NCBI RefSeq assembly: GCF_005871165.1 | Contig: NZ_SWKP01000005.1 | Location: forward strand, 558,001 to 622,000 | Source of the DNA: Maricaulis alexandrii | GTDB taxonomy: Bacteria; Pseudomonadota; Alphaproteobacteria; Caulobacterales; Maricaulaceae | Reading direction: 5' to 3' | DNA: 64,000 nt | Part shown: positions 1 through 64,000 of the stretch, piece after piece | Numbering within the stretch: the first letter of the stretch is position 1 | Layout: each line of letters opens with the position of its first letter | Program-made: the position numbers and the translations under genes | Notes under the pieces: generated by a model | What the model saw: only the letters and a program-made list of their open reading frames with translations | Told to the model about the DNA's origin: nothing | The model's database searches: none

Positions 1-1
1 C

Positions 2-1213
2 GAGCAGGTTTTCGCCATTGCGGTGGGGATAGACCGTTTCCACCAGGTTCGCGGGGCGATCGGGTTTGCCCTGTCCTCCCAGATGATCGTCGATCTGGCC
101 GCGCGCCTGGAACAGGTCTGTCCGGATGTCTGCCTTGGCCGGGTCGCCACCGATTCCATCGGTCTCGTCCTGCGGGCCGAGCATGCTGCCACCGTGGAGG
201 CCGTCGCCCGCCAGATCGTCGACCTGGCCAATACGCCGGTCACCCTGCGCGATGAGCCGGTCGATCTGCACGCCACGATCGGAATCGCTTCGCTGGCGGA
301 TACCCGGCAGGCTGGCCTGACCGTGATCGAGTGCGCCGGTGTCGCCATCGACCAGGCCCGCCAGGCGCAACAGCGTTTCGCCCGTTTTGACGGCACCGCC
401 TATGGCGATCCGACCCGGAAGCTTTCCCTGATGAGCCGCATGTCCGCCGGTCTGAGCGCCGGGGATCTCTATCTGAGCTATCAGCCCAAATATGATTTTC
501 GCACCCGGAGCATCCGGTCCTGTGAGGCCCTGATCCGCTGGGAAGACCCGGAGCGCGGTTTCATCGGTCCGGATGACTTCATCCCCATGGCCGAGGAAAC
601 CGGCCATATCCTGCCCCTGACGGAATGGGTGCTGGACCGGGCCATTGCCGACCAGGTGCGCCTGAAAGCGGCGGGTTTCGACATCCAGATCGCAATCAAT
701 ATCTCCGGTCGCCTGATCTCCGATCCGCGCTTCATCGACACGGCGCTCGACCGTCTGCGCGGCCGCGCCGGCCGGATCTGTTTCGAGATCACCGAAACCG
801 CCGTCATCGACAATCCCGACCAGGCGCTGGCGCAAATGGAGCGTCTGCGGGAGGCGGGGATTGTGATTGCCATCGATGATTATGGCTCCGGCCTGTCCTC
901 CCTGGCCTATCTGCGCTCGATCCCGGCCGAGGAGCTGAAGATCGACAAGGCCTTTGTGCTCAATCTCGATGAGTCCCGCGAGGACCGGCTGCTGGTGAAG
1001 TCCACCATCGACCTGGCGCACTCGCTGGGGCTGAAAGTGGTGGCAGAAGGCGTGGAAACCGCGGAATCCGTGGCCGTGCTGGCGGGCATGGGCGCGGACT
1101 ATGCCCAAGGATATCACATCGGACGACCCGTCCCGCTGGGCGACTTCCTCGCCTCGCTCAAGGGCCGGTCCGGCGACCCGGATCAGCGCCCGGCTTCCAG
1201 GGCGGCCAGCTAG
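2..1213 (+). CDS. EAL-domain cyclic-di-GMP phosphodiesterase with degenerate GGDEF remnant (5' partial)
   Basis: The reading frame is open from the left edge, so the start lies outside the window. The visible N-terminal ~125 residues look like the end of a GGDEF fold (an FAIAVGIDRF strand), but the GGDEF signature position reads ATDSIGLVL, so diguanylate cyclase activity is unlikely. The rest is a full EAL domain: CEALIRW near base 525, an NIS metal-ligand strand, FEITET, the IDDYGSGLSSL loop, KIDKAFV and VVAEGVET. These are the residues usually needed for Mg2+ binding and hydrolysis of c-di-GMP to pGpG, so an active phosphodiesterase is expected, perhaps controlling the motile/sessile switch. 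It converges on the zntB-like gene. Any sensor domain upstream is not visible. Confidence 0.88.
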   Translation, partial: EQVFAIAVGIDRFHQVRGAIGFALSSQMIVDLAARLEQVCPDVCLGRVATDSIGLVLRAEHAATVEAVARQIVDLANTPVTLRDEPVDLHATIGIASLADTRQAGLTVIECAGVAIDQARQAQQRFARFDGTAYGDPTRKLSLMSRMSAGLSAGDLYLSYQPKYDFRTRSIRSCEALIRWEDPERGFIGPDDFIPMAEETGHILPLTEWVLDRAIADQVRLKAAGFDIQIAINISGRLISDPRFIDTALDRLRGRAGRICFEITETAVIDNPDQALAQMERLREAGIVIAIDDYGSGLSSLAYLRSIPAEELKIDKAFVLNLDESREDRLLVKSTIDLAHSLGLKVVAEGVETAESVAVLAGMGADYAQGYHIGRPVPLGDFLASLKGRSGDPDQRPASRAAS

Positions 1214-1270
1214 AGCCCCAGCGGCTTCAATTCACGGATCAGATCAATCAGCAGGCGCAGGCCGCCGCCG

Positions 1271-2240
1271 TCACAGCCATTTCATCTTCCGGAACAGCCA
1301 GACCTGGCCGATGCCGATCGCGGTCAATATGCCGACGAACCACCAGAAGGCGCTGCCCAGGTCCGAGCCCGGAATACCGCCGACATTGATGCCCAACAGG
1401 CCGGTCAGGAAGCCCAGCGGCAGGAAGATGGCGGCGATCAGGGACAGGACGTAGAGATTCTTGTTCATCCGGTCGGCCAGGCCATTGGCCAGTTCGTCCT
1501 TGACGATCTGGGCCCGCTCGCGGATCGCGTCCAGGTCTTCCAGATAGCGCGTGATCCGGTCGAGATTTTCCTGCAGGCGACGCTTGGCCGGCGGGTCCAG
1601 CCAGACGAAATCCATCGTCCGTAATTGCGCCATCACATCGCGCTGGGGCGCGAAATAGCGGCGGAAAATGATGGCCTGGCGGCGCAGCGTATTGATGGTC
1701 TGGCGTTCCTCGATGCTCGGCTCGTCCATCACCATTTCCTCGACATCATCGAGGGCGGTGTGCAGCTCGGTCATCACCGGCTCCATCCGCTCGAACAGGC
1801 GGGCCGACAGCATGGCGATGAAATCGCCGGAATGCTTCGGGCCCTGGCCGGCGGCGAGGCGGTCCTGGATGTCCTTCACCGCCTTGAGCGGACGCCGCTG
1901 CACCGTGATGATCCGGTGGGCATCGATCCACAGCCGGATCGAGACCATGTCCTCCGGCTGGGCATCCTGGTTGAGATTGACGCCGCGCAGGATCATCAGC
2001 GCGCCCTGGTCGAACTCCACCATGCGCGGCCGGGTTTCCTCGGCCAGAAGGGCATCCACGATCAGCGGATCGAGATAGTCCAGCTCTTCCTTGATCCAGT
2101 CGCGGGAATCCGCGTGCAGCGCATCCAGATGGATCCAGGCCAGGCTGTCCGCCTTGATGTGCGCGGCTATATCGCCATGGCTCAGCGCAGCGCCGCCGCC
2201 CTGGCCGTCAATCGTGGTGGCGTAGAGAATGCCGGTCGCG

Positions 2241-2248
<8 letters not shown>
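1271..2248 (-). CDS. zntB: ZntB/CorA-family divalent metal transporter
   Basis: This 325-residue protein has the CorA architecture: a long, acidic and helical cytoplasmic domain and two C-terminal membrane helices (about residues 265-285 and 300-320). The loop after the first helix reads GINVGGIPG. This is the GxN selectivity motif in the form typical of ZntB rather than the GMN of CorA, and ZntB members transport zinc. A basic tail (RKMKWL) ends the protein, as in the family. Its first codons overlap the last 8 bases of the upstream MscS-type gene, so the two are probably co-transcribed. The metal (Zn2+ against Mg2+ or Ni2+) is inferred from the motif only. Confidence 0.85.
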
Positions 2249-3209
<961 letters not shown>

Positions 3210-3292
3210 GCGCGTCTGCAGCGGCTCCGAATGTCACAACATCTTGTAAGTCTGGGTAGACTGCTGCCCGGCAGCTGGCAAGCGGGGGCGGT

Positions 3293-6200
3293 CTAATAGT
3301 CTCGCCGCCAGCGCAGCGAGACCTCGGCATTCGTGTCCGCGGAAATGCGCGACAACAGGCTCAGCTCCGGCGTCAATTGCCATTCCACCAGCGCCTGCGA
3401 CAGGGCGGATGCGCCGGAACTGCCGACCTCGACATAGACATCATCGCCAAAGCGCCGTCCGCCGGTCACCGCGATATTGCCGTCTTCGTCGGTCGACAGG
3501 TCGAGCCGGTCTATACCGGCGAAATCGCGCAGCTGGCCGACAATGTTGAGCAGGTTCTGCCCGGACAATTGCGCGGCCAGCTGGGCCGCTTCGAAGGCCC
3601 CCAGCTCGCTGACGGATTCGTCGAACAGGAGACGCGACAGGATTTCGTCTTCCGGCAGGGCGGGCTCGGAGGACAGGGTGATGCGCGGGGCGCCGACCGG
3701 GCCGGTGATGCGGGCCTGGGCGGCAAACCCGGTCCGGGTGTGCGAGGCGGTGATGTCGATCCGGGCATCGCCCGGCGAACCGTCAAAGCGCAGCTCGCCC
3801 TCATCCAGGGTGAAGCGGCGATTGAGCACGAAGGCGGTGCCGCTGACCAGGCTGGCCGTGCCATTGAGTTGCGGCTTTCCGCTAGGGCCGGTGGCGCGCA
3901 AATCGACACCCCATTCGGAGGAAAAGGCGCGCGAGCTGACATAGACATTCCGGTCCGCCGTGACGGCGTAATCCAGCCGCACGGGCAGGGCGGAGCGGGT
4001 CTGGGCGCTGCGATTCTTGGGCAGATTGATCTCGCGCACATCCAGTTCCGGGATGGAGGCGGCCCCGTTCAGCGCCGGTTCGGCGCGCAACTGGTCCAGC
4101 TCGGTGGCGCCGGAGATGAGCAGTCCGGCAGCGTCCAGGGTCAGGTCGGCCTCGCCACTGGCCTGGATGGTCATGTCGGGGCGGTGGGTCGCCAGCAGGC
4201 GCGAGAAGGTGAAGCTCGCCTCGCCGCGCGGGCCTTCTTCGGGCAGGCGCAATTGTCCGCTGCCACTGATCTCGCCATCGCGGCCATCATTGGCCTCGAA
4301 GCGGACCAGGTCGAACCCGTTGCCGTCAAACCGGGCGCGCAAGCGGATGCCGCGCAGGGTCGTTTGGGTCGAGGTGATGCGCGTTTGTCCGCCATTGACG
4401 GCGATGCGGCCATCCAGCACCGGCGCCCCGCGCTGCCCGGTCAGATCGACATCACCCTCCACCCGGGCCCGCTCCAGGATCACGGTCTCCGGCAGGAAGA
4501 GGGCGGCAATGGTCGCCAGATCGCCCTGGGTCTCCAATTGTCCGGTCAGGGCGGCATCCTCCGCGCCCAGCAGATCGGCGAGGCTCGGCGTCGGTCCGGC
4601 GCGTTCCAACCAGCTGGTCGTCTCCAGTTCGGCCCCGGTCAGCCGGGTCTCCGCGCGCAGGCGTTCCGGCGTGATTGTCATGTCGGAACGGATCCGGACG
4701 GGGGCCATTTCGTCGGCGGTGAGCGCGACCAGCTCGGTCGCTTCCAGCCAGGCATCGCCCCGCCACGACTCTTCGACTTCGGCCAGCCGCGCCTGGCCGG
4801 ACAGCGAGCCGCCGGCCGGCGGCATGGCGGCAATGTCCGACAGGGCGTCCACCGGCAGGCCTTCAATGTCCAGCGCCAGGTCGCGGGCGTCGGGTCCGTC
4901 CCGATAGTGCAGGCGGATCGCGCCGGAACCCAGGGTCAGGACAGAGGTCAGGTCCAGCCCGTCATCATTGCGGGTCAGGCGGACCGGTTCGCGGTGGCTG
5001 ATCGGGTGGATGGCCCAGCGGCCGTCCGGTTCCAGGGTCAGGTCCAGCTCACCCGTCTCCGAAAGGCGCAGCCGCCCCGGCGCGGTCAGCTGGAATCCGC
5101 TGCGCAACTGGCCGGCGACTTCACTGTCGATCGTCAGGTCCGACAGCGGGCCGGACAGGCCAAGGCGGGCATGCTCGATATAGCCGCCGGAAAAATCATG
5201 GCCGTTGAGCCGGATGTCCGCGTCCAGCTGTCCCTCGCGCCAGCCAGCCGGCGTGCCGGTAAAGCGCAGCACGGCCGACGCCCGGTCACCCAGCTCGATG
5301 TCGAGGGCGGCGGCCAGTTCGCCATCGCGGCTCTGCGCCGATCCCGTCAGGGCAAAGGGGCTCAGCCGGCCTTCCGCCAGCTCGACCTGCCAGGCCTGCG
5401 GCGACCAGCCGGCCGTACCGGACAGGTCGACCGGCTTGCCATTGCGCTGGGCCGTGATCTGCCAGTCGGCGGTCAGGGCCTGTCCGGTCCGCACCGCTTC
5501 CAGGACCAGGCCGGGCTCGTCCAGCCGGACCGGTCCGGCGCTCAGCGCGGTCGAGCGGGAGACACTGCGCCAGTGCAGGCCGGTCCGGTCGGAGCGTGCG
5601 CTGAACGCCGTCGCCAGGGCCCCGTCCAGTTCGACGCGCTCGACCGGCAGGCGTCCGGACACGGCCAGATCCCCGTCCAGCGTCCAGCTCGACGGCGACC
5701 ACAGACCGCGCGCATCCAGCACCAAGCCAGTCGCGCTCAGATCAATCTCCTCGAAGCGCCAGCCCGCATCGGTCCGCGACACGCGCACCCGTCCGTCCAT
5801 CCCGTCCAACAGGCCATTCGCCCGTTCCGGCCAGACCATGTCCTGGCCATTCAGCTCGACCAGGGCCGCATCCAGTGAGGCTGCCGAGACGCGCAGCTGG
5901 ACGGGACCGCCCAGCTCGCCATGCACCAGCCCGGCATCTGCCAGGTCCAGCGTCGCGGTCAGCGCCGGCGTGCCGTCCAGCGGGTAAAGTCCGCTCGCCG
6001 TCAATTGTCCAGCGGGCGAGGTCAGCAGGGCGGTTTCGATATCGATCGTGCGGCGATCGCCCTGCCATTGTCCGGTCAGGGCGATACTGGCGCCGTCTGC
6101 CAGTGCCGTGTCCAGCCGGTCCTGGCCGGTCAACAGGCCTTCCAGTGCCAATTGCGTGTCGATCATCAGGACCGGGCGGGCATAGTCCAGATCCAGCGGG

Positions 6201-7363
6201 CCCTCCGCATGGCCGATCCGCCGCTCCTGCCAGACCAGCCCGTACGCTTCGGTGGAACCGCGCAAATGCCAGCCCGCCATATCGCGCCGGACGCGGCCCG
6301 CCCAGGCGAGGCGATCACCGTCCAGCCTTCCCCGGCTCAGCGCGGTGATCAGGCGGGTGCCGATTTCCGCGGACACGTCCCAGCCGGCGGTGTCCCGATC
6401 CGGCGCCGGTCGCAGGGTCAGATCAGCCCCCTCGCTGCGCGCCCGGAAATGGGTCAGGCTCCAGCCGGCCTCGCGGCCGCCTTCGGCCTGGAAATCCGCG
6501 TGCTCCACCAGGTCCTGATAGGCCTCGGGCAGCAGGCCCCAGCTGCGGATATCGGCGCGGCCCTCCGCCTGCCACTCTGTCTCCGACCAGCCCAGCGAAG
6601 CTTGCAGCAGGTCCTGACCATCCGCCTGCAGGGCCAGTGTGCCCTCGCCGCCGTTCCAGTTCCCGTCCAGGACACCGTTTGCGGCCAGTTCCCGGCCCGG
6701 CAGGCGTGCCAGTGCGGCGAGCGGACCGTCCGGAGCGGCGTGGGCGTCCAGCGAGCCGGACACGGTGTCTCCGGTCAGGGTCAGGTCGGCCAGGAGATAA
6801 TCACCCGGCGCATCCAGACGCTCGGCGCGAATGTGTCCGGAGGCGGCCTGCAGGGAGCGGATATCGGCGCGGGCCTCCACCTGCAGCCGTGCGGCAGGGC
6901 CCGCCACGCCTTCCTCCAGAACGATCTCTGAGATCTGCAAATCACCCAATTGCAGGGCGGGCAGGCCCGACCTTCCCGAGCCCGTATCCGTTTCGCGGTC
7001 CGCCCGGATCGGGCGGCGCAGAACATGGACCCGCTCCGCGATCAACCGGTCGACGATATAGGGACCGGAGGCGAGGCTGCGCGCCTGCCAGTCCAGTTCG
7101 ATCTCCTGCGCGTCCAGCCACACACCTTCGGCATCGCTCAGGGTCAGCCGTTCCAGGCGCAGGCTGGAGAGCGGGTCACCTGACAGGCCTTCCAGCGACA
7201 GGGTTTGGCCCGCCACCACGCGACCATCGAGCATGCTCATCACCGCCCAGCGGCCCGGCGCCGAGCCGGCCGCCCAGCGCAATCCGGCGCCCAGCAGGAC
7301 CAGGCTCAGCCCGATCAGGCCCAGCCAGATGGCAAAATTGATGAGGGGGGCGCGCTTGGTCAT
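3293..7363 (-). CDS. tamB: Translocation and assembly module subunit TamB
   Basis: A 1356-residue protein with one N-terminal membrane anchor (about residues 8-28) followed by a very long periplasmic region of repeated short beta strands. It ends in the conserved DUF490/TamB C-terminal domain (about residues 1000-1356). TamB-type proteins form a beta-taco groove bridging the inner and outer membranes and act with TamA in outer-membrane protein and lipid trafficking. The start codon directly abuts the stop of the upstream tamA, the usual operon order, which supports the call. The length is within the family range of 1200-1500. The antisense frames over this gene are GC-driven shadows. Confidence 0.93.
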   Translation of the reverse strand: MTKRAPLINFAIWLGLIGLSLVLLGAGLRWAAGSAPGRWAVMSMLDGRVVAGQTLSLEGLSGDPLSSLRLERLTLSDAEGVWLDAQEIELDWQARSLASGPYIVDRLIAERVHVLRRPIRADRETDTGSGRSGLPALQLGDLQISEIVLEEGVAGPAARLQVEARADIRSLQAASGHIRAERLDAPGDYLLADLTLTGDTVSGSLDAHAAPDGPLAALARLPGRELAANGVLDGNWNGGEGTLALQADGQDLLQASLGWSETEWQAEGRADIRSWGLLPEAYQDLVEHADFQAEGGREAGWSLTHFRARSEGADLTLRPAPDRDTAGWDVSAEIGTRLITALSRGRLDGDRLAWAGRVRRDMAGWHLRGSTEAYGLVWQERRIGHAEGPLDLDYARPVLMIDTQLALEGLLTGQDRLDTALADGASIALTGQWQGDRRTIDIETALLTSPAGQLTASGLYPLDGTPALTATLDLADAGLVHGELGGPVQLRVSAASLDAALVELNGQDMVWPERANGLLDGMDGRVRVSRTDAGWRFEEIDLSATGLVLDARGLWSPSSWTLDGDLAVSGRLPVERVELDGALATAFSARSDRTGLHWRSVSRSTALSAGPVRLDEPGLVLEAVRTGQALTADWQITAQRNGKPVDLSGTAGWSPQAWQVELAEGRLSPFALTGSAQSRDGELAAALDIELGDRASAVLRFTGTPAGWREGQLDADIRLNGHDFSGGYIEHARLGLSGPLSDLTIDSEVAGQLRSGFQLTAPGRLRLSETGELDLTLEPDGRWAIHPISHREPVRLTRNDDGLDLTSVLTLGSGAIRLHYRDGPDARDLALDIEGLPVDALSDIAAMPPAGGSLSGQARLAEVEESWRGDAWLEATELVALTADEMAPVRIRSDMTITPERLRAETRLTGAELETTSWLERAGPTPSLADLLGAEDAALTGQLETQGDLATIAALFLPETVILERARVEGDVDLTGQRGAPVLDGRIAVNGGQTRITSTQTTLRGIRLRARFDGNGFDLVRFEANDGRDGEISGSGQLRLPEEGPRGEASFTFSRLLATHRPDMTIQASGEADLTLDAAGLLISGATELDQLRAEPALNGAASIPELDVREINLPKNRSAQTRSALPVRLDYAVTADRNVYVSSRAFSSEWGVDLRATGPSGKPQLNGTASLVSGTAFVLNRRFTLDEGELRFDGSPGDARIDITASHTRTGFAAQARITGPVGAPRITLSSEPALPEDEILSRLLFDESVSELGAFEAAQLAAQLSGQNLLNIVGQLRDFAGIDRLDLSTDEDGNIAVTGGRRFGDDVYVEVGSSGASALSQALVEWQLTPELSLLSRISADTNAEVSLRWRRDY

Positions 7364-9073
7364 CTAGAAGGCCTGGCCCAGACTGAAATAGATCTGGAAG
7401 GCGTCCTCGCCATCGCGCCGGTCCAGCGGCGTGGCGATATCGACGCGCACCGGGGCGAAGTCGAAATAATAGCGCACGCCCACACCGGCCGCGCTGCGGA
7501 TGTCGGAGACATCGGGCTGGCTGGTATCGGCGGCCATGGCGCTGTCGACAAAGCCGACCACACCCCAGCGTTCACGCACCCTCCAGCGCAATTCGAAACT
7601 GGTTTCCACCACAGACGTGCCGCCAAAGGGCGTGCCGTCCGGGGCCAGCGGGCTGAGGGATTGATAGTCGAAGCCGCGCGCCGACCCGCCGCCGCCTGCA
7701 TAAAAGCGCTGGTCGGCCGGCATGGCCGTGGCGGTCGTGCCGAGCACGGAGCCCAGCCGCACCCGGGCCGCGGCCACCAGGCCATCGCCCAGACCCTGAT
7801 AGGCGCTGCCGCGCATTTCCAGCCGCACATACTGGCAGCCGCAATCGCCCAGCGTGGCCGCCGGTGTCACCTGGACCAGACCTCGCACGCCCGAGGTCGG
7901 ATCGAGCGGATCATTGCGGCTGTCATAACCCGCCACCAGATCGAGCGCGGCGGTGATCACCTCGCGCTGGCCGACGGCATCGGTGACATCGGACCAGTCC
8001 AGCCGGACACCCGCGCCATACAGCCGGCGGCCATCCTCGCGGGTGATCTCCGCGCCGATCTCGGCCTGGTCCTGGGCATAGGCGTCCGTGTCTTCCGATT
8101 TCAGTTCGGTATGCACGAACAGGGTCTGGTCATAGCGCCGCCAGTGCGGTCGCGAGACTTCCGCGCCGACCGACTGGTTCAGCGTGGCCAGATTGCCGGT
8201 CAGGGTGAGGGTCTCGTCACTGCCCAGAAGATTGCGGCGGATCCAGCGCGCCGTGCCGCCGCCGCCCTCACTGGTGGAATAGCTCAGCCCGGTCTCGATG
8301 GAGTGGCGCGGCGCGGGGGTCAGCTCGATCTCGACCGGCCGGTGTCCGTCCTCGCCGACATCGCCCAGGCTGATCCGCGCCGAGCGCACACTGTCCAGCG
8401 CATCCAGCCGGCGCTGATAGGTCAGCAAGTCTTCCCGGCTCGCCGGTGCGCCCGGTTCCAGCGGCGACATGCGGGCGATGAATTGCGGTCGCCATTGACC
8501 GGTCTCGCGGCTGATCTCGCCATAGGTCGACCAGGGTCCCGGCGTATAGCGGAAAGTGATCTGCCCGGCGCTGGACGCATGGTCGACCACGACATCGCGT
8601 TCACCCACCACGGCATCCGGCCAGCCGTTTTCCTGCAGGGCGTGCAGGCCGCGCGCCTCGGCATCGATCACGGCCTGGGCGACAAGCGGATCCTGCAGGG
8701 GCAGGTCGATGGCCTCTCCGGCCACATCGCGGGCCGCCGCATCGTCACCGGTCTGCGCGGTCACGGAGGAAATCAGGAAACGCGGTCCCGTCTCGACCCG
8801 CACCACGGGTTGGCGCCCGGCTCCCAGGGCCGGTGTCACCGTGGCCGCGTAATAGCCCTGCGAGCGCAGCAGGCGCCGGGCCCGGCTGGCCGCATTGCGC
8901 GCCTGGCGCAGGGCGCTGGACGCACCATTCGTGGCTGAGGACCGCTCGCCGATCGCCTCGATGAGCGCCGCGCGCAATTGTGCATCCTCCACCCCCTCCA
9001 CCTGGGCCAGGGGCTGGGCCCAGGCGGGCCCTGCAACGCACATCACGCAAGCTGAAAGAAGGAGCGCTCTCAC
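7364..9073 (-). CDS. tamA: Translocation and assembly module subunit TamA (Omp85 family)
   Basis: A 569-residue outer-membrane protein. The first ~19 residues are a Sec signal peptide ending AWA. Three POTRA-like domains occupy roughly residues 20-250, and an Omp85 beta-barrel makes up the rest. The last residue is phenylalanine in a SLGQAF end, the classical C-terminal signal for barrel insertion. The GGGGSARGFDYQSLSP segment matches the Omp85 L6 R-G-F/Y signature (here ARGFDY). TamA works with TamB, encoded immediately downstream with no gap. It is distinguished from BamA by having about three POTRA domains, its shorter length and the tamB neighbour. Confidence 0.92.
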   Translation of the reverse strand: MRALLLSACVMCVAGPAWAQPLAQVEGVEDAQLRAALIEAIGERSSATNGASSALRQARNAASRARRLLRSQGYYAATVTPALGAGRQPVVRVETGPRFLISSVTAQTGDDAAARDVAGEAIDLPLQDPLVAQAVIDAEARGLHALQENGWPDAVVGERDVVVDHASSAGQITFRYTPGPWSTYGEISRETGQWRPQFIARMSPLEPGAPASREDLLTYQRRLDALDSVRSARISLGDVGEDGHRPVEIELTPAPRHSIETGLSYSTSEGGGGTARWIRRNLLGSDETLTLTGNLATLNQSVGAEVSRPHWRRYDQTLFVHTELKSEDTDAYAQDQAEIGAEITREDGRRLYGAGVRLDWSDVTDAVGQREVITAALDLVAGYDSRNDPLDPTSGVRGLVQVTPAATLGDCGCQYVRLEMRGSAYQGLGDGLVAAARVRLGSVLGTTATAMPADQRFYAGGGGSARGFDYQSLSPLAPDGTPFGGTSVVETSFELRWRVRERWGVVGFVDSAMAADTSQPDVSDIRSAAGVGVRYYFDFAPVRVDIATPLDRRDGEDAFQIYFSLGQAF

Positions 9074-9225
9074 ACCAATTCACCGAGACTGTCCAGTCCG
9101 GTTCTATAAGACCTCCCCCGGGAAGTCCTCCCCTTTTATGGGGCCGGCGGATTACCTCTCAGAGAGTTTTGCGGCGGCATGATGGCGGTCGGTGGGGTGG
9201 GTGCAGAAATCGGCGTCGCCACACG

Positions 9226-9337
9226 CTCTCCCTGGGGAGAGGGTGGCGCGCATGCGCCGGGTGAGGGGAAATCCCGGTGCTGAACACGATCGCGACGACC
9301 TCGCCGTCCCCCCCTCATCCGCCCCTTCAGGGCACCT
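9226..9337. repeat. Dispersed palindromic repeat, CGGGTGAGGGG/CCCCTCATCCG family (copy 1)
   Basis: The tamA-higA intergenic region (9074-9350) has no credible gene but holds two halves of a repeat also seen near 49.1 and 49.6 kb. Bases 9226-9268 contain the GGAGAGGGTGGCGCGC...GCGCCGGGTGAGGGG half, and 9311-9337 hold CCCCTCATCCGCCCCTTCAGGG. Here the two halves are in the opposite order to the copy at 49051. The function is unknown. REP/MITE-like elements of this kind are scattered through many alphaproteobacterial genomes. Confidence 0.7.
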
Positions 9338-9350
9338 ACTCATCAAGGCG

Positions 9351-9692
9351 CTATCGCCCCGGGCGGCCCCGCCGTTCATCAAGATCACCCAGCCCCTCGA
9401 GGGATACCGGGGCATGGTCCGGAAATTCGACCAGAAGGCTGAGCTTGCCACCCATGGCTTCCACATAGCTGCGCAAGGTCGAAAGCATGAGGTCGCTTCG
9501 CTTTTCCATTTGGGCAACCGTGGCCTGGCGGATGTTCAGGGTTTCCGCCAGCTGGACCTGCGTCAGCTCTCGCGCTTTGCGCAATTCCTGCAATGTCAGA
9601 TATTCGGCGTGGAGACGGTCAGTCTCCGCCTCTATCCGTTCCCGCCGCGCCTGAGGAAGCGCATTCAGTTTTTCCGTCAGTGACTTGCCCAT
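9351..9692 (-). CDS. HigA-like XRE antitoxin
   Basis: A 113-residue protein with a basic, helical N-terminus and a helix-turn-helix at about residues 38-75 (LTQVQLAETLNIRQATVAQMEKR), typical of XRE antitoxins of HigBA/RelBE-type modules. The C-terminal part (LRSYVEAMGGKLSLLVEF) is characteristic of antitoxins paired with Gp49/HigB toxins. The ATG at 9692 forms a TGATG junction with the stop of the toxin gene, and GGAGGA lies just upstream, so translation is probably coupled. It likely binds the palindrome ahead of the operon and neutralises the toxin. Toxin-first gene order is the HigBA norm. Confidence 0.82.
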   Translation of the reverse strand: MGKSLTEKLNALPQARRERIEAETDRLHAEYLTLQELRKARELTQVQLAETLNIRQATVAQMEKRSDLMLSTLRSYVEAMGGKLSLLVEFPDHAPVSLEGLGDLDERRGRPGR

Positions 9693-10051
9693 CACCGTCC
9701 TCCTCTAAGTGTTGACAAATGTGTGTCGAAGCGTCTGTCAGCCGTTGCGATCAGCATCTTGTAGAAGCGTTTCTCACTGACTCCGGCCTTGTCGCCGGCT
9801 GCCAGGAGAATGGCCTTCCTTTTCGGGTCGAAGGCGAAGGCAATCCGCCACACACCGTCCTCCGCCCTGCAGCGCAACTCCTTCATGTTCGCATGTTTCG
9901 AGCCGTTCAACGTGTCGGCATGCGGGCGTTTCAGACCGGGTCCGATTTTGGCCAGCAGCCCGGCCATGATGAGGATCGAATCCTGGACGCCTTCCGGAAA
10001 GCGATCGAATTCACGTTCGAATTCGTCGTGAAACGCGACATCCCAATCCAT
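9692..10051 (-). CDS. HigB/RelE-superfamily toxin (Gp49-like)
   Basis: A 119-residue protein of the phage-Gp49/HigB group of the RelE superfamily. Visible features are an N-terminal helix pair (FHDEFEREFDRFPEGVQDSI), the conserved LKELR/MKELRCR strand, the WRIAFAFDP segment and the KAILLAAGDK strand, followed by a C-terminal helix with KRFYKML. Such toxins cleave mRNA on the ribosome. It is the first gene of a two-gene operon with the XRE antitoxin. The predicted -10 box ends about 6 bases before the ATG, leaving no room for a Shine-Dalgarno site, so the message may be leaderless. The catalytic residues were not checked in detail. Confidence 0.84.
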   Translation of the reverse strand: MDWDVAFHDEFEREFDRFPEGVQDSILIMAGLLAKIGPGLKRPHADTLNGSKHANMKELRCRAEDGVWRIAFAFDPKRKAILLAAGDKAGVSEKRFYKMLIATADRRFDTHLSTLRGGR

Positions 10052-10053
10052 GC

Positions 10054-10090
10054 CTCTATATAGCTTGAAGGCTATATAGCTTTCAAGCTA
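10054..10090 (-). promoter_or_regulatory. HigBA promoter with overlapping 30-bp near-perfect palindromic operator
   Basis: Bases 10061-10090 form a 30-bp inverted repeat (arms TAGCTTGAA/TTCAAGCTA around a CTATATAG core) with a single mismatched pair. On the minus strand it embeds a -35 TTGAAA (10086-10081), an 18-bp spacer and a -10 TATATA (10062-10057). Transcription would start at or within 1-2 bases of the toxin ATG at 10051. The arrangement fits autorepression by the antitoxin. Confidence 0.7.
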
Positions 10091-10107
10091 TTTTTGGGCG
10101 TCCAAAT

Positions 10108-11442
10108 TCACACCGCCTGACTGTGCTGGTTCTGGGCGGTCTGGAAGGCCGGGTCGATGCGGGCGGCGATATTGCGGACATAGGGACGGCCGGCCGCGGT
10201 GACGATGAGGCGGTCGCCGCTCAGCTCAACCAGCCCGTCGGCGATGACATCGGCCAGGGCGTTGCGGTCGAACCCGTCCGGACCCGCCTCGACCTCGAAG
10301 TCACACAGTAGGCGCGCGATCCGCTCGCCCGTGGCGCATTCCTCTGCGGTCCGGCTGAGGCCGCGCACCTGCACCGGCGCACCGCTTTCCAGCGCATTGG
10401 CATAATGGGCCGGGTCGGTGAGGTTCTGCAGATAGCCTTGGCGGCTCTCGCTGATCGAGGAGGCGCCATAGCCGATCAGCACGTCATAGGGATCATTCGT
10501 ATAGCCCTGGAAATTGCGGCGCAGCCGGCCGGAGCGGGCGGCGCGGGCGAGGCTGTCATCGGGGCGGGCGAAATGGTCGAAGCCGATGGCCTGATAGCCG
10601 GTATCCTTCAGGCAGGCGGCGGCCGCATGCATCTGGTCGAAGCGTTCGCGGGCGCCGGGCAGACGGTCTTCCGGAATGGCGCGCTGATGTTTCTTGAACC
10701 AGGGCACATGGGCATAGCCGAACACGGATACCCGGTCGGCGCCCATATCGGCCACGGCCCTTGCCGTCGCTTCGACCCGTTCCACGGTCTGGGCCGGCAG
10801 GCCGTACATGATGTCCATATTGATCGCGGCAATCCCGGCCCGGCGCAGCCGCATCGCGGCGCGGGCGACGCTTTCGGCGGGCTGGATGCGGTGGATCAGC
10901 GTCTGCACTTCCGGCGACAGATCCTGCACGCCCAGGCTGGCCCGGGTGACCCCGGCGCCGGCCAGGGCCGCGGCCAGGTCTTCCGTCACACCGCGCGGGT
11001 CTAGCTCGACCGCGATCTCGGCGTCTTCGGCAATCTCGAAGCGCTCCCGGAAGGCCTCCATGATCCGGCGGAAACGCGCCGGTGACAGCATGTCCGGGGA
11101 CCCGCCGCCGAAATGGATATGGTGGACGATACCGTCGGCCGGTATCGGCCGGGTTTGGATCTCCTTGTCCAGCGCATCCAGATAGCGCGCCACCCGGTCA
11201 TCCTTGTTCGGCACCGTGGTGTTGCAACCGCAATACCAGCACATCGTCTTGCAGAAGGGGATGTGGATATAGAGCGACAAAACCGGACGTTCCGGCTGGT
11301 CGTCCATCCAGCTTTTCCAGTCCGCCGCGCCCACACCGTCATGGAAACGTGTGGCCGGCGGATAGGAGGTGTAGCGCGGCACCGCTTCCAGCACATAGCG
11401 CTGCAGGAAAGGAGCGGTCGGGGCGGTGTCGTTATGCGCCAT
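10108..11442 (-). CDS. hemN: Oxygen-independent coproporphyrinogen III oxidase (radical SAM)
   Basis: A 444-residue radical-SAM enzyme that decarboxylates coproporphyrinogen III to protoporphyrinogen IX without O2 in heme synthesis. The N-terminal VPRYTSYPPA motif and the cluster motif CKTMCWYCGC (CxxxCxxC) after YIHIPFC are diagnostic of true HemN rather than HemW. GGGSPDML and the C-terminal HemN domain follow. The ATG at 11442 (MAHNDTAP) was chosen because it gives the normal family length. The frame continues open far upstream only because it runs antisense to zwf. It is divergent from zwf across 285 bases in which I found no TTGAT-N4-ATCAA Fnr box. Confidence 0.93.
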   Translation of the reverse strand: MAHNDTAPTAPFLQRYVLEAVPRYTSYPPATRFHDGVGAADWKSWMDDQPERPVLSLYIHIPFCKTMCWYCGCNTTVPNKDDRVARYLDALDKEIQTRPIPADGIVHHIHFGGGSPDMLSPARFRRIMEAFRERFEIAEDAEIAVELDPRGVTEDLAAALAGAGVTRASLGVQDLSPEVQTLIHRIQPAESVARAAMRLRRAGIAAINMDIMYGLPAQTVERVEATARAVADMGADRVSVFGYAHVPWFKKHQRAIPEDRLPGARERFDQMHAAAACLKDTGYQAIGFDHFARPDDSLARAARSGRLRRNFQGYTNDPYDVLIGYGASSISESRQGYLQNLTDPAHYANALESGAPVQVRGLSRTAEECATGERIARLLCDFEVEAGPDGFDRNALADVIADGLVELSGDRLIVTAAGRPYVRNIAARIDPAFQTAQNQHSQAV

Positions 11443-11727
11443 GGTCTGCTGTCCCGTTCGGTCCGGCCCGTTTTTGCCAAGCGCCGGTATTTGAAAGTGT
11501 TCGCGGTCGAAATTCACACGAATGCGCGATGTCTGCGCGCGTTTGGCGGGCAGATTATCCGCGGGCTCGCACACCGCCATGTGCCCAAAACGCGCAGCGA
11601 CAATTGGTTGCACCCGATGCGGATTGGCCGGTTCCGGTCGACCGCTGGTTCCGGCTATGGTAGGGGTAACATTCTCGCTATAGAGTGGGGTTGAGACCTG
11701 CGGGCAATCCACGATCGGAAAGTATGA

Positions 11728-13203
11728 ATGGCCGAACTCGTCCCAGTTGAACCGTTTGATATCGTTGTCTTTGGCGCGACGGGCGATCTTGCCCTGCGCA
11801 AGCTGATCCCGGCGCTTTTCCACCGCTGGTGCGACGGCCAGATCACCGAGGACAGCCGCATCATCGCGGCCGCCCGCGACACGATGAGCGATGAAGCGTT
11901 CCGTGAGCTCGCCGCCACGCATATCGTGGACAAATCCATGTCTGACGAACGCCGCAAGTCGTGGACAAGCTTCACCCAGCTGATCCGCTATACCGCGCTG
12001 GATGTCAGCCGTGACGGCGAAGACTGGAATGATCTGAAGGCGGCGATGGATCCGAATGAGGACAAGATCCGCCTTTATTATCTGGCGCTTCCGCCCTCGA
12101 TCTACGGATCGGTCTGTGCCGGTCTGGCGCGCCAGTCGCTCAATAGCTGGAATGCCCGCATCGTGCTGGAAAAGCCGATCGGCTCGAACTACCACACGGC
12201 TCGCGAAATCAATGACAAGGTCGGCGAGGTCTTCCGCGAGAACAATATTTTCCGGATCGACCACTATCTGGGCAAGGAAACCGTCCAGAACCTCCTGATC
12301 CTGCGCTTCGCCAATTACCTGTTCGAACCCTTGTGGAATGCCAACGGGATCGACCATGTCCAGATCACCGTTGCCGAAACGTTGGGTGCGGGGAAACGCG
12401 CCACCTATTACGACCGGTCCGGCGCCCTGCGGGACATGGTGCAGAACCATTTGCTTCAGCTCGCCTGCCTGGTTGCGATGGAACCGCCGGAATCCTTGGA
12501 GGCCGACTCGGTGCGCACCGAGAAGCTGAAGGTTCTCAAGGCGCTGCGCCCGATCACGGCGGCGACCGTCCCCAATGATGTGGTGCGCGGCCAATACCAG
12601 GCCGGTGCCGTCGATGGCGAGAAAGTTCCCGGATATGCCGAGGAAGTCGGTCATGACACGGACACGGAAACCTTCGTCTCCATCCGCGCCATGGTGGACA
12701 ATTGGCGCTGGGCGGGCGTGCCCTTCTACATGCGGACCGGCAAGTGCATGGCTTCGCGACGCTCCGAGATCATCGTCCAGTTCAAGGAAATCCCCCACGA
12801 TATTGTCGGGGTTGCCAAGGGCACGCTGCATCCCAACCGTCTTGTCATCCGCCTGCAGCCGGATGAGGGCGTCAAACTGATGCTGATGACCAAGGATCCG
12901 GGGCCCGGCGGCCTGCGCCTGCGCTATGTGCCGCTGAACCTGTCCTATGCCGAACATTTCGAGGCGGATTATCCCGATGCTTATGAACGGCTTTTGATGG
13001 CCGTGGTGCGGGGCAATCTCTCCCTCTTCATGCGCCGCGACGAGGTCGAGGCCGCCTGGCGCTGGGTCGACGGGATCATCCAGGCCTGGGATGAGGGGCA
13101 GGCCAAACTCTATGGCTATCAGGCCGGGTCGGATGGTCCGACCCAGTCCGCCCTGATGCTGGATCGCGAAAGCCGGGAGTGGTTCGATGGCCTTTCCCGC
13201 TGA
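11728..13203 (+). CDS. zwf: Glucose-6-phosphate 1-dehydrogenase
   Basis: A 491-residue enzyme that oxidises glucose-6-phosphate to 6-phosphogluconolactone with NAD(P)+. It shows the N-terminal dinucleotide motif FGATGDLALRKL, the active-site signature FRIDHYLGKETVQN and the C-terminal G6PD domain with FYMRTGK. The ATG at 11728 has GGAAAG just upstream. It is the first gene of an Entner-Doudoroff operon: pgl starts inside its last 17 bases and edd follows. Neither eda nor glk is present downstream in this window, so the KDPG aldolase step is encoded elsewhere. Confidence 0.96.
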   Translation: MAELVPVEPFDIVVFGATGDLALRKLIPALFHRWCDGQITEDSRIIAAARDTMSDEAFRELAATHIVDKSMSDERRKSWTSFTQLIRYTALDVSRDGEDWNDLKAAMDPNEDKIRLYYLALPPSIYGSVCAGLARQSLNSWNARIVLEKPIGSNYHTAREINDKVGEVFRENNIFRIDHYLGKETVQNLLILRFANYLFEPLWNANGIDHVQITVAETLGAGKRATYYDRSGALRDMVQNHLLQLACLVAMEPPESLEADSVRTEKLKVLKALRPITAATVPNDVVRGQYQAGAVDGEKVPGYAEEVGHDTDTETFVSIRAMVDNWRWAGVPFYMRTGKCMASRRSEIIVQFKEIPHDIVGVAKGTLHPNRLVIRLQPDEGVKLMLMTKDPGPGGLRLRYVPLNLSYAEHFEADYPDAYERLLMAVVRGNLSLFMRRDEVEAAWRWVDGIIQAWDEGQAKLYGYQAGSDGPTQSALMLDRESREWFDGLSR

Positions 13204-13912
13204 GACCGCCTTCCCCCTGACGGAGCATGCTGATGGCGAGGCCATGGCTTCTCTGCTGGCCGACCGGATCCGCGATGATCTCAGCCGCGCCCTGCTGGAA
13301 CACGGCACAGCGGTCCTGGCCGTGTCGGGCGGGTCGACGCCGGCGGCGCTCTACAAGCGCCTGTCCGGGGCCGATATCGACTGGACGCGGGTCACCATCG
13401 TGCTGGTCGATGAGCGTTGGGTGGATTTCGATGCGCCCGGATCGAATGCGCACTTCATCCATGACACCCTGCTCCAGGACGCCGCCGCGAAGGCGCAGTT
13501 CATCGGCCTGAAAACCGCGGCCGAGACCCCGCTGGACGCCAGGGACGAGGTCGAGGCCCGCCTGGCGGATATCGGTGAGCCGGATGTGGTGGTGCTGGGC
13601 ATGGGCGCGGATGGCCACACCGCTTCCTGGTTCCCGCGGGCCCAGGGGCTGGACGCGGCCCTGTCGATGTCAGGCCCGCGGATTGCCGCGGTCCAGGCTG
13701 CCCAGACCGATGTCACCGGGCCGCACACCCAGCGCATGACCCTGACCCTCGGCGCCATCGCACCGGCGGAGCGGATCGTCCTGATGATCTCGGGGGCGTC
13801 CAAGCGCGAGGCGCTGGAGCGTGCCCTGCAGGACGGCCCGGTCGCCGATCAGCCTGTGCGGGCCCTGCTGCGCGCCCGTGATCTGCCGCTGGAAGTCCAC
13901 TGGACCGAATAA
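13187..13912 (+). CDS. pgl: 6-phosphogluconolactonase
   Basis: A 241-residue protein of the DevB/Pgl type that hydrolyses 6-phosphogluconolactone to 6-phosphogluconate. Recognisable motifs are [16 protein letters not shown], the VDERWVD loop and [14 protein letters not shown], which hold the phosphate- and lactone-binding residues. The start overlaps the end of zwf by 17 bases, indicating translational coupling. edd follows after about 20 bases. The size matches the family. Confidence 0.94.
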
Positions 13913-13935
13913 CGCTATTGAAAGGTGCCAATCCC

Positions 13936-15792
13936 ATGGCCCAGACCCTCAATCCCATCATCGCCAAGGTCACTGACCGCGTCCGCGAACGCAGCGCGAA
14001 AACCCGCGCCGCCTATCTCGCCCAGATGCGATCGGCCGGCGAGGAAGGCCGCAACCGGTCCGTCCTGTCCTGCGGAAACCTGGCGCATGGATTTGCCGCT
14101 TGCCCGGGCGGGGACAAGCGGGCCCTGAAGGACGGGGATTCCGCCAATGTCGGGATTGTCACCGCCTATAATGACATGCTCTCGGCACACCAGCCCTATG
14201 AACGCTTCCCGGCCCTGCTGAAATCGGCGCTTCAGGAGGTCGGGGCGGTCGGCCAGGTGGCGGGCGGTGTCCCCGCCATGTGTGACGGGGTCACCCAGGG
14301 TCAGCCGGGCATGGAGCTGTCGCTCTTCTCCCGCGATGCCATCGCCATGGCGACCGCGATCGCCCTGTCCCACAACATGTTCGATGCGGCGCTGTGCCTG
14401 GGGGTCTGCGACAAGATCGTGCCGGGCCTGATGATCGGCGCGCTGCGCTTTGGCCATCTGCCGGTGATCTTCGTGCCCGCCGGTCCGATGCGGTCCGGCC
14501 TGCCCAATCCAGAAAAGGCCAAGGTCCGCCAGCTTTATGCCGAGGGCAAGGTGGGGCGCGATGCCCTTCTGGATGCGGAGAGCAAATCCTATCACTCGCC
14601 GGGCACCTGCACCTTTTACGGCACCGCGAATTCCAACCAGATGCTGATGGAGATCATGGGTCTGCACATCCCGGGCTCGGCCTTCATCAATCCGGGTGAT
14701 CCGATGCGCGATCCGCTGACCCAGGCGGCCGCCCGCCGGGCCGCGGCGATCGTCGCGCATGGCGACAGCTATATCCCGATGGCCGAGATCGTCGACGAGA
14801 AGGCCATCATCAATGCGATCATCGGCCTGCATGCGACCGGCGGATCGACCAATCACACCATCCACCTGATTGCGATTGCCCGCGCCGCTGGCATCCTGAT
14901 CGACTGGGATGATTTCGACGATCTGGCCAAGGTCACGCCGCTCCTGTGCCGCGTCTATCCGAACGGGCCGGCCGATGTGAACCATTTCCATGCCGCGGGC
15001 GGCCTGTCTTTCGTGATCCGCGAACTGCTGGATGCCGGTCTTCTGCATGAAGATGTCCAGACCGTCATGGGTCCGGGCCTGCGCCATTATGCGACAGAGC
15101 CGCTGCAGCAGGATGGCGAGCTGGTCTGGAAGGATGCCGTGGCGGAGAGCGCCAATCTGGACGTGGTCCGTCCGGTCTCCGATCCCTTCGCGGCTGATGG
15201 CGGGCTGAAAGTGCTCGACGGCAATATCGGCCGTTCGGTGATCAAGGTCTCTGCGGTCAAGCCGGAACATCGCCAGGTTTCCGCCCCGGCCCTCGTCTTC
15301 GAGAGCCAGGATGATTTCATGGACCGGTTCAAGGCCGGCGAGCTGGAGCGCGATTTCATCGCCGTGCTGCGCTTCCAGGGACCGCGCGCCAATGGCATGC
15401 CGGAACTCCACCGCCTCACCCCGGCGCTGGGTTCGCTGCAGGACCGCGGGTTCAAGGTCGCCTTGGTCACCGATGGGCGCATGTCCGGCGCGTCCGGCAA
15501 GGTGCCCGCCGCCATCCATGTCAGTCCGGAAGCCGCGCTGGGCGGTCTGATCGACAAGGTCCAGGATGGCGACCCGGTGGTTCTTGACGCGGCGGCCGGG
15601 ACGCTGCGGGTCGAGGTGGACGGTCTGGCAGACCGGCCTTCCGCGCTGGCACCCGCCAGTGCGCAGATCGGCATGGGCCGGGAATTGTTCACCGGTTTCC
15701 GTCAGCTGGCCGGGCCGGCCGAGGAAGGCGGGCTGAGCATTCCGGGCCTCGACCAGGTCTCGCTGACAGCGCTGGAAACCCTTCCGGCTTGA
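13936..15792 (+). CDS. edd: Phosphogluconate dehydratase
   Basis: A 618-residue member of the IlvD/Edd dehydratase family that converts 6-phosphogluconate to 2-keto-3-deoxy-6-phosphogluconate. It has the family cysteine ligands for the [4Fe-4S] cluster (in [13 protein letters not shown] and in [10 protein letters not shown]) and the Edd-specific [14 protein letters not shown] and [17 protein letters not shown] segments. The length matches Edd rather than IlvD. The ATG at 13936 (MAQTLN) is preferred over the in-frame TTG at 13918 because AAAGGTG lies 8-10 bases ahead of it. It is the third gene of zwf-pgl-edd. Confidence 0.95.
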
Positions 15793-15852
15793 TTGACCTC
15801 AATTCGCCATGAATGCTCGGCAGTCTGAACCGATCGGTTTCCGGAGTGTTCC

Positions 15853-16707
15853 ATGCTGCGCCTGTCACAATCGCTGAAATGTCTCGGCCTGGGAGCCGTG
15901 CCGCTGGCGCTGGTCCTCGTCTCGCCTTCCCTGGCGGGCGGCGATGGGGATGAGGCGCTCCGGTCCGGACCGGCCGGGACCGAAGATGGCGCCCTGCGGG
16001 TCCGGGCGCGTTATTCCAGTTCCGTCCTGATCTTCAAGGTGGGCGAGGTCGAGCTGGAGGCGGTGTTCTCCGATCATGAATACAGCGCCCGCAGCACGGT
16101 GGGCGCTGCCGGTCTGGCGGCCTTGTTCACGGATTTCGACATCCAGGCGCAAGTCGCCGGTGAGCGCTCCCCGTCCGGCGTGCAGCCCCGCGAATACGCC
16201 CATGTCGAACGCACGGGCGACAAGGTCCGCTCGGTCACGGTCAGCTTTGATGACCAGGTGGCCGAGTCCCGCGCCGAACCGCCCTTCGGCTCCTGGGGGC
16301 AGCCGCCGGCCAGTGCCGCCGAACGCACCGGTGTGCTCGACCCGATGACCGCCTTCTTTGCCCTCTCCGACGCCCTGGCAGCCTCGCCGGGCGAGACCTG
16401 CAGCGGCCGGATTCCGGTCTTTGACGGCAAGCAGCGCTATGACCTCCGGCTGGAGGATGCCGGCCTGTCCCGCATCCGCACCCGTGCCTGGCAGGGCGAA
16501 GCCCGGGTCTGCGAAGCCTATTACGAACCCATTTCCGGCTATGATCCGGAAGACTATCCCTCGGAGTCGGAATTGCGGCATCCGCTGACGATCTGGCTGG
16601 CCGCCTTCCCGGACAGTGATATCCATCTGCCCGTTCGGCTGCATACGCGGGCCGGTTTCGGGGGCGTCACGATCGAGGCCCGGGATATACGGATCGACCG
16701 CATTTGA
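15853..16707 (+). CDS. Exported DUF3108-family protein
   Basis: A 284-residue protein with an N-terminal signal peptide (hydrophobic core LGAVPLALVLVSPSLA, cleavage near residue 28) and a body resembling DUF3108: a Y-S/Y-xx-R beta-rich start, a V-T-V strand, a DPMTAFFAL segment and a C-terminal beta strand with a V-T-I-E-A-R-D ending. DUF3108 proteins are periplasmic, and their biochemical function is not established. The gene lies 60 bases after edd on the same strand and could be read through from it. A perfect TGTGA-N6-TCACA palindrome begins 20 bases after its stop. Confidence 0.7.
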   Translation: MLRLSQSLKCLGLGAVPLALVLVSPSLAGGDGDEALRSGPAGTEDGALRVRARYSSSVLIFKVGEVELEAVFSDHEYSARSTVGAAGLAALFTDFDIQAQVAGERSPSGVQPREYAHVERTGDKVRSVTVSFDDQVAESRAEPPFGSWGQPPASAAERTGVLDPMTAFFALSDALAASPGETCSGRIPVFDGKQRYDLRLEDAGLSRIRTRAWQGEARVCEAYYEPISGYDPEDYPSESELRHPLTIWLAAFPDSDIHLPVRLHTRAGFGGVTIEARDIRIDRI

Positions 16708-17061
16708 GCTGAAATTTCAGGAAAAAGTGTGATCCGGATCACACCCTTTCGACGCACGCCAGGGTAGTTTGCGTCCGTCGCTCGCGAGCGACCCTACTCC
16801 TCCCTAGGAAGAGTTCAGGGCCGGGGAGGCGAGGCAATGCAAACCTTGCCCAATGCGAAGCCCCAACTTCGCCTTGCATTCCTTGCTTTCCCGGCATCTC
16901 TTTCTTTTCTCCCAAGTCATTGTGTTGTCGCGTGAAACCCGACCGGCGCGCGCAAACCTGTTGATAGCGCCCTGCGCAGGCGGCCGGGGGTCCCCTGTAA
17001 GGTTGCGCCGCGCCGGGGCAGGCGAGATGATGCGGCCAGGCGAACAGGCAGGGACGGATTC
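16708..17061. other. 354-base non-coding stretch ahead of the TIR gene
   Basis: No credible gene is present. The stretch holds the CRP-type palindrome at 16727-16744 and a second perfect 16-bp palindrome, GTCGCTCGCGAGCGAC, at 16777-16792, which could be an RNA hairpin or an operator. It ends with AGGGACGG, the likely ribosome-binding site of the TIR gene. I could not place a confident -10/-35 pair. Confidence 0.6.
16727..16744. promoter_or_regulatory. Perfect CRP-type operator TGTGA-N6-TCACA
   Basis: GTGTGATCCGGATCACAC is an exact 18-bp palindrome containing TGTGATCCGGATCACA, a complete match to the E. coli CRP half-sites with 6-bp spacing. It lies 334 bases before the TIR gene and about 5 kb from a Crp/Fnr-family gene whose recognition helix carries the CRP-type R-E-x-x-x-R residues. 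No T-tract follows, so a terminator is less likely. Confidence 0.6.
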
Positions 17062-19101
17062 ATGGGCGATCACGACGGGTTTCGCGCCTTCATCAGCTAC
17101 AGTCATGACGACCAGAGAGTGGCCAGCCGGATTCACAAGGCGCTGGAGACTTTCCGGGTTCCCGACCGCCTGGTGGGCCTAAAAACCCGCAAGGGTGACG
17201 TCCCCCGCAGGCTGACGCCGATCTTCCGGGACCGGGATGATCTGCCCGCGGCCGGCGATTTGTCGGAATCGGTGCGGGATGCCCTGTCGCGCTCGCAGAC
17301 CCTGATCGTGCTGTGTTCCCCCTCGGCGGCCCGCTCGCGCTGGGTGGATGCGGAAATCCGCGCCTTCCGGGAGCTCAATCCCGACGGCGACGTGCTGGCC
17401 GCGATCGTCGCCGGCGAGCCCGGGGCCGAGGCCGGTGGGCATGCGGCAGATCTGGAATGCTTTCCGCCCGCCCTGCGGGGCGAAGGTGCGGGGGCGCCGG
17501 AGCCGGTTGCGGCCGACTTTCGCCCGACCGGGGATGGCCGCCGCATCGCCCTTCTCAAACTGGTCGCGGGCCTGCTCGACCTGCGGCTGGACCAGCTGAT
17601 CCAGCGGGATCTTCAGCGCCGGCAACGCCGTGTGACGGTGATCACAGGCGGTCTCATCGCTCTGACGCTAACCATGGCGACACTGACATTGTTCGCCGTC
17701 TCGGCGCAGTCCGAGGCCGAACGGCGAAAAGCCGAGGCAGAGGACCTGATCGAGTTCATGCTGAGTGATCTGAGAACAAGACTGGAGCCGGTCGGACGGC
17801 TGGACGTGCTGGATGCCGTCGGGGCCAAGGTGATCGAGTATTATGACGGCCAGGCGGCCCATCATTTGTCGCTGGATGATCTTGGGCGCCGGGCCCGGGC
17901 CTTCCAATTGCTGGGCGAAATCGACAGCGACAAGGGCGACCTGGAGAGTGCCTACCAGCACTTCAACACCGCCTATGACGCGACCAGCCGGATCATCGCC
18001 GTCGATCCGAACCAGCCCGACCGCATCTACCAGCACGCCCAGAGCGCCTTCTGGGCCGGCTATTTCGCCTGGCGCCGCAGCGAACTGGAAACGGCAGAAT
18101 CGCGCTTCATCGAGTATCGCGACCTGTCCGAGCGTCTCCTGTCGATTGATGCGGAAAACCTGGAATGGCAGGCCGAGGCCGCCTACGCCCACTCCAATCT
18201 GGGCACGCTCTACATCAGCCAGGACCGCCTGGAACTCGCCCAAACCGAGATGCAGCAGGCGCTGGAGCGCTTTCTGGTGATCGCCCAGGCGCCGGATGCG
18301 TCTGAACAGGCCTGGATCGATGTGGCCGACGCCTATGGCTGGATCGCCTTTGTGTCCGAGCCGACGGATGGCCGCGAGGCGGCCATGGCTGCGATCCTTG
18401 ACCAGATCGACGTCTATGAAACCCAGCTTTCCGATGCGGACAATTGGAGCGTTCGGCGCAGCGCCATGGCGGCCGAGTACGCGCTGGCCCGCCTCTACAT
18501 CTCTGAAGGGGTCGATAGCGAGCCGGAAGACGTGGCCGCCGCGCTCGATCTTCTGCGAACCGCCTCCTTTGAGGCGGATGCGCTGATCCGCCACGAGCCG
18601 GCCAATGTGGAATGGCGCCTTCTGGGCATTCGCCAGCGCATCTGGCTGGCCGAGGCCAATCTGCTCGCGGACAATATCGATGCAGCCCGGCAGGCCTATC
18701 TCGACGCCACATCATTCATGGCGCACGCCTCTTGGGCTGATGTTGAAGGGCAGCGTTATGAAGATACGCGCCTTCATGCCTCGCTGATCGAGGCCCGCCT
18801 GTTCATCGCGATGGGGGATCTGGACTCCGCGAGCCTGTCCCTGGCCCATCTTCTGACCAGTCTGCAGCAGGTCGAGGATTGGTCGTCCCGCCTGTCCAAG
18901 GGCGCCTATCTTTACGCCGCAACCACCAACAGCTTGGCCGATCTGGTCGAAAGACGGGGTGATCCGGCGGAAGCGGCCCGTATCCGGGCCAGCATGGTGC
19001 ATCGTTTGTCGCCGCTCCGGGAGAGATTGCCGATCGATGCGCGGGCCGAGCTGCGGCGGGCTGAAGCCCGCCTGGGGGCTGAACGGATGAGCGCTGAATA
19101 G
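17062..19101 (+). CDS. TIR-domain membrane protein with C-terminal TPR-like repeats
   Basis: A 679-residue protein in three parts. Residues 1-130 form a TIR domain: FRAFISYSHDD opens it, FRDRDDLPAA forms the BB-like loop and SRWVDAEI carries the WxxxE motif (W94, E98), the usual NADase glutamate. Residues ~191-213 form one membrane helix after a run of arginines, so the TIR domain should be cytoplasmic. From ~225 on, alpha-helical TPR-like repeats extend to the end (EYYDGQ..., AFQLLGEIDSDKGDLESA..., SNLGTLYISQDRLELA...), probably periplasmic. Bacterial TIR domains can be NAD+ hydrolases, cyclic ADP-ribose synthases or scaffolds. A second CRP-type site lies inside the gene. It heads a cluster with a small protein and a cyclase-like protein. 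Confidence 0.85.
   Translation: MGDHDGFRAFISYSHDDQRVASRIHKALETFRVPDRLVGLKTRKGDVPRRLTPIFRDRDDLPAAGDLSESVRDALSRSQTLIVLCSPSAARSRWVDAEIRAFRELNPDGDVLAAIVAGEPGAEAGGHAADLECFPPALRGEGAGAPEPVAADFRPTGDGRRIALLKLVAGLLDLRLDQLIQRDLQRRQRRVTVITGGLIALTLTMATLTLFAVSAQSEAERRKAEAEDLIEFMLSDLRTRLEPVGRLDVLDAVGAKVIEYYDGQAAHHLSLDDLGRRARAFQLLGEIDSDKGDLESAYQHFNTAYDATSRIIAVDPNQPDRIYQHAQSAFWAGYFAWRRSELETAESRFIEYRDLSERLLSIDAENLEWQAEAAYAHSNLGTLYISQDRLELAQTEMQQALERFLVIAQAPDASEQAWIDVADAYGWIAFVSEPTDGREAAMAAILDQIDVYETQLSDADNWSVRRSAMAAEYALARLYISEGVDSEPEDVAAALDLLRTASFEADALIRHEPANVEWRLLGIRQRIWLAEANLLADNIDAARQAYLDATSFMAHASWADVEGQRYEDTRLHASLIEARLFIAMGDLDSASLSLAHLLTSLQQVEDWSSRLSKGAYLYAATTNSLADLVERRGDPAEAARIRASMVHRLSPLRERLPIDARAELRRAEARLGAERMSAE
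17631..17646. promoter_or_regulatory. Second TGTGA-N6-TCACA site, inside the TIR gene
   Basis: TGTGACGGTGATCACA matches both CRP half-sites with exact 6-bp spacing, about 900 bases after the first site and within codons for the residues just before the membrane helix. It may be a chance result of the codons for VTVIT. Its pairing with the upstream site in the same locus is what makes it notable. I found no third copy in the window. Confidence 0.4.
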
Positions 19102-19113
19102 CGCGTGTTTTGC

Positions 19114-19136
19114 GCCGGCCCGGATGGCGGGCCGGC
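19114..19136 (+). terminator. Hairpin after the TIR gene
   Basis: An 8-bp perfect stem GCCGGCCC/GGGCCGGC with a 7-base loop lies 13 bases after the TIR stop, followed by TTGTT. It could be a weak terminator or attenuator, reducing expression of the following small gene relative to the TIR gene. Confidence 0.45.
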
Positions 19137-19163
19137 TTGTTGGGGGCAAACAGGGGGAAATCC

Positions 19164-19769
19164 ATGCCTGGAATTGATGCTCAATCCTTTGACGGAACGA
19201 TTGTTCAAACCGAGCTTGAAGCCGATTGCGGATTCACGCCGGAGGTGACCCAGCTGGGCCTGGTCGCCCAGGCGACCGACGGCTTCGTCGTGGTGCACGG
19301 CAGTGACGCCAACCGGGACACGTTCTCGGATGCGGACCTTTCCGCGATTTTCGTGACCTTTGCCGAGACGGTTTCGGAATATCCCGGGGCCGATTCGTCC
19401 ACTTTGCGGACGGCGGTGCAGCAGGCCCTCTCCGGCCAATGGACGCCGTGCAACATGGTTGCAGGCTGTCCTTTCGATGAGGAAGTGACCGCGCCGAGCC
19501 GTCTGATCTTCCACGTTCACGTTCCCGGTTGGGGCTTCGAGCCGGCCCGGATCAAGTTCAAGACGGACTTGCCGTCTGGCGAGTTCTGCGGCCTGAAATG
19601 GCTCACGCTGAATGGTTCGACCTGCGCGCCTTACAGCTTTGAGCTTGGGGCCCAGTGCGTCACACAGGGTTCGTATGAGTACGCGCTCTACATTCGCGCG
19701 TCCCAGAGCGCGGGAAGCCAGCTCACCCGTGTGATCATCGATCCGAAAATCGAAGTCATTCCGAACTAA
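19164..19769 (+). CDS. Uncharacterised protein in the TIR/cyclase cluster
   Basis: I do not recognise this 201-residue protein. It has no signal peptide or membrane helix, is acidic, and looks beta-rich in its C-terminal half (LIFHVHVPGWGF, KWLTLNG, YEYALYIRASQ, RVIIDPKIEVIPN). There are several cysteines (C22, two near residues 96-101, then in the FCGL, CAPY and QCVT segments), so disulfides or metal binding are possible. The DPKIEV ending vaguely recalls PixA/AidA-type inclusion proteins, but not enough to assign. The ATG at 19164 was chosen for the AGGGGGA 6 bases upstream. It sits between the TIR gene and the cyclase-like gene on the same strand. Confidence 0.7.
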   Translation: MPGIDAQSFDGTIVQTELEADCGFTPEVTQLGLVAQATDGFVVVHGSDANRDTFSDADLSAIFVTFAETVSEYPGADSSTLRTAVQQALSGQWTPCNMVAGCPFDEEVTAPSRLIFHVHVPGWGFEPARIKFKTDLPSGEFCGLKWLTLNGSTCAPYSFELGAQCVTQGSYEYALYIRASQSAGSQLTRVIIDPKIEVIPN

Positions 19770-19813
19770 CCCTGATAGACTCTCCACCTGACCGGGGTGG
19801 TGGAAGGGTGTTC

Positions 19814-21655
19814 ATGGGTCAGCGCGAGAGCATTGCCAAACGCTTCAAGCGGGGGGATCTCGCCCGTGCGTACGACCTGTGCATGGAAGCCCTGCGCAGC
19901 AATCCCGATGATCTCTGGCTCCGGCACCGGGCGGTTCTCTGTCTGATCCGCTCCGGTGCCCTGGAGCGGGCGCAGGCCGATTACGAGCGCTTTCGTCTGT
20001 CCGAAGCCCGGCATGATGAAGACTGCCGGGCCCTTGGGGCCCGCCTGCTCAAGGCGGTGGCCCTGGAATCCGATGCCTCGCGCTTTGCCGGCCGCGCCCG
20101 GGAGGCTGCCCGCACCTATGCGGAGATCTTTCAGGAAACCGGGGGTCACTACCCCGGCATCAATGCCGCCACCATGTACCGGCTGGGCGGCGAGGCCGAT
20201 CTGTCCAGGCGCCTCGCGCGCCGCGTTCTGGAAGCGTGTCAGGAAGACCTGCCGGATGAGCCGGAGGACGCCTACTACCAGTGCGCTTCGGAGGCGGAAG
20301 CCTATCTTCTTCTTGGTGAATTGGGCGCGGCCAATCTGGCGCTGCGCCGGGCGATCGCCCAGGACCGGGACAATTTCATCGCCCATGCGACCACGCTGCG
20401 CCAATTGCGGCTGGTCTCCCGGACACTGGAGCTTCCGGAAGCCTGGCTGACCGGGCTGGAGCCGCCGCGCCCGGCGCATTATGCCGGTCATATCTTCGAA
20501 CAAGCGGACCCGGATCATCCGGAGCTTGCCCGGCGCGAGAGCCGTTTGCGGCAGGCCGTGGCGGACGTTATGGCAGGCCAGAATATCGGCTCTCTCTACG
20601 GAGCCATGGCCGCCGGTTCCGACATCCTGTTTGCCGAAGCCGCGCTGGGGGCCGGCAAGCCCCTCACCGTCGTGCTTCCGGTCCCGGTTTCGGTCTTCAT
20701 CGACACGTCGGTGCGGCCTTTCGGCCAGAACTGGGTGCGGCGCTGTGAGGACTGTCTGGAGCGGGCCACCGACATTGTCGAAGTGACGTCCGACCGGCAA
20801 TTGATGTCCCAGCTCAGCCTCAATCACGCCAGTTCGGTGGCGATGGGGCTCAGCCGGATCCGGGCCGATGTGCTCGGCTCCCGACCGATCCAGCTACTGA
20901 TCCGGGATGACCAGGTCCGGACGGATGCGGCCTATGGTACCTATCGCGATGCTGCGGCCTGGGCGGAGACCGGCGCGGCCCAATGCATCATTCCCTTCCG
21001 CCGCGACGGCGCGCCGGGCGCGACCTCCGAACTGCCAGTGCCCCCGGCCCGGGCCGGGTTCGAGCCGGCGCTTCGCGCCATGCTTTTTCTGGATGTGCGT
21101 GGTTCATCAACGGTGCCGGATGACCGCATTCCCGACTTTGTCCGCCATGTGCTCGGCCAGCTGGCCGAAGCCTGTGACGCGCTGGATCCGGCTCCCGTCT
21201 ACGCCGATAGCTGGGGAGACGGTCTGTTCCTGACCTTCTCGACCGTTGCCGACGCCGCCCATGCGGCGACCCGTCTACAGCAGGTTTTCAGCCGGATCGA
21301 TCTGGCCGCGCTCAATCTTCCACCGACGCTCGGACTGCGCATCGCCGGGCATTGCGGGCCGGTGCATGAGGGACAGGACCCGATCCAGCACCGCAAGGCG
21401 CCGTTTGGCGCCCAGGTGGCGATCGCCTCACGGATCGAGTCCGTGACAGTGCCCGGGACGATTTTTGTCAGCGAGATTTTTGCGGCACGCCTCGCCATGT
21501 CGGCTCAGCCGGGCCTGCGCTGTGAATATGTCGGTCTGACCGAAATTGATGCCTATCTGCCGGACATGCCGCTCTATGCCTTGCGGGCGGTGGCACCGGA
21601 TTCCCTGGAAGCGCAGAACCGGCGCCTGTCAGCTCGCACTGAGCATCCGGTTTAG
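19814..21655 (+). CDS. TPR / SLOG-like / class III nucleotide cyclase-like signalling protein
   Basis: A 613-residue soluble protein. Residues 1-210 are TPR-like helices. Residues ~222-330 form a Rossmannoid segment resembling SLOG/DUF4071-type nucleotide-sensor domains (AGHIFEQ, GSLYGAMAAGSDILFAEAAL, LTVVLPV). Residues ~420-600 form a class III cyclase homology domain with both metal aspartates (D427 in FLDVRGSS, D469 in WGDGLFLTF) and the catalytic arginine (R540). The transition-state asparagine position is alanine (A536) and the purine-selecting lysine position is aspartate (D465), so the product is uncertain or the domain may be inactive. The ATG at 19814 follows GGAAGGG. Its last 27 bases overlap the convergent Crp/Fnr gene. 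Confidence 0.75.
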   Translation: MGQRESIAKRFKRGDLARAYDLCMEALRSNPDDLWLRHRAVLCLIRSGALERAQADYERFRLSEARHDEDCRALGARLLKAVALESDASRFAGRAREAARTYAEIFQETGGHYPGINAATMYRLGGEADLSRRLARRVLEACQEDLPDEPEDAYYQCASEAEAYLLLGELGAANLALRRAIAQDRDNFIAHATTLRQLRLVSRTLELPEAWLTGLEPPRPAHYAGHIFEQADPDHPELARRESRLRQAVADVMAGQNIGSLYGAMAAGSDILFAEAALGAGKPLTVVLPVPVSVFIDTSVRPFGQNWVRRCEDCLERATDIVEVTSDRQLMSQLSLNHASSVAMGLSRIRADVLGSRPIQLLIRDDQVRTDAAYGTYRDAAAWAETGAAQCIIPFRRDGAPGATSELPVPPARAGFEPALRAMLFLDVRGSSTVPDDRIPDFVRHVLGQLAEACDALDPAPVYADSWGDGLFLTFSTVADAAHAATRLQQVFSRIDLAALNLPPTLGLRIAGHCGPVHEGQDPIQHRKAPFGAQVAIASRIESVTVPGTIFVSEIFAARLAMSAQPGLRCEYVGLTEIDAYLPDMPLYALRAVAPDSLEAQNRRLSARTEHPV

Positions 21656-22312
21656 CAGGTCCGGGTCGACCAGTTCGAAGGCGTCATCCGAGCGCCGCAA
21701 CAGGCCGCGCCGTTCCAGATCATTGACGGTCCGGGACGTGGTCTCCCGCGTCGTGTTCACTCGGCGGGCCAGTTCGGTCATGGAGGGCGCGCGGCGGATC
21801 GTCCGCCGGGTCGTGTCCTCGACAGAGGGTTCCGACATCCGCAGGAGCTCGGCATAGATCCGGCCCGGCGCCGACAGGGCCGACAATTCGAACATGCGCT
21901 GGGTTGTGTTGTGGATCCGGTTGGCCAGGATCTTCGACAGGGCCACGCCGATCTCGCCATGCTCCCGCATCAGGGCGAAGAAATTGTCGCCGTTCAGCAC
22001 GGCCAGCACACAATCGGTTTCTGCGACGATTTCCGAGGTGCGCGGCTTGCCGGTCAGCGCGGCCATCTCGCCGAAGACCGTTCCGGCGCCGAACCAGTCC
22101 AGCCAGATTTCCTGACCATTCTCCGACAGCAGGACCACCCGGACCGAGCCCTCCAGCAGCAGGTAGACATGATCATCCTGCTCGTCCTGGGAAATGATGG
22201 TGGTAGCGGCCTTCACGAAGCGCCGGTCGGCGGTCTCGACCAGGGCTTGACGGGCTTCGCCATCCAGAATGTCCAGGGCATCAAGGGCCATGCGCCAAGC
22301 TTCGTCCCGCAT
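21629..22312 (-). CDS. Crp/Fnr-family transcriptional regulator
   Basis: A 227-residue regulator with an N-terminal cyclic-nucleotide-binding beta-roll and a C-terminal winged helix. The phosphate-binding cassette FGEMAALTGKPRTS keeps the glycine-glutamate pair (G81, E82) and the arginine (R91), so it could bind a cyclic nucleotide. The residue after the arginine is threonine, as in many cGMP-binding sites. The recognition helix TTRETTSRTV carries R189-E190 and R194, the CRP R-E-x-x-x-R pattern that reads TGTGA. There is no N-terminal cysteine cluster, so it is not an Fnr oxygen sensor. The ATG at 22312 with AAGGA upstream gives normal family length. It converges on the cyclase-like gene with a 27-base overlap. 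Confidence 0.87.
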   Translation of the reverse strand: MRDEAWRMALDALDILDGEARQALVETADRRFVKAATTIISQDEQDDHVYLLLEGSVRVVLLSENGQEIWLDWFGAGTVFGEMAALTGKPRTSEIVAETDCVLAVLNGDNFFALMREHGEIGVALSKILANRIHNTTQRMFELSALSAPGRIYAELLRMSEPSVEDTTRRTIRRAPSMTELARRVNTTRETTSRTVNDLERRGLLRRSDDAFELVDPDLLNRMLSAS

Positions 22313-22629
22313 GTGGATCCTTACTGTACAGAAGGAAAACGGCGCATCCTGCCGTTCCCTGATTTGCCCCCGGTACGGATTGTTACAGTGTTCGAGCGTC
22401 AGGCCAATCATCAATCCGACTTCGGGGCAGGCCGGCCCTGCCGCGGCATCGGGAAGGCTTGCCTTCTCCGGCGGCGCAGCTGCGGGCTGTGGCGGGTGAC
22501 CGGCGAGGCGGGCTTTACCGCGCCGTCCGAAGACCGGACATGGAAATCCGCCTTTGGGTGATTGCAGTTTTGGCCAGTGGCGATAAACCTGATTTATTGG
22601 CGAGCGGAAGAAAAACAGGGGTTTGAGAT
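22313..22629. other. 317-base divergent intergenic region
   Basis: The shared upstream region of the Crp/Fnr gene (minus) and the M14 peptidase gene (plus). No gene, repeat or strong palindrome longer than CTGTACAG (close to the regulator's ribosome-binding site) was found. Promoters must lie here, but none is clear enough to place. Confidence 0.5.
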
Positions 22630-25287
22630 ATGCGGGCATGGGTGATGGCGGCAGTGACCGCCTTTGCGGGACTGACGGGCGCGATGGCACAATCCTCGCC
22701 GTTCGACACGCAATATGATCCGGCCATTCCGAGCGCCATTGCGACGCTGGGCTATGAGTTCGGTGAGGAAATCACGCCGCCGGAACAGGCGGTCGACTAT
22801 CTCTACACCCTGGAAAACGCGGCACCGGACCGGATGCGCGTCGTGGAATATGCGCGCTCCTGGGAAGGCCGGCCGCTGGTCTATGCGCTGATCGCCAGTC
22901 CGGACGTGATGGGCCGGCTTGATGAGATCCAGGCGGATTTGCAGCAATTGGCCAATCCGCAGGGCCTGTCTGCGGACGCGCGTGACGCCCTGGTCGCGGA
23001 CCTGCCCGCCGTGGTTTGGCTGTCCTATGGCGTGCACGGGGACGAGATCTCCTCCACCGATGCCGGGATCCGCACAGCCTATCATCTTCTGGCGGCGCAG
23101 GGCGATCCGGTTGTCGACACGATTTTCGAGAATACGATTGTCGTGATCGACCCGACTCAGAACCCTGATGGCCGCAATCGCTTTATCCAGTCGTTTACGG
23201 CGGCCCGCGGGCTTGAGCCGAGCGAGGACCGCTTCACCGCCGAGCATGACCAGCCCTGGCCGGGCGGTCGCTACAACCACTATCTGTTCGACCTGAACCG
23301 GGACTGGTTCGCGCGGACCCAGCCGGAAACACGCGGCCGCACGCAAGCCATCCTGGACTGGCGCCCGGTTGTGGTGGTGGATGCCCATGAAATGGGCGGC
23401 GACAGCTATTACTTCTTCGCGCCGTCGGCAGAGCCCTTCAATCCGAACATCCTGTCCAGCCAGCGGAATGCCCAGGACCTGATCGGGCGCAATCACAGCC
23501 GCTATTTCGATGCGCTGGGCTATCATTACTATACGCGGGAAGTCTTCGACGCCTTCTATCCGGGCTATGGCGACATGTGGCCGACCATGCAGGGTGCGGT
23601 GGCGATGACCTATGAACAGGCTTCCTCGCGGGGTCTGGCCTGGCGCCGCCGGGACGGGTCTCTGCTGACCTATGGGGATGGCGTGGACCGTCATTTCGTG
23701 GCTAGCGTGTCGACGGCCCAGGCCGTGGCCGAAAACCGTGCGCAATTCCTGCGCAATCTGATGAATTTCCGGCTCACGGCCGCCAATGGCACGGGGGAAC
23801 CCGGTGCGGTCCTGCTGGATATCGCGTCGAACCGCTGGGGGGCAGAACGTCTGGCCCGCAATCTGGCCGCCCAGGACATCGAGGTGGGTCGTGTTGCGCC
23901 GGGTGTTTCCGCGTGCGGGACCCGGTTTGAGCAGGGCGCTTTCCTGGTCGACTTCAACCAGCCGTCCGGCCGACTGGCCCGCACGCTGATGGAAGAGACG
24001 ACCGATCTGCCGGCCGACTTCATGCAAGAGCAGGAGCGCCGCCGCGCGGAGGGCCAGGGGCATCAGCTCTATGATGTGACGGCCTGGTCCCTGCCGCTGA
24101 TGAGCGATGTGACGCCGACCTATTGCCGCCGGGCTCCGTCGGTCGCGACGGATCCGGTGAATGCGGAAATGCCGATCGCCCGCGTCACCTCGGACCATTC
24201 GGCCGAATATGGCTATGCCATTCCCTGGACTGATGCCGGCCAGGCCGCCCTGGTCATGGCGCTGTTGCAGGAAGGCGTGCCCATGCGCACGACCGATCTG
24301 GCGTTCCGGGTCGGCGACCGCAATTTCCCGCGCGGCAGTGTCGTGGTGCCGCGCCATTCCGCCCCGGCGGATCTGGATGCGCTGATCACCCGTCTCTCCG
24401 CCGAGATCGGGGCGCATGTGGAAGGCCTGGAAACCAGCTGGGTGGATGAAGGCCCCAATCCGGGCTCGGACAATTTCCATGTCCTGCAGGCGCCCCAGGT
24501 GGCGATGTTGTGGGATGAGGGCGTGTCTCCCCTGTCGGCCGGTCCGACCCGGTTTGTGCTGGAGCGCCGCTATGGCATTCCGGTCGCCGTCATCCGCACG
24601 GGCACGATCAGCCGGGCCGATCTGGGCCGCTATGACGTCCTGATCATTCCGGAACAGTGGGGTCTGGATGACGCGCTGGGCGGCGGTGGCCGGACCGCGA
24701 TCCAGCGCTTTGCCCGTGAAGGCGGTGTCGTGATTGGCCTGGGCTCGGCGACGCGCTGGCTGGCGGACAGTGAGACCGGTCTGATCCCGGCCCAGCGCGA
24801 ACGCGCGGCCGACACGCCGCGTGAAGGCGGGGCCAGTACGGGTGAGGTGATTGACGGCACCGTTCTGGAAAACGCTGCCGAACTCGCCGCCCTGGAAGCG
24901 GAAGCCGGTGCGATGCCGGATTCCTCGCCGGGCGCCCTGGTCAATCTGACCGCCAATCCGGTGGCCTGGATGTCCGCGGGCTATGAAGACGGGGGCGTTG
25001 CCCTGGTCACCGGTTCGGACATTTATGCGCCGGTGGCGATGGATGATGCCGTGACGGCCCTGCGCTATGCGCCGCGGGACGAACTGCTGGCCGGGGGTTA
25101 TCTGTGGGACGAGTTCGCCGACCAGTTGGCCTACAAACCCTATCTCCTGTCCAATTCCTACGGATCGGGACAGGTCGTGGCCTTCACCCAGTCACCGACC
25201 ACCCGCGCCTATCTGGAAGGCTTGGACCTGCTCCTGCTGAATGCGGTGGTCCTGGGACCGGCCCGTTCGCGGACCTATCGCTACTAG
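22630..25287 (+). CDS. Secreted M14-family zinc metallopeptidase
   Basis: An 885-residue exported protein: a signal peptide of ~20 residues (ending GAMAQ), then a zinc carboxypeptidase domain with HGDE (H136, E139) as the first two zinc ligands. The third histidine is in VVVVDAHEMGGDSYYFF after NRDWFARTQPETR. Large alpha-proteobacterial M14 proteins of this type degrade peptides in the periplasm or outside the cell. Around residues 665-710 a glutamine-amidotransferase-like fold is visible (YDVLIIPEQWG, GGVVIGLGSATRW), as found C-terminally in this subfamily. It is monocistronic by spacing, ending close to the convergent Uup-type gene. The substrate is not predictable. Confidence 0.85.
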   Translation: MRAWVMAAVTAFAGLTGAMAQSSPFDTQYDPAIPSAIATLGYEFGEEITPPEQAVDYLYTLENAAPDRMRVVEYARSWEGRPLVYALIASPDVMGRLDEIQADLQQLANPQGLSADARDALVADLPAVVWLSYGVHGDEISSTDAGIRTAYHLLAAQGDPVVDTIFENTIVVIDPTQNPDGRNRFIQSFTAARGLEPSEDRFTAEHDQPWPGGRYNHYLFDLNRDWFARTQPETRGRTQAILDWRPVVVVDAHEMGGDSYYFFAPSAEPFNPNILSSQRNAQDLIGRNHSRYFDALGYHYYTREVFDAFYPGYGDMWPTMQGAVAMTYEQASSRGLAWRRRDGSLLTYGDGVDRHFVASVSTAQAVAENRAQFLRNLMNFRLTAANGTGEPGAVLLDIASNRWGAERLARNLAAQDIEVGRVAPGVSACGTRFEQGAFLVDFNQPSGRLARTLMEETTDLPADFMQEQERRRAEGQGHQLYDVTAWSLPLMSDVTPTYCRRAPSVATDPVNAEMPIARVTSDHSAEYGYAIPWTDAGQAALVMALLQEGVPMRTTDLAFRVGDRNFPRGSVVVPRHSAPADLDALITRLSAEIGAHVEGLETSWVDEGPNPGSDNFHVLQAPQVAMLWDEGVSPLSAGPTRFVLERRYGIPVAVIRTGTISRADLGRYDVLIIPEQWGLDDALGGGGRTAIQRFAREGGVVIGLGSATRWLADSETGLIPAQRERAADTPREGGASTGEVIDGTVLENAAELAALEAEAGAMPDSSPGALVNLTANPVAWMSAGYEDGGVALVTGSDIYAPVAMDDAVTALRYAPRDELLAGGYLWDEFADQLAYKPYLLSNSYGSGQVVAFTQSPTTRAYLEGLDLLLLNAVVLGPARSRTYRY

Positions 25288-25326
25288 GGGAACCGGTTTC
25301 GCGGTTCGAACCTGGGAAGATTGAAA

Positions 25327-25354
25327 AGAGGGCGGGGCTCAGGCCTCGCCCTCT
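25327..25354. terminator. Bidirectional terminator between M14 peptidase and ABC-F genes
   Basis: A 12-bp stem AGAGGGCGGGGC/GCCTCGCCCTCT with one mismatch and a 4-base loop lies 40 bases after the M14 stop. It is flanked by ATTTCTT on the plus side and TTTTCAA on the minus side. It overlaps the stop codon of the ABC-F gene, so it can serve both convergent genes. Confidence 0.7.
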
Positions 25355-27162
25355 ATTTCTTCGCGCAGGGTTTCCAGCTCCAGCCAGCGCTCTTCCTTCT
25401 CGTCCCGCTCGGCCATCGCGTCGGCGAGAGCCTGGGAGACTTCGGCGAATTTGACGCTGTCGTTGAACAGGGCCGGATCGGCCATCTTTGCCTCGAGTTT
25501 GGAAATGGTCTCGCCCAGCGCGTCGATTTCACCGGGAAGCCGTTCCAGGGCGTATTTGTCCTTGTTGGCCATGCGTCGCCGTTCCGGCTTGGCCGTATTC
25601 TGGACCTTTTCCGATGCCGTTTTGGTGCCGTTCTGATCCTGTTTTGACACCGTCTTGTCACTCTGGGAGACGCCCCGGCCCCGTTGTGAGAGCATGTCGG
25701 AATAGCCGCCGGCATACTCCCGCCACACACCCTGTCCCTCGGATACGATGACGCTGGTGCAGACCCGGTCGAGAAAATCCCGGTCGTGGGAGACGAGGAA
25801 AACCGTGCCGGCATAGTCCGCAATCAGACCTTCCAGCAGGTCCAGCGTCTCCAGATCCAGATCGTTTGTCGGCTCGTCGAGCACCAGGAGATTGGACGGC
25901 AGGGCCAGGGCGCGGGCCAGCATGAGGCGCGCCTTCTCCCCGCCCGACAGGACATGGACCGGCGTGTTGGCCTGTTCCGGCGGGAAGAGGAAGTCCTTCA
26001 TATAGGCCATGACATGCTTGGTCTTGCCGCCGACCTCGACCTGGTTGCCCCCGCCCTGGGTAAGGGCCTCGGAGACCGTCCAGTCATCCTTCAGCGCCAG
26101 GCGTTTCTGGTCCAGACTGGCCATGTCCAGCTTGGTGCCCAAGCGGATTTCCCCTTCATCCGGCGGTAGTTGGCCGATCAGCATGTTGAGCAGCGTGGTT
26201 TTGCCCGCCCCATTGGGCCCGACCAGGCCGATGCGGGAACGGCGCGCAATTTTGATCGAGAAATCCTTCACGATCACCCGCTCGCCAAAGCTCAGCGAGA
26301 CATGTTTCGCCTCGGCGACCAGCTTGCCGGAATCCTGGCTCTCGCTGGCTTCCAGCTTCACCTGTCCCTGGGGACCGCGATGCTCGGCACGCTGGCGTTT
26401 CAGGTCGTGCAGCTCGGCGAGGCGGCGCACATTCCGCTTGCGCCGGGCCGTCACGCCATAACGCAGCCAGTCTTCCTCGCGGACGATCTTGCGGTCCAGC
26501 TTGTGCTGTTCCAGTTCTTCCTGCTCGAAAATCTCGTCCCGCCAGGCCTCGAACGCGCCAAACCCCTTGTCCAGCAAACGCGTCCGTCCCCGGTCCAGCC
26601 ACAGCGTCTTGCGGGTCAGGTTCTCCAGAAACCGCCGGTCGTGCGAAATCAGCACCAGCGCCGAACGGCAGGCGGCCAATTCGCTCTCCAGCCATTCAAT
26701 GGCGGGCAAATCCAGATGGTTGGTGGGCTCGTCCAGCATGAGAATGTCGGGATCGGGCGCCAGGGCGCGGGCGAGGGCGGCCCGGCGTGCTTCGCCGCCG
26801 GAGACCTTCGCCGGGTCTTCCTGTCCTGTCAGGCCGAGCTGCTCCATCAGATAGTCGGCCCGGTAGTCCATGTCCCCGGGCGCGAGCCCTGCCACGACAT
26901 AGTCCCGCAGCGTTTCGAACCCCGCGAGATCCGGCTCCTGTTCCAGATAGCGGATCGTGGCTCCGGGATGGATGAAGCGCTCGCCGTCATCCGCTTCGAC
27001 CAGACCGGCCGCGACTTTCATGAGGGTGGATTTGCCGGACCCGTTTCGCCCGACCAGGCACAGACGCTCGCCTTCTGCGACTTGCAGATCGGCTCCGTCG
27101 AGCAGGGGCGTCACCCCGAAGGTGAGATGGATGTTCTGAAGGGTCAAAAGCGGTGGCGACAT
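25339..27162 (-). CDS. uup: Uup-type ABC-F ATPase
   Basis: A 607-residue soluble protein with two ABC ATPase domains: Walker A motifs GRNGSGKST and GPNGAGKTT, signature motifs VSGGEARRA and LSGGEKARL, Walker B motifs ILMLDEPTNHLD and LLVLDEPTNDLD. It has the ABC-F interdomain linker rich in K/R and a C-terminal coiled coil (from ~residue 530), which marks the Uup branch. There are no membrane segments. ABC-F proteins act on ribosomes or, for Uup, on branched DNA and ribosome maturation. The ATG at 27162 gives the normal N-terminus (MSPPLLTLQNIHLTFG), and an in-frame ATG at 27174 would add four residues. The open frame upstream is antisense to the next gene. Confidence 0.9.
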   Translation of the reverse strand: MSPPLLTLQNIHLTFGVTPLLDGADLQVAEGERLCLVGRNGSGKSTLMKVAAGLVEADDGERFIHPGATIRYLEQEPDLAGFETLRDYVVAGLAPGDMDYRADYLMEQLGLTGQEDPAKVSGGEARRAALARALAPDPDILMLDEPTNHLDLPAIEWLESELAACRSALVLISHDRRFLENLTRKTLWLDRGRTRLLDKGFGAFEAWRDEIFEQEELEQHKLDRKIVREEDWLRYGVTARRKRNVRRLAELHDLKRQRAEHRGPQGQVKLEASESQDSGKLVAEAKHVSLSFGERVIVKDFSIKIARRSRIGLVGPNGAGKTTLLNMLIGQLPPDEGEIRLGTKLDMASLDQKRLALKDDWTVSEALTQGGGNQVEVGGKTKHVMAYMKDFLFPPEQANTPVHVLSGGEKARLMLARALALPSNLLVLDEPTNDLDLETLDLLEGLIADYAGTVFLVSHDRDFLDRVCTSVIVSEGQGVWREYAGGYSDMLSQRGRGVSQSDKTVSKQDQNGTKTASEKVQNTAKPERRRMANKDKYALERLPGEIDALGETISKLEAKMADPALFNDSVKFAEVSQALADAMAERDEKEERWLELETLREEIEGEA

Positions 27163-27360
27163 GGGGTTCCGCATACAAGCCGACGCGTCCGCGGTCACGC
27201 CTTTCCGGCAGATTACCAAAACGAAGAGGGATGATTTCGGGCAGCGTCCCTCTGGCGGCCAAGATGAACAAGGTCTCATTTGTTCCACAATCGGGCCGGG
27301 CGTAAGCTTCCGGCAGGGACAGGAGAGGGCGGACCCGAATCTCACGGGTCTGGATATCAA

Positions 27361-28248
27361 ATGCTTGAAATCAATGGTCTGACGAAAACCTACGGCAATG
27401 GTGTGCGCGCGATGGACGGGGTCAGCCTGTCCATTCCCAAGGGCATGTTCGGTCTTTTGGGCCCCAATGGCGCCGGCAAATCCACGCTGATGCGGACCCT
27501 GGCGACCTTGCAATATCCGGACAGCGGGACCATCCAGTTCGGTGATATCGACCCGATCAAGGAACCCAAGGCCCTGCGCGCCACGCTGGGCTATCTGCCC
27601 CAGGATTTCGGTGTTTATCCGCGCATGTCGGCGCGGGCCATGCTCGATCATCTGGCGGTGCTCAAGGGCCTGACCAATGGCAAGGAGCGCAAACAGGTGG
27701 TCGAGAGCCTGCTGGAACAGACCAATCTGAAGCAGCACGCCAACAAGTCGGTCGCCTCCTATTCCGGCGGCATGCGGCAGCGCTTCGGCATTGCCCAGGC
27801 CCTGCTGGGCGATCCGCAACTCATCATCGTGGACGAGCCGACCGCCGGCCTCGACCCGGAAGAGCGCAACCGTTTCCACAATCTGCTGTCGGAAATCGGC
27901 GAGAATGTCGTGGTCATCCTGTCCACCCACATCGTGGAAGATGTCGCCGATCTCTGCCCCAACATGGCGATCATGAACCAGGGCCGGATTGTTGCGAAAG
28001 GCGCGCCGGGCGATCTGGTTAAACAGCTTGAGGGCAAGGTCTTCGCCAAGACCGTGGCCAAGGCCGACCTGCCTGAAATGCGGTCGCGCTACAATGTCAT
28101 TTCCGAGCGCCTGGTCGTGGGCCAGGTGGTGATCCGTGTCGTCGCCGAGACCAATCCGGGCGACGGGTTCGAACCCGTCCCGGCCGATCTGGAAGACGTC
28201 TATTTCGCCACCATCGCCGAAGGCCGCCAGGCCGCGGCTGCGGCCTGA
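27361..28248 (+). CDS. ABC transporter ATP-binding subunit
   Basis: A 295-residue ATPase with Walker A GPNGAGKST, Q-loop PQDFGVYP, signature YSGGMRQR, Walker B IIVDEPTAGLDPEER and switch histidine in LSTHIVED, plus a short C-terminal extension typical of ABC-2/CcmA-type exporters. The ATG at 27361 begins the domain normally (MLEINGLTKTYGNG). The next gene, 25 bases downstream, encodes its permease fused to an M1 peptidase, so the two make one machine in the inner membrane. The exported substrate is unknown. Confidence 0.92.
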   Translation: MLEINGLTKTYGNGVRAMDGVSLSIPKGMFGLLGPNGAGKSTLMRTLATLQYPDSGTIQFGDIDPIKEPKALRATLGYLPQDFGVYPRMSARAMLDHLAVLKGLTNGKERKQVVESLLEQTNLKQHANKSVASYSGGMRQRFGIAQALLGDPQLIIVDEPTAGLDPEERNRFHNLLSEIGENVVVILSTHIVEDVADLCPNMAIMNQGRIVAKGAPGDLVKQLEGKVFAKTVAKADLPEMRSRYNVISERLVVGQVVIRVVAETNPGDGFEPVPADLEDVYFATIAEGRQAAAAA

Positions 28249-28273
28249 TCCGGCCGGCTGCGGAGGACGCGAC

Positions 28274-31200
28274 ATGCTTGGAAAAATTGCCGGCTTTGAA
28301 TTCCGGTTTCAGCTTCTTTCACCCGCTTCCATCGCGATTTTCGCGATGTTCTTCCTGCTCGTATTCGGCGGTGTGACCTGGGATCAATTACAAGTGGGGT
28401 CTGGCGGCGCGGTCAATATCAACTCGCCCAATGCCCTGACCACCAACATCATGATCTTCTCCTTCTTTGGAGCGATCATCCCGACCGTTTTCCTGTCATC
28501 CGGCGTTTTGCGGGATGAGGGTTTCAAGACGGCCGAGCTCTTCTACTCCCGGCCCGTAAGCGAATTCGACTTCGTGCTCGGGCGCTTTCTGGGCGGTTTT
28601 GTCATCACGCTGGCCGTGTTTGCCAGTGTGCCCCTGGCCTTCTTCATCGGGTCCCTCATGCCCTGGCTTGACCCGGAACTGATCGGGCCGACCGTGCTGT
28701 GGTGGTACCCTTATCTCTTCGCCGTATTCGGTGTCGTGAACATGTGGGTGGTGGGCACGATCCTGTTCACCGTGGCGAATTTCACGCGTTCGACCGTCAT
28801 GACCTATGCCTCCTTTGTCGGGCTGCTTGTGCTCTACTTCGTGGGGCTGGGCCTGGCACAGTCGCAACCGGACTTGCGTGAGTTCATTGCCCTGATCGAC
28901 CCGTTCGGCCTGAACACGTTCGGCGAAGTGACGCGTTACTGGACGATTTTCGACCAGAATGAGCGTGTGGTGCCCCTGGAAGGCATCCTGCTCACCAACC
29001 GTTTGATGTGGGTGGGTATCGGGGCGGCCTTGCTGGTTCTGAACCTGCTGACGTTCCGCTTTCGCCGGGGGTCCACCGGAAAAGTGTCCAAGAAGAAGGC
29101 GCTGGCCGCAGCCGGACCGACCCATGCCATTTCCGAGTTCGATCTGCCGCGCGTCACGCCGCGCCTCGATGGCGCAGCTGTGCTGCAGCAGTTCCGGTCA
29201 CGCCTGGGCTTTGAGGTGAAGGGCGTTGTGCTCAATGTTGCCTTCTGGATCCTCCTGGCGCTGGGGCTTCTCAACACGGTCCCGGGCTTCTTTTTCGGCA
29301 ATGAGTTTTACGGCACGCCCAATTTCCCCGTCACCCGCATCATGGTGCAGGTGGTTGAGGGAGCCTTTGCCTGGTTGCCCTTCGTGGTCGTCATCTACTA
29401 CGCGTCAGAAGTGATGTGGCGGGAACGCCGGTTCGGCTTCTCCTATATTGTCGATGCCACGCCGACACCGAGCTGGGTGTTCATCACCACGAAATTCCTC
29501 GCCCTGGGCGTGGTGATCGTGGCGCTGATCGCAACGGCCCTGATTGCCGCCGGACTGGCCCAGCTGATCCGTGGCTTCCCGAATGTCGAGGTCGACCAAT
29601 ACCTGATCCGCGGCCTGGTTGGCATGATCGCGCCGGCCGTTCTGGTGGCGACACTGGCGATCTTCGCCCAGGTCCTGTTCAACAATCGCTGGCTCGGCAT
29701 GGCGGCCCTTCTGGGCTACCAGATTGTGTCCATCGTGATGGGCAATGTCGGCCTCGATCACAATCTCTACAATTTCGGCAGCGCGCCGGCAGCTCCGTAC
29801 ACCGACATGAACGGGTATGGGCATTTCCTGGGCATCCAGCTCTGGTTCTATGCCTATTGGGCTTTCTGGGGGCTGTTGCTCCTGACCCTGTCCTATCTGT
29901 TGTGGAGCCGGGGCTCGCTGACCTCCATCAAGCGCCGGATTGCGGCCCTGCCGCGCGGCTTTGCCCAGCCGGGGACGGCCTTCGTGGCCCTGATCGCCGT
30001 GGCGGGCATGGTCTCGACCGGTGGCTGGATCTATTACAACACCAATATCCTCAACAGCTATCAGTCCTCCAATGCGGCGCGCGCGCAGGCGGCGGAGTAT
30101 GAGCGTCAGTATCTGCACCTGCGGGACGTGCCGCAGCCGACCATTGTCGACACGGCCTATGAGGTGGAGATCTATCCGTCCGAGCGCCGCTATGTGGCCG
30201 ATGGCCGGTACGAGCTGGAAAACCAGACCGGCGAAACGCTGGACACGCTCTGGATTTCCTACGGCCAGGGCACGACGGTTCTGGAGCAAGCGGTCGAGGG
30301 CGGTTCGCTCGCCAGTGAGGATGAGGATTTCTACCTCTATGAATTCACCCTGGAGCCGCCGCTGGCACCGGGTGAAAGCCGGAGCTTCGACTTCCGGGTC
30401 GAGCGGGCCAATCCCGGCTTCCGCAATTCCGGCAATGTGACGACCGTCAATCACAACGGCACCTTCTTCAATAATGGGGAGTCGATGGCGATTGTCGGCT
30501 TCAACGACAATTGGCGCCTGACGGACCGCCAGCAGCGCCGGCGCGAAGGGCTGGAGCCCATCGACCGGGCTTTCCCGCTGGAGGATGAGAGCCACTGGAA
30601 CGAGAACGGGATCACCAATTCCCACTATGTCGGCTTCCGTTCGGAGGTCTGCACATCGGCGGACCAGATCGCGATCGCCCCGGGTTATCTGGAGCGTGAA
30701 TGGACGGAGACGGATGAGCAGGGCCGTGCGCGGCAATGCTATGAGTATGTGATGGATCGCCCGATCCTGAACTTCTACTCGTGGCTGTCAGCGCGGTACG
30801 AGGTGGCCGAGCGGGAGACCGACGGCATTCTCTACCAGGTCTTCTACCATCCGGATCATGCCTGGAATGTGGAGCGCATGCTGGAAGCGGGCGAGGATTC
30901 GATCGGATATTTTTCCGAGCATTTCAGCCCCTACCAGTACCGCCAGTACCGCATTCTGGAATTCCCGGCTTATCAGACCTTTGCCCAGGCCTTCCCGAAC
31001 ACCATTCCCTTCTCGGAAGGGATCGGTTTCATCGCCAACCTCTCGGACCCGACCGAGATCGACTATGTCTACTACGTCACGGCCCATGAGGCGGCGCACC
31101 AGTGGTGGGCGCACCAGGTGATGGCTGCGAATGTCCAGGGCTCCACGATGCTGATCGAGACCTTCGCCCAGTATTCGGCCCTGATGGTGATGCGGGAGAC

Positions 31201-31885
31201 TTATGGCGAAGACCATATGCGCCGCTTCCTCAAGTTCGAGCTGGACAGTTATCTGGGTGGCCGGGGCTCCGAGTCGATCGAGGAACTGCCCCTCTATCGT
31301 GTCGAGAACCAGCAATACGTTCACTACCGCAAGGGCGCGGTGATCATGTACGCGCTGCAGGATTATGTCGGCGAGGAGGTCGTGAACCGCGCGATGCAGC
31401 GCCTGATCGATCTGCGGGCCTATTCCTCCGATCCCTATGCCACCACGCACGATTTCCTGCGCATCCTGCGCGAGGAGGCCGGTCCGGAGTGGGAAGACGT
31501 CATCCATGACTTCTTCGAGCGGATCGTGGTGTTTGATCTGGAAGCATCAACCGCGACCGCCACGCAGCGCGAGGACGGCCGCTGGGATGTGGCGCTGGAG
31601 ATCGAGGCGCACAAGTTCGAGGCCGATGGTGCCGGTCAGGAAACGGAGGAACCGATCGATTATCTCATTGATATCGGCGTGTTCACGGAAGACCTGGACG
31701 ATGCCTATGAGGGCACGGATCATGTGCTCTACATGGACAAGCACCGGATCGACGAGAACACGATGCGGATCGAGCTGATCGTGGACGAGCAGCCGCTCTA
31801 TGTCGGGATTGATCCCTACAACAAGCTGATCGACCGCGACTCCGACGACAATCTGGTCCGTGTGGAGATCGTGGAAGCGGAATAG
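28274..31885 (+). CDS. ABC-2 permease fused to M1-family aminopeptidase
   Basis: A 1203-residue fusion. Residues ~1-600 hold about twelve membrane helices in two ABC-2 permease-like halves separated by a basic loop (STGKVSKKKAL near residue 270). From ~650 a large domain outside the membrane carries an M1 zinc site: HEAAHQWWAHQ with the third ligand E twenty residues after the second histidine (STMLIETFAQY), and SEGIGF in place of the usual GxMEN loop. The start at 28274 follows GGAGGACGC. It works with the ATPase just upstream. Permease/M1 fusions are widespread in Bacteroidetes and alphaproteobacteria but poorly characterised. The peptidase may act on the cargo or on periplasmic peptides. 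Confidence 0.88.
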   Translation: MLGKIAGFEFRFQLLSPASIAIFAMFFLLVFGGVTWDQLQVGSGGAVNINSPNALTTNIMIFSFFGAIIPTVFLSSGVLRDEGFKTAELFYSRPVSEFDFVLGRFLGGFVITLAVFASVPLAFFIGSLMPWLDPELIGPTVLWWYPYLFAVFGVVNMWVVGTILFTVANFTRSTVMTYASFVGLLVLYFVGLGLAQSQPDLREFIALIDPFGLNTFGEVTRYWTIFDQNERVVPLEGILLTNRLMWVGIGAALLVLNLLTFRFRRGSTGKVSKKKALAAAGPTHAISEFDLPRVTPRLDGAAVLQQFRSRLGFEVKGVVLNVAFWILLALGLLNTVPGFFFGNEFYGTPNFPVTRIMVQVVEGAFAWLPFVVVIYYASEVMWRERRFGFSYIVDATPTPSWVFITTKFLALGVVIVALIATALIAAGLAQLIRGFPNVEVDQYLIRGLVGMIAPAVLVATLAIFAQVLFNNRWLGMAALLGYQIVSIVMGNVGLDHNLYNFGSAPAAPYTDMNGYGHFLGIQLWFYAYWAFWGLLLLTLSYLLWSRGSLTSIKRRIAALPRGFAQPGTAFVALIAVAGMVSTGGWIYYNTNILNSYQSSNAARAQAAEYERQYLHLRDVPQPTIVDTAYEVEIYPSERRYVADGRYELENQTGETLDTLWISYGQGTTVLEQAVEGGSLASEDEDFYLYEFTLEPPLAPGESRSFDFRVERANPGFRNSGNVTTVNHNGTFFNNGESMAIVGFNDNWRLTDRQQRRREGLEPIDRAFPLEDESHWNENGITNSHYVGFRSEVCTSADQIAIAPGYLEREWTETDEQGRARQCYEYVMDRPILNFYSWLSARYEVAERETDGILYQVFYHPDHAWNVERMLEAGEDSIGYFSEHFSPYQYRQYRILEFPAYQTFAQAFPNTIPFSEGIGFIANLSDPTEIDYVYYVTAHEAAHQWWAHQVMAANVQGSTMLIETFAQYSALMVMRETYGEDHMRRFLKFELDSYLGGRGSESIEELPLYRVENQQYVHYRKGAVIMYALQDYVGEEVVNRAMQRLIDLRAYSSDPYATTHDFLRILREEAGPEWEDVIHDFFERIVVFDLEASTATATQREDGRWDVALEIEAHKFEADGAGQETEEPIDYLIDIGVFTEDLDDAYEGTDHVLYMDKHRIDENTMRIELIVDEQPLYVGIDPYNKLIDRDSDDNLVRVEIVEAE

Positions 31886-31890
31886 GGCTC

Positions 31891-31919
31891 GGGCCGGCTC
31901 GCCTTCGGGCGGGCCGGTC
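31891..31919. terminator. Hairpin between convergent genes
   Basis: GGGCCGGCTCGCC and GGGCGGGCCGGTC form a strong imperfect stem with a TTC loop, starting 6 bases after the aminopeptidase-fusion stop and overlapping the stop of the convergent gene. No T-tract is present, so the terminator role is inferred from position. Confidence 0.45.
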
Positions 31920-33072
31920 AGCCGTTCGCGGCGTAGGGTGTATCGCCGTCCAGCGAGCGTTCCTCGCGCTTGTTCACCAAGGAGCGCAGGAAGCTGGGGA
32001 ACATCTCCATGGCGTCGGCCGCAGAGAGATTGCCTTTTTCCCGGCCCTGCCACCAATAGGCCCAATAGGACGTCACGTGCGAGACGGCGGACAGATCCCG
32101 TCCGAGCTGTCCGAAATGGCCGGGCGCCTTGAGCAGGAAGCTGCGCAGGGCGGAGGCATCCGCGCCGGCGCAGAAGCGGCGGTACTCGCTGTCATAATCA
32201 TCCATGATGTCCGTCAGCGCCGTCCAGCGCTCGCGAACCTTGGCCAGGATGGCCTTTCGGATCTCGTTGATTTCCTTGTTCTCGTCCGGCCGGGCACCGC
32301 GGACGACCGCATCATTGAGCTCGATCAGGAATTGGCGGAGATCATCCTTCACCTCGCGCAGGCGCCAGCGGTAGTAGAGAATGCCCTTCCAGCCGAAAAT
32401 GCCCTGCTCGTACTGTTCTTCATCCATGCCCAGGACATGGCGCAGGCCGGACAGGCGCTCCGTGTCCTCGCTGTCGAGCAATTGCTCGGCAAAACGGCGG
32501 GCGCGCTCATCATCCGCCTGGATCTGATCATCCCCGAAGGCGAGACGGACCATGCCGCAGATCTGCCGGGTCACATTGCCCAGCATCGCCTCCTGCTCAC
32601 CCGGAGAAATGTTGAAATAGAAGCGGGCGATCGGCCGTTCGCCCTTGATGTAGCGGTCAGCCATCAGGAAAGGGTCGAAGGACGGGATCTCGGCCAGTTC
32701 CCGGATCCGGGCCAGGTCGCTTTCATAATGCTTGTTCACCACGCCGACGCCGAGAAAGGCCTTGAGGCGGACCTCGAACCCCTTCTCCTCGACGAAGAAG
32801 GAATGCCCGCCCATGCCCAGATCCTCGGTACTGACCGGAATGATGATCTTCGTGGCCACCGGGTTTTCGGTATACAGGTACGGCTTCTCGTGCGGCCGGA
32901 CGGTGTGCTTGAGGATGAAGCTCGCATTCAGCCGCGGATTGCGGAAGAAGGGTTTGGCGGCCATTTCCAGGCTCTCGCCATAACGACGCTGGACCGACCA
33001 CAGATCGAGAATGCGCGGCGTGGCACCACCGCGGACAATTCTGCGGAGACTCTGTCGATCTGAACCACTCAT
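31918..33072 (-). CDS. Uncharacterised protein, paralogue A of a tandem pair
   Basis: I do not recognise this 384-residue family. It is soluble, charged and mostly helical with a beta-rich N-terminal third. Segments shared with the neighbouring paralogue are IVRGGATPRILDL, KPFF..PRLN, KHTVR.HEKPY, GGHSFFVEE.GF, PSFDPFL, RFYFNIS, GIFGWKGILYYR and the C-terminal LKAPGHF...DLSAVSHV..YW.YW. No signal peptide, membrane helix, Walker motif or zinc motif is seen. The conserved aromatic/histidine-rich ends may be functional sites. The start at 33072 lies ~135 bases after the paralogue's stop, so they may be one transcript. A C-terminal tail is variable. Confidence 0.8.
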   Translation of the reverse strand: MSGSDRQSLRRIVRGGATPRILDLWSVQRRYGESLEMAAKPFFRNPRLNASFILKHTVRPHEKPYLYTENPVATKIIIPVSTEDLGMGGHSFFVEEKGFEVRLKAFLGVGVVNKHYESDLARIRELAEIPSFDPFLMADRYIKGERPIARFYFNISPGEQEAMLGNVTRQICGMVRLAFGDDQIQADDERARRFAEQLLDSEDTERLSGLRHVLGMDEEQYEQGIFGWKGILYYRWRLREVKDDLRQFLIELNDAVVRGARPDENKEINEIRKAILAKVRERWTALTDIMDDYDSEYRRFCAGADASALRSFLLKAPGHFGQLGRDLSAVSHVTSYWAYWWQGREKGNLSAADAMEMFPSFLRSLVNKREERSLDGDTPYAANG

Positions 33073-33157
33073 TATTCCCGTCCGAACAGCGTAGTTCCGG
33101 ACACTTTAGCGGGCAGGATTTAATATCCGATAACTGACCGTGTGCGCAGGCACATGC

Positions 33158-33194
33158 GGGGGCCGCCACCGGAAGGGTGGCCGGTGGCAGCCCC
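33158..33194 (-). terminator. Hairpin downstream of paralogue B
   Basis: GGGGGCCGCCACCGG pairs with CCGGTGGCAGCCCC around an 8-base loop, 14 bases past the stop of the gene at 33208-34413. No U-tract follows, so this may be an mRNA 3' stabiliser or processing signal between the two paralogues rather than a true terminator. Confidence 0.4.
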
Positions 33195-33207
33195 GTGGCG
33201 GGACGGG

Positions 33208-34413
33208 TCAGGCGGCGTTCGGGGCGAAGACGTGCGGCGCCGGAATGGGCGAGCGCAGGCGTCGCTGGATGCCATCGCCATTGAGGCGTGTTCCCGGGGA
33301 GACGCGGGTGACGCTGGCGATGAAGTCGGAGAAGAGTGTCACGGCCTCGCGGGCATGCAGGAAGCCCTTGCCGTTCTGGCTGGCCCAATAGCGCCAATAT
33401 CCGGGCACATGGCTGACCACGGACAGATCGCTGCCGACATCATAGAACAGGGTCGGCGCCTTCATCAGGAATTTGCGGAAACCATTGGCGTCCTCGCCGC
33501 GGCAGAAGCGGCCGAACACGGTCTCGTATTCTTCCATGACGCAGGTCAGGCTGCTCCAGCGGGCGCGGGTCTCTTCGATGATCGCCCGGCGCATGTGCTG
33601 GAGTTCCGTGTATTCATGATCGCTGGCACCGACAATGGTGACCGCCTTGAGCTCCTGGATGAAAGCTTTCAGCGCGGCCAGGGCCTCGGCCATGTGGAAG
33701 CGGTAGTACAGCACGCCGCGCCAGCCGAAGATGCCGGCCTTGAATTCGATCTCGGTCATGTCGAGCGATTTGCGCAGGACGGACAGCTTGCCGTCCAGGT
33801 CGCAGGCCAGCAATTGCCGGGTGAAACGCATGGCACGGTCATCGTCGCGATCATGGGCCTCATTGCCGAAGGCCAGGGCGACAACCGAGACGATCTGGCG
33901 GGCCACTGAGTCCTCCATCCGCTCCATCTCGTCATCGGAAATGTTGAAATAGAGCTCGTCGATCGGGCGGGCATGCTCGCGATAGCGTTCGGCCAGGAGG
34001 AAAGGGTCGAAACTGGGCAGGGCGGCCAATTCCCGAAGGCGGATCAGGTCCAGATCCAGCAGGTGCGGCTCATCGGCGCGATCAAACAGAGTGCGCATCT
34101 TGGAGGCAAAGCCGGTCTCCTCCACGAACACGGCATGGCCGCCGAGGGAGAGATCATCATGGGCCAGCGGCACCAGAACCTTGGTCACAACCGGCTGGGA
34201 GGACATGACATAGGGGCGTTCATGGACCCGCACTGTGTGCTTGATCACGAAACACTTGTTCAGCCGGGGGTGGAGGAAGAAGGGTTTTTCCGAATGCGCA
34301 TCGGTATGGCCATACCGGCGGGCAATCGAATGCAGGTCGAGAATCCGGGAGGTCGCACCGCCTTTGACGATGTTGCGCAGATCAGAGCGCAGGGTTTCTC
34401 GGATGCGGGCCAT
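33208..34413 (-). CDS. Uncharacterised protein, paralogue B of a tandem pair
   Basis: A 401-residue relative of the downstream gene, roughly 40-50% identical by eye and collinear over ~370 residues. Shared landmarks are IVKGGATSRILDL, KPFFLHPRLN, KHTVRVHERPY, GGHAVFVEETGF, PSFDPFLLAERY, ELYFNIS, GIFGWRGVLYYRF and LMKAPTLFYDVGSDLSVVSHVPGYWRYW. It appears cytoplasmic, with no signal peptide or membrane span. The start at 34413 has AAGGAG 9 bases upstream. It is the first gene of the pair. The function is unknown. Retention of both copies suggests they work as a heteromer or on related substrates, which is inference. Confidence 0.82.
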   Translation of the reverse strand: MARIRETLRSDLRNIVKGGATSRILDLHSIARRYGHTDAHSEKPFFLHPRLNKCFVIKHTVRVHERPYVMSSQPVVTKVLVPLAHDDLSLGGHAVFVEETGFASKMRTLFDRADEPHLLDLDLIRLRELAALPSFDPFLLAERYREHARPIDELYFNISDDEMERMEDSVARQIVSVVALAFGNEAHDRDDDRAMRFTRQLLACDLDGKLSVLRKSLDMTEIEFKAGIFGWRGVLYYRFHMAEALAALKAFIQELKAVTIVGASDHEYTELQHMRRAIIEETRARWSSLTCVMEEYETVFGRFCRGEDANGFRKFLMKAPTLFYDVGSDLSVVSHVPGYWRYWASQNGKGFLHAREAVTLFSDFIASVTRVSPGTRLNGDGIQRRLRSPIPAPHVFAPNAA

Positions 34414-34530
34414 GCAGACACTCCTTCAGCCCCGAATCCCTACCCCGGTGTGCTTTAAGGAGAGGTCTGCCAGACCGGGCAGAATTGATTAGAATGCGGC
34501 GCAACTCCGGGGGGCGAAAATTTTCGTGTT

Positions 34531-34995
34531 CTATTCCGGGGTGTTGGCCGGCTGCAAAGCGGCAAAAATATATCCGCCGACGGCTCCGCCCAGACACAGG
34601 GTCAGCAGGCCTTGCAGGTCGCGGCTGGCCGCGACAGGGGTAATCGTCGAATCCATGAGCGCTGAATAGAAGATCTTGATGCCCATCATCATGACGGCAA
34701 TCGCCAGTCCGCCGGCCAGGGTGAAACCGAAACGGCGCCAGCCGGGACCGAGCAGCCGGGCCGTGAAACCCGCCACCGGAAAGGCGATGGCATAGCCCAG
34801 AAGGATGAGCACAAACAGGGTGGGGGCAAACCCGATCAGGTCGCGCTTGATGGCCTCAATGCGGACCGGTGTCGGGATCTCCGCGCCGGCCCGGATCAGG
34901 GCCTGCAGATCGACATGGGTGTTGCCCAGGCTTACCAGAAGCGTGCCCACAATCACCGCGAACAGGAAAATGCCGAGCATTCGAAGGCCGGCCAT
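34531..34995 (-). CDS. Small four-helix membrane protein, uncharacterised
   Basis: A 154-residue, very hydrophobic protein with four predicted membrane helices, roughly residues 5-23, 54-77, 86-108 and 128-146. A hydrophilic loop (residues 27-52) between the first two is likely periplasmic or cytoplasmic and carries conserved-looking charges. The ATG at 34995 follows AGGGGAG. An open frame further upstream would extend it only into non-hydrophobic, proline/cysteine-rich sequence and is rejected. It is divergent from the sugar dehydrogenase gene (90 bases between starts). No family was recognised. Confidence 0.72.
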   Translation of the reverse strand: MAGLRMLGIFLFAVIVGTLLVSLGNTHVDLQALIRAGAEIPTPVRIEAIKRDLIGFAPTLFVLILLGYAIAFPVAGFTARLLGPGWRRFGFTLAGGLAIAVMMMGIKIFYSALMDSTITPVAASRDLQGLLTLCLGGAVGGYIFAALQPANTPE

Positions 34996-35085
34996 GGCGT
35001 CGTCTCCCCTCGGCCCGGACCGGGCTTTGCTTGCTGAGACGGAGCCTATCGTGAGACAAGGACAGCGACAATCACGGGGGTAACC

Positions 35086-36192
35086 ATGTTGCGATTGCTG
35101 GCAGGCTTGACGAGTGCGTTCCTCTTGGCCGGGACGGCCCAGGCTCAGACCCTGCACACCGTGGCGGACGGTCTGGAATACCCGTGGAGTGTCGCCTTCC
35201 TGCCCGATGGCCGCATGCTGGTGACCGAAAAGCCGGGACGCTTGCGGATCGTCGACGAGGACGGGCTGGTCCCGGAGACGGTCGCCGGTGTTCCGGATGT
35301 CTTCTATTCCGGTCAGGGCGGACTGCTGGATGTCGCCCTGTCACCGGACTTTGCCGAGGACGGCCGGGTCTACCTCACCTGGACGGCAGGCCCGGAACGC
35401 AACAATACGCTCCACTTGGGAGCCGGGCGTCTGACCGGGCAGGCGCTGGAGGATTTCGAAATCCTGTTCACCGCCAGCCCGTCGCGCCGGACCAATGTCC
35501 ATTATGGTGGCCGGATCGCCTTCCTGCCGGATGAGGCGGAGACGCCCGCCACCCTCATTCTGGGGATCGGAGACGGTTTCGACTATCGGGAACAGGCCCA
35601 GAATCCGGGCAGTCATTTCGGCAGTTTCGTGCGCCTGAGCCTGGACGGCGAGCCACTGGCCTCCAGCTTTCCGGACGCCGCGCCGGGCGTGTTCTCGATC
35701 GGACACCGCAATCCGCAGGCCGTTGTCTATGACGCTGCCAGTGGGATTCTCTACGCGAATGAGCATGGTCCGCGTGGGGGAGACGAGATCAACATCCTGG
35801 TCGAGGGACGCAATTATGGCTGGCCCATCGTCAGTCAGGGGATCGATTATACCGGTGCCCTGGTGACGCCGTTTGACGCCTATGAGGGCATGCAGGATCC
35901 GCTGGTGAACTGGACCCCCTCCATTGCTCCGGCCGGCATGGCGATCTATCGCGGTGATGTCTTCCCGGACTGGGAGGGTGACCTTTTGGTGGCCGCCCTG
36001 ATCGCCGGCGATGCCGGAACACCGTCAGGTCATGTCCGGCGCGTGGAACTGGAAGATGGCGAAGTGGTCGGCCAGACCATTTTGTTCGGCGGGCTCGAGG
36101 CGCGCATCCGCGATGTCCGGGTCGCCCCGGACGGCACGGTCTGGCTGCTGACCGATGACGAAAACGGCCAGCTGATCCAGGTCACGCCCTAG
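35086..36192 (+). CDS. Periplasmic PQQ-dependent aldose sugar dehydrogenase (Asd/YliI type)
   Basis: A 368-residue protein with a signal peptide (residues 1-20, ending GTAQAQ) and the six-bladed beta-propeller of soluble glucose dehydrogenase/YliI proteins. It shows YPWSVAFLPDGRMLVTEKPGRL, GLLDVALSPDF, the YGGRIAFLP strand, the IGHRNPQ motif with the catalytic-histidine region, and ANEHGPRGGDEINIL. YliI-type enzymes oxidise aldose sugars in the periplasm using PQQ and Ca2+. No PQQ biosynthesis gene is seen in the window. The gene ends 5 bases from the convergent RND gene stop. The substrate is inferred from the family. Confidence 0.88.
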   Translation: MLRLLAGLTSAFLLAGTAQAQTLHTVADGLEYPWSVAFLPDGRMLVTEKPGRLRIVDEDGLVPETVAGVPDVFYSGQGGLLDVALSPDFAEDGRVYLTWTAGPERNNTLHLGAGRLTGQALEDFEILFTASPSRRTNVHYGGRIAFLPDEAETPATLILGIGDGFDYREQAQNPGSHFGSFVRLSLDGEPLASSFPDAAPGVFSIGHRNPQAVVYDAASGILYANEHGPRGGDEINILVEGRNYGWPIVSQGIDYTGALVTPFDAYEGMQDPLVNWTPSIAPAGMAIYRGDVFPDWEGDLLVAALIAGDAGTPSGHVRRVELEDGEVVGQTILFGGLEARIRDVRVAPDGTVWLLTDDENGQLIQVTP

Positions 36193-36197
36193 CGCGA

Positions 36198-39100
36198 TCA
36201 CTCGGCCGTCTGGGGTTTTCGCTCATAGCCAACCAGATCGAGGGCGCGGCCGAACACGCGGCGGCGCCAATTGCCCAGCCGGTGCGGGGTGCCCAGCAGT
36301 ACCGGGGTCAGGATCAGGGTGAGCAGGGTGGAGAAGCCCAGCCCCCAGACCACGGCGGAGGACAATTGCACCCACCATTCCGAAGCCGGTCCGCCGATGG
36401 ACAGGACGCCATGGGCGAAATCGGCATTGATCTGGAACACCATGGGCAGAAGACCGAAAATCGTGGTGATCGTCGTCAGCATGACCGGACGCAGCCGCTG
36501 GGCCGCCGTGCGGACAATCGCTTCATCGACCGCCATGCCCAGACTGCGCAGGCGCTGGAAGGTGTCGATCAGCACGATATTGTTGTTCACCACAATCCCG
36601 GCCAGCGTCACCACACCCGTCCCCAGGAAGAGGATGGAGATGTAGGGGAAGGTCAGCAGGACGCCGAGCAGGACCCCGACCACGGAAAGCACCACGGCCT
36701 GCAGCGTCAGTACGACGTGCCAGAAATTGTTGAATTGCCAGAGCAAGATCACGGCCATCATGAAGAGGGAGGCCAGCATGGCTCCGGCGAAGAAGGCACC
36801 GGCTTCGGCATTCTCTTCATCCGCGCCCAGATAGTCGATATCGACCGAGCGATCGATCCGGCCGGCCTCTACCTGTTCCTCGATCCAGGTCCGCAGCTCG
36901 GCGACCAGCAGGTTGCCGGCATAGCCCTCTGCAGCATTGGCCCGTACCATGAGGACGCGTTTGCCGTCTCGGCGATTGATCGAGTCGATGCGCTGGTGCG
37001 CTTCGCGGGTCACGAAGTTGGAAATCGGGACGGCGCCGTTCGCCGTGTTCACGCGCAGATCGTCCAGGCGGGAAATGTCCCGGTCGATCGCCGGGAAACG
37101 GACGCGGATATCGACTTCCTCATCGGCATCATCGGGCCGGTAGCGGCCGACCAGCGAACCGGTCGTGACCAGCTGTACGGCGGCACCGACCTGGGTGACG
37201 TCCGCGCCGAAGCGTCCGGCTTCCTCGCGGTCGACGTCCAGTCGCCACTCCACGCCCGGCAGGGGCAGGGTGTCCTCGATATCGGTGGTGCCATCCATGG
37301 TGTCGATGCGGGCGCGGATCAGGCGGGCGGCCTGTTCCAGTGCAACGGCATTGCTGGAGCGCAGTTCGACCTGGATGTCCTTGCCGACAGGCGGGCCCTG
37401 CTGGAAGGGGCGGATCTCGATGATGACGCCGGGAATGCCGACCATGGCCTCGCGGATATTGCGTTCGATCAGGCGACCGTTCGGGCGTTGGCCGAAGGGT
37501 TCGAACTCAATGAAGATGCGCGCCACACTGTCGGCCGGCGCGGCCCCTGTGCCGTCAAACGGTGACCGGCCCGGCGGCTGTCCGGCCACGGTGTAGTAGC
37601 CGGCAATGCCCTCGATTCCGTCCAGCCGGCGTTCCGCTTCCAGTGCGAGTTCATACTGTTCCGATGGCGACAGGTTTCCGCGCGCCCGGACAAAGACGTA
37701 GAGCTGTTCCGGTTCGGCATCGAGGAAGAATTCGGTCCGCATGGACGAGGCTGATGCGATGAAGGAAAACAGGATCACCGCCACCACGCCCAGCGCTGTC
37801 AGCGTGACGGTGATCGGCCGGACCACCAGGGCACCGATCATGCGGGCATAGGCCCCGGTAATGCCGGGCAGTCTGGAAGGGTCTCCCTCCTCCTCGGCAT
37901 TGAGTTGCGCGAGCGCGGAGGATTTGTCTGCGACACCGCCCTTGCGGCCCAGGACCGAGCCGAGCGTCGGCAGGAAGATCAGCGCCATGACCAGGGCCGA
38001 GCTGAGCACGAAGATCAGCGTCAGCGGCAGGAAGGCCATGTACTGGCCGGGGATGGAATCCCAGAACAGGAAGGGCACGAAGGCCGCCAGGGTCGTCGCC
38101 GTGGAGGAGACAATCGGCCAGAACATGCGCTTGCCGGCACTGGCATAGGCCTGCCGGCGCGTTTCGCCCTCGGCGAGTTTCCGGTCGGCATATTCCACCA
38201 CGACAATGGCGCCATCCACCAGAAGGCCGACGGCCAGCACCATGGCGAACATCACCATGAAATTCACGGTCAGGCCGTAAATGCTCAAGAGCAGGAAAGA
38301 GAAGAGGAAGCTGGACGGGATCGCCAGACCGACCAGGAGCGCCGAGCGCAGACCCAGCGCCGCGACGACGATGATCAGCACCAGCACGATGGCCAGCATG
38401 ATGGAGGAGGTCAGGCTCTGCAGGCTGTCGCGAACATAGGTCGACAGGTCGAGGCTGAAGGCATAGCGGACGGTTTCCGGCCAGCGCTCGGCGACCTCGG
38501 CGGTCAGTTCGCGAACCGCTTCACTCGTATCCATGATGTTTTCGCCGGAACGGCGAACGACCTGGAGGGTAAAGGCGGGGGAGCCATTATAGCGCGAGAA
38601 GCTGTCCGCATCCTTGAAGGTCCGCCGCACGGTGGCGACGTCCTGCAGGGTCACGACCGTGTCGCCGGACCGGGTCAGAGGCAGGTTGAAGGCGTCTTCC
38701 GCGCTCTCGAACAGGCCGGGCACCTTGACCTGGAAGCGCGCTTCGCCGCTGTCCAGCGAGCCGGCCGCGATCAGCCGGTTGTTCGACTGCACGGCGTTGA
38801 AGAGCTGGCTGTAGGTGATGCCATAGGTTTCCAGAAGTGTGGGATCGATGACGATCTCCAGCACTTCTTCCCGGATGCCCTGGACGTCGACCTGCAGGAT
38901 TTGCGACAGTGTCTCGATCTCTTCCTCGAGATCGCGGGCGATCCGGTAGAGGGTGCGCTCGGGCGCTTCGCCATAGACCTGGACGGCGATGGTGGGGGCC
39001 AGGGCCGAGTTGAACTCCTGGATCACCGGTTCGCGGGCATCCTCGGGAAATTCGCGACGTGCCATGTCGACCGCTTCGCGGACATCGAGGACCGACTGGT

Positions 39101-39407
39101 CGGCATCGAAAGGAACTGCGAACTCGGCCACCAACTGGCCGGCCCCGAGACTGGCCGTGCCGTTGAGCTCGACCAGGCCCTCGATCGAGCGCATCTCGGT
39201 TTCGGTCGGGCGCACGATCAGGCGTTCGGCATCCTCCGGCGAAATCCCGTCCAGCGGGACCACCACGATGACGAAGGGAAAGGGAATATCCGGATCAGCC
39301 TCACGCGGCAGGGTCAGGAAGGACATCAATCCTGCGGCCAGCGCACAGATGAAAATGGCGAGCACCATACGGGCTCGCCCGATGGCAAAATCGACGATTC
39401 CCGTCAC
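36198..39407 (-). CDS. RND-family efflux transporter permease
   Basis: A 1069-residue AcrB/MdtB-like inner-membrane pump. It has one N-terminal helix (MVLAIFICALAAGLMSFL), a first large periplasmic loop beginning READPDIPFP, six helices, a second loop and six further helices. The proton-relay aspartate is in AVGLLVDGAIVVVEYADR in helix 4, and FMVMFAMVLAVG precedes it. The start is GTG at 39407, inside a GTGA overlap with the adaptor gene stop, so the pair is translationally coupled. The RE-ADPDI loop and single aspartate suggest the broad drug/metabolite HAE1-like class rather than heavy-metal pumps. No outer-membrane channel gene is adjacent. Confidence 0.93.
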   Translation of the reverse strand: MTGIVDFAIGRARMVLAIFICALAAGLMSFLTLPREADPDIPFPFVIVVVPLDGISPEDAERLIVRPTETEMRSIEGLVELNGTASLGAGQLVAEFAVPFDADQSVLDVREAVDMARREFPEDAREPVIQEFNSALAPTIAVQVYGEAPERTLYRIARDLEEEIETLSQILQVDVQGIREEVLEIVIDPTLLETYGITYSQLFNAVQSNNRLIAAGSLDSGEARFQVKVPGLFESAEDAFNLPLTRSGDTVVTLQDVATVRRTFKDADSFSRYNGSPAFTLQVVRRSGENIMDTSEAVRELTAEVAERWPETVRYAFSLDLSTYVRDSLQSLTSSIMLAIVLVLIIVVAALGLRSALLVGLAIPSSFLFSFLLLSIYGLTVNFMVMFAMVLAVGLLVDGAIVVVEYADRKLAEGETRRQAYASAGKRMFWPIVSSTATTLAAFVPFLFWDSIPGQYMAFLPLTLIFVLSSALVMALIFLPTLGSVLGRKGGVADKSSALAQLNAEEEGDPSRLPGITGAYARMIGALVVRPITVTLTALGVVAVILFSFIASASSMRTEFFLDAEPEQLYVFVRARGNLSPSEQYELALEAERRLDGIEGIAGYYTVAGQPPGRSPFDGTGAAPADSVARIFIEFEPFGQRPNGRLIERNIREAMVGIPGVIIEIRPFQQGPPVGKDIQVELRSSNAVALEQAARLIRARIDTMDGTTDIEDTLPLPGVEWRLDVDREEAGRFGADVTQVGAAVQLVTTGSLVGRYRPDDADEEVDIRVRFPAIDRDISRLDDLRVNTANGAVPISNFVTREAHQRIDSINRRDGKRVLMVRANAAEGYAGNLLVAELRTWIEEQVEAGRIDRSVDIDYLGADEENAEAGAFFAGAMLASLFMMAVILLWQFNNFWHVVLTLQAVVLSVVGVLLGVLLTFPYISILFLGTGVVTLAGIVVNNNIVLIDTFQRLRSLGMAVDEAIVRTAAQRLRPVMLTTITTIFGLLPMVFQINADFAHGVLSIGGPASEWWVQLSSAVVWGLGFSTLLTLILTPVLLGTPHRLGNWRRRVFGRALDLVGYERKPQTAE

Positions 39408-40480
39408 CGGGCATCTCCCTCCCGGGCAACCCGGACTTCGACACCGTCGGCCACGAATTCCTGACCCAGGACAATGATGTTGGCCGTCTCCGGCAGACCG
39501 GCGACCCAGACCTGTTCGCCATCATCACTGAGCAGGTCGATCCGCACGAAACGGACATGGTGGTCGTCTTCGACAATGCGGATGCCCAGCTCGCCCTCGG
39601 AGTCGAGGGCCAGGATGGAAGCCGGCACCCGATGGGCCGGACGTTCCGGCAGTTGCAGAATGACTTCTGCCGTCACGCCGGAGCGGATCGACATGTCCTC
39701 ATTGGGCAGCTCAACCTCGACCCGGAAGGTGCGGGTGGCCTGGTCGGCCCGGCGTTCGACAAAACGGACCTGACCGTCCACCAGCTGGCCGGTGACCAGA
39801 TTGACCCGGCCCGGCATGCCCGGTTCCAGGGCGGAGACATTGCGTTCGGACACTTCTGCGACCACCAGGATCGGGTTCATCTCGACCACGGTGCCGCAGG
39901 GATCACCGGCGCGCAGGAAATCGCCGACTTCCGCCGCGCGGCCGTCGAAGACACCGTCAAAAGGCGCGCGCAGATAGATATTGTCCAATTCTTCGCGGGC
40001 GGCCTGGAGGCGGGCCTGGGCGGCATCGCGGGCCGCTTCGGCCGCGGCAACCTGATTGGTGGAGCGATGGCCGCGCTCGGCCAGTTCGCGGGCGGCGTTG
40101 AAGTCCAGCTCGCGCGACCGAAGGTCGGCCTCTGCCTGGCCGACGGCGGCGGAGCGGGCATCGACATCGAGGCGGCACAACACGTCGCCGGCTTCCACTT
40201 CACTGCCTTCCACGATCGCGGCTTCAGCCACACGGCCGCCGGTTTCGGCGCGCACCAGGACTTCCCGGAAAGCTTCGGTCCGGCCACGCAGGGACAGGCT
40301 GGCAGCCCGGGGTTGGGCGGTGACCGTGCGGGTCACGACCTCGAACAGGCGATCGTGACCGGTGTTGGCGGTTTCATGCGAATCGGCCTGTCCGGCTTGC
40401 AATAGCGTGCCCACGATAAAGAGGAGGGAGACTGCAACCAGGATGGACAGAGCGGCGATATAGGACTTGTTCAGGGTCAT
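39404..40480 (-). CDS. RND periplasmic adaptor (membrane fusion protein)
   Basis: A 358-residue HlyD/AcrA-family adaptor with an N-terminal membrane anchor (residues ~8-29). A lipoyl half-motif (VRAETGGRVAEAAIVEGSEVEAGDVLCRLD), an alpha-helical hairpin (~residues 110-165), the second lipoyl half (LRAPFDGVFDGRAAEVGDFLRAGDPCG) and beta-barrel/MP domains follow. It links the RND pump to an outer-membrane channel. No lipobox is present. It is the first gene of the operon with the pump. A GTAC-AAA-GTAC palindrome lies ~50 bases upstream. Confidence 0.92.
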   Translation of the reverse strand: MTLNKSYIAALSILVAVSLLFIVGTLLQAGQADSHETANTGHDRLFEVVTRTVTAQPRAASLSLRGRTEAFREVLVRAETGGRVAEAAIVEGSEVEAGDVLCRLDVDARSAAVGQAEADLRSRELDFNAARELAERGHRSTNQVAAAEAARDAAQARLQAAREELDNIYLRAPFDGVFDGRAAEVGDFLRAGDPCGTVVEMNPILVVAEVSERNVSALEPGMPGRVNLVTGQLVDGQVRFVERRADQATRTFRVEVELPNEDMSIRSGVTAEVILQLPERPAHRVPASILALDSEGELGIRIVEDDHHVRFVRIDLLSDDGEQVWVAGLPETANIIVLGQEFVADGVEVRVAREGDAR

Positions 40481-40528
40481 GGCCGACTCAAGAGACTGGA
40501 TTCAGGCCGCGCAAACGGGAGCCTGAAC

Positions 40529-40539
40529 GTACAAAGTAC
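40529..40539. promoter_or_regulatory. Possible operator of the RND operon
   Basis: GTACAAAGTAC is a perfect 4-3-4 inverted repeat about 50 bases before the adaptor start, where TetR/MarR-type repressors of efflux operons usually bind. No regulator gene is adjacent, so the call rests only on position and symmetry. Confidence 0.3.
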
Positions 40540-40625
40540 CGACACCTTAGATAACCCCCAACGAGTCGCATGGCGAGGATTTTCGAGCCGCTATCCGGAC
40601 GGTCCCCCCGACCCGTTCCGGCGCG

Positions 40626-41807
40626 TCATGCGTATTGCCCGGCGCACCATCCCGATGACCAGGCCCATTGGAAGTTGTATCCGCCAAGCCAGCCTGTCAC
40701 GTCAACAACTTCTCCAACAAAAAACAGGCCGGGCTGGCTAAGTGCCTGCATTGTCTTGCTGTCGAGTGCATGCGTGTCGACACCCCCCAGGGTGACCTCG
40801 GCGGTGCGATAGCCTTCCGACCCGGTCGGGCGCACCGTCCAGTGCGCGAGCTTCTGCGACAATTCGCGTAAAGCGCGATCCGACTGGTCGGCGAGATTGC
40901 CCGTGGACAAGCCCTCCTCAACCCAGAGCTGGACCAGTCGTTTGGGCAGGCTTTCCCCCAGCACAGTGGGCAAGGCACGCCGGCCATTCTCCTGCCGGGT
41001 GGCGCGCAGTGTCTCGAACCAGTCGAGCTCCGGATGCAGGTTGAGATCGACGCTCTCACCCTCGCGCCAATAGGAGGATATCTGCAGGATGGCCGGCCCG
41101 CTCAGTCCGCGATGGGTGAAGAGAAGCGCTTCATCGAACTGGGTTTTCCCGTGGCTGGCGCGGACCGGGACGGAGACACCGGACAGGGGTTTGAACCGGG
41201 TCAGCGTGTCCGGATCGAAGGTCAGGGGCACCAGGCCGGGACGGGTCTCGGTCAGCGGGATACCGTACTCCCGGGCCACATCATAGCCGAACCCGGTCGC
41301 GCCCATTTTGGGGATGGACTTGCCGCCCGAGGCGATGACAAGCGAGGCGCAATCCAGTGTGCTGCCATCGCTCAGGGTGAGCGCGAACCCGTCGGCGGTC
41401 CGCTCATGGGCGGTGACACCGGTCTCCAGCTGCAGCGTGACGCCGGCCTCGCGGAGGTCCCCGACCAGGCCGTCAATGATCTGGCGGGCCGAACCGTCAC
41501 AGAAGAGCTGGCCCAGGGTTTTCTCGTGCCAGGCAATACCCTTGCGGTCGACCCAGTCGATGAAATCCCATTGCGTGTAACGCTTGAGCGCCGACTTCAT
41601 GAAGTGCGGATTGCCGGAAATGTAATTGGCGGCTGTGGCATGCAGATTGGTGAAATTGCACCGCCCGCCGCCGGAGATGCGGATCTTCTCGCCCGGGGAT
41701 TTCACGTGCTCGATCAGGCGGACAGAGCGGCCGCGCCGGCCGGCCTCGATGGCGCACATCATGCCGGCGGCACCGGCCCCGATAATGGCGACATCACAGC
41801 GGGACAT
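40626..41807 (-). CDS. HI0933/YhiN-family FAD-dependent oxidoreductase
   Basis: A 393-residue flavoprotein with an N-terminal dinucleotide fold (DVAIIGAGAAGMMCAIEAGRRG) and the family signature GEKIRISGGGRCNFTN. It also has a second substrate-domain stretch (WHEKTLGQLFCDGSARQII), an ASGGKSIPKMGATGFGY segment and a C-terminal LFFVGEVVDVTGWLGGYNFQWAWSSG that closes the FAD site. YhiN-type proteins are widespread and poorly characterised; some relatives act on dihydroxy-aromatic or lipid substrates. It lies 5 bases downstream of the alpha/beta-hydrolase gene on the same strand, which suggests co-transcription. Confidence 0.88.
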   Translation of the reverse strand: MSRCDVAIIGAGAAGMMCAIEAGRRGRSVRLIEHVKSPGEKIRISGGGRCNFTNLHATAANYISGNPHFMKSALKRYTQWDFIDWVDRKGIAWHEKTLGQLFCDGSARQIIDGLVGDLREAGVTLQLETGVTAHERTADGFALTLSDGSTLDCASLVIASGGKSIPKMGATGFGYDVAREYGIPLTETRPGLVPLTFDPDTLTRFKPLSGVSVPVRASHGKTQFDEALLFTHRGLSGPAILQISSYWREGESVDLNLHPELDWFETLRATRQENGRRALPTVLGESLPKRLVQLWVEEGLSTGNLADQSDRALRELSQKLAHWTVRPTGSEGYRTAEVTLGGVDTHALDSKTMQALSQPGLFFVGEVVDVTGWLGGYNFQWAWSSGWCAGQYA

Positions 41808-41812
41808 GGGTA

Positions 41813-42760
41813 TCAGGCCGAAGCGTTGGCCGTGACGCGGTCGAGCCAGTCAGCGAAGTCGTTCAAGGGCTTTTCGCGGCCGGTCTCATTGATGGTCTCG
41901 TGCCGGAAACCTTCGAGAATTTTACAACTTACATCGGTGAAACCGGCCTTGCCGAGCCGGTCGGCGAGGGTCTGGACGGCCTGGCCCTTATTGGTCGCCG
42001 GATCGAGGCTGCCGCCGATGAGATGGAAGGGGAAATCGCGCGGGACATCTTTGAGATTCCTCATCTTTTCAGCCGCTTCCACGCCGTCGAGAAAGTCCCG
42101 CCAGAGCGAGACGGAGGACGGCCAGCCGCAGAGTTCATCGGCGACATAGGCATCCACTTCATCCGTGTCGGAGCTGAGCCAGTCGGCATCGGTCCGGCCT
42201 TCAGGGAAACGCTTGTTCCAGGCCTTGAACGTCAATTTATCCAAGGTGTTACTGGGTGTGAGATCGCCGCCGATGAGGGCTTCACACCAGAGCACGAAGC
42301 GCATCACGGATTTCAGCCCGCCCAGGGCCATGTTTCCATTCCAGATCGCGGCGCCGGCGAGCGATCCGTGCGCGCGCATGACGTGATTGAAGGCGATGAC
42401 AGAACCCATGCTGTGCCCGAAAACCACGAGCGGCAATCCCGGCCAGCGATTGCGCAATTCGCCTTCCACGACAGCGACATCGGTGATCAGCTTGTCCCAG
42501 CCATCCACGTCGGCGAAGCGGCGCTCTCCCCCGTCTTTCGCGGTGGTTCGACCGTGTCCGCGATGGTCATGGGCGGCGACGTGATAGCCGCGGGAGGACA
42601 GGAAATCCGCGAATTTGCCGTAGCGGCCGGCGCGTTCGGCGAGGCCGTGATTGATATGGACTATCCCCCGGACAGGCGCCGAGGCCTCGCGGGTATGCAG
42701 GGCCAGGGACGCGCCGGTCGGGCTGTCCAGATGGGCAAAGGGGAAAATCTCGTCGCTCAT
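41813..42760 (-). CDS. Alpha/beta hydrolase, monoacylglycerol-lipase/lysophospholipase type
   Basis: A 315-residue serine hydrolase of the Hydrolase_4 group: HINHGLAERAGRYGKFADFL oxyanion-side motif, HDHRGHGRT, nucleophile elbow VFGHSMGS, aspartate in GSLDPATN and histidine in GFRHETIN. These match monoacylglycerol lipase/PldB-like lysophospholipases. There is no signal peptide. Of three clustered ATGs, the one at 42760 (MSDEIFPF) is preferred because GAGGA is 6-7 bases upstream. It is divergent from glpK across 98 bases, so glycerol released from lipids could feed directly into GlpK. The link is inference. Confidence 0.85.
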   Translation of the reverse strand: MSDEIFPFAHLDSPTGASLALHTREASAPVRGIVHINHGLAERAGRYGKFADFLSSRGYHVAAHDHRGHGRTTAKDGGERRFADVDGWDKLITDVAVVEGELRNRWPGLPLVVFGHSMGSVIAFNHVMRAHGSLAGAAIWNGNMALGGLKSVMRFVLWCEALIGGDLTPSNTLDKLTFKAWNKRFPEGRTDADWLSSDTDEVDAYVADELCGWPSSVSLWRDFLDGVEAAEKMRNLKDVPRDFPFHLIGGSLDPATNKGQAVQTLADRLGKAGFTDVSCKILEGFRHETINETGREKPLNDFADWLDRVTANASA

Positions 42761-42858
42761 GCGCATCCTCATCGGGTTTCATGTCGACCCTAGCGCGTTT
42801 TGTCCAATCGCGTCATGGCTGTACTCATAAGAGCACCCGGACGACAGGGGGAGGAGAG

Positions 42859-44355
42859 ATGACCGACAAGCCGACAGCCATTCTGGCCATCGACCAGGGC
42901 ACGACCAGTTCGCGCGCCGTGATTTTCACGCCGGACTATGAAGTTGTCGCCGTCGCGCAGCGTGAATTTCCGCAGATCTATCCCCGCTCCGGCTGGGTGG
43001 AGCACGACCCGGACGTGATCTGGGCGACCGTTCGCGCCACGGCCCGCGAAGCGCTGAAGCAGGCCCAGAAAAAGGGCTATGAAATCCACCATCTGGGCAT
43101 CACGAACCAGCGCGAGACGACGCTGATCTGGGATCGCAAGACGGGTGAGCCGATCCACAATGCCATTGTGTGGCAGGATCGCAGAACAGCATCACAATGT
43201 GCGCATTTTAATGTCACGAGGGGTGAGGAAGAGGTCCGCAACCGCACCGGATTGGTCCTGGATCCGTACTTCTCCGGGACCAAGATCGCCTGGATCCTGG
43301 ATCAGGTGGAGGGGGCTCGCGATCGGGCAGCGCGCGGCGAGCTCGCCTTCGGCACGGTCGACACCTGGCTGATCTGGAATCTCACCGGCGGCCAGGTCCA
43401 TGCGACCGACGCGACCAATGCCAGCCGGACCCTGCTCTACAATATCCATGACAATGCCTGGGATCCGGTCCTGCTGGAGATGTTCGAGGTCCCGGCCTCA
43501 GTCCTGCCCGAGGTCCGCGACAGTGCCGGCCATTTCGGATCGGTCGAGGAGAGCGTTCTCGGTGTGAAGCTGGAGATCACCGGTGTGGCCGGCGACCAGC
43601 AATCGGCGGCGATCGGACAGGCCTGTCTGGCGCCCGGCGAGATGAAGTCGACCTATGGCACCGGCGCCTTCGTGCTGATCAATACCGGCACCGAACCGGT
43701 CCTGTCGAAGAACCGGCTCCTCACCACGATCGCCTGGCGGGTGAAGGGGGAGACGGTCTATGCGCTGGAAGGCTCCATCCTGTCGGCCGGCGCGACGGTA
43801 CAATGGCTGCGCGACGGTCTCGGCCTGATTGCGAAGGCCTCGGAGGTCGAAGCCCTGGCCGCTTCGGCGGATCCGGACAGCGGCGTCTATCTGGTGCCGG
43901 CCTTCACCGGTCTGGGCGCTCCGTATTGGGATGCCGAGGCCCGCGGCGCCCTGGTCGGACTGAGCCGCGGCTCCGGCCGCGCCGAGATCGCCGCGGCCGC
44001 CCTGGACTCCGTGGTCCACCAGACCTGCGATTTGCTCGACGCGATGACAGCCGATGGCGCCGATGTCCAGCGCCTGCGCGTGGACGGCGGCATGGCCAAA
44101 AACAACGCCCTCCTCCAACGCCTCGCCGACCTCACCGGCATCGAAGTCGTCCGCCCGGTCCAGTCCGAAGCCACCGCCTGGGGCGCCGCCTTCCTGGCGG
44201 GGCTGGGCGCGGGGATTTATGAGGATCTGGAGGCGGGCCGGGCGCTCTGGAAGCAGGATCGGGGGTTCGTGCCGGATTGTGCGGATGAGGCGCGGGAGGC
44301 GAGTCGGGCAGGCTGGGCGGAGGCTGTGGGGCGGGTTTTGACGGGGGAAGGTTAG
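42859..44355 (+). CDS. glpK: Glycerol kinase
   Basis: A 498-residue FGGY-family kinase forming sn-glycerol-3-phosphate from glycerol and ATP. It shows the N-terminal phosphate loop AIDQGTTSSRAV, NQRETTLIWD with glycerol-binding residues, the VDTWLIWNLTGG aspartate region, YGTGAFVLINTG and the FGGY-type DGGMAKNNALLQRLADL segment. The start at 42859 has GGAGGAG 4-8 bases upstream. There is no glpD, glpF or glpR next to it. The divergent neighbour is a monoacylglycerol-lipase-like hydrolase. The length matches the family. Confidence 0.96.
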   Translation: MTDKPTAILAIDQGTTSSRAVIFTPDYEVVAVAQREFPQIYPRSGWVEHDPDVIWATVRATAREALKQAQKKGYEIHHLGITNQRETTLIWDRKTGEPIHNAIVWQDRRTASQCAHFNVTRGEEEVRNRTGLVLDPYFSGTKIAWILDQVEGARDRAARGELAFGTVDTWLIWNLTGGQVHATDATNASRTLLYNIHDNAWDPVLLEMFEVPASVLPEVRDSAGHFGSVEESVLGVKLEITGVAGDQQSAAIGQACLAPGEMKSTYGTGAFVLINTGTEPVLSKNRLLTTIAWRVKGETVYALEGSILSAGATVQWLRDGLGLIAKASEVEALAASADPDSGVYLVPAFTGLGAPYWDAEARGALVGLSRGSGRAEIAAAALDSVVHQTCDLLDAMTADGADVQRLRVDGGMAKNNALLQRLADLTGIEVVRPVQSEATAWGAAFLAGLGAGIYEDLEAGRALWKQDRGFVPDCADEAREASRAGWAEAVGRVLTGEG

Positions 44356-44442
44356 GTGGTCGTCGTGGTTGGTGTGTGTCGCGGTTTTTTAGGGATAGAT
44401 GGTCTGTGCCCCGGCTTTTCCAAAGGGCTTCTGGAGGGGCCT

Positions 44443-44868
44443 ATGCGAATGTTCTTGGGTTCACTGCTCTTCTTCGCCGGCTGCACCCAAGCGCCAGCGA
44501 CCGTCGATCAAATGGTCGACTCGACACGGCAAGACATCGAGAGAATCTACAGCGAAACCCCCGATCTCTTGACCAGCCGGCTGATGTTTCTGCGGCAGTG
44601 GGGGACGGATTATTCTCTGGACGGAATTCGCAGCATCGCCAGTCAGTGCAGTCCGTCAGATTTTGCATTTGACCAGGACAACAGCCTTGTCGCAGTTGGG
44701 CAGGAAACAAACCGGATTTTTTTCGTGTGCAGGCAACAGAACCATTTGGTTGTGTTCCAAAAATACATTGTCGTGGGCGCGAATTTTTCCGGTGAGTATC
44801 TTGGATTGTTGGTGTGCCCCGTTGATGATTGCGAAAGCTACCCGGAAAAGCATTTCGCAATTGGGTAG
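44443..44868 (+). CDS. Small putative lipoprotein, uncharacterised
   Basis: A 141-residue protein starting MRMFLGSLLFFAGC, where FAGC is a plausible lipobox (the -3 position is phenylalanine, not the preferred leucine). The mature part starts at C14 and is Q/D/E-rich then beta-rich, with a possible disulfide pair in the CRQQ...CPVDDC region. The ATG at 44443 follows GGAGGGG; upstream in-frame starts would add a poor N-terminus. It lies 87 bases after glpK. Base composition is lower in GC than glpK, and a ~170-bp repeat follows 34 bases later, hinting at acquired DNA. No family was recognised. Confidence 0.6.
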   Translation: MRMFLGSLLFFAGCTQAPATVDQMVDSTRQDIERIYSETPDLLTSRLMFLRQWGTDYSLDGIRSIASQCSPSDFAFDQDNSLVAVGQETNRIFFVCRQQNHLVVFQKYIVVGANFSGEYLGLLVCPVDDCESYPEKHFAIG

Positions 44869-44902
44869 CGGAGGTAAAAGGGACAAACACCCATTCAAAA
44901 CC

Positions 44903-45074
44903 CTTGTCATCCCGGATGGATGCCCGGCCTTGAGCCGGGTGGAAATCCGGGACCCATACGCCCAGTGTGTTTCCAGCGTGCTCTGAAGGCTGAGCCTGCT
45001 TTCGGGCTTGTCCTGTGATTATGGGTCCCGGCTCTGCGGCCTGCCTTCGCACGCCATTCGGCCGGGATGACAAG
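44903..45074. repeat. ~172-bp inverted-repeat element, CTTGTCATCCCGG family (copy A)
   Basis: The ends are exact 13-bp inverted repeats, CTTGTCATCCCGG and CCGGGATGACAAG. Inner arms GGGACCCATA and TATGGGTCCC also pair, so the whole unit folds as a long interrupted hairpin. It ends 8 bases from the stop of the GIY-YIG gene. A second copy at 45434-45603 has the same layout with about 80% identity by eye, so the GIY-YIG gene lies between two directly repeated palindromic units. Confidence 0.85.
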
Positions 45075-45082
45075 TGTTGTGA

Positions 45083-45403
45083 TCAATCGGGTTTGAGGGC
45101 TTCGGGCAGGGTGCCGCTCAGCTCAAGATAGAGGTCATTCCAGTCCGGATTATTCTCTTCGATCAGGTTGATCTTCCAGGCGCGTTTCCAGCGCTTGATC
45201 CGCTTTTCGCGTTCAATGGCGACACCGATATCACCATGACATTCATACCAGACGAGGCGGTCGACGCCGTATTTCCGGGTGAAGCCCGGGACCTGTCGTG
45301 ATTTGTGTTCGAAGACGCGGCGAAGGATCTCGTTGGTGACACCGCAATAAAGCGTGCCGTGCTTTCGGGATGCGAGCAGGTAAACGTAATAGGTGCGCTC
45401 CAT
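45083..45403 (-). CDS. Single-domain GIY-YIG nuclease
   Basis: A 106-residue protein consisting only of a GIY-YIG domain: YYVYLLASRKHGTLYCGVTN holds the degenerate YVY...YCG form of GIY-YIG, RRVFEHK the R/H residues, LVWYE the central strand, and the EREKRIKRWKRAWKINLIE helix the E and K/R of the fold. Such UPF0213/YhbQ-like proteins are of uncertain cellular role; some act as structure-specific nucleases. The ATG at 45403 is used; the longer frame begins at TTG. The start codon is inside a 29-bp palindrome and the gene is bracketed by two copies of a 170-bp inverted-repeat element. Confidence 0.85.
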   Translation of the reverse strand: MERTYYVYLLASRKHGTLYCGVTNEILRRVFEHKSRQVPGFTRKYGVDRLVWYECHGDIGVAIEREKRIKRWKRAWKINLIEENNPDWNDLYLELSGTLPEALKPD

Positions 45404-45430
45404 GATATACAATTATAAATTGTATATCAT
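45402..45430. promoter_or_regulatory. 29-bp perfect palindrome over the GIY-YIG start codon
   Basis: Two exact 13-bp arms (ATGATATACAATT and AATTGTATATCAT) flank ATA. It is strikingly AT-rich in a GC-rich region and includes the start codon on the minus strand. It could be an autoregulatory operator, a hairpin hiding the start, or the recognition site of the nuclease. On the minus strand it also contains TATAAT-like sequence. Confidence 0.75.
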
Positions 45431-45433
45431 TCA

Positions 45434-45603
45434 TTGTCATCCCGGATGGATACCCGGCGCAGGCCGGGTGGAAGTCCGGGACCCATAGTCCCGGTGTGAA
45501 ACCAGTCCGCGATATCGGTTGAGCCTGCTTTCGGGGCTGGCCTGGGGTTATGGGTCCCGGCTCTGCGGCCTGCTTTCGCAGGCCATTCGGCCGGGATGAC
45601 AAG
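45434..45603. repeat. ~170-bp inverted-repeat element, CTTGTCATCCCGG family (copy B)
   Basis: Begins TTGTCATCCCGG and ends CCGGGATGACAAG, with internal GGGACCCATA/TATGGGTCCC arms and a GCCTGCTTTCG segment as in copy A at 44903-45074. It lies 31 bases upstream of the GIY-YIG start. Confidence 0.85.
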
Positions 45604-45706
45604 GGGTGGGGTCTAATCTGCCAGGCTCAACGCATTTTCCCCGGAAGCGCGTCAGCGCTGTCCGGGACCGGCTTGAATCTCATCGTTTGAGAATAAGGCT
45701 TGTGGG

Positions 45707-45726
45707 CCCCGGACCTTCGTCCGGGG
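45707..45726 (-). terminator. Hairpin after metB
   Basis: CCCCGGAC-CTTC-GTCCGGGG is a perfect 8-bp stem with a 4-base loop, 15 bases past the metB stop. No T-run follows on the minus strand apart from none obvious, so the terminator role rests on position and stem strength. Confidence 0.4.
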
Positions 45727-45741
45727 GAAATGAGGTTGTTC

Positions 45742-46896
45742 TCAAGACCCCGCCCCACCCAGCGCCCGATCCAGATCCGCGATCAAATCCCCCGCACTCT
45801 CTAGCCCGACAGACAAGCGGATCAGCGTATCCGGCACGCCCGCTTCTTCCCGCGCTTCGGGCGACATGGAGGCGTGGGTCATCAAGGCGGGGATGCAGCA
45901 GAGGCTTTCGACGCCGCCGAGGGATTGGGCGAGGGTGAAGATGTCGAGGGTGGAGACGATGTCCCTTGCGCTGGGGGCGGTGGGGGCGAGTTGGAGGGAG
46001 ATGAGCTGGCCGTAGCCGTCCTGCTGGCGTTGGGCGATGTCGTGGCCGGGATGGCTTGCCAGGCCGGGATAGTCGACCGAGGCGATGCGGGGGTCGGCGT
46101 CGAGCCAGCGGGCGATCTCGAGGGCGGTTTCGCACTGGGCCTTTGCGCGCAGGGGCAGGGTGCGCAGGCCGCGCAGGGCGAGATAGCTGTCGAAGGCGGC
46201 CGCGCCGACCCCGACGCAATTGGCCCACCATTTCAGGGTTTCCACCCGTTCCGGATCGGCGCAGCAGACGACACCGCCGACCATGTCGGAATGGCCATTG
46301 ATCAGCTTGGTGATGGACTGGACGGAATAGTCCGCACCCAGATCCAGCGGGCGCTGGAGGACGGGCGACATGACCGTGTTGTCGACAGCCAGTTCGCAGC
46401 CGGCATTGCGGGCGAGCTTGGCCAGGGCCTTGAGGTCGGTGATGCGCAGGCGCGGATTGGACGGGGTTTCCGCCAGGATGAGGGCGGCGTCCTCATTGAG
46501 GGCCGCGGCCACGGCGTCCAGATCGGACGTGTTGACGTAGACGGGGACGAGACGGCCGCCGCGGGCGCGGGCATCGAGCAGGCGGCGCGTGCCGCCATAG
46601 GCGTCATGGGAGCAGATCACGCGGGCGCCGAAGGGCAGGTCGTGCAGCAGAAGATCGATGGCGGACATGCCGGACCCCGTGACCACGGCCCCGGCGGCAT
46701 TTTCCAGTTCCGCAATCGCATCGGCCAGGAGGGAGCGGCCGGGATTGCCGGTGCGGGCATAGTCGAAGGCCGGCTGGATGGCCGGGTCTTCACGCCGGTA
46801 GGCGGTCGACAGGGAGAGCGGGGGGATGACGGCGTTCCAGCTCCGGTCGGTGTTCAACCCGGCCCGGATCGCCTTGGTCCGTTGTTCGTCCGACAT
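45742..46896 (-). CDS. metB: Cystathionine gamma-synthase-type PLP enzyme
   Basis: A 384-residue Cys/Met-metabolism PLP enzyme. Key features are TAYRREDP...YARTGNPGR near the N-terminus, SGMSAIDL, AETPSNPRLRITDL, VDNTVMSPVLQRPLDLGAD, the PLP lysine in SITKLINGHSDMVGG, and SLGGVESLCCIPALMTH. It joins an activated homoserine ester to cysteine to form cystathionine. It is the last gene of hom-metX-metB, one base after metX, under a SAM-II riboswitch, which fits methionine synthesis. A role as O-succinylhomoserine sulfhydrylase (MetZ) cannot be excluded from sequence alone. Confidence 0.88.
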   Translation of the reverse strand: MSDEQRTKAIRAGLNTDRSWNAVIPPLSLSTAYRREDPAIQPAFDYARTGNPGRSLLADAIAELENAAGAVVTGSGMSAIDLLLHDLPFGARVICSHDAYGGTRRLLDARARGGRLVPVYVNTSDLDAVAAALNEDAALILAETPSNPRLRITDLKALAKLARNAGCELAVDNTVMSPVLQRPLDLGADYSVQSITKLINGHSDMVGGVVCCADPERVETLKWWANCVGVGAAAFDSYLALRGLRTLPLRAKAQCETALEIARWLDADPRIASVDYPGLASHPGHDIAQRQQDGYGQLISLQLAPTAPSARDIVSTLDIFTLAQSLGGVESLCCIPALMTHASMSPEAREEAGVPDTLIRLSVGLESAGDLIADLDRALGGAGS

Positions 46897-46897
46897 G

Positions 46898-47836
46898 TCA
46901 GTCCTTGAGAAAATCGGTGAGCGTTTCCGACACGATAGCGGCTTCCGTCAGGAAGGCATCATGGCCTGTGCGCGAATGAATGGTCTTCAGCGTGGCGCCG
47001 GGCGTGGCCGCGGCGGCCTCCTCCATCTGGTCGAGCGGAACGAGGCGGTCCTCGGCGACGGCGAGATAGGTGACCGGGGCTGTGATGGCGGACAGGTCGA
47101 CCTGGTGGGCATCCATGGAGCGCGACAGGGCCAGGAAGCGGTGCGGCGTGACGGTCTCGACATAGGCGCGGCCGCGGGCTTCCAGATAGGCGGCGATGCC
47201 GTTCTCGTCGCGGCTGCCCGGCTGGGGATTGTAGAAGCGGTCTTCCAGCTCGTCCGGCGTGCGATAGGTGGTCATGGCGAGGCGGCGGGCCAGGTCGAGC
47301 CCGGCCTTGCCGTCGCCGAGGCGCAGGGCCATCTCGACGGTCTCGCGCTGGATCGAGCGCCAGGCTTGGGCCATGGCACCGGCCCGGTGGGCGCCGGAAA
47401 TGACCAGGAGCTTGCCGACTCGTTCCGGGGCCAGGGCGGCCAAGGAGAGGGCGATCATGCCGCCATAGGAGGAGCCGGCCATATCGAAGCGCTCAATGCC
47501 GGCCGCATCGGCGAGGGCGAGAATGGCGCGGGCCTGGTCCTGGGTGGTCGGGAAGGGCGTGAGTTCATCGCCGATGAAATCGAAGGAGAGGACACGGGTC
47601 GTGTCGGTATCGATGGCGCGGCCCGGACCGACCTGGTCGGACCACCAGCCGGTCTCAGTATCGCTGTCGGCGACAATACGGCCGGAGGAAATCCCGCCCA
47701 AGACAAGAATGGCCGGCCCGTGTTCGGGGCCGGCGACGCGGCCGGTGACCTGGACCGGCGAGCCGGTCTCGGCAAAGGCGATCGTGGTGATGTCGCGACA
47801 GCGGGTGGCGGGCAGACAATCCAGGGTCACGGCCAT
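46898..47836 (-). CDS. metX: Homoserine O-acyltransferase, MetX family
   Basis: A 312-residue alpha/beta-hydrolase-fold enzyme that activates homoserine by O-acylation. The nucleophile elbow AGSSYGGM, aspartate in AVAEDRLVP and histidine in RTGHDAFL form the catalytic triad. The length is short for MetX (usually 350-400), as in the shorter succinyl-CoA-using MetXs group; which acyl donor is used cannot be decided here. The ATG at 47836 shares one base with the hom stop (TGATG), so translation is coupled. metB follows one base after its stop. Confidence 0.83.
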   Translation of the reverse strand: MAVTLDCLPATRCRDITTIAFAETGSPVQVTGRVAGPEHGPAILVLGGISSGRIVADSDTETGWWSDQVGPGRAIDTDTTRVLSFDFIGDELTPFPTTQDQARAILALADAAGIERFDMAGSSYGGMIALSLAALAPERVGKLLVISGAHRAGAMAQAWRSIQRETVEMALRLGDGKAGLDLARRLAMTTYRTPDELEDRFYNPQPGSRDENGIAAYLEARGRAYVETVTPHRFLALSRSMDAHQVDLSAITAPVTYLAVAEDRLVPLDQMEEAAAATPGATLKTIHSRTGHDAFLTEAAIVSETLTDFLKD

Positions 47837-48822
47837 CAAGCCTCTCCGCCGGAGAGCAGATCGCGGACGTCCGCGAGCACCGAGCCAGACGTCGGGTCCT
47901 GACCGGCGCCCTTGCCGTGCAGGACGATTTTCAGACCGCTTTCACAGACGATTTCGACGGAGTTTTCCTCATTCTCGACCCGGGCCAGCGGGTGATCTTC
48001 CGGCAGGGCGATGAGGCGGACGCGGGCATCGACGCGGCCATCCTCGGCGCGGGACAGTTCGGCGACCTGGCGATAGCGCAGACCGTTTTCGCGGGCGCCG
48101 CAGACGCGGCCCGGCTCGATGGAGAGCAGGCTGTCGGCGGGGATGGACTGGGTGTCGATCGCGCTGCCATAGGCCTTGCGGGCAATGAGGGCGAGCTTGG
48201 CGGCCGCATCCAGACCGTCAATGTCGGCGCTGGGGTCGGCTTCGGCGAAACCGGCGGCCTGGGCGGCGGCAATGGCCGGATCGAACCCGGTGCCCTGTTC
48301 CAGAAGGCCCAGGACGAAATTGGACGTGCCGTTGAGGACGCCGCGCACGCTCTGGATGGTCTCGCCCGAGGCGGTCAGACGCTGGATCGTCTCCAGCACC
48401 GGCACGCCGCCCCCGACAGCGGCAGAATAGGCAAAGCGGATGCCCTTGTCCCGGGCGCGGGCTTCCAGATCTGGGCGGCGGGCGATGACGGCCTTGTTGG
48501 CGGAAATGATGTGGATGCCGCGCTCGACGGCGAGGTCGAGGGCTTTCTCGGCGGCGGGGCAATCGGGCAGGCCGTCAATAACGAGATCGGGCCCGGTATC
48601 GAAGGCGTCGCGGATATCGGTCAGCCAGGCCGTGCGTCCGGTCTGGCCCGGACGGCGGCGGCGCGTCACCACGGCGGCAATCTCCACCCGGTCCGGCATG
48701 AGCGCCAGCGCATCCAGAACACCGGTATTCACCGTGCCGCAACCCAGCAGGACCACGCGCAGGCGGGCCGGGCGGGGGGCGGTTTCAGGACGGTCGAGTT
48801 CGAGAGCCGCAAGGTTTGCCAT
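47836..48822 (-). CDS. hom: Homoserine dehydrogenase (short form, no ACT domain)
   Basis: A 328-residue NAD(P)-dependent enzyme reducing aspartate semialdehyde to homoserine. It has LRVVLLGCGTVNTGVL as the nucleotide fold, SANKAVIA, YSAAVGGGVPVLETI, GVLNGTSNFVL with the catalytic region, and EADPSADIDGLDAAAKLA. It lacks the C-terminal ACT domain of the ~430-residue form, so threonine feedback is unlikely. It is the first gene of an operon with metX and metB and is preceded by a SAM-II riboswitch, so it is probably a methionine-dedicated copy. A second, ACT-bearing hom may exist elsewhere. Confidence 0.9.
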   Translation of the reverse strand: MANLAALELDRPETAPRPARLRVVLLGCGTVNTGVLDALALMPDRVEIAAVVTRRRRPGQTGRTAWLTDIRDAFDTGPDLVIDGLPDCPAAEKALDLAVERGIHIISANKAVIARRPDLEARARDKGIRFAYSAAVGGGVPVLETIQRLTASGETIQSVRGVLNGTSNFVLGLLEQGTGFDPAIAAAQAAGFAEADPSADIDGLDAAAKLALIARKAYGSAIDTQSIPADSLLSIEPGRVCGARENGLRYRQVAELSRAEDGRVDARVRLIALPEDHPLARVENEENSVEIVCESGLKIVLHGKGAGQDPTSGSVLADVRDLLSGGEA

Positions 48823-48909
48823 GACTTAAATCCACTTGCGCGGACAGCACGGACGCCGATTGCGGGAGAGGGAAAGCGGGCGGTCTTTGCCTTTGCATGC
48901 CTTCCGATG

Positions 48910-48966
48910 CTCCGCTTTAGCCGTACTTATTCCGCGCCCGCAAGCTGAACATCAAATCGGCGCACT
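48910..48966 (-). ncRNA. SAM-II riboswitch
   Basis: Read on the minus strand, the stretch has the SAM-II consensus order: P1 5' strand GCGCC, then GATTTGA, a loop, GCTTGCG, P1 3' strand GGCGC, GGAATAAGTA, and the pseudoknot GGCTAAAG. This matches the known class found upstream of methionine genes in alphaproteobacteria. It lies about 90 bases before the hom start and begins within a few bases of the predicted transcription start, as is usual for the class. SAM binding would shut off the hom-metX-metB message. Confidence 0.9.
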
Positions 48967-48969
48967 TCA

Positions 48970-48999
48970 CGTATAAAGATATGTTTATATGTGAGTCAA
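48970..48999 (-). promoter_or_regulatory. Promoter of the hom-metX-metB operon
   Basis: On the minus strand, -35 TTGACT (48999-48994) and -10 TATACG (48975-48970) are 18 bp apart. Transcription would start ~7 bases downstream, directly at the 5' end of the riboswitch. Confidence 0.65.
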
Positions 49000-49050
49000 G
49001 GGGATGGGTGGGCGATCCAGTCAAGGAGTCTGGGTGGCGCTTCGCGCTGC

Positions 49051-49170
49051 CCCCTCATCCGCCCCTTCGGGGCACCTTCCCCCGCGAGGGGGGAAGGAGG
49101 ACATGGAGCGCTATGGGAAGCTCCCTCTCCCCTTTGCGGGAGAGGGTGGCGCGCAGCGCCGGGTGAGGGG
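49051..49170. repeat. 120-bp inverted-repeat element, CCCCTCATCCG family (full copy)
   Basis: Starts CCCCTCATCCG and ends CGGGTGAGGGG, which are inverted repeats with one mismatch. Inside are two further hairpins (GCCCCTTCGGGGC, and CTCTCCCCTTTGCGGGAGAG) and the GGTGGCGCGCAGCGCC unit. It lies 20 bases from the stop of the DUF559 gene; a half-copy is on the other side. The same family occurs at 9226-9337 and as a remnant near 57126. Confidence 0.82.
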
Positions 49171-49190
49171 TTGGCCGCGTCAGCGGCCCA

Positions 49191-49553
49191 TCAAGAGCCG
49201 TTTTCCGGATGTGTCGCCCAGTGTACGGCTTCGCCGATGACATCCATCACGGCATCGGTTCGCTTGAGAATATGACGGTTCCAGAAGCGAAGGACCGTGA
49301 AGCCTTGGGATTCCAGCCAGGCTGTGCGGCGCGCATCATAGGCTTCCTGATCGGAATGCTGGCCGCCATCTGCTTCGACGATCAGTCGGGCGTCAAAACT
49401 GACAAAATCAACGATATAGGGTCCGATCGGCACCTGGCGACGGAACTTCACGCCGATGAAGTTCCGGTCCCGAAGGCGGGACCACAATCGCGCTTCGGCA
49501 GGGGTTTGCTCGCGACGCATGTTGCGGGCATGGGAGCGGGTTTCGTCGGACAT
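49191..49553 (-). CDS. DUF559 (Vsr-like) putative endonuclease
   Basis: A 120-residue protein of the DUF559 group, a single restriction-endonuclease-fold domain related to very-short-patch-repair nucleases. Motifs are AEARLWSRLRDRNFIGVKFRRQVPIGPYIVDFV, which has D as a likely metal ligand, then RLIVEADGGQH, with E-x-D-G at the active site, and GFTVLRFWN. The function of the stand-alone family is unknown. It is flanked by a full repeat element on its 3' side and a half element on its 5' side, of the same family. It is unrelated by neighbours to any methylase in the window. Confidence 0.86.
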   Translation of the reverse strand: MSDETRSHARNMRREQTPAEARLWSRLRDRNFIGVKFRRQVPIGPYIVDFVSFDARLIVEADGGQHSDQEAYDARRTAWLESQGFTVLRFWNRHILKRTDAVMDVIGEAVHWATHPENGS

Positions 49554-49609
49554 GCGTCCAATTTATGCGGACGCAATCGGACTCCTTGTGACGCGGCTCA
49601 CGCCGCGTG

Positions 49610-49659
49610 CCCCTCATCCGGTCCTTCGGACCACCTTCTCCCGCAAGGGGAGAAGGAGG
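49610..49659. repeat. Half-copy of the CCCCTCATCCG element
   Basis: CCCCTCATCCGGTCCTTCGGACC followed by a CTTCTCCC/GGGAGAAG-type stem, matching the first half of the element at 49051. The loop-stem GGTCC/GGACC differs from GCCCC/GGGGC in the other copies but keeps pairing, so the structure appears conserved by compensatory change. Confidence 0.78.
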
Positions 49660-49725
49660 ACGTCTCACGCCTTTGACCCGATGCTGCGCATCGGCCCACT
49701 TCCTCCTTTCATGGGGAAGAAAACC

Positions 49726-50562
49726 CTAAGTTGCCACGAACGCCTTCTCGACGACGAAGTCGGCGGGGGCGGCGTTGGAGCCTTCGATGAAGCCGCGTTC
49801 GAGGCAGATCTGTTTGGTGTCTTTGAGGAGGCCCTCGGAGCCGCAGATCATGACGCGGTCGACCGCCGGATCGAGCGGTGGGGCGCCGAGGCGGTCGAAC
49901 AGTTCGCCGGAATTGATCATGTCGGTGACGCGGCCCTTCACCGGCCCGTCATCGCGGGTGGTGGAGGTGAAGTGGACGAGTTTCTCGCGGGCGAACTCGC
50001 CGATCAGCTCGTCGGACTTCACGGCCTCGACCAGTTCATTGCCATAGGTCAGCTCGGCGCTTTCGCGGCAGGTATGGGTGAGGATGACCTGGTCGAATTT
50101 CTCATAGGTCTCCGGATCGCGGATAAGGCTGGCGAAGGGGGCAATCCCGGTGCCGGTGGAGACCATGTAGAGGCGCTTGCCCGGCTTCAGCGCGTCGAGG
50201 ACGAGCGTGCCGGTCGGCTTCTTGCCGAGCAGGAGCTGGTCGCCCGGCTGGATGTGTTGGAGGCGCGAGGTGAGCGGGCCGTCGGCGACCTTGATGGAGT
50301 AGAAGTCCAGGGCTTCGTCCCAGAAGGGGCTGGCCAGGGAATAGGCGCGCAGGAGCGGTTTGCCGTCCTCCTTGGGCAGGCCGATCATGATGAATTCGCC
50401 CGAGCGGAAACGGAAAGCGTCCGGCCGCGTGATGCGGAAATAGAAGAGACGATCCGTATAGTGCTTCACCTCGAGCACGGTCTCGACGGTGAAGGGGCCC
50501 GGCTTGGCCGAAATCGTGTTCGCCGGGCGGGCCGGCGGCGTGGGCGTCGTCATGGCATTCAT
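49726..50562 (-). CDS. fpr: Ferredoxin--NADP reductase
   Basis: A 278-residue FAD/NADP reductase with the FAD motif LRAYSLASP, GPLTSRLQ, a pyrophosphate-binding STGTGIAPFASLIRD, ILTHTCRESAELTY for NADP, and MICGSEGLL plus the FVVEKAFVAT C-terminus, typical of the bacterial Fpr family. It lies at the end of the sulfate-assimilation run (38 bases after cysK). As cysJ is absent, it likely sends electrons from NADPH via ferredoxin to the sulfite reductase. The ATG at 50562 is used; a shorter start at 50553 is possible. The ribosome-binding site is weak. Confidence 0.9.
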   Translation of the reverse strand: MNAMTTPTPPARPANTISAKPGPFTVETVLEVKHYTDRLFYFRITRPDAFRFRSGEFIMIGLPKEDGKPLLRAYSLASPFWDEALDFYSIKVADGPLTSRLQHIQPGDQLLLGKKPTGTLVLDALKPGKRLYMVSTGTGIAPFASLIRDPETYEKFDQVILTHTCRESAELTYGNELVEAVKSDELIGEFAREKLVHFTSTTRDDGPVKGRVTDMINSGELFDRLGAPPLDPAVDRVMICGSEGLLKDTKQICLERGFIEGSNAAPADFVVEKAFVAT

Positions 50563-50600
50563 ACTCGTATCTCGTGCGGCTGTGGGCTGATGTCCAAGTC

Positions 50601-51617
50601 TCAGGCCGAGGCGCGCGGCGCTTCGGTATCGGCCCAGGGCGGGACAGGCAAGCCCCGGCTGGAGAGGAATTCGGGATTGAAGAGTTTGCCGGCATAGCGG
50701 GACCCGCTGTCGCACAGCATGGTGATGATGGTGTGGCCGGGGCCGAGCTCGCGGGCGAGGCGGATGGCGCCGGCGATATTGATACCGGCCGACCCGCCCA
50801 GGGACAGGCCTTCCGTCTTCACCAGGTCGAACAGGATGGGCAGCATTTCCGCATCCTCGATCCGGTAGGCATGATCCACGGCCAGGCCTTCCAGATTGCC
50901 GGTGATGCGATTGACGCCGATGCCTTCGGTGATGGAGGAGCCTTCGCCCTTCAGCTCACCGGTCGTGTAATAGCTGTGCAGGGCGGCCCCGGCCGGATCG
51001 GCGACGCCGATGGTCACATCCGGCTTCTGGCTGCGCAGGTATTCGGCAACGCCGGTCAGCGTGCCGCCGGAGCCGACGGCGCAGATGAAACCGTCGACCT
51101 TTCCGCCGGTCTGTTGCCAGATTTCCGGACCGGTGGTGAGGGTGTGGGCGCGCTTGTTGGCGAGATTGTCGAACTGGTTGGCCCAGATCGCTCCGGCCTC
51201 ACGGCTTTCGTTCAGCTCTTCGGCCAGGCGGCGCGAATAGTGGACGAAATGATTGGGGCTGGAGAAGGGGGCGGCATCCACCTCGATCAGGCGGGCGCCA
51301 TGGGACCGGATGACCTGTTTCTTCTCGTCGGACTGGGTGCGCGGCATCACGATGATGACCTCATAGCCCAGAGCGCCGCCGACCAGGGCGAGCCCGATCC
51401 CGGTATTGCCGGCTGTGCCCTCGACAATCGTGCCACCCGGCTTGAGTGTCCCGGAGGCTTCCGCCTCGCGCACGATATTGAGTGCGGCGCGGTCCTTCAC
51501 GGAACCGCCCGGATTGAGGAATTCGGCCTTGCCGAGGATCTCGCAGCCAGTGGCCTCGGACGGACCCTCCAGCCGGATCAGCGGGGTCTGGCCGATCAGG
51601 TCGAGCACGTGCGACAC
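50601..51617 (-). CDS. cysK: Cysteine synthase A (O-acetylserine sulfhydrylase)
   Basis: A 338-residue PLP enzyme that makes cysteine from O-acetylserine and sulfide. The PLP lysine is in NPGGSVKDRAAL, EGTAGNTGIGLA is the asparagine/substrate loop, and GSGGTLTGVAEYL the phosphate-binding glycine loop, followed by GGSAGINIAGAI. The best start is the GTG at 51617 with AAGGA 9 bases upstream; the open frame continues into cysH only by chance. It follows cysH by 19 bases. Its sequence also resembles cystathionine beta-synthase-type members, but context supports cysteine synthesis. Confidence 0.9.
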   Translation of the reverse strand: MSHVLDLIGQTPLIRLEGPSEATGCEILGKAEFLNPGGSVKDRAALNIVREAEASGTLKPGGTIVEGTAGNTGIGLALVGGALGYEVIIVMPRTQSDEKKQVIRSHGARLIEVDAAPFSSPNHFVHYSRRLAEELNESREAGAIWANQFDNLANKRAHTLTTGPEIWQQTGGKVDGFICAVGSGGTLTGVAEYLRSQKPDVTIGVADPAGAALHSYYTTGELKGEGSSITEGIGVNRITGNLEGLAVDHAYRIEDAEMLPILFDLVKTEGLSLGGSAGINIAGAIRLARELGPGHTIITMLCDSGSRYAGKLFNPEFLSSRGLPVPPWADTEAPRASA

Positions 51618-51636
51618 GACAGCGTGTCCTTTCAAA

Positions 51637-52746
51637 CTATTCGGCGGCGATCCGCGACGGGGTGTGGATGCCGCATTCCGTCTTGGAGCGGCCGGACCAG
51701 CGCCCGGCGCGCACATCATCATCATCCTGGACCGGGGCCGTGCAGGGCCAGCAACCGATCGAGGCATACCCCATATCGCTCAGGGGATGACGCGGCAAAT
51801 CGTAGCGCTGGAAATAATCCGTGACCTGCTGGGCAGACCAGGAGGCGAGCGGATTGACGCGGATGCGGCCATCGAGGCGTTCGACCACGGGCAGGGCCAT
51901 GCGCTCACCGCCATGGAAGCGTTTGCGGCCGGTGATCAGGGCGTCGTAATCGCCGATCACATTGTCCAGTGGACGCACCTTGCGCAGGGCGCAGCAGGCA
52001 TCGGGGTCGCGCTGCCACAGCTTATCGTCCGGGTCCTCGGCCATGGCTTCCTCGGCCTGCGGGCGCACCATGCGGATATTGGTCAGGCCGAGCTGGTCGG
52101 TCAGGGCGCGCTGGTATTGCTCGGTCTGGGCGAACAGGCGGCCGGTATCGAGGAAGATGACCGGCGTGTCCGGCGCGACCTGGGAAATCATGTGCAGGCC
52201 GACCGCGGCCTCCGCCCCGAAGGAGGAGAGGATGGCGATCCGGCCGGTCCACTCATTGCGGATGGCATCGCGCAGGATGTCGATCGCATCCGCGCCGCGA
52301 TAGCGGGCATTGAGCGCGGCGAGGTCATCCTTGGGCGTGGCGGTGCGCTGGCCGAAGATCGGCGTGACGCGGTCCTGGGCCGGCTGATAGGCATGGGTGA
52401 AACGGGCGCGGGCCCTGGCCCAGTCGGCGTCCAGATCGGTCCGGTCCGGCGCGACATCGTCAAAGCCGACACGGTGGAGGAATTGCGCCTGGTCCGGGAT
52501 CAGGTCGCCCACGGCACGCAGGCGGCCGGTATAGCCGGCGCGTTCGCGCAACAGGGTGGCGAGGGAGAAGCCGCGCCCGTCCTTGAAGCTGGGAAAGCGG
52601 ATATCGACCTGGACGGCACCGGAAATCTGCGTCGCGGCCTCTTGCCAGGGCGTGTCACCGTCGATCTCCACAATGGTCCCGCCGCCCGCTTCGATCTGGG
52701 CGTTGGAGACCTCGCGGGTCACGGTCTTGCGGTCAAGCTGCAGCAT
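51637..52746 (-). CDS. cysH: DUF934 domain fused to adenylyl-sulfate reductase CysH
   Basis: A 369-residue fusion. Residues 1-~115 match DUF934, normally a separate small gene between cysI and cysH (VDIRFPSFKDGRGFSLATLL, GDLIPDQAQFL). Residues ~130-369 form an APS/PAPS reductase: SSFGAEAAVGLHM, a CC pair (C251-C252), CWPC (C332, C335) and the catalytic ECGIH (C358). The CC...CxxC pattern is the [4Fe-4S] type, so APS is the probable substrate rather than PAPS. The ATG at 52746 overlaps cysI by 14 bases. The role of DUF934 is unknown; fusion supports a direct role at the sulfite-producing step. Confidence 0.87.
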   Translation of the reverse strand: MLQLDRKTVTREVSNAQIEAGGGTIVEIDGDTPWQEAATQISGAVQVDIRFPSFKDGRGFSLATLLRERAGYTGRLRAVGDLIPDQAQFLHRVGFDDVAPDRTDLDADWARARARFTHAYQPAQDRVTPIFGQRTATPKDDLAALNARYRGADAIDILRDAIRNEWTGRIAILSSFGAEAAVGLHMISQVAPDTPVIFLDTGRLFAQTEQYQRALTDQLGLTNIRMVRPQAEEAMAEDPDDKLWQRDPDACCALRKVRPLDNVIGDYDALITGRKRFHGGERMALPVVERLDGRIRVNPLASWSAQQVTDYFQRYDLPRHPLSDMGYASIGCWPCTAPVQDDDDVRAGRWSGRSKTECGIHTPSRIAAE

Positions 52747-54370
52747 AGATGGACTCCTTGAACGCATCCGGTCCGACACGGCGCAGCGTGTCGATGAAGC
52801 GTTCCTTTTCGTTCCGGATTTCCAGATAGGTATTGAGGGCGCGGACGATGGCGGCCGGCACGTCTTCGCCAGCCAGGCCCTTGCCGACAATATTGCCGAT
52901 CGAGGCGTCCTTGCCGAAATTCCCGCCCAGCGTGATCTGGTAGAATTCCTCACCCCGCTTGTCGACGCCAAGCACGCCGATATGGGCGACATGATGGTGG
53001 CCGCAGGCATTGATGCAGCCATCGATCTTGATGGTGACATCCCCGACCTGGTCGGACAGGCCTTCCGCCTCGATCAGATTGGAGATCGACTGGGCGATCG
53101 GGATGGAGCGGGCATTGGCCAAAGCGCAATAATCCAGGCCCGGGCAGGCCACGATATCGGTGGCGAGACCGGCATTGGCGGTGGCCAGGCCGGCCGCGAC
53201 CAGACCGTCGAACACGGCTTCCAGATCGGAATTGCGGACATGGGGCAGGACCAGATTCTGGTCCGGCGTGGCACGGGCTTCGTCGAAGCCGAACTTCTCG
53301 GCCAGATCGGCCACGGCCTCGAGCTGGACATCGGTGATGTCACCCGGCGTGCCGCCGATCGGCTTGAGGGAAATGACGACGCTGGACAGGCCCTCGACCT
53401 TGTGGTCGCGGCGATTGCGACGCAGCCAGGCTGCGAAGTCGGCGCGGCCGGTGGCCGGGATGGCGCTGCCGGTCGCGGCCGGCGGTTCGTCGAAGAAGGC
53501 CCGGATACGGGCGATCTCTTCAGCCGGCAGGACCAGATTGCTGTCGCGGATCTCGTCCCATTCCGCTTCGGTCTGGCGCGCGAATTCCTCCGGCCCGATG
53601 GCCTCGACCAGCATCTTGATCCGGGCCTTGTAGAGATTGTCGCGGCGGCCATGTTGATTGTAGACGCGCAGAATGGCGGTCAGGTAGGAGAGCAGGTCAC
53701 GCGGCTCCAGGAAGTCGCGAATCCTGTGGCCCAGGCGCGGCGTGCGGCCCTGGCCGCCCCCGACCCAGACTTCAAACCCGGTCTCGCCGGCTTCGTTTTT
53801 CACCAGCTGCAGGCCGATATCATGGACGCGCAGACCGGCGCGGTCCTCGGATGCGCCATTGACGGCGATCTTGAACTTGCGCGGCAGGAAGGTGAATTCC
53901 GGGTGGAAGGTCGACCATTGACGGATGATCTCCGCCCAGGGACGGCCATCCTCCAGCTCGTCCGCGGCAGCACCGGCGAACGGGTCGGTGGTGACATTGC
54001 GGATGCAATTGCCCGAAGTCTGGATCGCGTGCATCTCGACCGCGGCCAGCTCGTCCAGAATGTCCGGAATATCGGTCAGGGCCGGCCAGTTGTACTGGAT
54101 ATTGGTGCGCGTGGTGAAATGGCCATAGCCCTTGTCATACTCGCGGGCGATGCGGCCGAGCACGCGCAGCTGGGCGCTGTTCATCGTGCCATAGGGAATG
54201 GCGACGCGGAGCATGTAGGCGTGCAGCTGCAGATAGACGCCATTCATCAGGCGCAGCGGTTTGAACTGGTCTTCGGTCAGGCGGCCATCAATGCGGCGCT
54301 CCACCTGGTCGCGGAATTCGGCAATCCGTTCGCGCACCATCTGGTGGTCATATGTGTCGTACTTGTACAT
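52733..54370 (-). CDS. cysI: Sulfite reductase hemoprotein, ferredoxin-dependent type
   Basis: A 545-residue siroheme/[4Fe-4S] enzyme with two nitrite/sulfite reductase repeats. It contains YGHFTTRTNIQYNW, TSGNCIRNVTTDP, VACPGLDYCALANA and GCINACGHHHVAHIG, the last two giving the cluster cysteines. It reduces sulfite to sulfide. Its neighbours are siroheme synthase, DUF2849, DUF934-CysH and CysK, which point to sulfite rather than nitrite as substrate. CysJ is missing, so ferredoxin from Fpr is likely the donor. It starts at 54370, four bases after the DUF2849 stop. Confidence 0.92.
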   Translation of the reverse strand: MYKYDTYDHQMVRERIAEFRDQVERRIDGRLTEDQFKPLRLMNGVYLQLHAYMLRVAIPYGTMNSAQLRVLGRIAREYDKGYGHFTTRTNIQYNWPALTDIPDILDELAAVEMHAIQTSGNCIRNVTTDPFAGAAADELEDGRPWAEIIRQWSTFHPEFTFLPRKFKIAVNGASEDRAGLRVHDIGLQLVKNEAGETGFEVWVGGGQGRTPRLGHRIRDFLEPRDLLSYLTAILRVYNQHGRRDNLYKARIKMLVEAIGPEEFARQTEAEWDEIRDSNLVLPAEEIARIRAFFDEPPAATGSAIPATGRADFAAWLRRNRRDHKVEGLSSVVISLKPIGGTPGDITDVQLEAVADLAEKFGFDEARATPDQNLVLPHVRNSDLEAVFDGLVAAGLATANAGLATDIVACPGLDYCALANARSIPIAQSISNLIEAEGLSDQVGDVTIKIDGCINACGHHHVAHIGVLGVDKRGEEFYQITLGGNFGKDASIGNIVGKGLAGEDVPAAIVRALNTYLEIRNEKERFIDTLRRVGPDAFKESIYAAA

Positions 54371-54374
54371 AGGG

Positions 54375-54665
54375 TCAGGCGGCCTTGCGGCTGGCGTTCA
54401 CGGTTTTGGTGGAGCCCGTCGTCGGGCCGGTGAGGCGGATGCCCTCGCGGCGCCATTTCTGGCCGCCGGGCGCGTCATCCTCGATCTCGATCAGATAGGG
54501 GCCGACGGCGATGGCCGGTTCGGCTTCGGCCTCGGCCAGGCGGGCTTCGGCGGTGGCGTCATCGGCCAGGCGTTCGGCCCGGGCCAGATCCTCGGTCCAC
54601 TCCCCCTCGGCGGTGCGATAGATCACCCGGCCATCGGTGAGGCGGTTGGCTGTGATCGTTTTCAT
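54375..54665 (-). CDS. DUF2849 protein of sulfite-reductase operons
   Basis: A 96-residue protein matching DUF2849 by its ITANRLTDGRVIYRT start and the hydrophilic alanine/glutamate-rich middle, then PYLIEIE and a REGIRLTGPT ending. This family sits between cysG and cysI in many alphaproteobacteria and is thought to be linked to sulfite/nitrite reductase, with no proven role. It overlaps the cysG stop (ATGA) and is followed by cysI four bases on. No signal peptide or membrane span is present. Confidence 0.87.
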   Translation of the reverse strand: MKTITANRLTDGRVIYRTAEGEWTEDLARAERLADDATAEARLAEAEAEPAIAVGPYLIEIEDDAPGGQKWRREGIRLTGPTTGSTKTVNASRKAA

Positions 54666-56065
54666 GCGCTCTGCTCCAGCAGGGTTTTCGTGTCGGTTCC
54701 GGTGGCGGTGGAGGCGGCGATGGCGACGCTCTCGCCGACCATGATGATGGTGGGGCCGCTGATGGCTTCGCGGACCACGAGATCGGCCAGTTCGCCCAGC
54801 GTGCCGAAGACGCGGCGCTCATTCTCATGCGTGCCGTTCTCGATCAGGGCGAGCGGTGTGGACGCCTCGCGGCCGGCCGCGATCAGCTTGCGCTGGATCT
54901 CCGGCGCGGCGCCGACGCCCATATAGAAGACGCTGGTGGAGTTCGGGGCGGACAGGGTGCGGTAATCGGCGTCCGGACCGTCCTTCTTCACCACGCCCGA
55001 GGCGAAGGTGACCGACTGGGCATGATCACGATGGGTCAGCGGGATGCCGGCCGAGGCGGCGCAGGCCATGGCGGCGGTGATGCCCGGCGTAACCTCGACG
55101 CGGATGCCGGCGGCGCGGACGATTTCCATCTCCTCGCCACCGCGGCCGAAGATGAAGGGGTCGCCGCCCTTGATGCGGACGACGCGCTGGCCCTTGCGGG
55201 CTTCGCGAATGAGAATCTGGCCGATCTCGTCCTGCGGAACGGGATGATGACCCTTGGTCTTGCCGACATCGATGCGATGGGCATCGCGGCGGGCCAGATC
55301 CATCACGCCCTGGCTGACCAGGCGGTCATGGACGATGACATCGGCTTCGCGCAGCAGGCGGGCGGCTTTCAGCGTCAGCAGGTCCGGATCACCCGGGCCG
55401 GCGCCGACCAGATGGACGATGCCGGTCCGATCGGTGGTCTCGCCATTGAGCTGGCGGAGCATTTCGCGCCGGGCCGCGCTGGTGTCGCCGGACAGGACCA
55501 GGTCACGGGCCTTGCCGCGCAGGGCTTTTTCCCAGAAGGCGCGGCGGTCGTCGAATTTCGTCAGGACCGACTTCACCGTGCCGCGCAGTTCGCGGGCCAG
55601 ATCGGCCAGACCGCCAATGCGGGCGGGCAGGACCTGTTCGATCGCGGCGCGGATGTCCACGGAGAGGACGGGCGCCGCCCCGCCGGAAGCGATGGAGACG
55701 ACAATGCCGTCACGGTCGACAATGGCCGGGGTCTGGAAATCCGAGGCGGCCGGGCTGTCGACGATATTGACCGGGATGCCCAGGCGGCGGCCGGTCCGCG
55801 CCAGGGCCTCGACCGGGATATCGTCCGATCCTGCGATGAAGAGAAGAGCCGCGCCACGAAGGTCTCGCCGGGTCGGCATCCGGCGTAAAATCTCCGCATA
55901 TTGGGCGATATCCGAAGCAACAGGATCGGTATCCGTACCGGTGAACCACAGCAACCGGGCCGGGGAGCGAGCGAAGAGGCGTGCCTTCGGTTCCGCCATC
56001 GGGCCTGACCCGACAACGATCACCGTGCGCCCATCTAGGGGAATGGAGGCTGGAAAGACACGCAT
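54662..56065 (-). CDS. cysG: Siroheme synthase
   Basis: A 467-residue bifunctional enzyme. Residues 1-~200 are the precorrin-2 dehydrogenase/sirohydrochlorin ferrochelatase part (VIVVGSGPMAEPKARLF, VNIVDSPAASDF, VSIASGGAAPVLSVDIR). From ~215 the uroporphyrinogen-III C-methyltransferase follows with VHLVGAGPGDPDLLTLKAARLLREADVIVHDRL, IKGGDPFIFGRGGEE and AGIPLTHRD. It supplies siroheme for CysI. The ATG at 56065 is chosen at the first normal N-terminus (MRVFPASIPLDGR). It is the first gene of the sulfur operon and divergent from the LysR-type gene. Confidence 0.94.
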   Translation of the reverse strand: MRVFPASIPLDGRTVIVVGSGPMAEPKARLFARSPARLLWFTGTDTDPVASDIAQYAEILRRMPTRRDLRGAALLFIAGSDDIPVEALARTGRRLGIPVNIVDSPAASDFQTPAIVDRDGIVVSIASGGAAPVLSVDIRAAIEQVLPARIGGLADLARELRGTVKSVLTKFDDRRAFWEKALRGKARDLVLSGDTSAARREMLRQLNGETTDRTGIVHLVGAGPGDPDLLTLKAARLLREADVIVHDRLVSQGVMDLARRDAHRIDVGKTKGHHPVPQDEIGQILIREARKGQRVVRIKGGDPFIFGRGGEEMEIVRAAGIRVEVTPGITAAMACAASAGIPLTHRDHAQSVTFASGVVKKDGPDADYRTLSAPNSTSVFYMGVGAAPEIQRKLIAAGREASTPLALIENGTHENERRVFGTLGELADLVVREAISGPTIIMVGESVAIAASTATGTDTKTLLEQSA

Positions 56066-56160
56066 CGAAAACTCTTGTTGATCCTGCGCCCTCGTGGCGC
56101 GACACACGCAATATTTCTATTCGATGCCCCCATTTCAAACGACGTTTCTTGGCATTTCAG

Positions 56161-56174
56161 ATTAGAAAATCTAA
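56161..56174. promoter_or_regulatory. Candidate LysR (GcvA-type) binding site
   Basis: ATTAGAAAATCTAA contains ATTAG and TCTAA as a 5-3-5 inverted repeat (TTAGA-AAA-TCTAA), 10-22 bases before the LysR gene start and ~100 bases before cysG. GcvA-type regulators bind CTAAT, which is present on the minus strand. Autoregulation and control of the divergent cys operon are possible. Confidence 0.5.
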
Positions 56175-56183
56175 AGTGAGGCC

Positions 56184-57119
56184 ATGGCTCGTTCCTCCCG
56201 CCTTCCCCCGCTCAATGCGCTGCGTGCCTTCGAGGCTGCGGCGCGTCTGGAAAGTTTTGCCCGCGCCGCCGATGAATTGGCGGTGACGCCGGGGGCGATC
56301 TCCCAGCAGATCCGCTCGCTGGAAGAGCATGTCGGCGCCGCCCTCTTCGTGCGGGAAGGGCGGGGGCTGAGCCTGACCGAGGCCGGCCGGGCGGCCGCCA
56401 ATGTGGCGTCGGAGGCCTTTGAAACCCTGGAGCGGGCCGTCTCATTGATGCGCCAGCCCCTGCAGCGCCGGGCCCTGACGGTCTCCGTCGCGCCCTCCTT
56501 CGCCGGCAAATGGCTGGCGCCGCGCCTGTTCCGCTTCCAGGAAAACCATCCGGAGCTGGAAGTCTGGATCGCGGCGACCTCGGAACGGGTGGACCTGTCG
56601 GCCGGGGCCGCTGATCTGGGCATTCGTTATGGTCCGGGCGGCGACATGACACTGAATGAGGAACGCCTCCTGCCCGAGGAAGTCCTGCCGGTCTGCTCGC
56701 CGGACCTGTTGCGCGCCGGGGTGGAGTTGCGGCGTCCGCGGGATCTGGCCGACCAGACCCTGCTGCACGATGCCTCGCCGGAAACCGAAGTGGACGGCGC
56801 CGACTGGGCCTCCTGGCTCAAGGCCCGCAATGTCCGCGGCGTTGATACAGCGCGGGGCGTCCGCTTCAACCAGTCCGCCCTGGTGATCGATGCGGCGGTG
56901 GCCGGACGCGGCGTGGCCCTGGCCAAGCGCGCCCTGGCGCAGAATGACCTGGCCTCAGGCCGGTTGGTGGCGCTGTTCGCGGACGGGACGACGCCCGTGC
57001 GCTCGGCCTATCACATCGTGACGGCGCGCAACCGGCCGCTTTCGCCGGATGCGGAGGCGTTTATTGCCTGGCTGAGGAGTGAGGCGCGGGAGCATGAGCA
57101 TTCGGTGGATGAGCTTTAG
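56184..57119 (+). CDS. LysR-family transcriptional regulator (GcvA-like)
   Basis: A 311-residue regulator with the GcvA-type N-terminal HTH, LPPLNALRAFEAAARLESFARAADELAVTPGAISQQIRSLEEHVG, and the substrate-binding domain with PLSFAGKWLAPRL-like start (VSVAPSFAGKWLAPRLFRF), IRYGPG and VCSPDLL. GcvA-like members are plentiful in alphaproteobacteria. Divergent placement from cysG suggests it controls the sulfate-assimilation operon, possibly sensing an amino-acid or sulfur metabolite. That is inference: GcvA orthologues also regulate glycine cleavage and beta-lactamase. Confidence 0.88.
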   Translation: MARSSRLPPLNALRAFEAAARLESFARAADELAVTPGAISQQIRSLEEHVGAALFVREGRGLSLTEAGRAAANVASEAFETLERAVSLMRQPLQRRALTVSVAPSFAGKWLAPRLFRFQENHPELEVWIAATSERVDLSAGAADLGIRYGPGGDMTLNEERLLPEEVLPVCSPDLLRAGVELRRPRDLADQTLLHDASPETEVDGADWASWLKARNVRGVDTARGVRFNQSALVIDAAVAGRGVALAKRALAQNDLASGRLVALFADGTTPVRSAYHIVTARNRPLSPDAEAFIAWLRSEAREHEHSVDEL

Positions 57120-57125
57120 GTTTGC

Positions 57126-57150
57126 TGGCGCTTCGCGCTGCCCCTGATCC
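57126..57150. repeat. Remnant of the CCCCTCATCCG-family repeat
   Basis: TGGCGCTTCGCGCTGCCCC followed by TGATCCG almost repeats bases 49035-49059 (TGGCGCTTCGCGCTGCCCC then CTCATCCG). It marks the edge of an AT-rich insert beginning ~80 bases on. Confidence 0.6.
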
Positions 57151-57234
57151 GACTTTTGAGCGCTTTATCCAGCAAGGGCTTGGCGGCTCTGGGGCAGGAT
57201 GAGCCAGGGCGCTTTTTCGCCAATGAAACGTTCT

Positions 57235-57975
57235 CTATGCAGTTCCCAGGCGATAGGGAAATGCGCTCTTCGTGCCGCTTCCAAATAACTTGTTCTTCTT
57301 GGGGAATTTTTGGTTCAGCTTCTGGTTGATTTGGTCGGTCAGAGAGTTGGACAATCTATTGGAATCTTTTGCGATTTCTACTAGCTCTGAGGCTAGTCCT
57401 CTAACTTCTCCGATCCGTCTTAGCAGACCAGCATTTCCTTCGCTGGAAAAAGCCGAAGTCATCAACCCGCCGGTTGTATTTCCTTCCTCAATTGTCGAAT
57501 GCTCGTCCAGCATTTCTGCGAGCTCCAGGCGGAGTTTGCTGTAGTAATTCGTAGCGTGCACAAGTGAGTTCCTGAAAAGAATCAATTGATTGAAGTTATT
57601 TGTTATTTCGTCTCCCAGGTCCTCAATTGCGAAGCTCGTGCACTCGATCGGTGTAGTAAAATTGTCGTCTCTTGAGGACACGAACGGAAGAATAGCGGCC
57701 CAATAATTGCGTTCATCAAATAGAACGCCGGCTTTGTTTATTTGCCGCATTGTTGGGCGGTATATTGAAGCCACGTCATTTATAAGCCTTGTTGCGTGGG
57801 TGACAAAAATGATCCCATTCGCGAATCTTTGCTTTCTTTTGCTCTTGGTGTCAAAATACACCGCTGTTAGCAAGGATATGGCGCCACCTATTACGACGCC
57901 AAGCAAAGGAAAGATAAGCGTTTCCCAGAGTGAACTTGCTGTAGTTTGGCCTACCTGTGCGAATACATATTGCAA
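57235..57975 (-). CDS. AT-rich orphan membrane protein, uncharacterised
   Basis: A 246-residue protein with one N-terminal membrane helix (LIFPLLGVVIGGAISLLTAVYF, residues ~19-40) followed by a basic KSKRKQR stretch. The rest is a helical cytoplasmic domain with long N/D/E/Q-rich segments and a basic C-terminus. I recognise no family. The gene and its flanks are much richer in A+T than anything else in the window, with codons (aat, ttt, tta, att) rare in its neighbours, so it looks recently acquired. It sits alone between the LysR gene and the 2-oxoacid oxidoreductase operon, next to a repeat remnant. A role as a phage-defence or toxin-like effector is possible but unsupported. Confidence 0.75.
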   Translation of the reverse strand: MQYVFAQVGQTTASSLWETLIFPLLGVVIGGAISLLTAVYFDTKSKRKQRFANGIIFVTHATRLINDVASIYRPTMRQINKAGVLFDERNYWAAILPFVSSRDDNFTTPIECTSFAIEDLGDEITNNFNQLILFRNSLVHATNYYSKLRLELAEMLDEHSTIEEGNTTGGLMTSAFSSEGNAGLLRRIGEVRGLASELVEIAKDSNRLSNSLTDQINQKLNQKFPKKNKLFGSGTKSAFPYRLGTA

Positions 57976-58213
57976 TTTCGGATTCCTGCACGACTCGCTC
58001 GCAGCTCATAGTTTAGCGATTCTCCTCGACTCGGTCAGGCGCATTTCTGCAACTCACTCTCAGCTGCAAACATATCCGTTCACATCTCGTGGTTTTACAA
58101 GGGAATTCGCTTGACCCGCTGCGCGTAACGGATGTGAGAATGGACGCAAGAAAAGCGGGCCCTTTCTCGCGGTCTGCGCAACAAATTGCGGGCAATTGCC
58201 CGGGGTGAGGAGC

Positions 58214-60010
58214 ATGAAGCCGACCGATACGCGCGATCCCGACTATTATCACAAGGTCGTGGATTGCCAGTGGGCGTGCCCGGCACACACGCCGGTTCCC
58301 GAATATATCCGCCTGATCGCTCAGGGGAAATTTACCGAAGCCTATCTCGTCAACCGGCGTTCGAATGTCTTTCCGGGCATTCTGGGCCGGGTGTGCGACC
58401 GGCCCTGCGAGCCGGCCTGCCGGCGCGGGCGCGTGGAAGAGGAGCCGGTGGCGATCTGCCGGCTCAAACGCGTGGCCGCCGACAATCGCGACGAGGTCAG
58501 CCATCTCGTGCCGCAAAAACCGGCGCAGACGAATGGCAAGAAGATCGCCCTGGTCGGCGCCGGTCCGGCCTCGCTGACCGTGGCCAATGACCTGGCGCCG
58601 TTGGGCTATGAATGCACCGTGTTCGAGGCGCACCATCGTCCCGGCGGTCTGATGATCTCCAACATTCCCTCCTTCCGCCTGCCGGAAGAAGTGCTGGATG
58701 AGGAGATCGGCTATATCGAGAAGATGGGCGTCGAGATCAAACTCAACTCCCGGATCGAAAGCCTGAAAGGCCTGATGGATGAGGGCTATGACGCCGTCTT
58801 CATCGGTTCCGGCGCCCCCAAGGGCAAGGACCTCAAGATCGAGGGCCGCGACGAAGCCGACGCCAATATCCATATCGGTATCGACTGGCTGGAAAGCGTC
58901 GCCTTCGAGCATGTCGAAAAGATCGGCAAGCGCGTCCTGATCATCGGCGTTGGCAATACCGCGATGGATTGCTGCCGCACCTCGCTGCGCCTGGGCGCGG
59001 ATGATGTGAAGGTGATGGCCCGCAAGCCGCGGCAATTCTTCAAGGCCTCCCCCTGGGAGCTGGAGGATGCCGAGGACGAGAATGTCGAGATCATCGTCAA
59101 CCACTCGCCCAAGCGCTTCGTCGTCGAAGACGGCAAGCTGACCGGGATGGAGTTCGAGCTCATGGAGTACGAGCTCGACGCGGATGGTGAGATCACCGAG
59201 ACCCGCAAGGCCGGCACCAAGATCATCCCGTGCGACGATGTCATCCTGGCTATCGGCCAGGAAAACGCCTTCCCCTGGATCGAGCGCGATCTGGGCATCG
59301 AGTTCGACAAGTGGGGCGTGCCGCTGGTCGATGAGACGACCCATGCCTCCACCCTGCCGGGTGTCTTCTTCGGCGGCGACAGCGCCTTCGGTCCGAAGAA
59401 CATCATCTGGGCGGTCGAGCACGGCCACCAGGCGGCGATCTCCATCCACAAGCATTGCGAGGGCGAGGCGCTGGACGAGCGCCTGCCGCGCGGCGTCAAT
59501 CTGGCCTCGGCCAAGATGGGCGTGAATGAATGGATGTATTCCAATTCCTATGACGGTTCCCACCGCCGCGACATGCCGCTGGTGGAGCTCCAGGAACGCC
59601 TGTCCAACCGCAAGATGGAAGTCGAGCTGGGCTTTGATGCGGAACGGATCGCGACCGAGGTTCAGCGCTGTCTGAACTGCGACGTCCAGACCGTGTTCGA
59701 GGCGCCGCTCTGCAAGGAGTGCGATGCCTGTCTGGACATTTGTCCGGTCGATTGCCTGGCGATCGTGCCCGATGGCGAGGAAGACGCGCTGCGCGCCAGC
59801 TTGCGCGTGCCGGCGACGAACAAGGAGCAGGCGCTCTATGTCTCCGCGCCGCTCAAGGATACCGGCCGGGTGATGATCAAGGATGAGAATTTGTGCCTGC
59901 ATTGCGGCCTGTGCGCCGAACGCTGCCCGACGGCGGCCTGGGACATGCAGGATGCGGACATCTTCATTCCGCACGTCGACAATGAAGCCGGGAAGGTAGC
60001 GGCGGAATGA
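58214..60010 (+). CDS. GltD-like NAD(P)H:ferredoxin-type oxidoreductase subunit
   Basis: A 598-residue flavoprotein. N-terminal cysteines (CQWACPAHTP, VCDRPCEPACRRG) form the GltD-type Fe-S domain. FAD and NAD(P) folds follow (IALVGAGPASLTVANDLAPLGY; RVLIIGVGNTAMDCCRTSLRLGA), and two [4Fe-4S] ferredoxin repeats end it (CKECDACLDICPVDC and CLHCGLCAERCP). It resembles glutamate synthase small subunit fused to a bacterial ferredoxin. It overlaps korA by 4 bases, so it should link NAD(P)H to the ferredoxin-type 2-oxoacid oxidoreductase encoded next. The ATG at 58214 with GAGGAG upstream was chosen. Confidence 0.88.
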   Translation: MKPTDTRDPDYYHKVVDCQWACPAHTPVPEYIRLIAQGKFTEAYLVNRRSNVFPGILGRVCDRPCEPACRRGRVEEEPVAICRLKRVAADNRDEVSHLVPQKPAQTNGKKIALVGAGPASLTVANDLAPLGYECTVFEAHHRPGGLMISNIPSFRLPEEVLDEEIGYIEKMGVEIKLNSRIESLKGLMDEGYDAVFIGSGAPKGKDLKIEGRDEADANIHIGIDWLESVAFEHVEKIGKRVLIIGVGNTAMDCCRTSLRLGADDVKVMARKPRQFFKASPWELEDAEDENVEIIVNHSPKRFVVEDGKLTGMEFELMEYELDADGEITETRKAGTKIIPCDDVILAIGQENAFPWIERDLGIEFDKWGVPLVDETTHASTLPGVFFGGDSAFGPKNIIWAVEHGHQAAISIHKHCEGEALDERLPRGVNLASAKMGVNEWMYSNSYDGSHRRDMPLVELQERLSNRKMEVELGFDAERIATEVQRCLNCDVQTVFEAPLCKECDACLDICPVDCLAIVPDGEEDALRASLRVPATNKEQALYVSAPLKDTGRVMIKDENLCLHCGLCAERCPTAAWDMQDADIFIPHVDNEAGKVAAE

Positions 60011-61842
60011 AAGACCTCGTCGAAACGGCCAGCGAAGTGCGTGTGAACGACTTCGTCCTCAAGATCGCCAATGTGAACGGCACCGGCTCGGCCTCGGCCA
60101 ATGGATTGCTGATGAAGGCAATCTTCCGCATGGGCGTGCCCGTGGTGGGCAAGAACCTGTTTCCGTCCAACATCCAGGGCCTGCCGACCTGGTATGAAAT
60201 CCGCCTGACCAAGGACGCCTACATGGCGCGTTCGGGCACGGCGGAATTCATGGTCGCGATGAATGCGGAGACCTACAAGCAGGATCTCGCCGAGGTCTCG
60301 CCGGGCGGTTTCCTGCTCTATGACAGCACCTGGCCGCGGCCGGACCTGCATGCCCGCGAGGATGTCACCGCGATCGGCGTGCCGCTGGCGCGGATGTGCA
60401 ATGAGGTCTTCGAGAATGCCCGCACCCGCGTGCTGATGAAGAACATGGCCTATGTCGGCGCCGTGGCCGGTCTGACCGGGCTGGATGTCGAGGTGATCAA
60501 GGGATTGGTCAATGAGATGTTCGGCACCAAGGAGCATCTGATCACGGCCAATATGAAGGCGATCAATCTGGGTCTGGACTATGCGCGCGAGCACTATCCC
60601 GATCCGCTGCCGCTCAAGGTCGAAGCGATGGATGCGACGGCCGGGCATATCATGATCGACGGCAATACGGCGGCTGCCCTGGGCTGTGTCTATGCCGGTG
60701 CGACCTTCGGTGCCTGGTACCCGATCACGCCGTCCACCTCGCTGATGGACGGGTTCAAGAGCTTTTGCGAAAAGTTCCGCGTCGACAAGGAAACCGGCGA
60801 GAAGAATTTCTGCATCGTGCAGGGCGAGGACGAGCTGGCCTCGGTGGGCATGGCGATTGGGGCGGGCTGGAATGGCGCGCGCGCCTTCACGCCGACCTCG
60901 GGTCCGGGCATTTCCCTGATGAGCGAATTCATCGGCTTTGCCTATTATGGCGAGGTGCCGGTCGTGCTGTTCGACGTGCAGCGGGCAGGCCCGTCCACCG
61001 GTCTGCCGACGCGGACCCAGCAGTGCGATCTGACGCTGGCGGCCTATGCCAGCCATGGCGACACCAAGCATATCCTGCTCTTCCCGGCCAATCCGAAGGA
61101 ATGCTTCGAGATGGCGGTCCAGTCCTTCGACCTGGCCGAGCGCTTCCAGACGCCGATCTTCTTCATGACGGATCTGGATATCGGCATGAATGACTGGATG
61201 GTGCCGGAGCTGGACTGGGATGACAGCTACCAACCCGATCGCGGCAAGGTACTGGGCAAGGACGAGCTCGAAGCGATCGAGAAATTCTACCGGTATGAAG
61301 ACAAGGATGGCGACGGGATCACCTATCGCACCCTGCCGGGCGTGCATCCCAAGGGTGCCTATTTCACCCGCGGTTCCGGCCATAACTGGAAGGGCGGCTA
61401 TACCGAGGACAGCGAGGAGTACAAGGAGGTCGTCGACCGCCTGGTGCGCAAGTGGAAGCGGGCGGCGGACTTCGTGCCGGGCCCGGTCATCAAGCGCTGT
61501 GATGCGCCGACGCGGCGGGCGATCATTTCGGTCGGCGGCTGTGACGGGGCGGTGATCGAGGCGCTGGACCAGCTCTCTGCCAAGGGTGTGAACCTCAATT
61601 ATCTGCGGGTGCGGGGCTTCCCCTTCAATGCCGAGGTTGAGGCCTTCATGTCCGAGCATGACGAGGTCTTCGTCGTCGAGCAGAACCGCGACGGGCAATT
61701 GCGCACGCTTCTGGTCAACGAGACCGATGTGAACAAGGACAAGCTGGTCTCCGTGCTGGACTATGCCGGCATGTCCGCCAATCCGAAATTCATCGTCGAG
61801 GGCATTTGTGCCCATCTCGACGAATTGGGAGACGCCGCATGA
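60007..61842 (+). CDS. korA: 2-oxoacid:ferredoxin oxidoreductase, fused gamma-alpha subunit
   Basis: A 611-residue fusion: the gamma domain (residues ~1-190, VNGTGSASANGLLMKAIFRMG) then the pyruvate-flavodoxin-like alpha domain from ~215 (GNTAAALGCVYAGATFGAWYPITPSTSL). The alpha part also holds QGEDELASVGMAIGAGWNGARAFTPTSGPG and SGPSTGLPTRTQQCD-type loops. KorA-type subunits decarboxylate a 2-oxoacid (2-oxoglutarate, pyruvate or branched-chain) with KorB. The start overlaps the flavoprotein gene (ATGA) and its end overlaps korB by 4 bases. The substrate cannot be fixed from sequence; the length and fused order fit KGOR/IOR-like OFORs. Confidence 0.9.
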   Translation: MKDLVETASEVRVNDFVLKIANVNGTGSASANGLLMKAIFRMGVPVVGKNLFPSNIQGLPTWYEIRLTKDAYMARSGTAEFMVAMNAETYKQDLAEVSPGGFLLYDSTWPRPDLHAREDVTAIGVPLARMCNEVFENARTRVLMKNMAYVGAVAGLTGLDVEVIKGLVNEMFGTKEHLITANMKAINLGLDYAREHYPDPLPLKVEAMDATAGHIMIDGNTAAALGCVYAGATFGAWYPITPSTSLMDGFKSFCEKFRVDKETGEKNFCIVQGEDELASVGMAIGAGWNGARAFTPTSGPGISLMSEFIGFAYYGEVPVVLFDVQRAGPSTGLPTRTQQCDLTLAAYASHGDTKHILLFPANPKECFEMAVQSFDLAERFQTPIFFMTDLDIGMNDWMVPELDWDDSYQPDRGKVLGKDELEAIEKFYRYEDKDGDGITYRTLPGVHPKGAYFTRGSGHNWKGGYTEDSEEYKEVVDRLVRKWKRAADFVPGPVIKRCDAPTRRAIISVGGCDGAVIEALDQLSAKGVNLNYLRVRGFPFNAEVEAFMSEHDEVFVVEQNRDGQLRTLLVNETDVNKDKLVSVLDYAGMSANPKFIVEGICAHLDELGDAA

Positions 61843-62891
61843 CCTCCATGCCGAAACCCTTCATCGACAAGCACCTTCCCAAGAATGAGCTGGGCCTGAC
61901 GGTCCGCAATTATGAAGGCGTGATGTCGACCCTGTGTGCCGGTTGCGGCCATGACTCGGTCACCGCCGCCCTGGTGCAGGCCTTCTGGGAACTCGGCCTG
62001 GCGCCGGAAAGCGCGGCCAAGGTCTCCGGCATCGGCTGTTCGTCCAAGACAACGGCCTATTTCATGGGCCAGTCGCACGGCATCAATTGCGTGCATGGCC
62101 GCATGCCGTCCGTGGCGACGGGCGCGAATGCCGTGAATGGCGATCTCCACTATATCGGGATCTCCGGCGATGGTGACAGTCTGTCGATCGGTTTTGGCCA
62201 GTTCGCCCATGCCATCCGCCGCAATCTCAACATGCTCTACATCATTGAAAACAATGGCGTGTACGGGCTGACCAAGGGGCAGTTCTCGGCCTCGGCCGAT
62301 ATTGGTTCGACGACCAAGAAGGGCGTGCCCAACGAGCAGACGCCGATCGATCCCTGCATCCAGGCGCTGACGCTGGGGGCGGGCTTCGTGGCGCGCGCCT
62401 TTTCCGGCGACAAGTCGCAGCTCGTGCCGCTGGTGAAGGCGGCGCTAAAGCACAAGGGCTTTGCCATGATCGATGTGATCTCGCCCTGCGTGACCTTCAA
62501 CGACCATGCCGGCTCGACCAAGAGCTATGCCCATACCTACAAGTATTATCACCCGCTCGTGCACACGGATTTCGTGGCTCATGCCGAGGAGATCACGGGG
62601 CAATATGCCGAGGACGGGGCGATGCGGGTGACGCTGCACGATGGCGGCGAGCTGCGCCTGCGCAAGACGGACAGCGATTACGACCCGCGCGACAAGGCGC
62701 AGGCGATCGAGACGCTGATGATCAATGATGGTGGCGGCGAGATCCGCACGGGCCTGCTCTATCTCAATGAGGACATGCCGGACATGCATGCGGCAAACAA
62801 ACTGCCGCAGACACCGCTGAACCAGCTGCCCTATGAAGCGCTGAACCCGGGCAAGGCGGCCCTTGCCTCGCTGCAGAAGCGCTATCGCTAG
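61839..62891 (+). CDS. korB: 2-oxoacid:ferredoxin oxidoreductase, beta subunit
   Basis: A 350-residue TPP/[4Fe-4S] subunit. LCAGCGHDSV, GIGCSS and VISPCVTFN carry the cluster cysteines. GDGDSLSIGFGQFAHAIRRN with IENNGVYGLTKGQ is the GDG...N thiamine diphosphate motif. A C-terminal extension past ~residue 300 (NEDMPDMHAANKLPQTPLNQL) is typical of KorB. It completes a three-gene module with a 4-base overlap (ATGA). Its stop overlaps the convergent HTH gene by 4 bases. Confidence 0.92.
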   Translation: MTSMPKPFIDKHLPKNELGLTVRNYEGVMSTLCAGCGHDSVTAALVQAFWELGLAPESAAKVSGIGCSSKTTAYFMGQSHGINCVHGRMPSVATGANAVNGDLHYIGISGDGDSLSIGFGQFAHAIRRNLNMLYIIENNGVYGLTKGQFSASADIGSTTKKGVPNEQTPIDPCIQALTLGAGFVARAFSGDKSQLVPLVKAALKHKGFAMIDVISPCVTFNDHAGSTKSYAHTYKYYHPLVHTDFVAHAEEITGQYAEDGAMRVTLHDGGELRLRKTDSDYDPRDKAQAIETLMINDGGGEIRTGLLYLNEDMPDMHAANKLPQTPLNQLPYEALNPGKAALASLQKRYR

Positions 62892-63490
62892 GCGCTGGCA
62901 CCGAAGCGTTCGATGATCAGGTCCGTGCCGGCTGACCGCAGGCATTCCTCGTAATCATTGGCACTCTGTTCGCTGAGCGTGCCGTGCAGGAAGCACTGGC
63001 CAGCCTCATCGCGGACCGGTGTGTAGCGGGTTGCCCAATAGCGCGGTTCCGGGCGTGTATCGCACCAGTAGGCCGTGGCGCTGAGCACGTCGCCGTCCCG
63101 CAGACCGGACTGGCAGATCGTGTCGATCTGGTCGCGCAGCGGTCCCAGCGCCTCGCATTCGGTCAGATCGGACAGGTTGGCGACGCAATCCTCGTCGAGT
63201 GCGGCGCTGACCGCTTCCACCGTATAGCGTCCGCTCTCCGGTTCCGGCTGGACCAGGAAGGTGGGGAAGGGGCTGTAGCGGATCGTCGCGAGAAAATCGT
63301 CGAACGTGCTGCGGGTGCGCGGATTGCTCGACAGGGTGAGGATGGCGTCCGCAACGTGCGGCGCCGGCTCCACAAGGCCGGATTCAAGCCTGGAAATATA
63401 GGTCTGGCTGACGCCGATCAGTTCAGCCATGGCCCCTTGTTTCAGGCGCAATCGCAACCGAAGGGCTCGGACCGTTTTTGGCCAATCCAT
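62888..63490 (-). CDS. XRE-family HTH regulator with PAS-like C-terminal domain
   Basis: A 200-residue protein with an N-terminal helix-turn-helix (TVRALRLRLRLKQGAMAELIGVSQTYISRLESG) and a C-terminal alpha/beta domain of ~120 residues that resembles the PAS-like sensor of MmyB/ImmR-type regulators (FPTFLVQPEPESGRYTVEAVSAALDED, YWATRYTPVRDEAG). The ATG at 63490 was chosen; an alternative GTG at 63559 would add 23 residues. A perfect CtrA-type TTAA-N7-TTAA box lies 76-90 bases upstream. It converges with korB, so a control link with the oxidoreductase operon is unproven. Confidence 0.75.
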   Translation of the reverse strand: MDWPKTVRALRLRLRLKQGAMAELIGVSQTYISRLESGLVEPAPHVADAILTLSSNPRTRSTFDDFLATIRYSPFPTFLVQPEPESGRYTVEAVSAALDEDCVANLSDLTECEALGPLRDQIDTICQSGLRDGDVLSATAYWCDTRPEPRYWATRYTPVRDEAGQCFLHGTLSEQSANDYEECLRSAGTDLIIERFGASA

Positions 63491-63565
63491 CACCGAGTCT
63501 ACCCCGTCCCCTGTTAGTCTCGTGTTTTCTTTGTAGAAAATCGAAACCTGACGCGGCACTCATAA

Positions 63566-63580
63566 TTAATTAATCGTTAA
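63566..63580. promoter_or_regulatory. CtrA-type binding site TTAA-N7-TTAA
   Basis: TTAATTAATCGTTAA is an exact match to the CtrA full-site spacing. It lies upstream of the XRE-type regulator (minus) and overlaps the stop codon (63577-63579) of the next gene. CtrA is the cell-cycle master regulator of Caulobacterales-type bacteria; the site fits the taxonomy inferred for this window. Confidence 0.6.
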
Positions 63581-64000
63581 GAAAGTCCAAGCGCGTGACC
63601 CACATAACCGGGCAGATCGCTCATCAGGGCACCCAGTTCGCCCCGCGCCATGGCTGGCAGGAAAATGGCCAGGATCACCGAGATCACCAGGCCGATGCCG
63701 GCGCGGATCACGTCACTGGCGACATCCCAGACCGCCTCCATGCGCGAGCGCAGGCCGGCGACATAGGCGATGGCAATCTCGCGGCCGGCCAGCATGCCCA
63801 GGAAGACCCAGGTCGTGCTCATCGGGATGTCATTCAGCTCTTTGAAGATGAAGAGGATGATGCCGTAGAAGAGGTCGACCAGAGTTGCCGCGCGGATGTC
63901 CGTCGTATTGGTCTTGCTGAGCACGATCTTCTGGATCTCGCCGCCGCGCGTCGCGAAGATGATGGCGTGCAGGGCCAGCATGACGCCGGTCGCGAAGACG
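63577..64000 (-). CDS. Integral membrane protein, PiT-like motif (5' partial)
   Basis: The frame stays open through the right edge (reading back from the edge V-F-A-T-G-V before the first ATG at 63981), so the start lies outside. The visible 141 residues show four or so membrane helices. The conserved loop NDIPMSTTWVFLGMLAGREIAI recalls the P-x-STT segments of PiT-like phosphate transporters, but the evidence is thin. The C-terminal part is hydrophobic (GIGLVISVILAIFLPAMARG). The stop overlaps the CtrA-type box. Confidence 0.65.
   Translation of the reverse strand, partial: VFATGVMLALHAIIFATRGGEIQKIVLSKTNTTDIRAATLVDLFYGIILFIFKELNDIPMSTTWVFLGMLAGREIAIAYVAGLRSRMEAVWDVASDVIRAGIGLVISVILAIFLPAMARGELGALMSDLPGYVGHALGLS

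Follow-up and report, generated by a model that had tools for sequence, protein, structure and literature searches.

How a TIR protein may be wired to gene control is the question raised by a locus in Maricaulis alexandrii, which was analysed within a 64,000-nucleotide stretch of DNA (the window). In the bacterial TIR signalling systems known to us, the last step is an effector by which the cell is starved or killed. At this locus the TIR gene is tied to a putative sensor cyclase and a transcription factor, in a cassette that is near-core in a free-living genus and would allow a link from TIR biology to gene control to be tested on a compact example. The first-pass annotation of this DNA had described the gene order as TIR, small protein, cyclase protein and convergent Crp, the last two overlapping by 27 bases. 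When this layout was checked on the window, every gene was found where it had been placed, and so was the overlap (Table 1).

We consider it probable that the cassette as a whole is a signalling operon that sits on the Maricaulis chromosome and is for the most part inherited vertically, in which a sensor cyclase would signal through Crp to a class II site preceding the TIR operon, a structured RNA being transcribed first. The TPR-S/SLOG-like protein would be the sensor, its C-terminal class III cyclase making a cyclic nucleotide whose receptor would be the convergently encoded Crp. Nucleotide-bound Crp would, we infer, activate transcription from the class II site, with positive feedback or a threshold switch as the outcome. 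Transcription from this promoter would first yield a structured leader or small RNA, which precedes and may control TIR expression, and the TIR-TM-TPR protein, the small Asp-Pro protein and the TPR-S/SLOG part would make up the upstream sensing or effector core. Sequence and evolution speak for this account through the linkage of the genes, the matched state of cyclase and Crp pocket, the sole cyclase and Crp detected by Pfam in the window genome, a conserved operator with class II spacing and a covarying RNA. Against it speak the few evolutionary events behind the matched state, the many cyclase-protein loci with no Crp nearby, the rarity of the operator and the lack of RNA matches outside Maricaulis, the motif sites kept in a cassette-less genome, the non-canonical substrate residues of the cyclase, and the survival of cassettes whose cyclase is degenerate.

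Table 1. Features of the cassette, numbered from the first letter of the window.
Feature	Position	Strand	Remarks
Crp-type operator TGTGATCCGGATCACA	16728..16743	.	20 bp beyond the stop codon of DUF3108
-10-like box TAGTTT, predicted	16765..16770	+	operator 21 nt before it, its centre near -41.5 (class II Crp geometry)
Predicted structured RNA element	16824..16889	+	long outer stem, 5' bulge with CUUGCCCA, inner hairpin
Inner hairpin of the RNA, GCGAAG-CCCCAA-CUUCGC	16855-16872	+	
TIR-TM-TPR protein, 679 aa	17062..19101	+	TIR at residues 10-117; TM segment by eye
Second, intragenic operator-like site TGTGACGGTGATCACA	17631..17646	.	in the TIR gene
Small protein, 219 aa, predicted beta-rich fold	19110..19769	+	ATG at 19164 gives 201 aa
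Asp-Pro, candidate autocleavage site	19740..19745	+	D193-P194 (A2 numbering); 8 residues follow Asp up to the C-terminus
TPR-S / SLOG-like / class III cyclase-like protein, 615 aa	19808..21655	+	
Rossmannoid SLOG-like domain, residues 221-397	20468..20998	+	AF2; weak hhalign alignment to LOG
Candidate class III cyclase domain, residues 418-594	21059..21589	+	metal Asp 429, 471; Arg 542
Convergent overlap, cyclase protein and Crp	21629-21655		27 bases
Crp-family regulator, 227 aa	21629..22312	-	intact phosphate-binding cassette; R-E-T-T-S-R recognition helix

All four genes occur together in 16 of the 18 other Maricaulis genomes, the remaining two being one whose cassette ends at a contig edge and one (G011) that lacks it; 17 of these genomes carry the cyclase protein together with TIR and the small protein, and 16 have Crp adjacent. 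The cassette is single copy in the genus and its upstream flank is largely fixed. In cassette-less G011, another Crp and a cyclase lie slightly downstream of DUF3108. Outside Maricaulis, cassettes were found in Kordiimonas, Hellea and Robiginitomaculum, and those of Caulobacter have Crp divergent from TIR. A trypsin-like protease is added in some cassettes, that of L054 being matched solely by a model built from this protein and two others. The conserved unit expected from the first-pass annotation holds in Maricaulis. Among the 80 best cyclase-protein loci in the genome contigs searched, Crp lies within 6 kb in 35 and is absent from that distance in 45, so that in distant taxa the cyclase protein occurs separately. 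Among the papers listed in searches of the open-access literature (including PMC7159879, PMC8195603 and PMC11224242), no description of the cassette was found, and a TIR protein may be connected to gene control here in a manner that is undescribed.

The cyclase protein matches TPR-S (PF20308, 37.1 bits for a cut-off of 27.6), as do all 24 members of its family at E<=1, and Guanylate_cyc (24.6 bits, cut-off 21.9); the top 50 Foldseek matches listed are all cyclases. The metal-binding D429 and D471 are kept in 37 of 37 intact rows, and from its sequence this candidate class III enzyme should make a cyclic nucleotide. The Lys+Asp substrate pair of adenylyl cyclases is absent from the intact rows: at position 467, 15 Maricaulis rows have D and the 22 others N (9), E (12) or K (1), and position 531 is A, S, T, V, G or N, never D. 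The usual Asn is also absent, Ma1120 likewise aligning Ala at this position. As both the substrate pair and the Asn are missing, activity and product are regarded as candidates only, and the question arises of which nucleotide is made by a cyclase without the usual substrate residues whose partner has a CRP-like pocket.

This partner, Crp, matches cNMP_binding (PF00027, 82.1 bits) and HTH_Crp_2 (PF13545, 44.8 bits), and its phosphate-binding cassette reads FGEMAALTGKPRTSE; it combines the CNBD and the Crp HTH by which a cAMP receptor protein is recognised, and its recognition helix is of the CRP type R-E-x-x-x-R, as first annotated. A longer GTG-start frame, to 22690, is also present. Class III cyclase family PF00211 has a single match in 18 of 19 Maricaulis genomes, which is the cassette cyclase in 17 of them, and PF00027 has two matches in the window genome (G000), the cassette Crp and a 587-residue open frame. 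The cassette Crp thus appears to be the sole Crp-sized cNMP-binding protein of this genome and the cassette cyclase its sole class III cyclase.

The two proteins are also found in a matched state. Among 52 cyclase/Crp pairs, taken from loci with Crp within 6 kb after dropping the duplicates L110, L169, L182, L184 and L185, an intact cyclase always accompanies an intact nucleotide pocket with both E and R (37/37), whereas a degenerate cyclase always accompanies a destroyed pocket with neither (15/15); degenerate here means that the two metal Asp are not both present, and in a gappy alignment the first of them is still D in 6 of the 15. On the tree this match amounts to one or two evolutionary events (one independent pair) and therefore carries no weight as evolution that recurred. 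All 52 pairs retain R-E and the final R in the recognition helix. The residue equivalent to CRP S128 is Thr or Ser in 37/37 intact pairs and is not diagnostic, since the same holds for 11 of the 15 lost ones. Together with the sole cyclase and the sole Crp-sized protein, these counts support the coupling of cyclase and Crp that had been supposed at first. Cassettes with a degenerate cyclase persist, with the TIR and the TPR-S/SLOG part still together (15 of 52 pairs), which shows that the cyclase is dispensable for the core. They offer a case of a second-messenger link lost or swapped, with the making domain and the reading pocket in matched state.

Both perfect TGTGA-N6-TCACA sites that had been pointed out in this DNA are present. 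At one mismatch or fewer, the window holds 3 such sites for 0.88 expected, and 3 of 100 shuffles reach 3. This raw count is weak evidence, and the real evidence is the conservation of the site at 16728-16743, which fits YGTGAYNNNNRTCACR in 18/18 Maricaulis cassettes and forms a conserved block in the 17-row intergenic alignment. No operator of this type was found in the 9-kb locus of G011. The TA of a -10-like box follows the operator by 21 nt in 15 of the 18 Maricaulis loci and by 22 nt in the other 3, and from this sequence we take the box to be a putative promoter element. In Maricaulis cassettes the operator precedes the TIR start by about 230-470 bp (for L047, L048 and L049 the TIR start was placed about 20 nt off), so that it probably drives an RNA or leader first. 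Crp had been thought to act at the TIR promoter. A conserved site does stand upstream of the operon; because the two are set apart by a long leader, in which a covarying RNA and another promoter-like block were found, the site is not simply that of the TIR promoter. The block (TTGCRC...AATGAT, near the TIR start codon) was read by eye from the alignment. Beyond Maricaulis, a Crp-type site precedes TIR in 5 of 33 scanned cassettes, at 52-364 bp, two of the five having a mismatch count no better than shuffles (L082, L101 and L173 have no recognisable TIR start).

A possible but less convincing alternative is that Maricaulis simply has a general cAMP-CRP system, with the TIR and the small protein as a regulated or accessory operon rather than the source of the signal. 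The R-E-x-x-S-R helix, the G-E...R pocket, the operator sequence and the class II spacing all recall the bacterial cAMP-CRP system. A single cyclase and a single Crp-sized regulator in a near-core setting would fit this alternative. Each Maricaulis genome has 3-12 motif sites, the reversed pattern occurring 0-3 times, and G011, with 4 motif sites, has its other Crp and cyclase as if some such pair were wanted. However, the cassette cyclase is a locus-linked TPR-S/SLOG sensor-like enzyme with non-canonical substrate residues, tied to the TIR and the small protein across families; 2 of the 12 copies of YGTGAYNNNNRTCACR in the 3.35-Mb G000 fall within the cassette, and the latter contains a TIR and a structured leader RNA that the general system does not have.

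In our preferred reading, a transcript from the -10-like box would begin with this RNA. Double compensatory changes occur in 9 of its 16 pairs, with 28 double-change cells observed for 8.7 in the control, and 91.4% of cells are paired; shuffles give 83.9%, and sliding gives 35-49%. A model built from 17 of the 18 cassette-bearing Maricaulis genomes gives one strong copy in each of the 18, including G008, outside the model, and no match in G011; the RNA was found at none of the non-Maricaulis cassettes searched. It is not a repeated element, given its single strong copy per genome, nor an intrinsic terminator, as no consistent U-run follows the stem, nor a known family, the best Rfam match in window 16600-17100 being mir-2387 (E 1.7, 18.7 bits for a cut-off of 93). 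The element would be a case of a structured leader RNA tied to a TIR-type system. The CCCCAA loops are complementary to UUGGGG present before several TIR start codons, although not in the window itself.

A full cascade had been envisaged at first, in which an ADP-ribose-type messenger made by the TIR would be sensed by the SLOG-like domain and switch on the cyclase, Crp then inducing the TIR operon. We find this doubtful. The TIR protein matches TIR_2 (43.4 bits, cut-off 28) and ThsB_TIR (PF08937, 41.8 bits, cut-off 21.2), and its TIR domain had no match at E<=0.01 among PDB sequences. In favour of the cascade, the parts are co-inherited in Maricaulis, and the WxxxE glutamate of the TIR, already noted, is borne out in 32/32 aligned TIR rows (the window and 31 loci). 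AF2 predicts a six-strand beta-alpha Rossmannoid fold for residues 221-397, and the hhalign alignment of the profile of residues 212-405 to LOG (30 loci) covers the glycine motif and scores 24.2, while 40 shuffles reach 21.9 at most. With the LOG profile from 10/30 loci, P was 0.0072, against 0.069-0.67 for five unrelated cassette profiles. The persistence of TPR-S/SLOG and TIR where the cyclase decayed would be expected if they were the older core. On the other hand, the hhalign probability is just 6.5%, no SLOG family appears among the best 25 of 27 Pfam families at E<=1 (24 members), and the TIR could be a scaffold. The Foldseek list, being taken up by cyclases, says nothing about SLOG. Of the SLOG-like segment first described, the predicted fold stands, and the sequence lends its identity as a SLOG domain weak support.

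The small protein of the window has no Pfam match at E<=1. The top seven Foldseek matches of its predicted fold are SO1698 (PDB 3njm and others), with E from 1.8e-6 to 4.3e-4 and TM-scores of 0.59-0.68 by target and 0.40-0.45 by query. SO1698 of Shewanella is a self-cleaving Asp-Pro endopeptidase. The small protein shares with it the predicted fold and an Asp-Pro close to the C-terminus, which is invariant across 18 aligned rows; in 45 of 50 cassettes an ORF located between the TIR and cyclase genes has an Asp-Pro near its C-terminus. The small protein differs in length (201 aa against about 120), and a search for a sequence-level link found none. As the modelled fold resembles SO1698, the protein may be cleaved at this Asp-Pro. 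A distant kinship with pNTSase1 (PF20301), unmatched in the window protein, is suggested by the sequences of some relatives: 3 of 18 A2 members match at E<=5, a score of 20.9 bits was found for L051, and the small protein of the G090 cassette (L179) reaches 30 bits for a cut-off of 25.

We tentatively entertain a bolder form of our account, in which the TIR product, the Asp-Pro protein or both would be sensed by TPR-S/SLOG, with the signal passing from cyclase to Crp to operon and the RNA tuning TIR. The cassette would then be an immune-type TIR relay complete in itself and read out by a transcription factor, its messenger possibly neither cAMP nor cGMP. Sister lineages would have lost cyclase and nucleotide pocket together, their core being rewired and messenger-free.

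A phage-defence system working like Pycsar or Thoeris seems unlikely to us. Pycsar combines a PycC cyclase with a cyclic-pyrimidine effector such as PycTIR (PMC11224242). The cassette likewise has a class III-type cyclase beside genes with TIR and cyclic-nucleotide-binding domains. Of 24 cyclase family members, 4 match the PADLOC model for PycC at E<=0.01, the best with 1.7e-8; in Crp, the nucleotide-binding domain matches the PycTIR model (4.6e-17), and the TIR protein matches SAVED_TIR (1.4e-7). However, PycC does not match the window cyclase at E<=1, this cyclase carries TPR-S and a SLOG-like domain, and the CNBD is fused to a Crp HTH, on a transcription factor, and to neither a TIR nor a membrane module, the TIR protein having TIR and TPR only in the Pfam scan. 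Thoeris consists of the TIR protein ThsB and of ThsA, a SIR2-type NADase plus SLOG. A ThsB_TIR-matching gene linked to a SLOG-like protein, weakly supported as SLOG, recalls it; here a cyclase is joined to the SLOG-like domain, a Crp gene comes in addition, and neither SIR2 nor another ThsA NADase was found in the six proteins scanned (Pfam, NCBIfam). Membership of either system is rejected on gene architecture. As the first-pass annotation held, the cassette resembles both and has the gene content of neither, and by its domains is a new arrangement of known parts. TPR-S and pNTSase1, like TIR, are components named for predicted prokaryotic conflict systems; the window TPR-S and the L179 small protein pass these cut-offs, while the window small protein has no such match, and the protease added in some cassettes would also suit defence. 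Against this, a near-core, single-copy cassette with a largely fixed flank is unlike a mobile defence island.

That the convergent Crp and its sites are chance neighbours, unrelated to the cyclase or the TIR, is very improbable, and linkage and matched state lead us to reject it for Maricaulis and the lineages nearer to it: the mildly unusual site count and the 45 loci without a nearby Crp would allow it, but adjacency in 16/18 other Maricaulis genomes and in other families, the matched state and an operator in 18/18 speak against it.

The intragenic site in the TIR gene is kept with at most one mismatch in 14 of the 18 Maricaulis cassettes. Where it could be located (15 of 18 TIR genes), the Thr codon inside it is ACA in 13 of the 15 rows, against 15% of Thr codons overall.

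The first-pass annotation had read four genes here, namely TIR, a small protein, a cyclase protein and a convergent Crp gene with a 27-base cyclase/Crp overlap, and this layout is borne out (table below). The co-occurrence of the TIR, small and cyclase genes also holds: each is found in 17 of the 18 other Maricaulis genomes searched, and a Crp gene adjoins the cyclase gene in 16 of them. In one genome (G012) the contig end falls within the cyclase gene, and G011 is the sole Maricaulis genome without any cassette gene. All 16 complete Maricaulis loci mapped share the gene order TIR, small, cyclase, Crp. Upstream, edd and/or DUF3108 is found in 16 of 17 loci, the remaining locus beginning at a contig end; within the stretch taken, only two of 17 gave a match to the M14 gene.

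Positions of the cassette, its flanking genes and the RNA element in the window
Feature	Position	Remark
edd and DUF3108	13918-16707	upstream flank of cassette
Structured RNA element	16824-16889	66 nt, starts 80 nt after upstream Crp-type site; covarying stems
TIR	17062-19101	
Small protein	19110-19769	between TIR and cyclase protein
TPR-S/SLOG-like/class III cyclase protein	19808-21655	Pfam domains and AF2
Crp	21629-22312	convergent to cyclase gene
M14 peptidase	22630-25287	downstream flank

A scan of the species-genome collection returned 259 relatives of the cyclase protein; of the best 80, 35 have a Crp gene within 6 kb and 45 do not. In the search at order level, a relative at E<=1e-30 turned up in 57 of 348 genomes. 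The combination of TIR, small gene, cyclase protein and convergent Crp recurs in Kordiimonas, Hellea and Robiginitomaculum, and in the Caulobacter cassettes Crp is divergent from TIR. Ten neighbours of distant Crp-less relatives were scanned: they include a TIR gene (locus L106), an nSTAND/TPR protein (L102) and a vWA protein (L131), and several others are apparently unrelated genes. At a cassette-like locus of genome G054 (L057), TIR and an intact cyclase protein are convergent and 13 bp apart, and Crp was not found within the stretch taken. Three loci (L051:4409-6562 in Hellea, L053:5948-7891 and L054:5657-7594) carry, between TIR and the gene for TPR-S, an additional protease-like gene, which is Pfam Trypsin_2 in L051 and L053, the two checked; in all three the small-protein gene lies on the strand opposite to TIR.

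The cyclase protein was modelled by AF2 (pLDDT 88.8, pTM 0.89) with predicted TPR (residues 2-206), Rossmannoid (221-397) and cyclase (418-594) domains. Foldseek matched it to Cya2 (2w01, E 1.1e-8) and Rv1900c (1ybt, 1.5e-8), and its closest PDB sequence match is Ma1120 (E 8.2e-11), an adenylyl cyclase by its PDB titles. All 37 rows with an intact cyclase keep the metal Asp residues, and 36 of them keep Arg542; in these rows, substrate position 467 is D, N, E or K, position 531 is A, S, T, V, G or N, and the canonical adenylyl-cyclase Lys+Asp pair is absent at these two positions. The place of the usual cyclase Asn is taken by A, S, V, T or I, and Ma1120 aligns Ala there too. On the Crp side, the position that corresponds to CRP S128 holds Thr or Ser in all 37 intact pairs and also in 11 of 15 lost pairs; PMC11224242 ties Ser/Thr at this position to recognition of cAMP, and an Asn there in PycTIR to that of cUMP.

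For the middle domain, the SLOG-like segment of the earlier reading, a Rossmannoid fold is indeed predicted: the AF2 model has the expected beta-alpha order, with strand 2 followed by a conserved GALAAGSDIL-like motif. Its match to SLOG is less firm: hhalign against 30 LOG proteins puts the glycine motifs in register with a score of 24.2 (P 0.0057, probability 6.5%), and 40 column-shuffled controls reached at most 21.9. We describe this domain as SLOG-like, and do not call it SLOG.

A search for class III cyclases with PF00211 over 19 Maricaulis genomes gave exactly one match in 18 and none in G012, and in 17 genomes the sole match is the cassette cyclase. In G011 the match is another cyclase, with another Crp as its neighbour; at this locus (L064:2607-7124), two genes past DUF3108, the Crp (4864-5562) precedes the class III cyclase (5661-7124), whose PilS-like membrane match is weak. 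In the window genome, PF00027 matches twice, in the cassette Crp and in a domain of a 587-residue open frame.

We scored both cyclase metal Asp residues against the Glu and Arg of the Crp phosphate-binding cassette in 52 cyclase-Crp pairs (window included, duplicates dropped). Both sites are intact together in 37/37 and lost together in 15/15, and the R-E and final R of the Crp recognition helix are kept in 52/52. On the TPR-S/SLOG tree the lost rows need one change (one to two in bootstraps) and thus amount to one independent pair; their single grouping has a support of 25/24. The correspondence is clean, stems from one or two evolutionary events, and suggests, short of statistical proof, a coupling between cyclase and Crp. 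The Crp proteins with a destroyed nucleotide pocket and an intact CRP-type recognition helix are those of L052-L056, L124, L170-L174 and L178-L181.

The Crp-type site upstream of TIR fits YGTGAYNNNNRTCACR in 18/18 Maricaulis cassettes and stands out in the 17-row intergenic alignment. It is followed by a TA-box after 21 nt (15/18) or 22 nt (3/18), which is class II spacing. This pattern occurs 12 times in the window genome, twice within the cassette, and 3-12 times per Maricaulis genome versus 0-3 for the reversed pattern; the cassette-less G011 still has four such sites. Among 33 non-Maricaulis cassettes scanned, 28 have no Crp-type site upstream of TIR and five have one; the number of shuffles, out of 200, that reached an equal mismatch count was 0 for L050, 5 for L088, 1 for L171, 23 for L178 and 52 for L079. 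The Caulobacter cassettes, with their differing helix QREPVTR, are without such a site. The intragenic TIR site at 17631 is present with at most one mismatch in 14/18 Maricaulis cassettes. In 13 of the 15 rows where it was located, which come from related genomes and are not independent, the Thr codon of this site is ACA, an uncommon codon that makes up 15% of Thr codons with these rows counted in; this is a hint of a second operator, beyond mere coding constraint.

In the circuit of the first-pass annotation, a TIR product would act through the SLOG-like domain on the cyclase, and the cyclase through Crp on the TIR promoter. As judged from sequence evolution, the half that would lead from cyclase through Crp to the operon is supported within Maricaulis and nearer relatives; the half from TIR through SLOG to cyclase is a fair hypothesis. 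The best explanation, which we hold to be rather probable, is that the nucleotide of a sensor cyclase would be read by Crp, which would activate the TIR operon from a class II site; our confidence is slightly reduced by the absence of Crp at 45 of the 80 loci and by the motif sites in G011. TIR and TPR-S/SLOG, with a small gene between them, persist in the cassettes that lack both an intact cyclase and the nucleotide pocket, which suggests that they are an older core and the cyclic nucleotide an exchangeable link, on an unrooted tree that does not fix the direction of change. Near-core, single-copy inheritance points to a role in signalling or in stress control no less than to a mobile system of phage defence.

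The structured RNA element 5' of TIR shows double changes in 9 of 16 pairs (5.0 in shuffles, 3/500 of which reached 9) and 28 double-change cells versus 8.7 in shuffles; 91.4% of cells are paired, versus 83.9% when shuffled and 35-49% when slid, and the 19 further pair types are not above shuffles (17.1). A covariance model built from 17 loci, G008 being the only cassette-bearing Maricaulis genome outside it, finds one strong copy (E<=4.1e-7) per genome in 18/18 cassette-bearing Maricaulis, each 5' of TIR by coordinates; the next best match has E 0.03, and G011 has no strong copy. No Rfam family matched. Among 61 genomes searched the element is found only in Maricaulis; a search of 34 loci found it at no non-Maricaulis cassette, the one match, L096, duplicating a contig of G004. 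Many Maricaulis genomes have a first, shorter hairpin of the CCGCTC..GAGCGG type, with CCCCAAACUCC after it, at 16760-16823, in the stretch that separates the -10-like box from this element; base pairing would be possible between CCCCAA and the UUGGGG that precedes several TIR start codons.

The small protein of the window gave no match in Pfam, NCBIfam or PADLOC at E<=1. Its AF2 model (pLDDT 87.0) has seven Foldseek matches at E<=0.001, all to SO1698 of Shewanella, a self-cleaving protein that carries the title aspartic peptidase (lowest E 1.8e-6; TM-score 0.59-0.68 by target and 0.40-0.45 by query). Asp193-Pro194 is invariant in the 18-row alignment, and in the window protein eight residues remain between Asp193 and the C-terminal end. 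An ORF between TIR and cyclase with Asp-Pro near the C-terminus, recognised by place and motif, is found in 45 of 50 cassettes; the exceptions are the small proteins of L083, L088, L101 and L181, and L140, which has no room for a small ORF. Those of a Kordiimonas cassette (L083:9232-9894) and a related one (L088:9349-10017), both without Asp-Pro, have no Pfam match. Some relatives of the small protein match pNTSase1, with 20.9 bits in L051 and 30 bits in L179 (cut-off 25).
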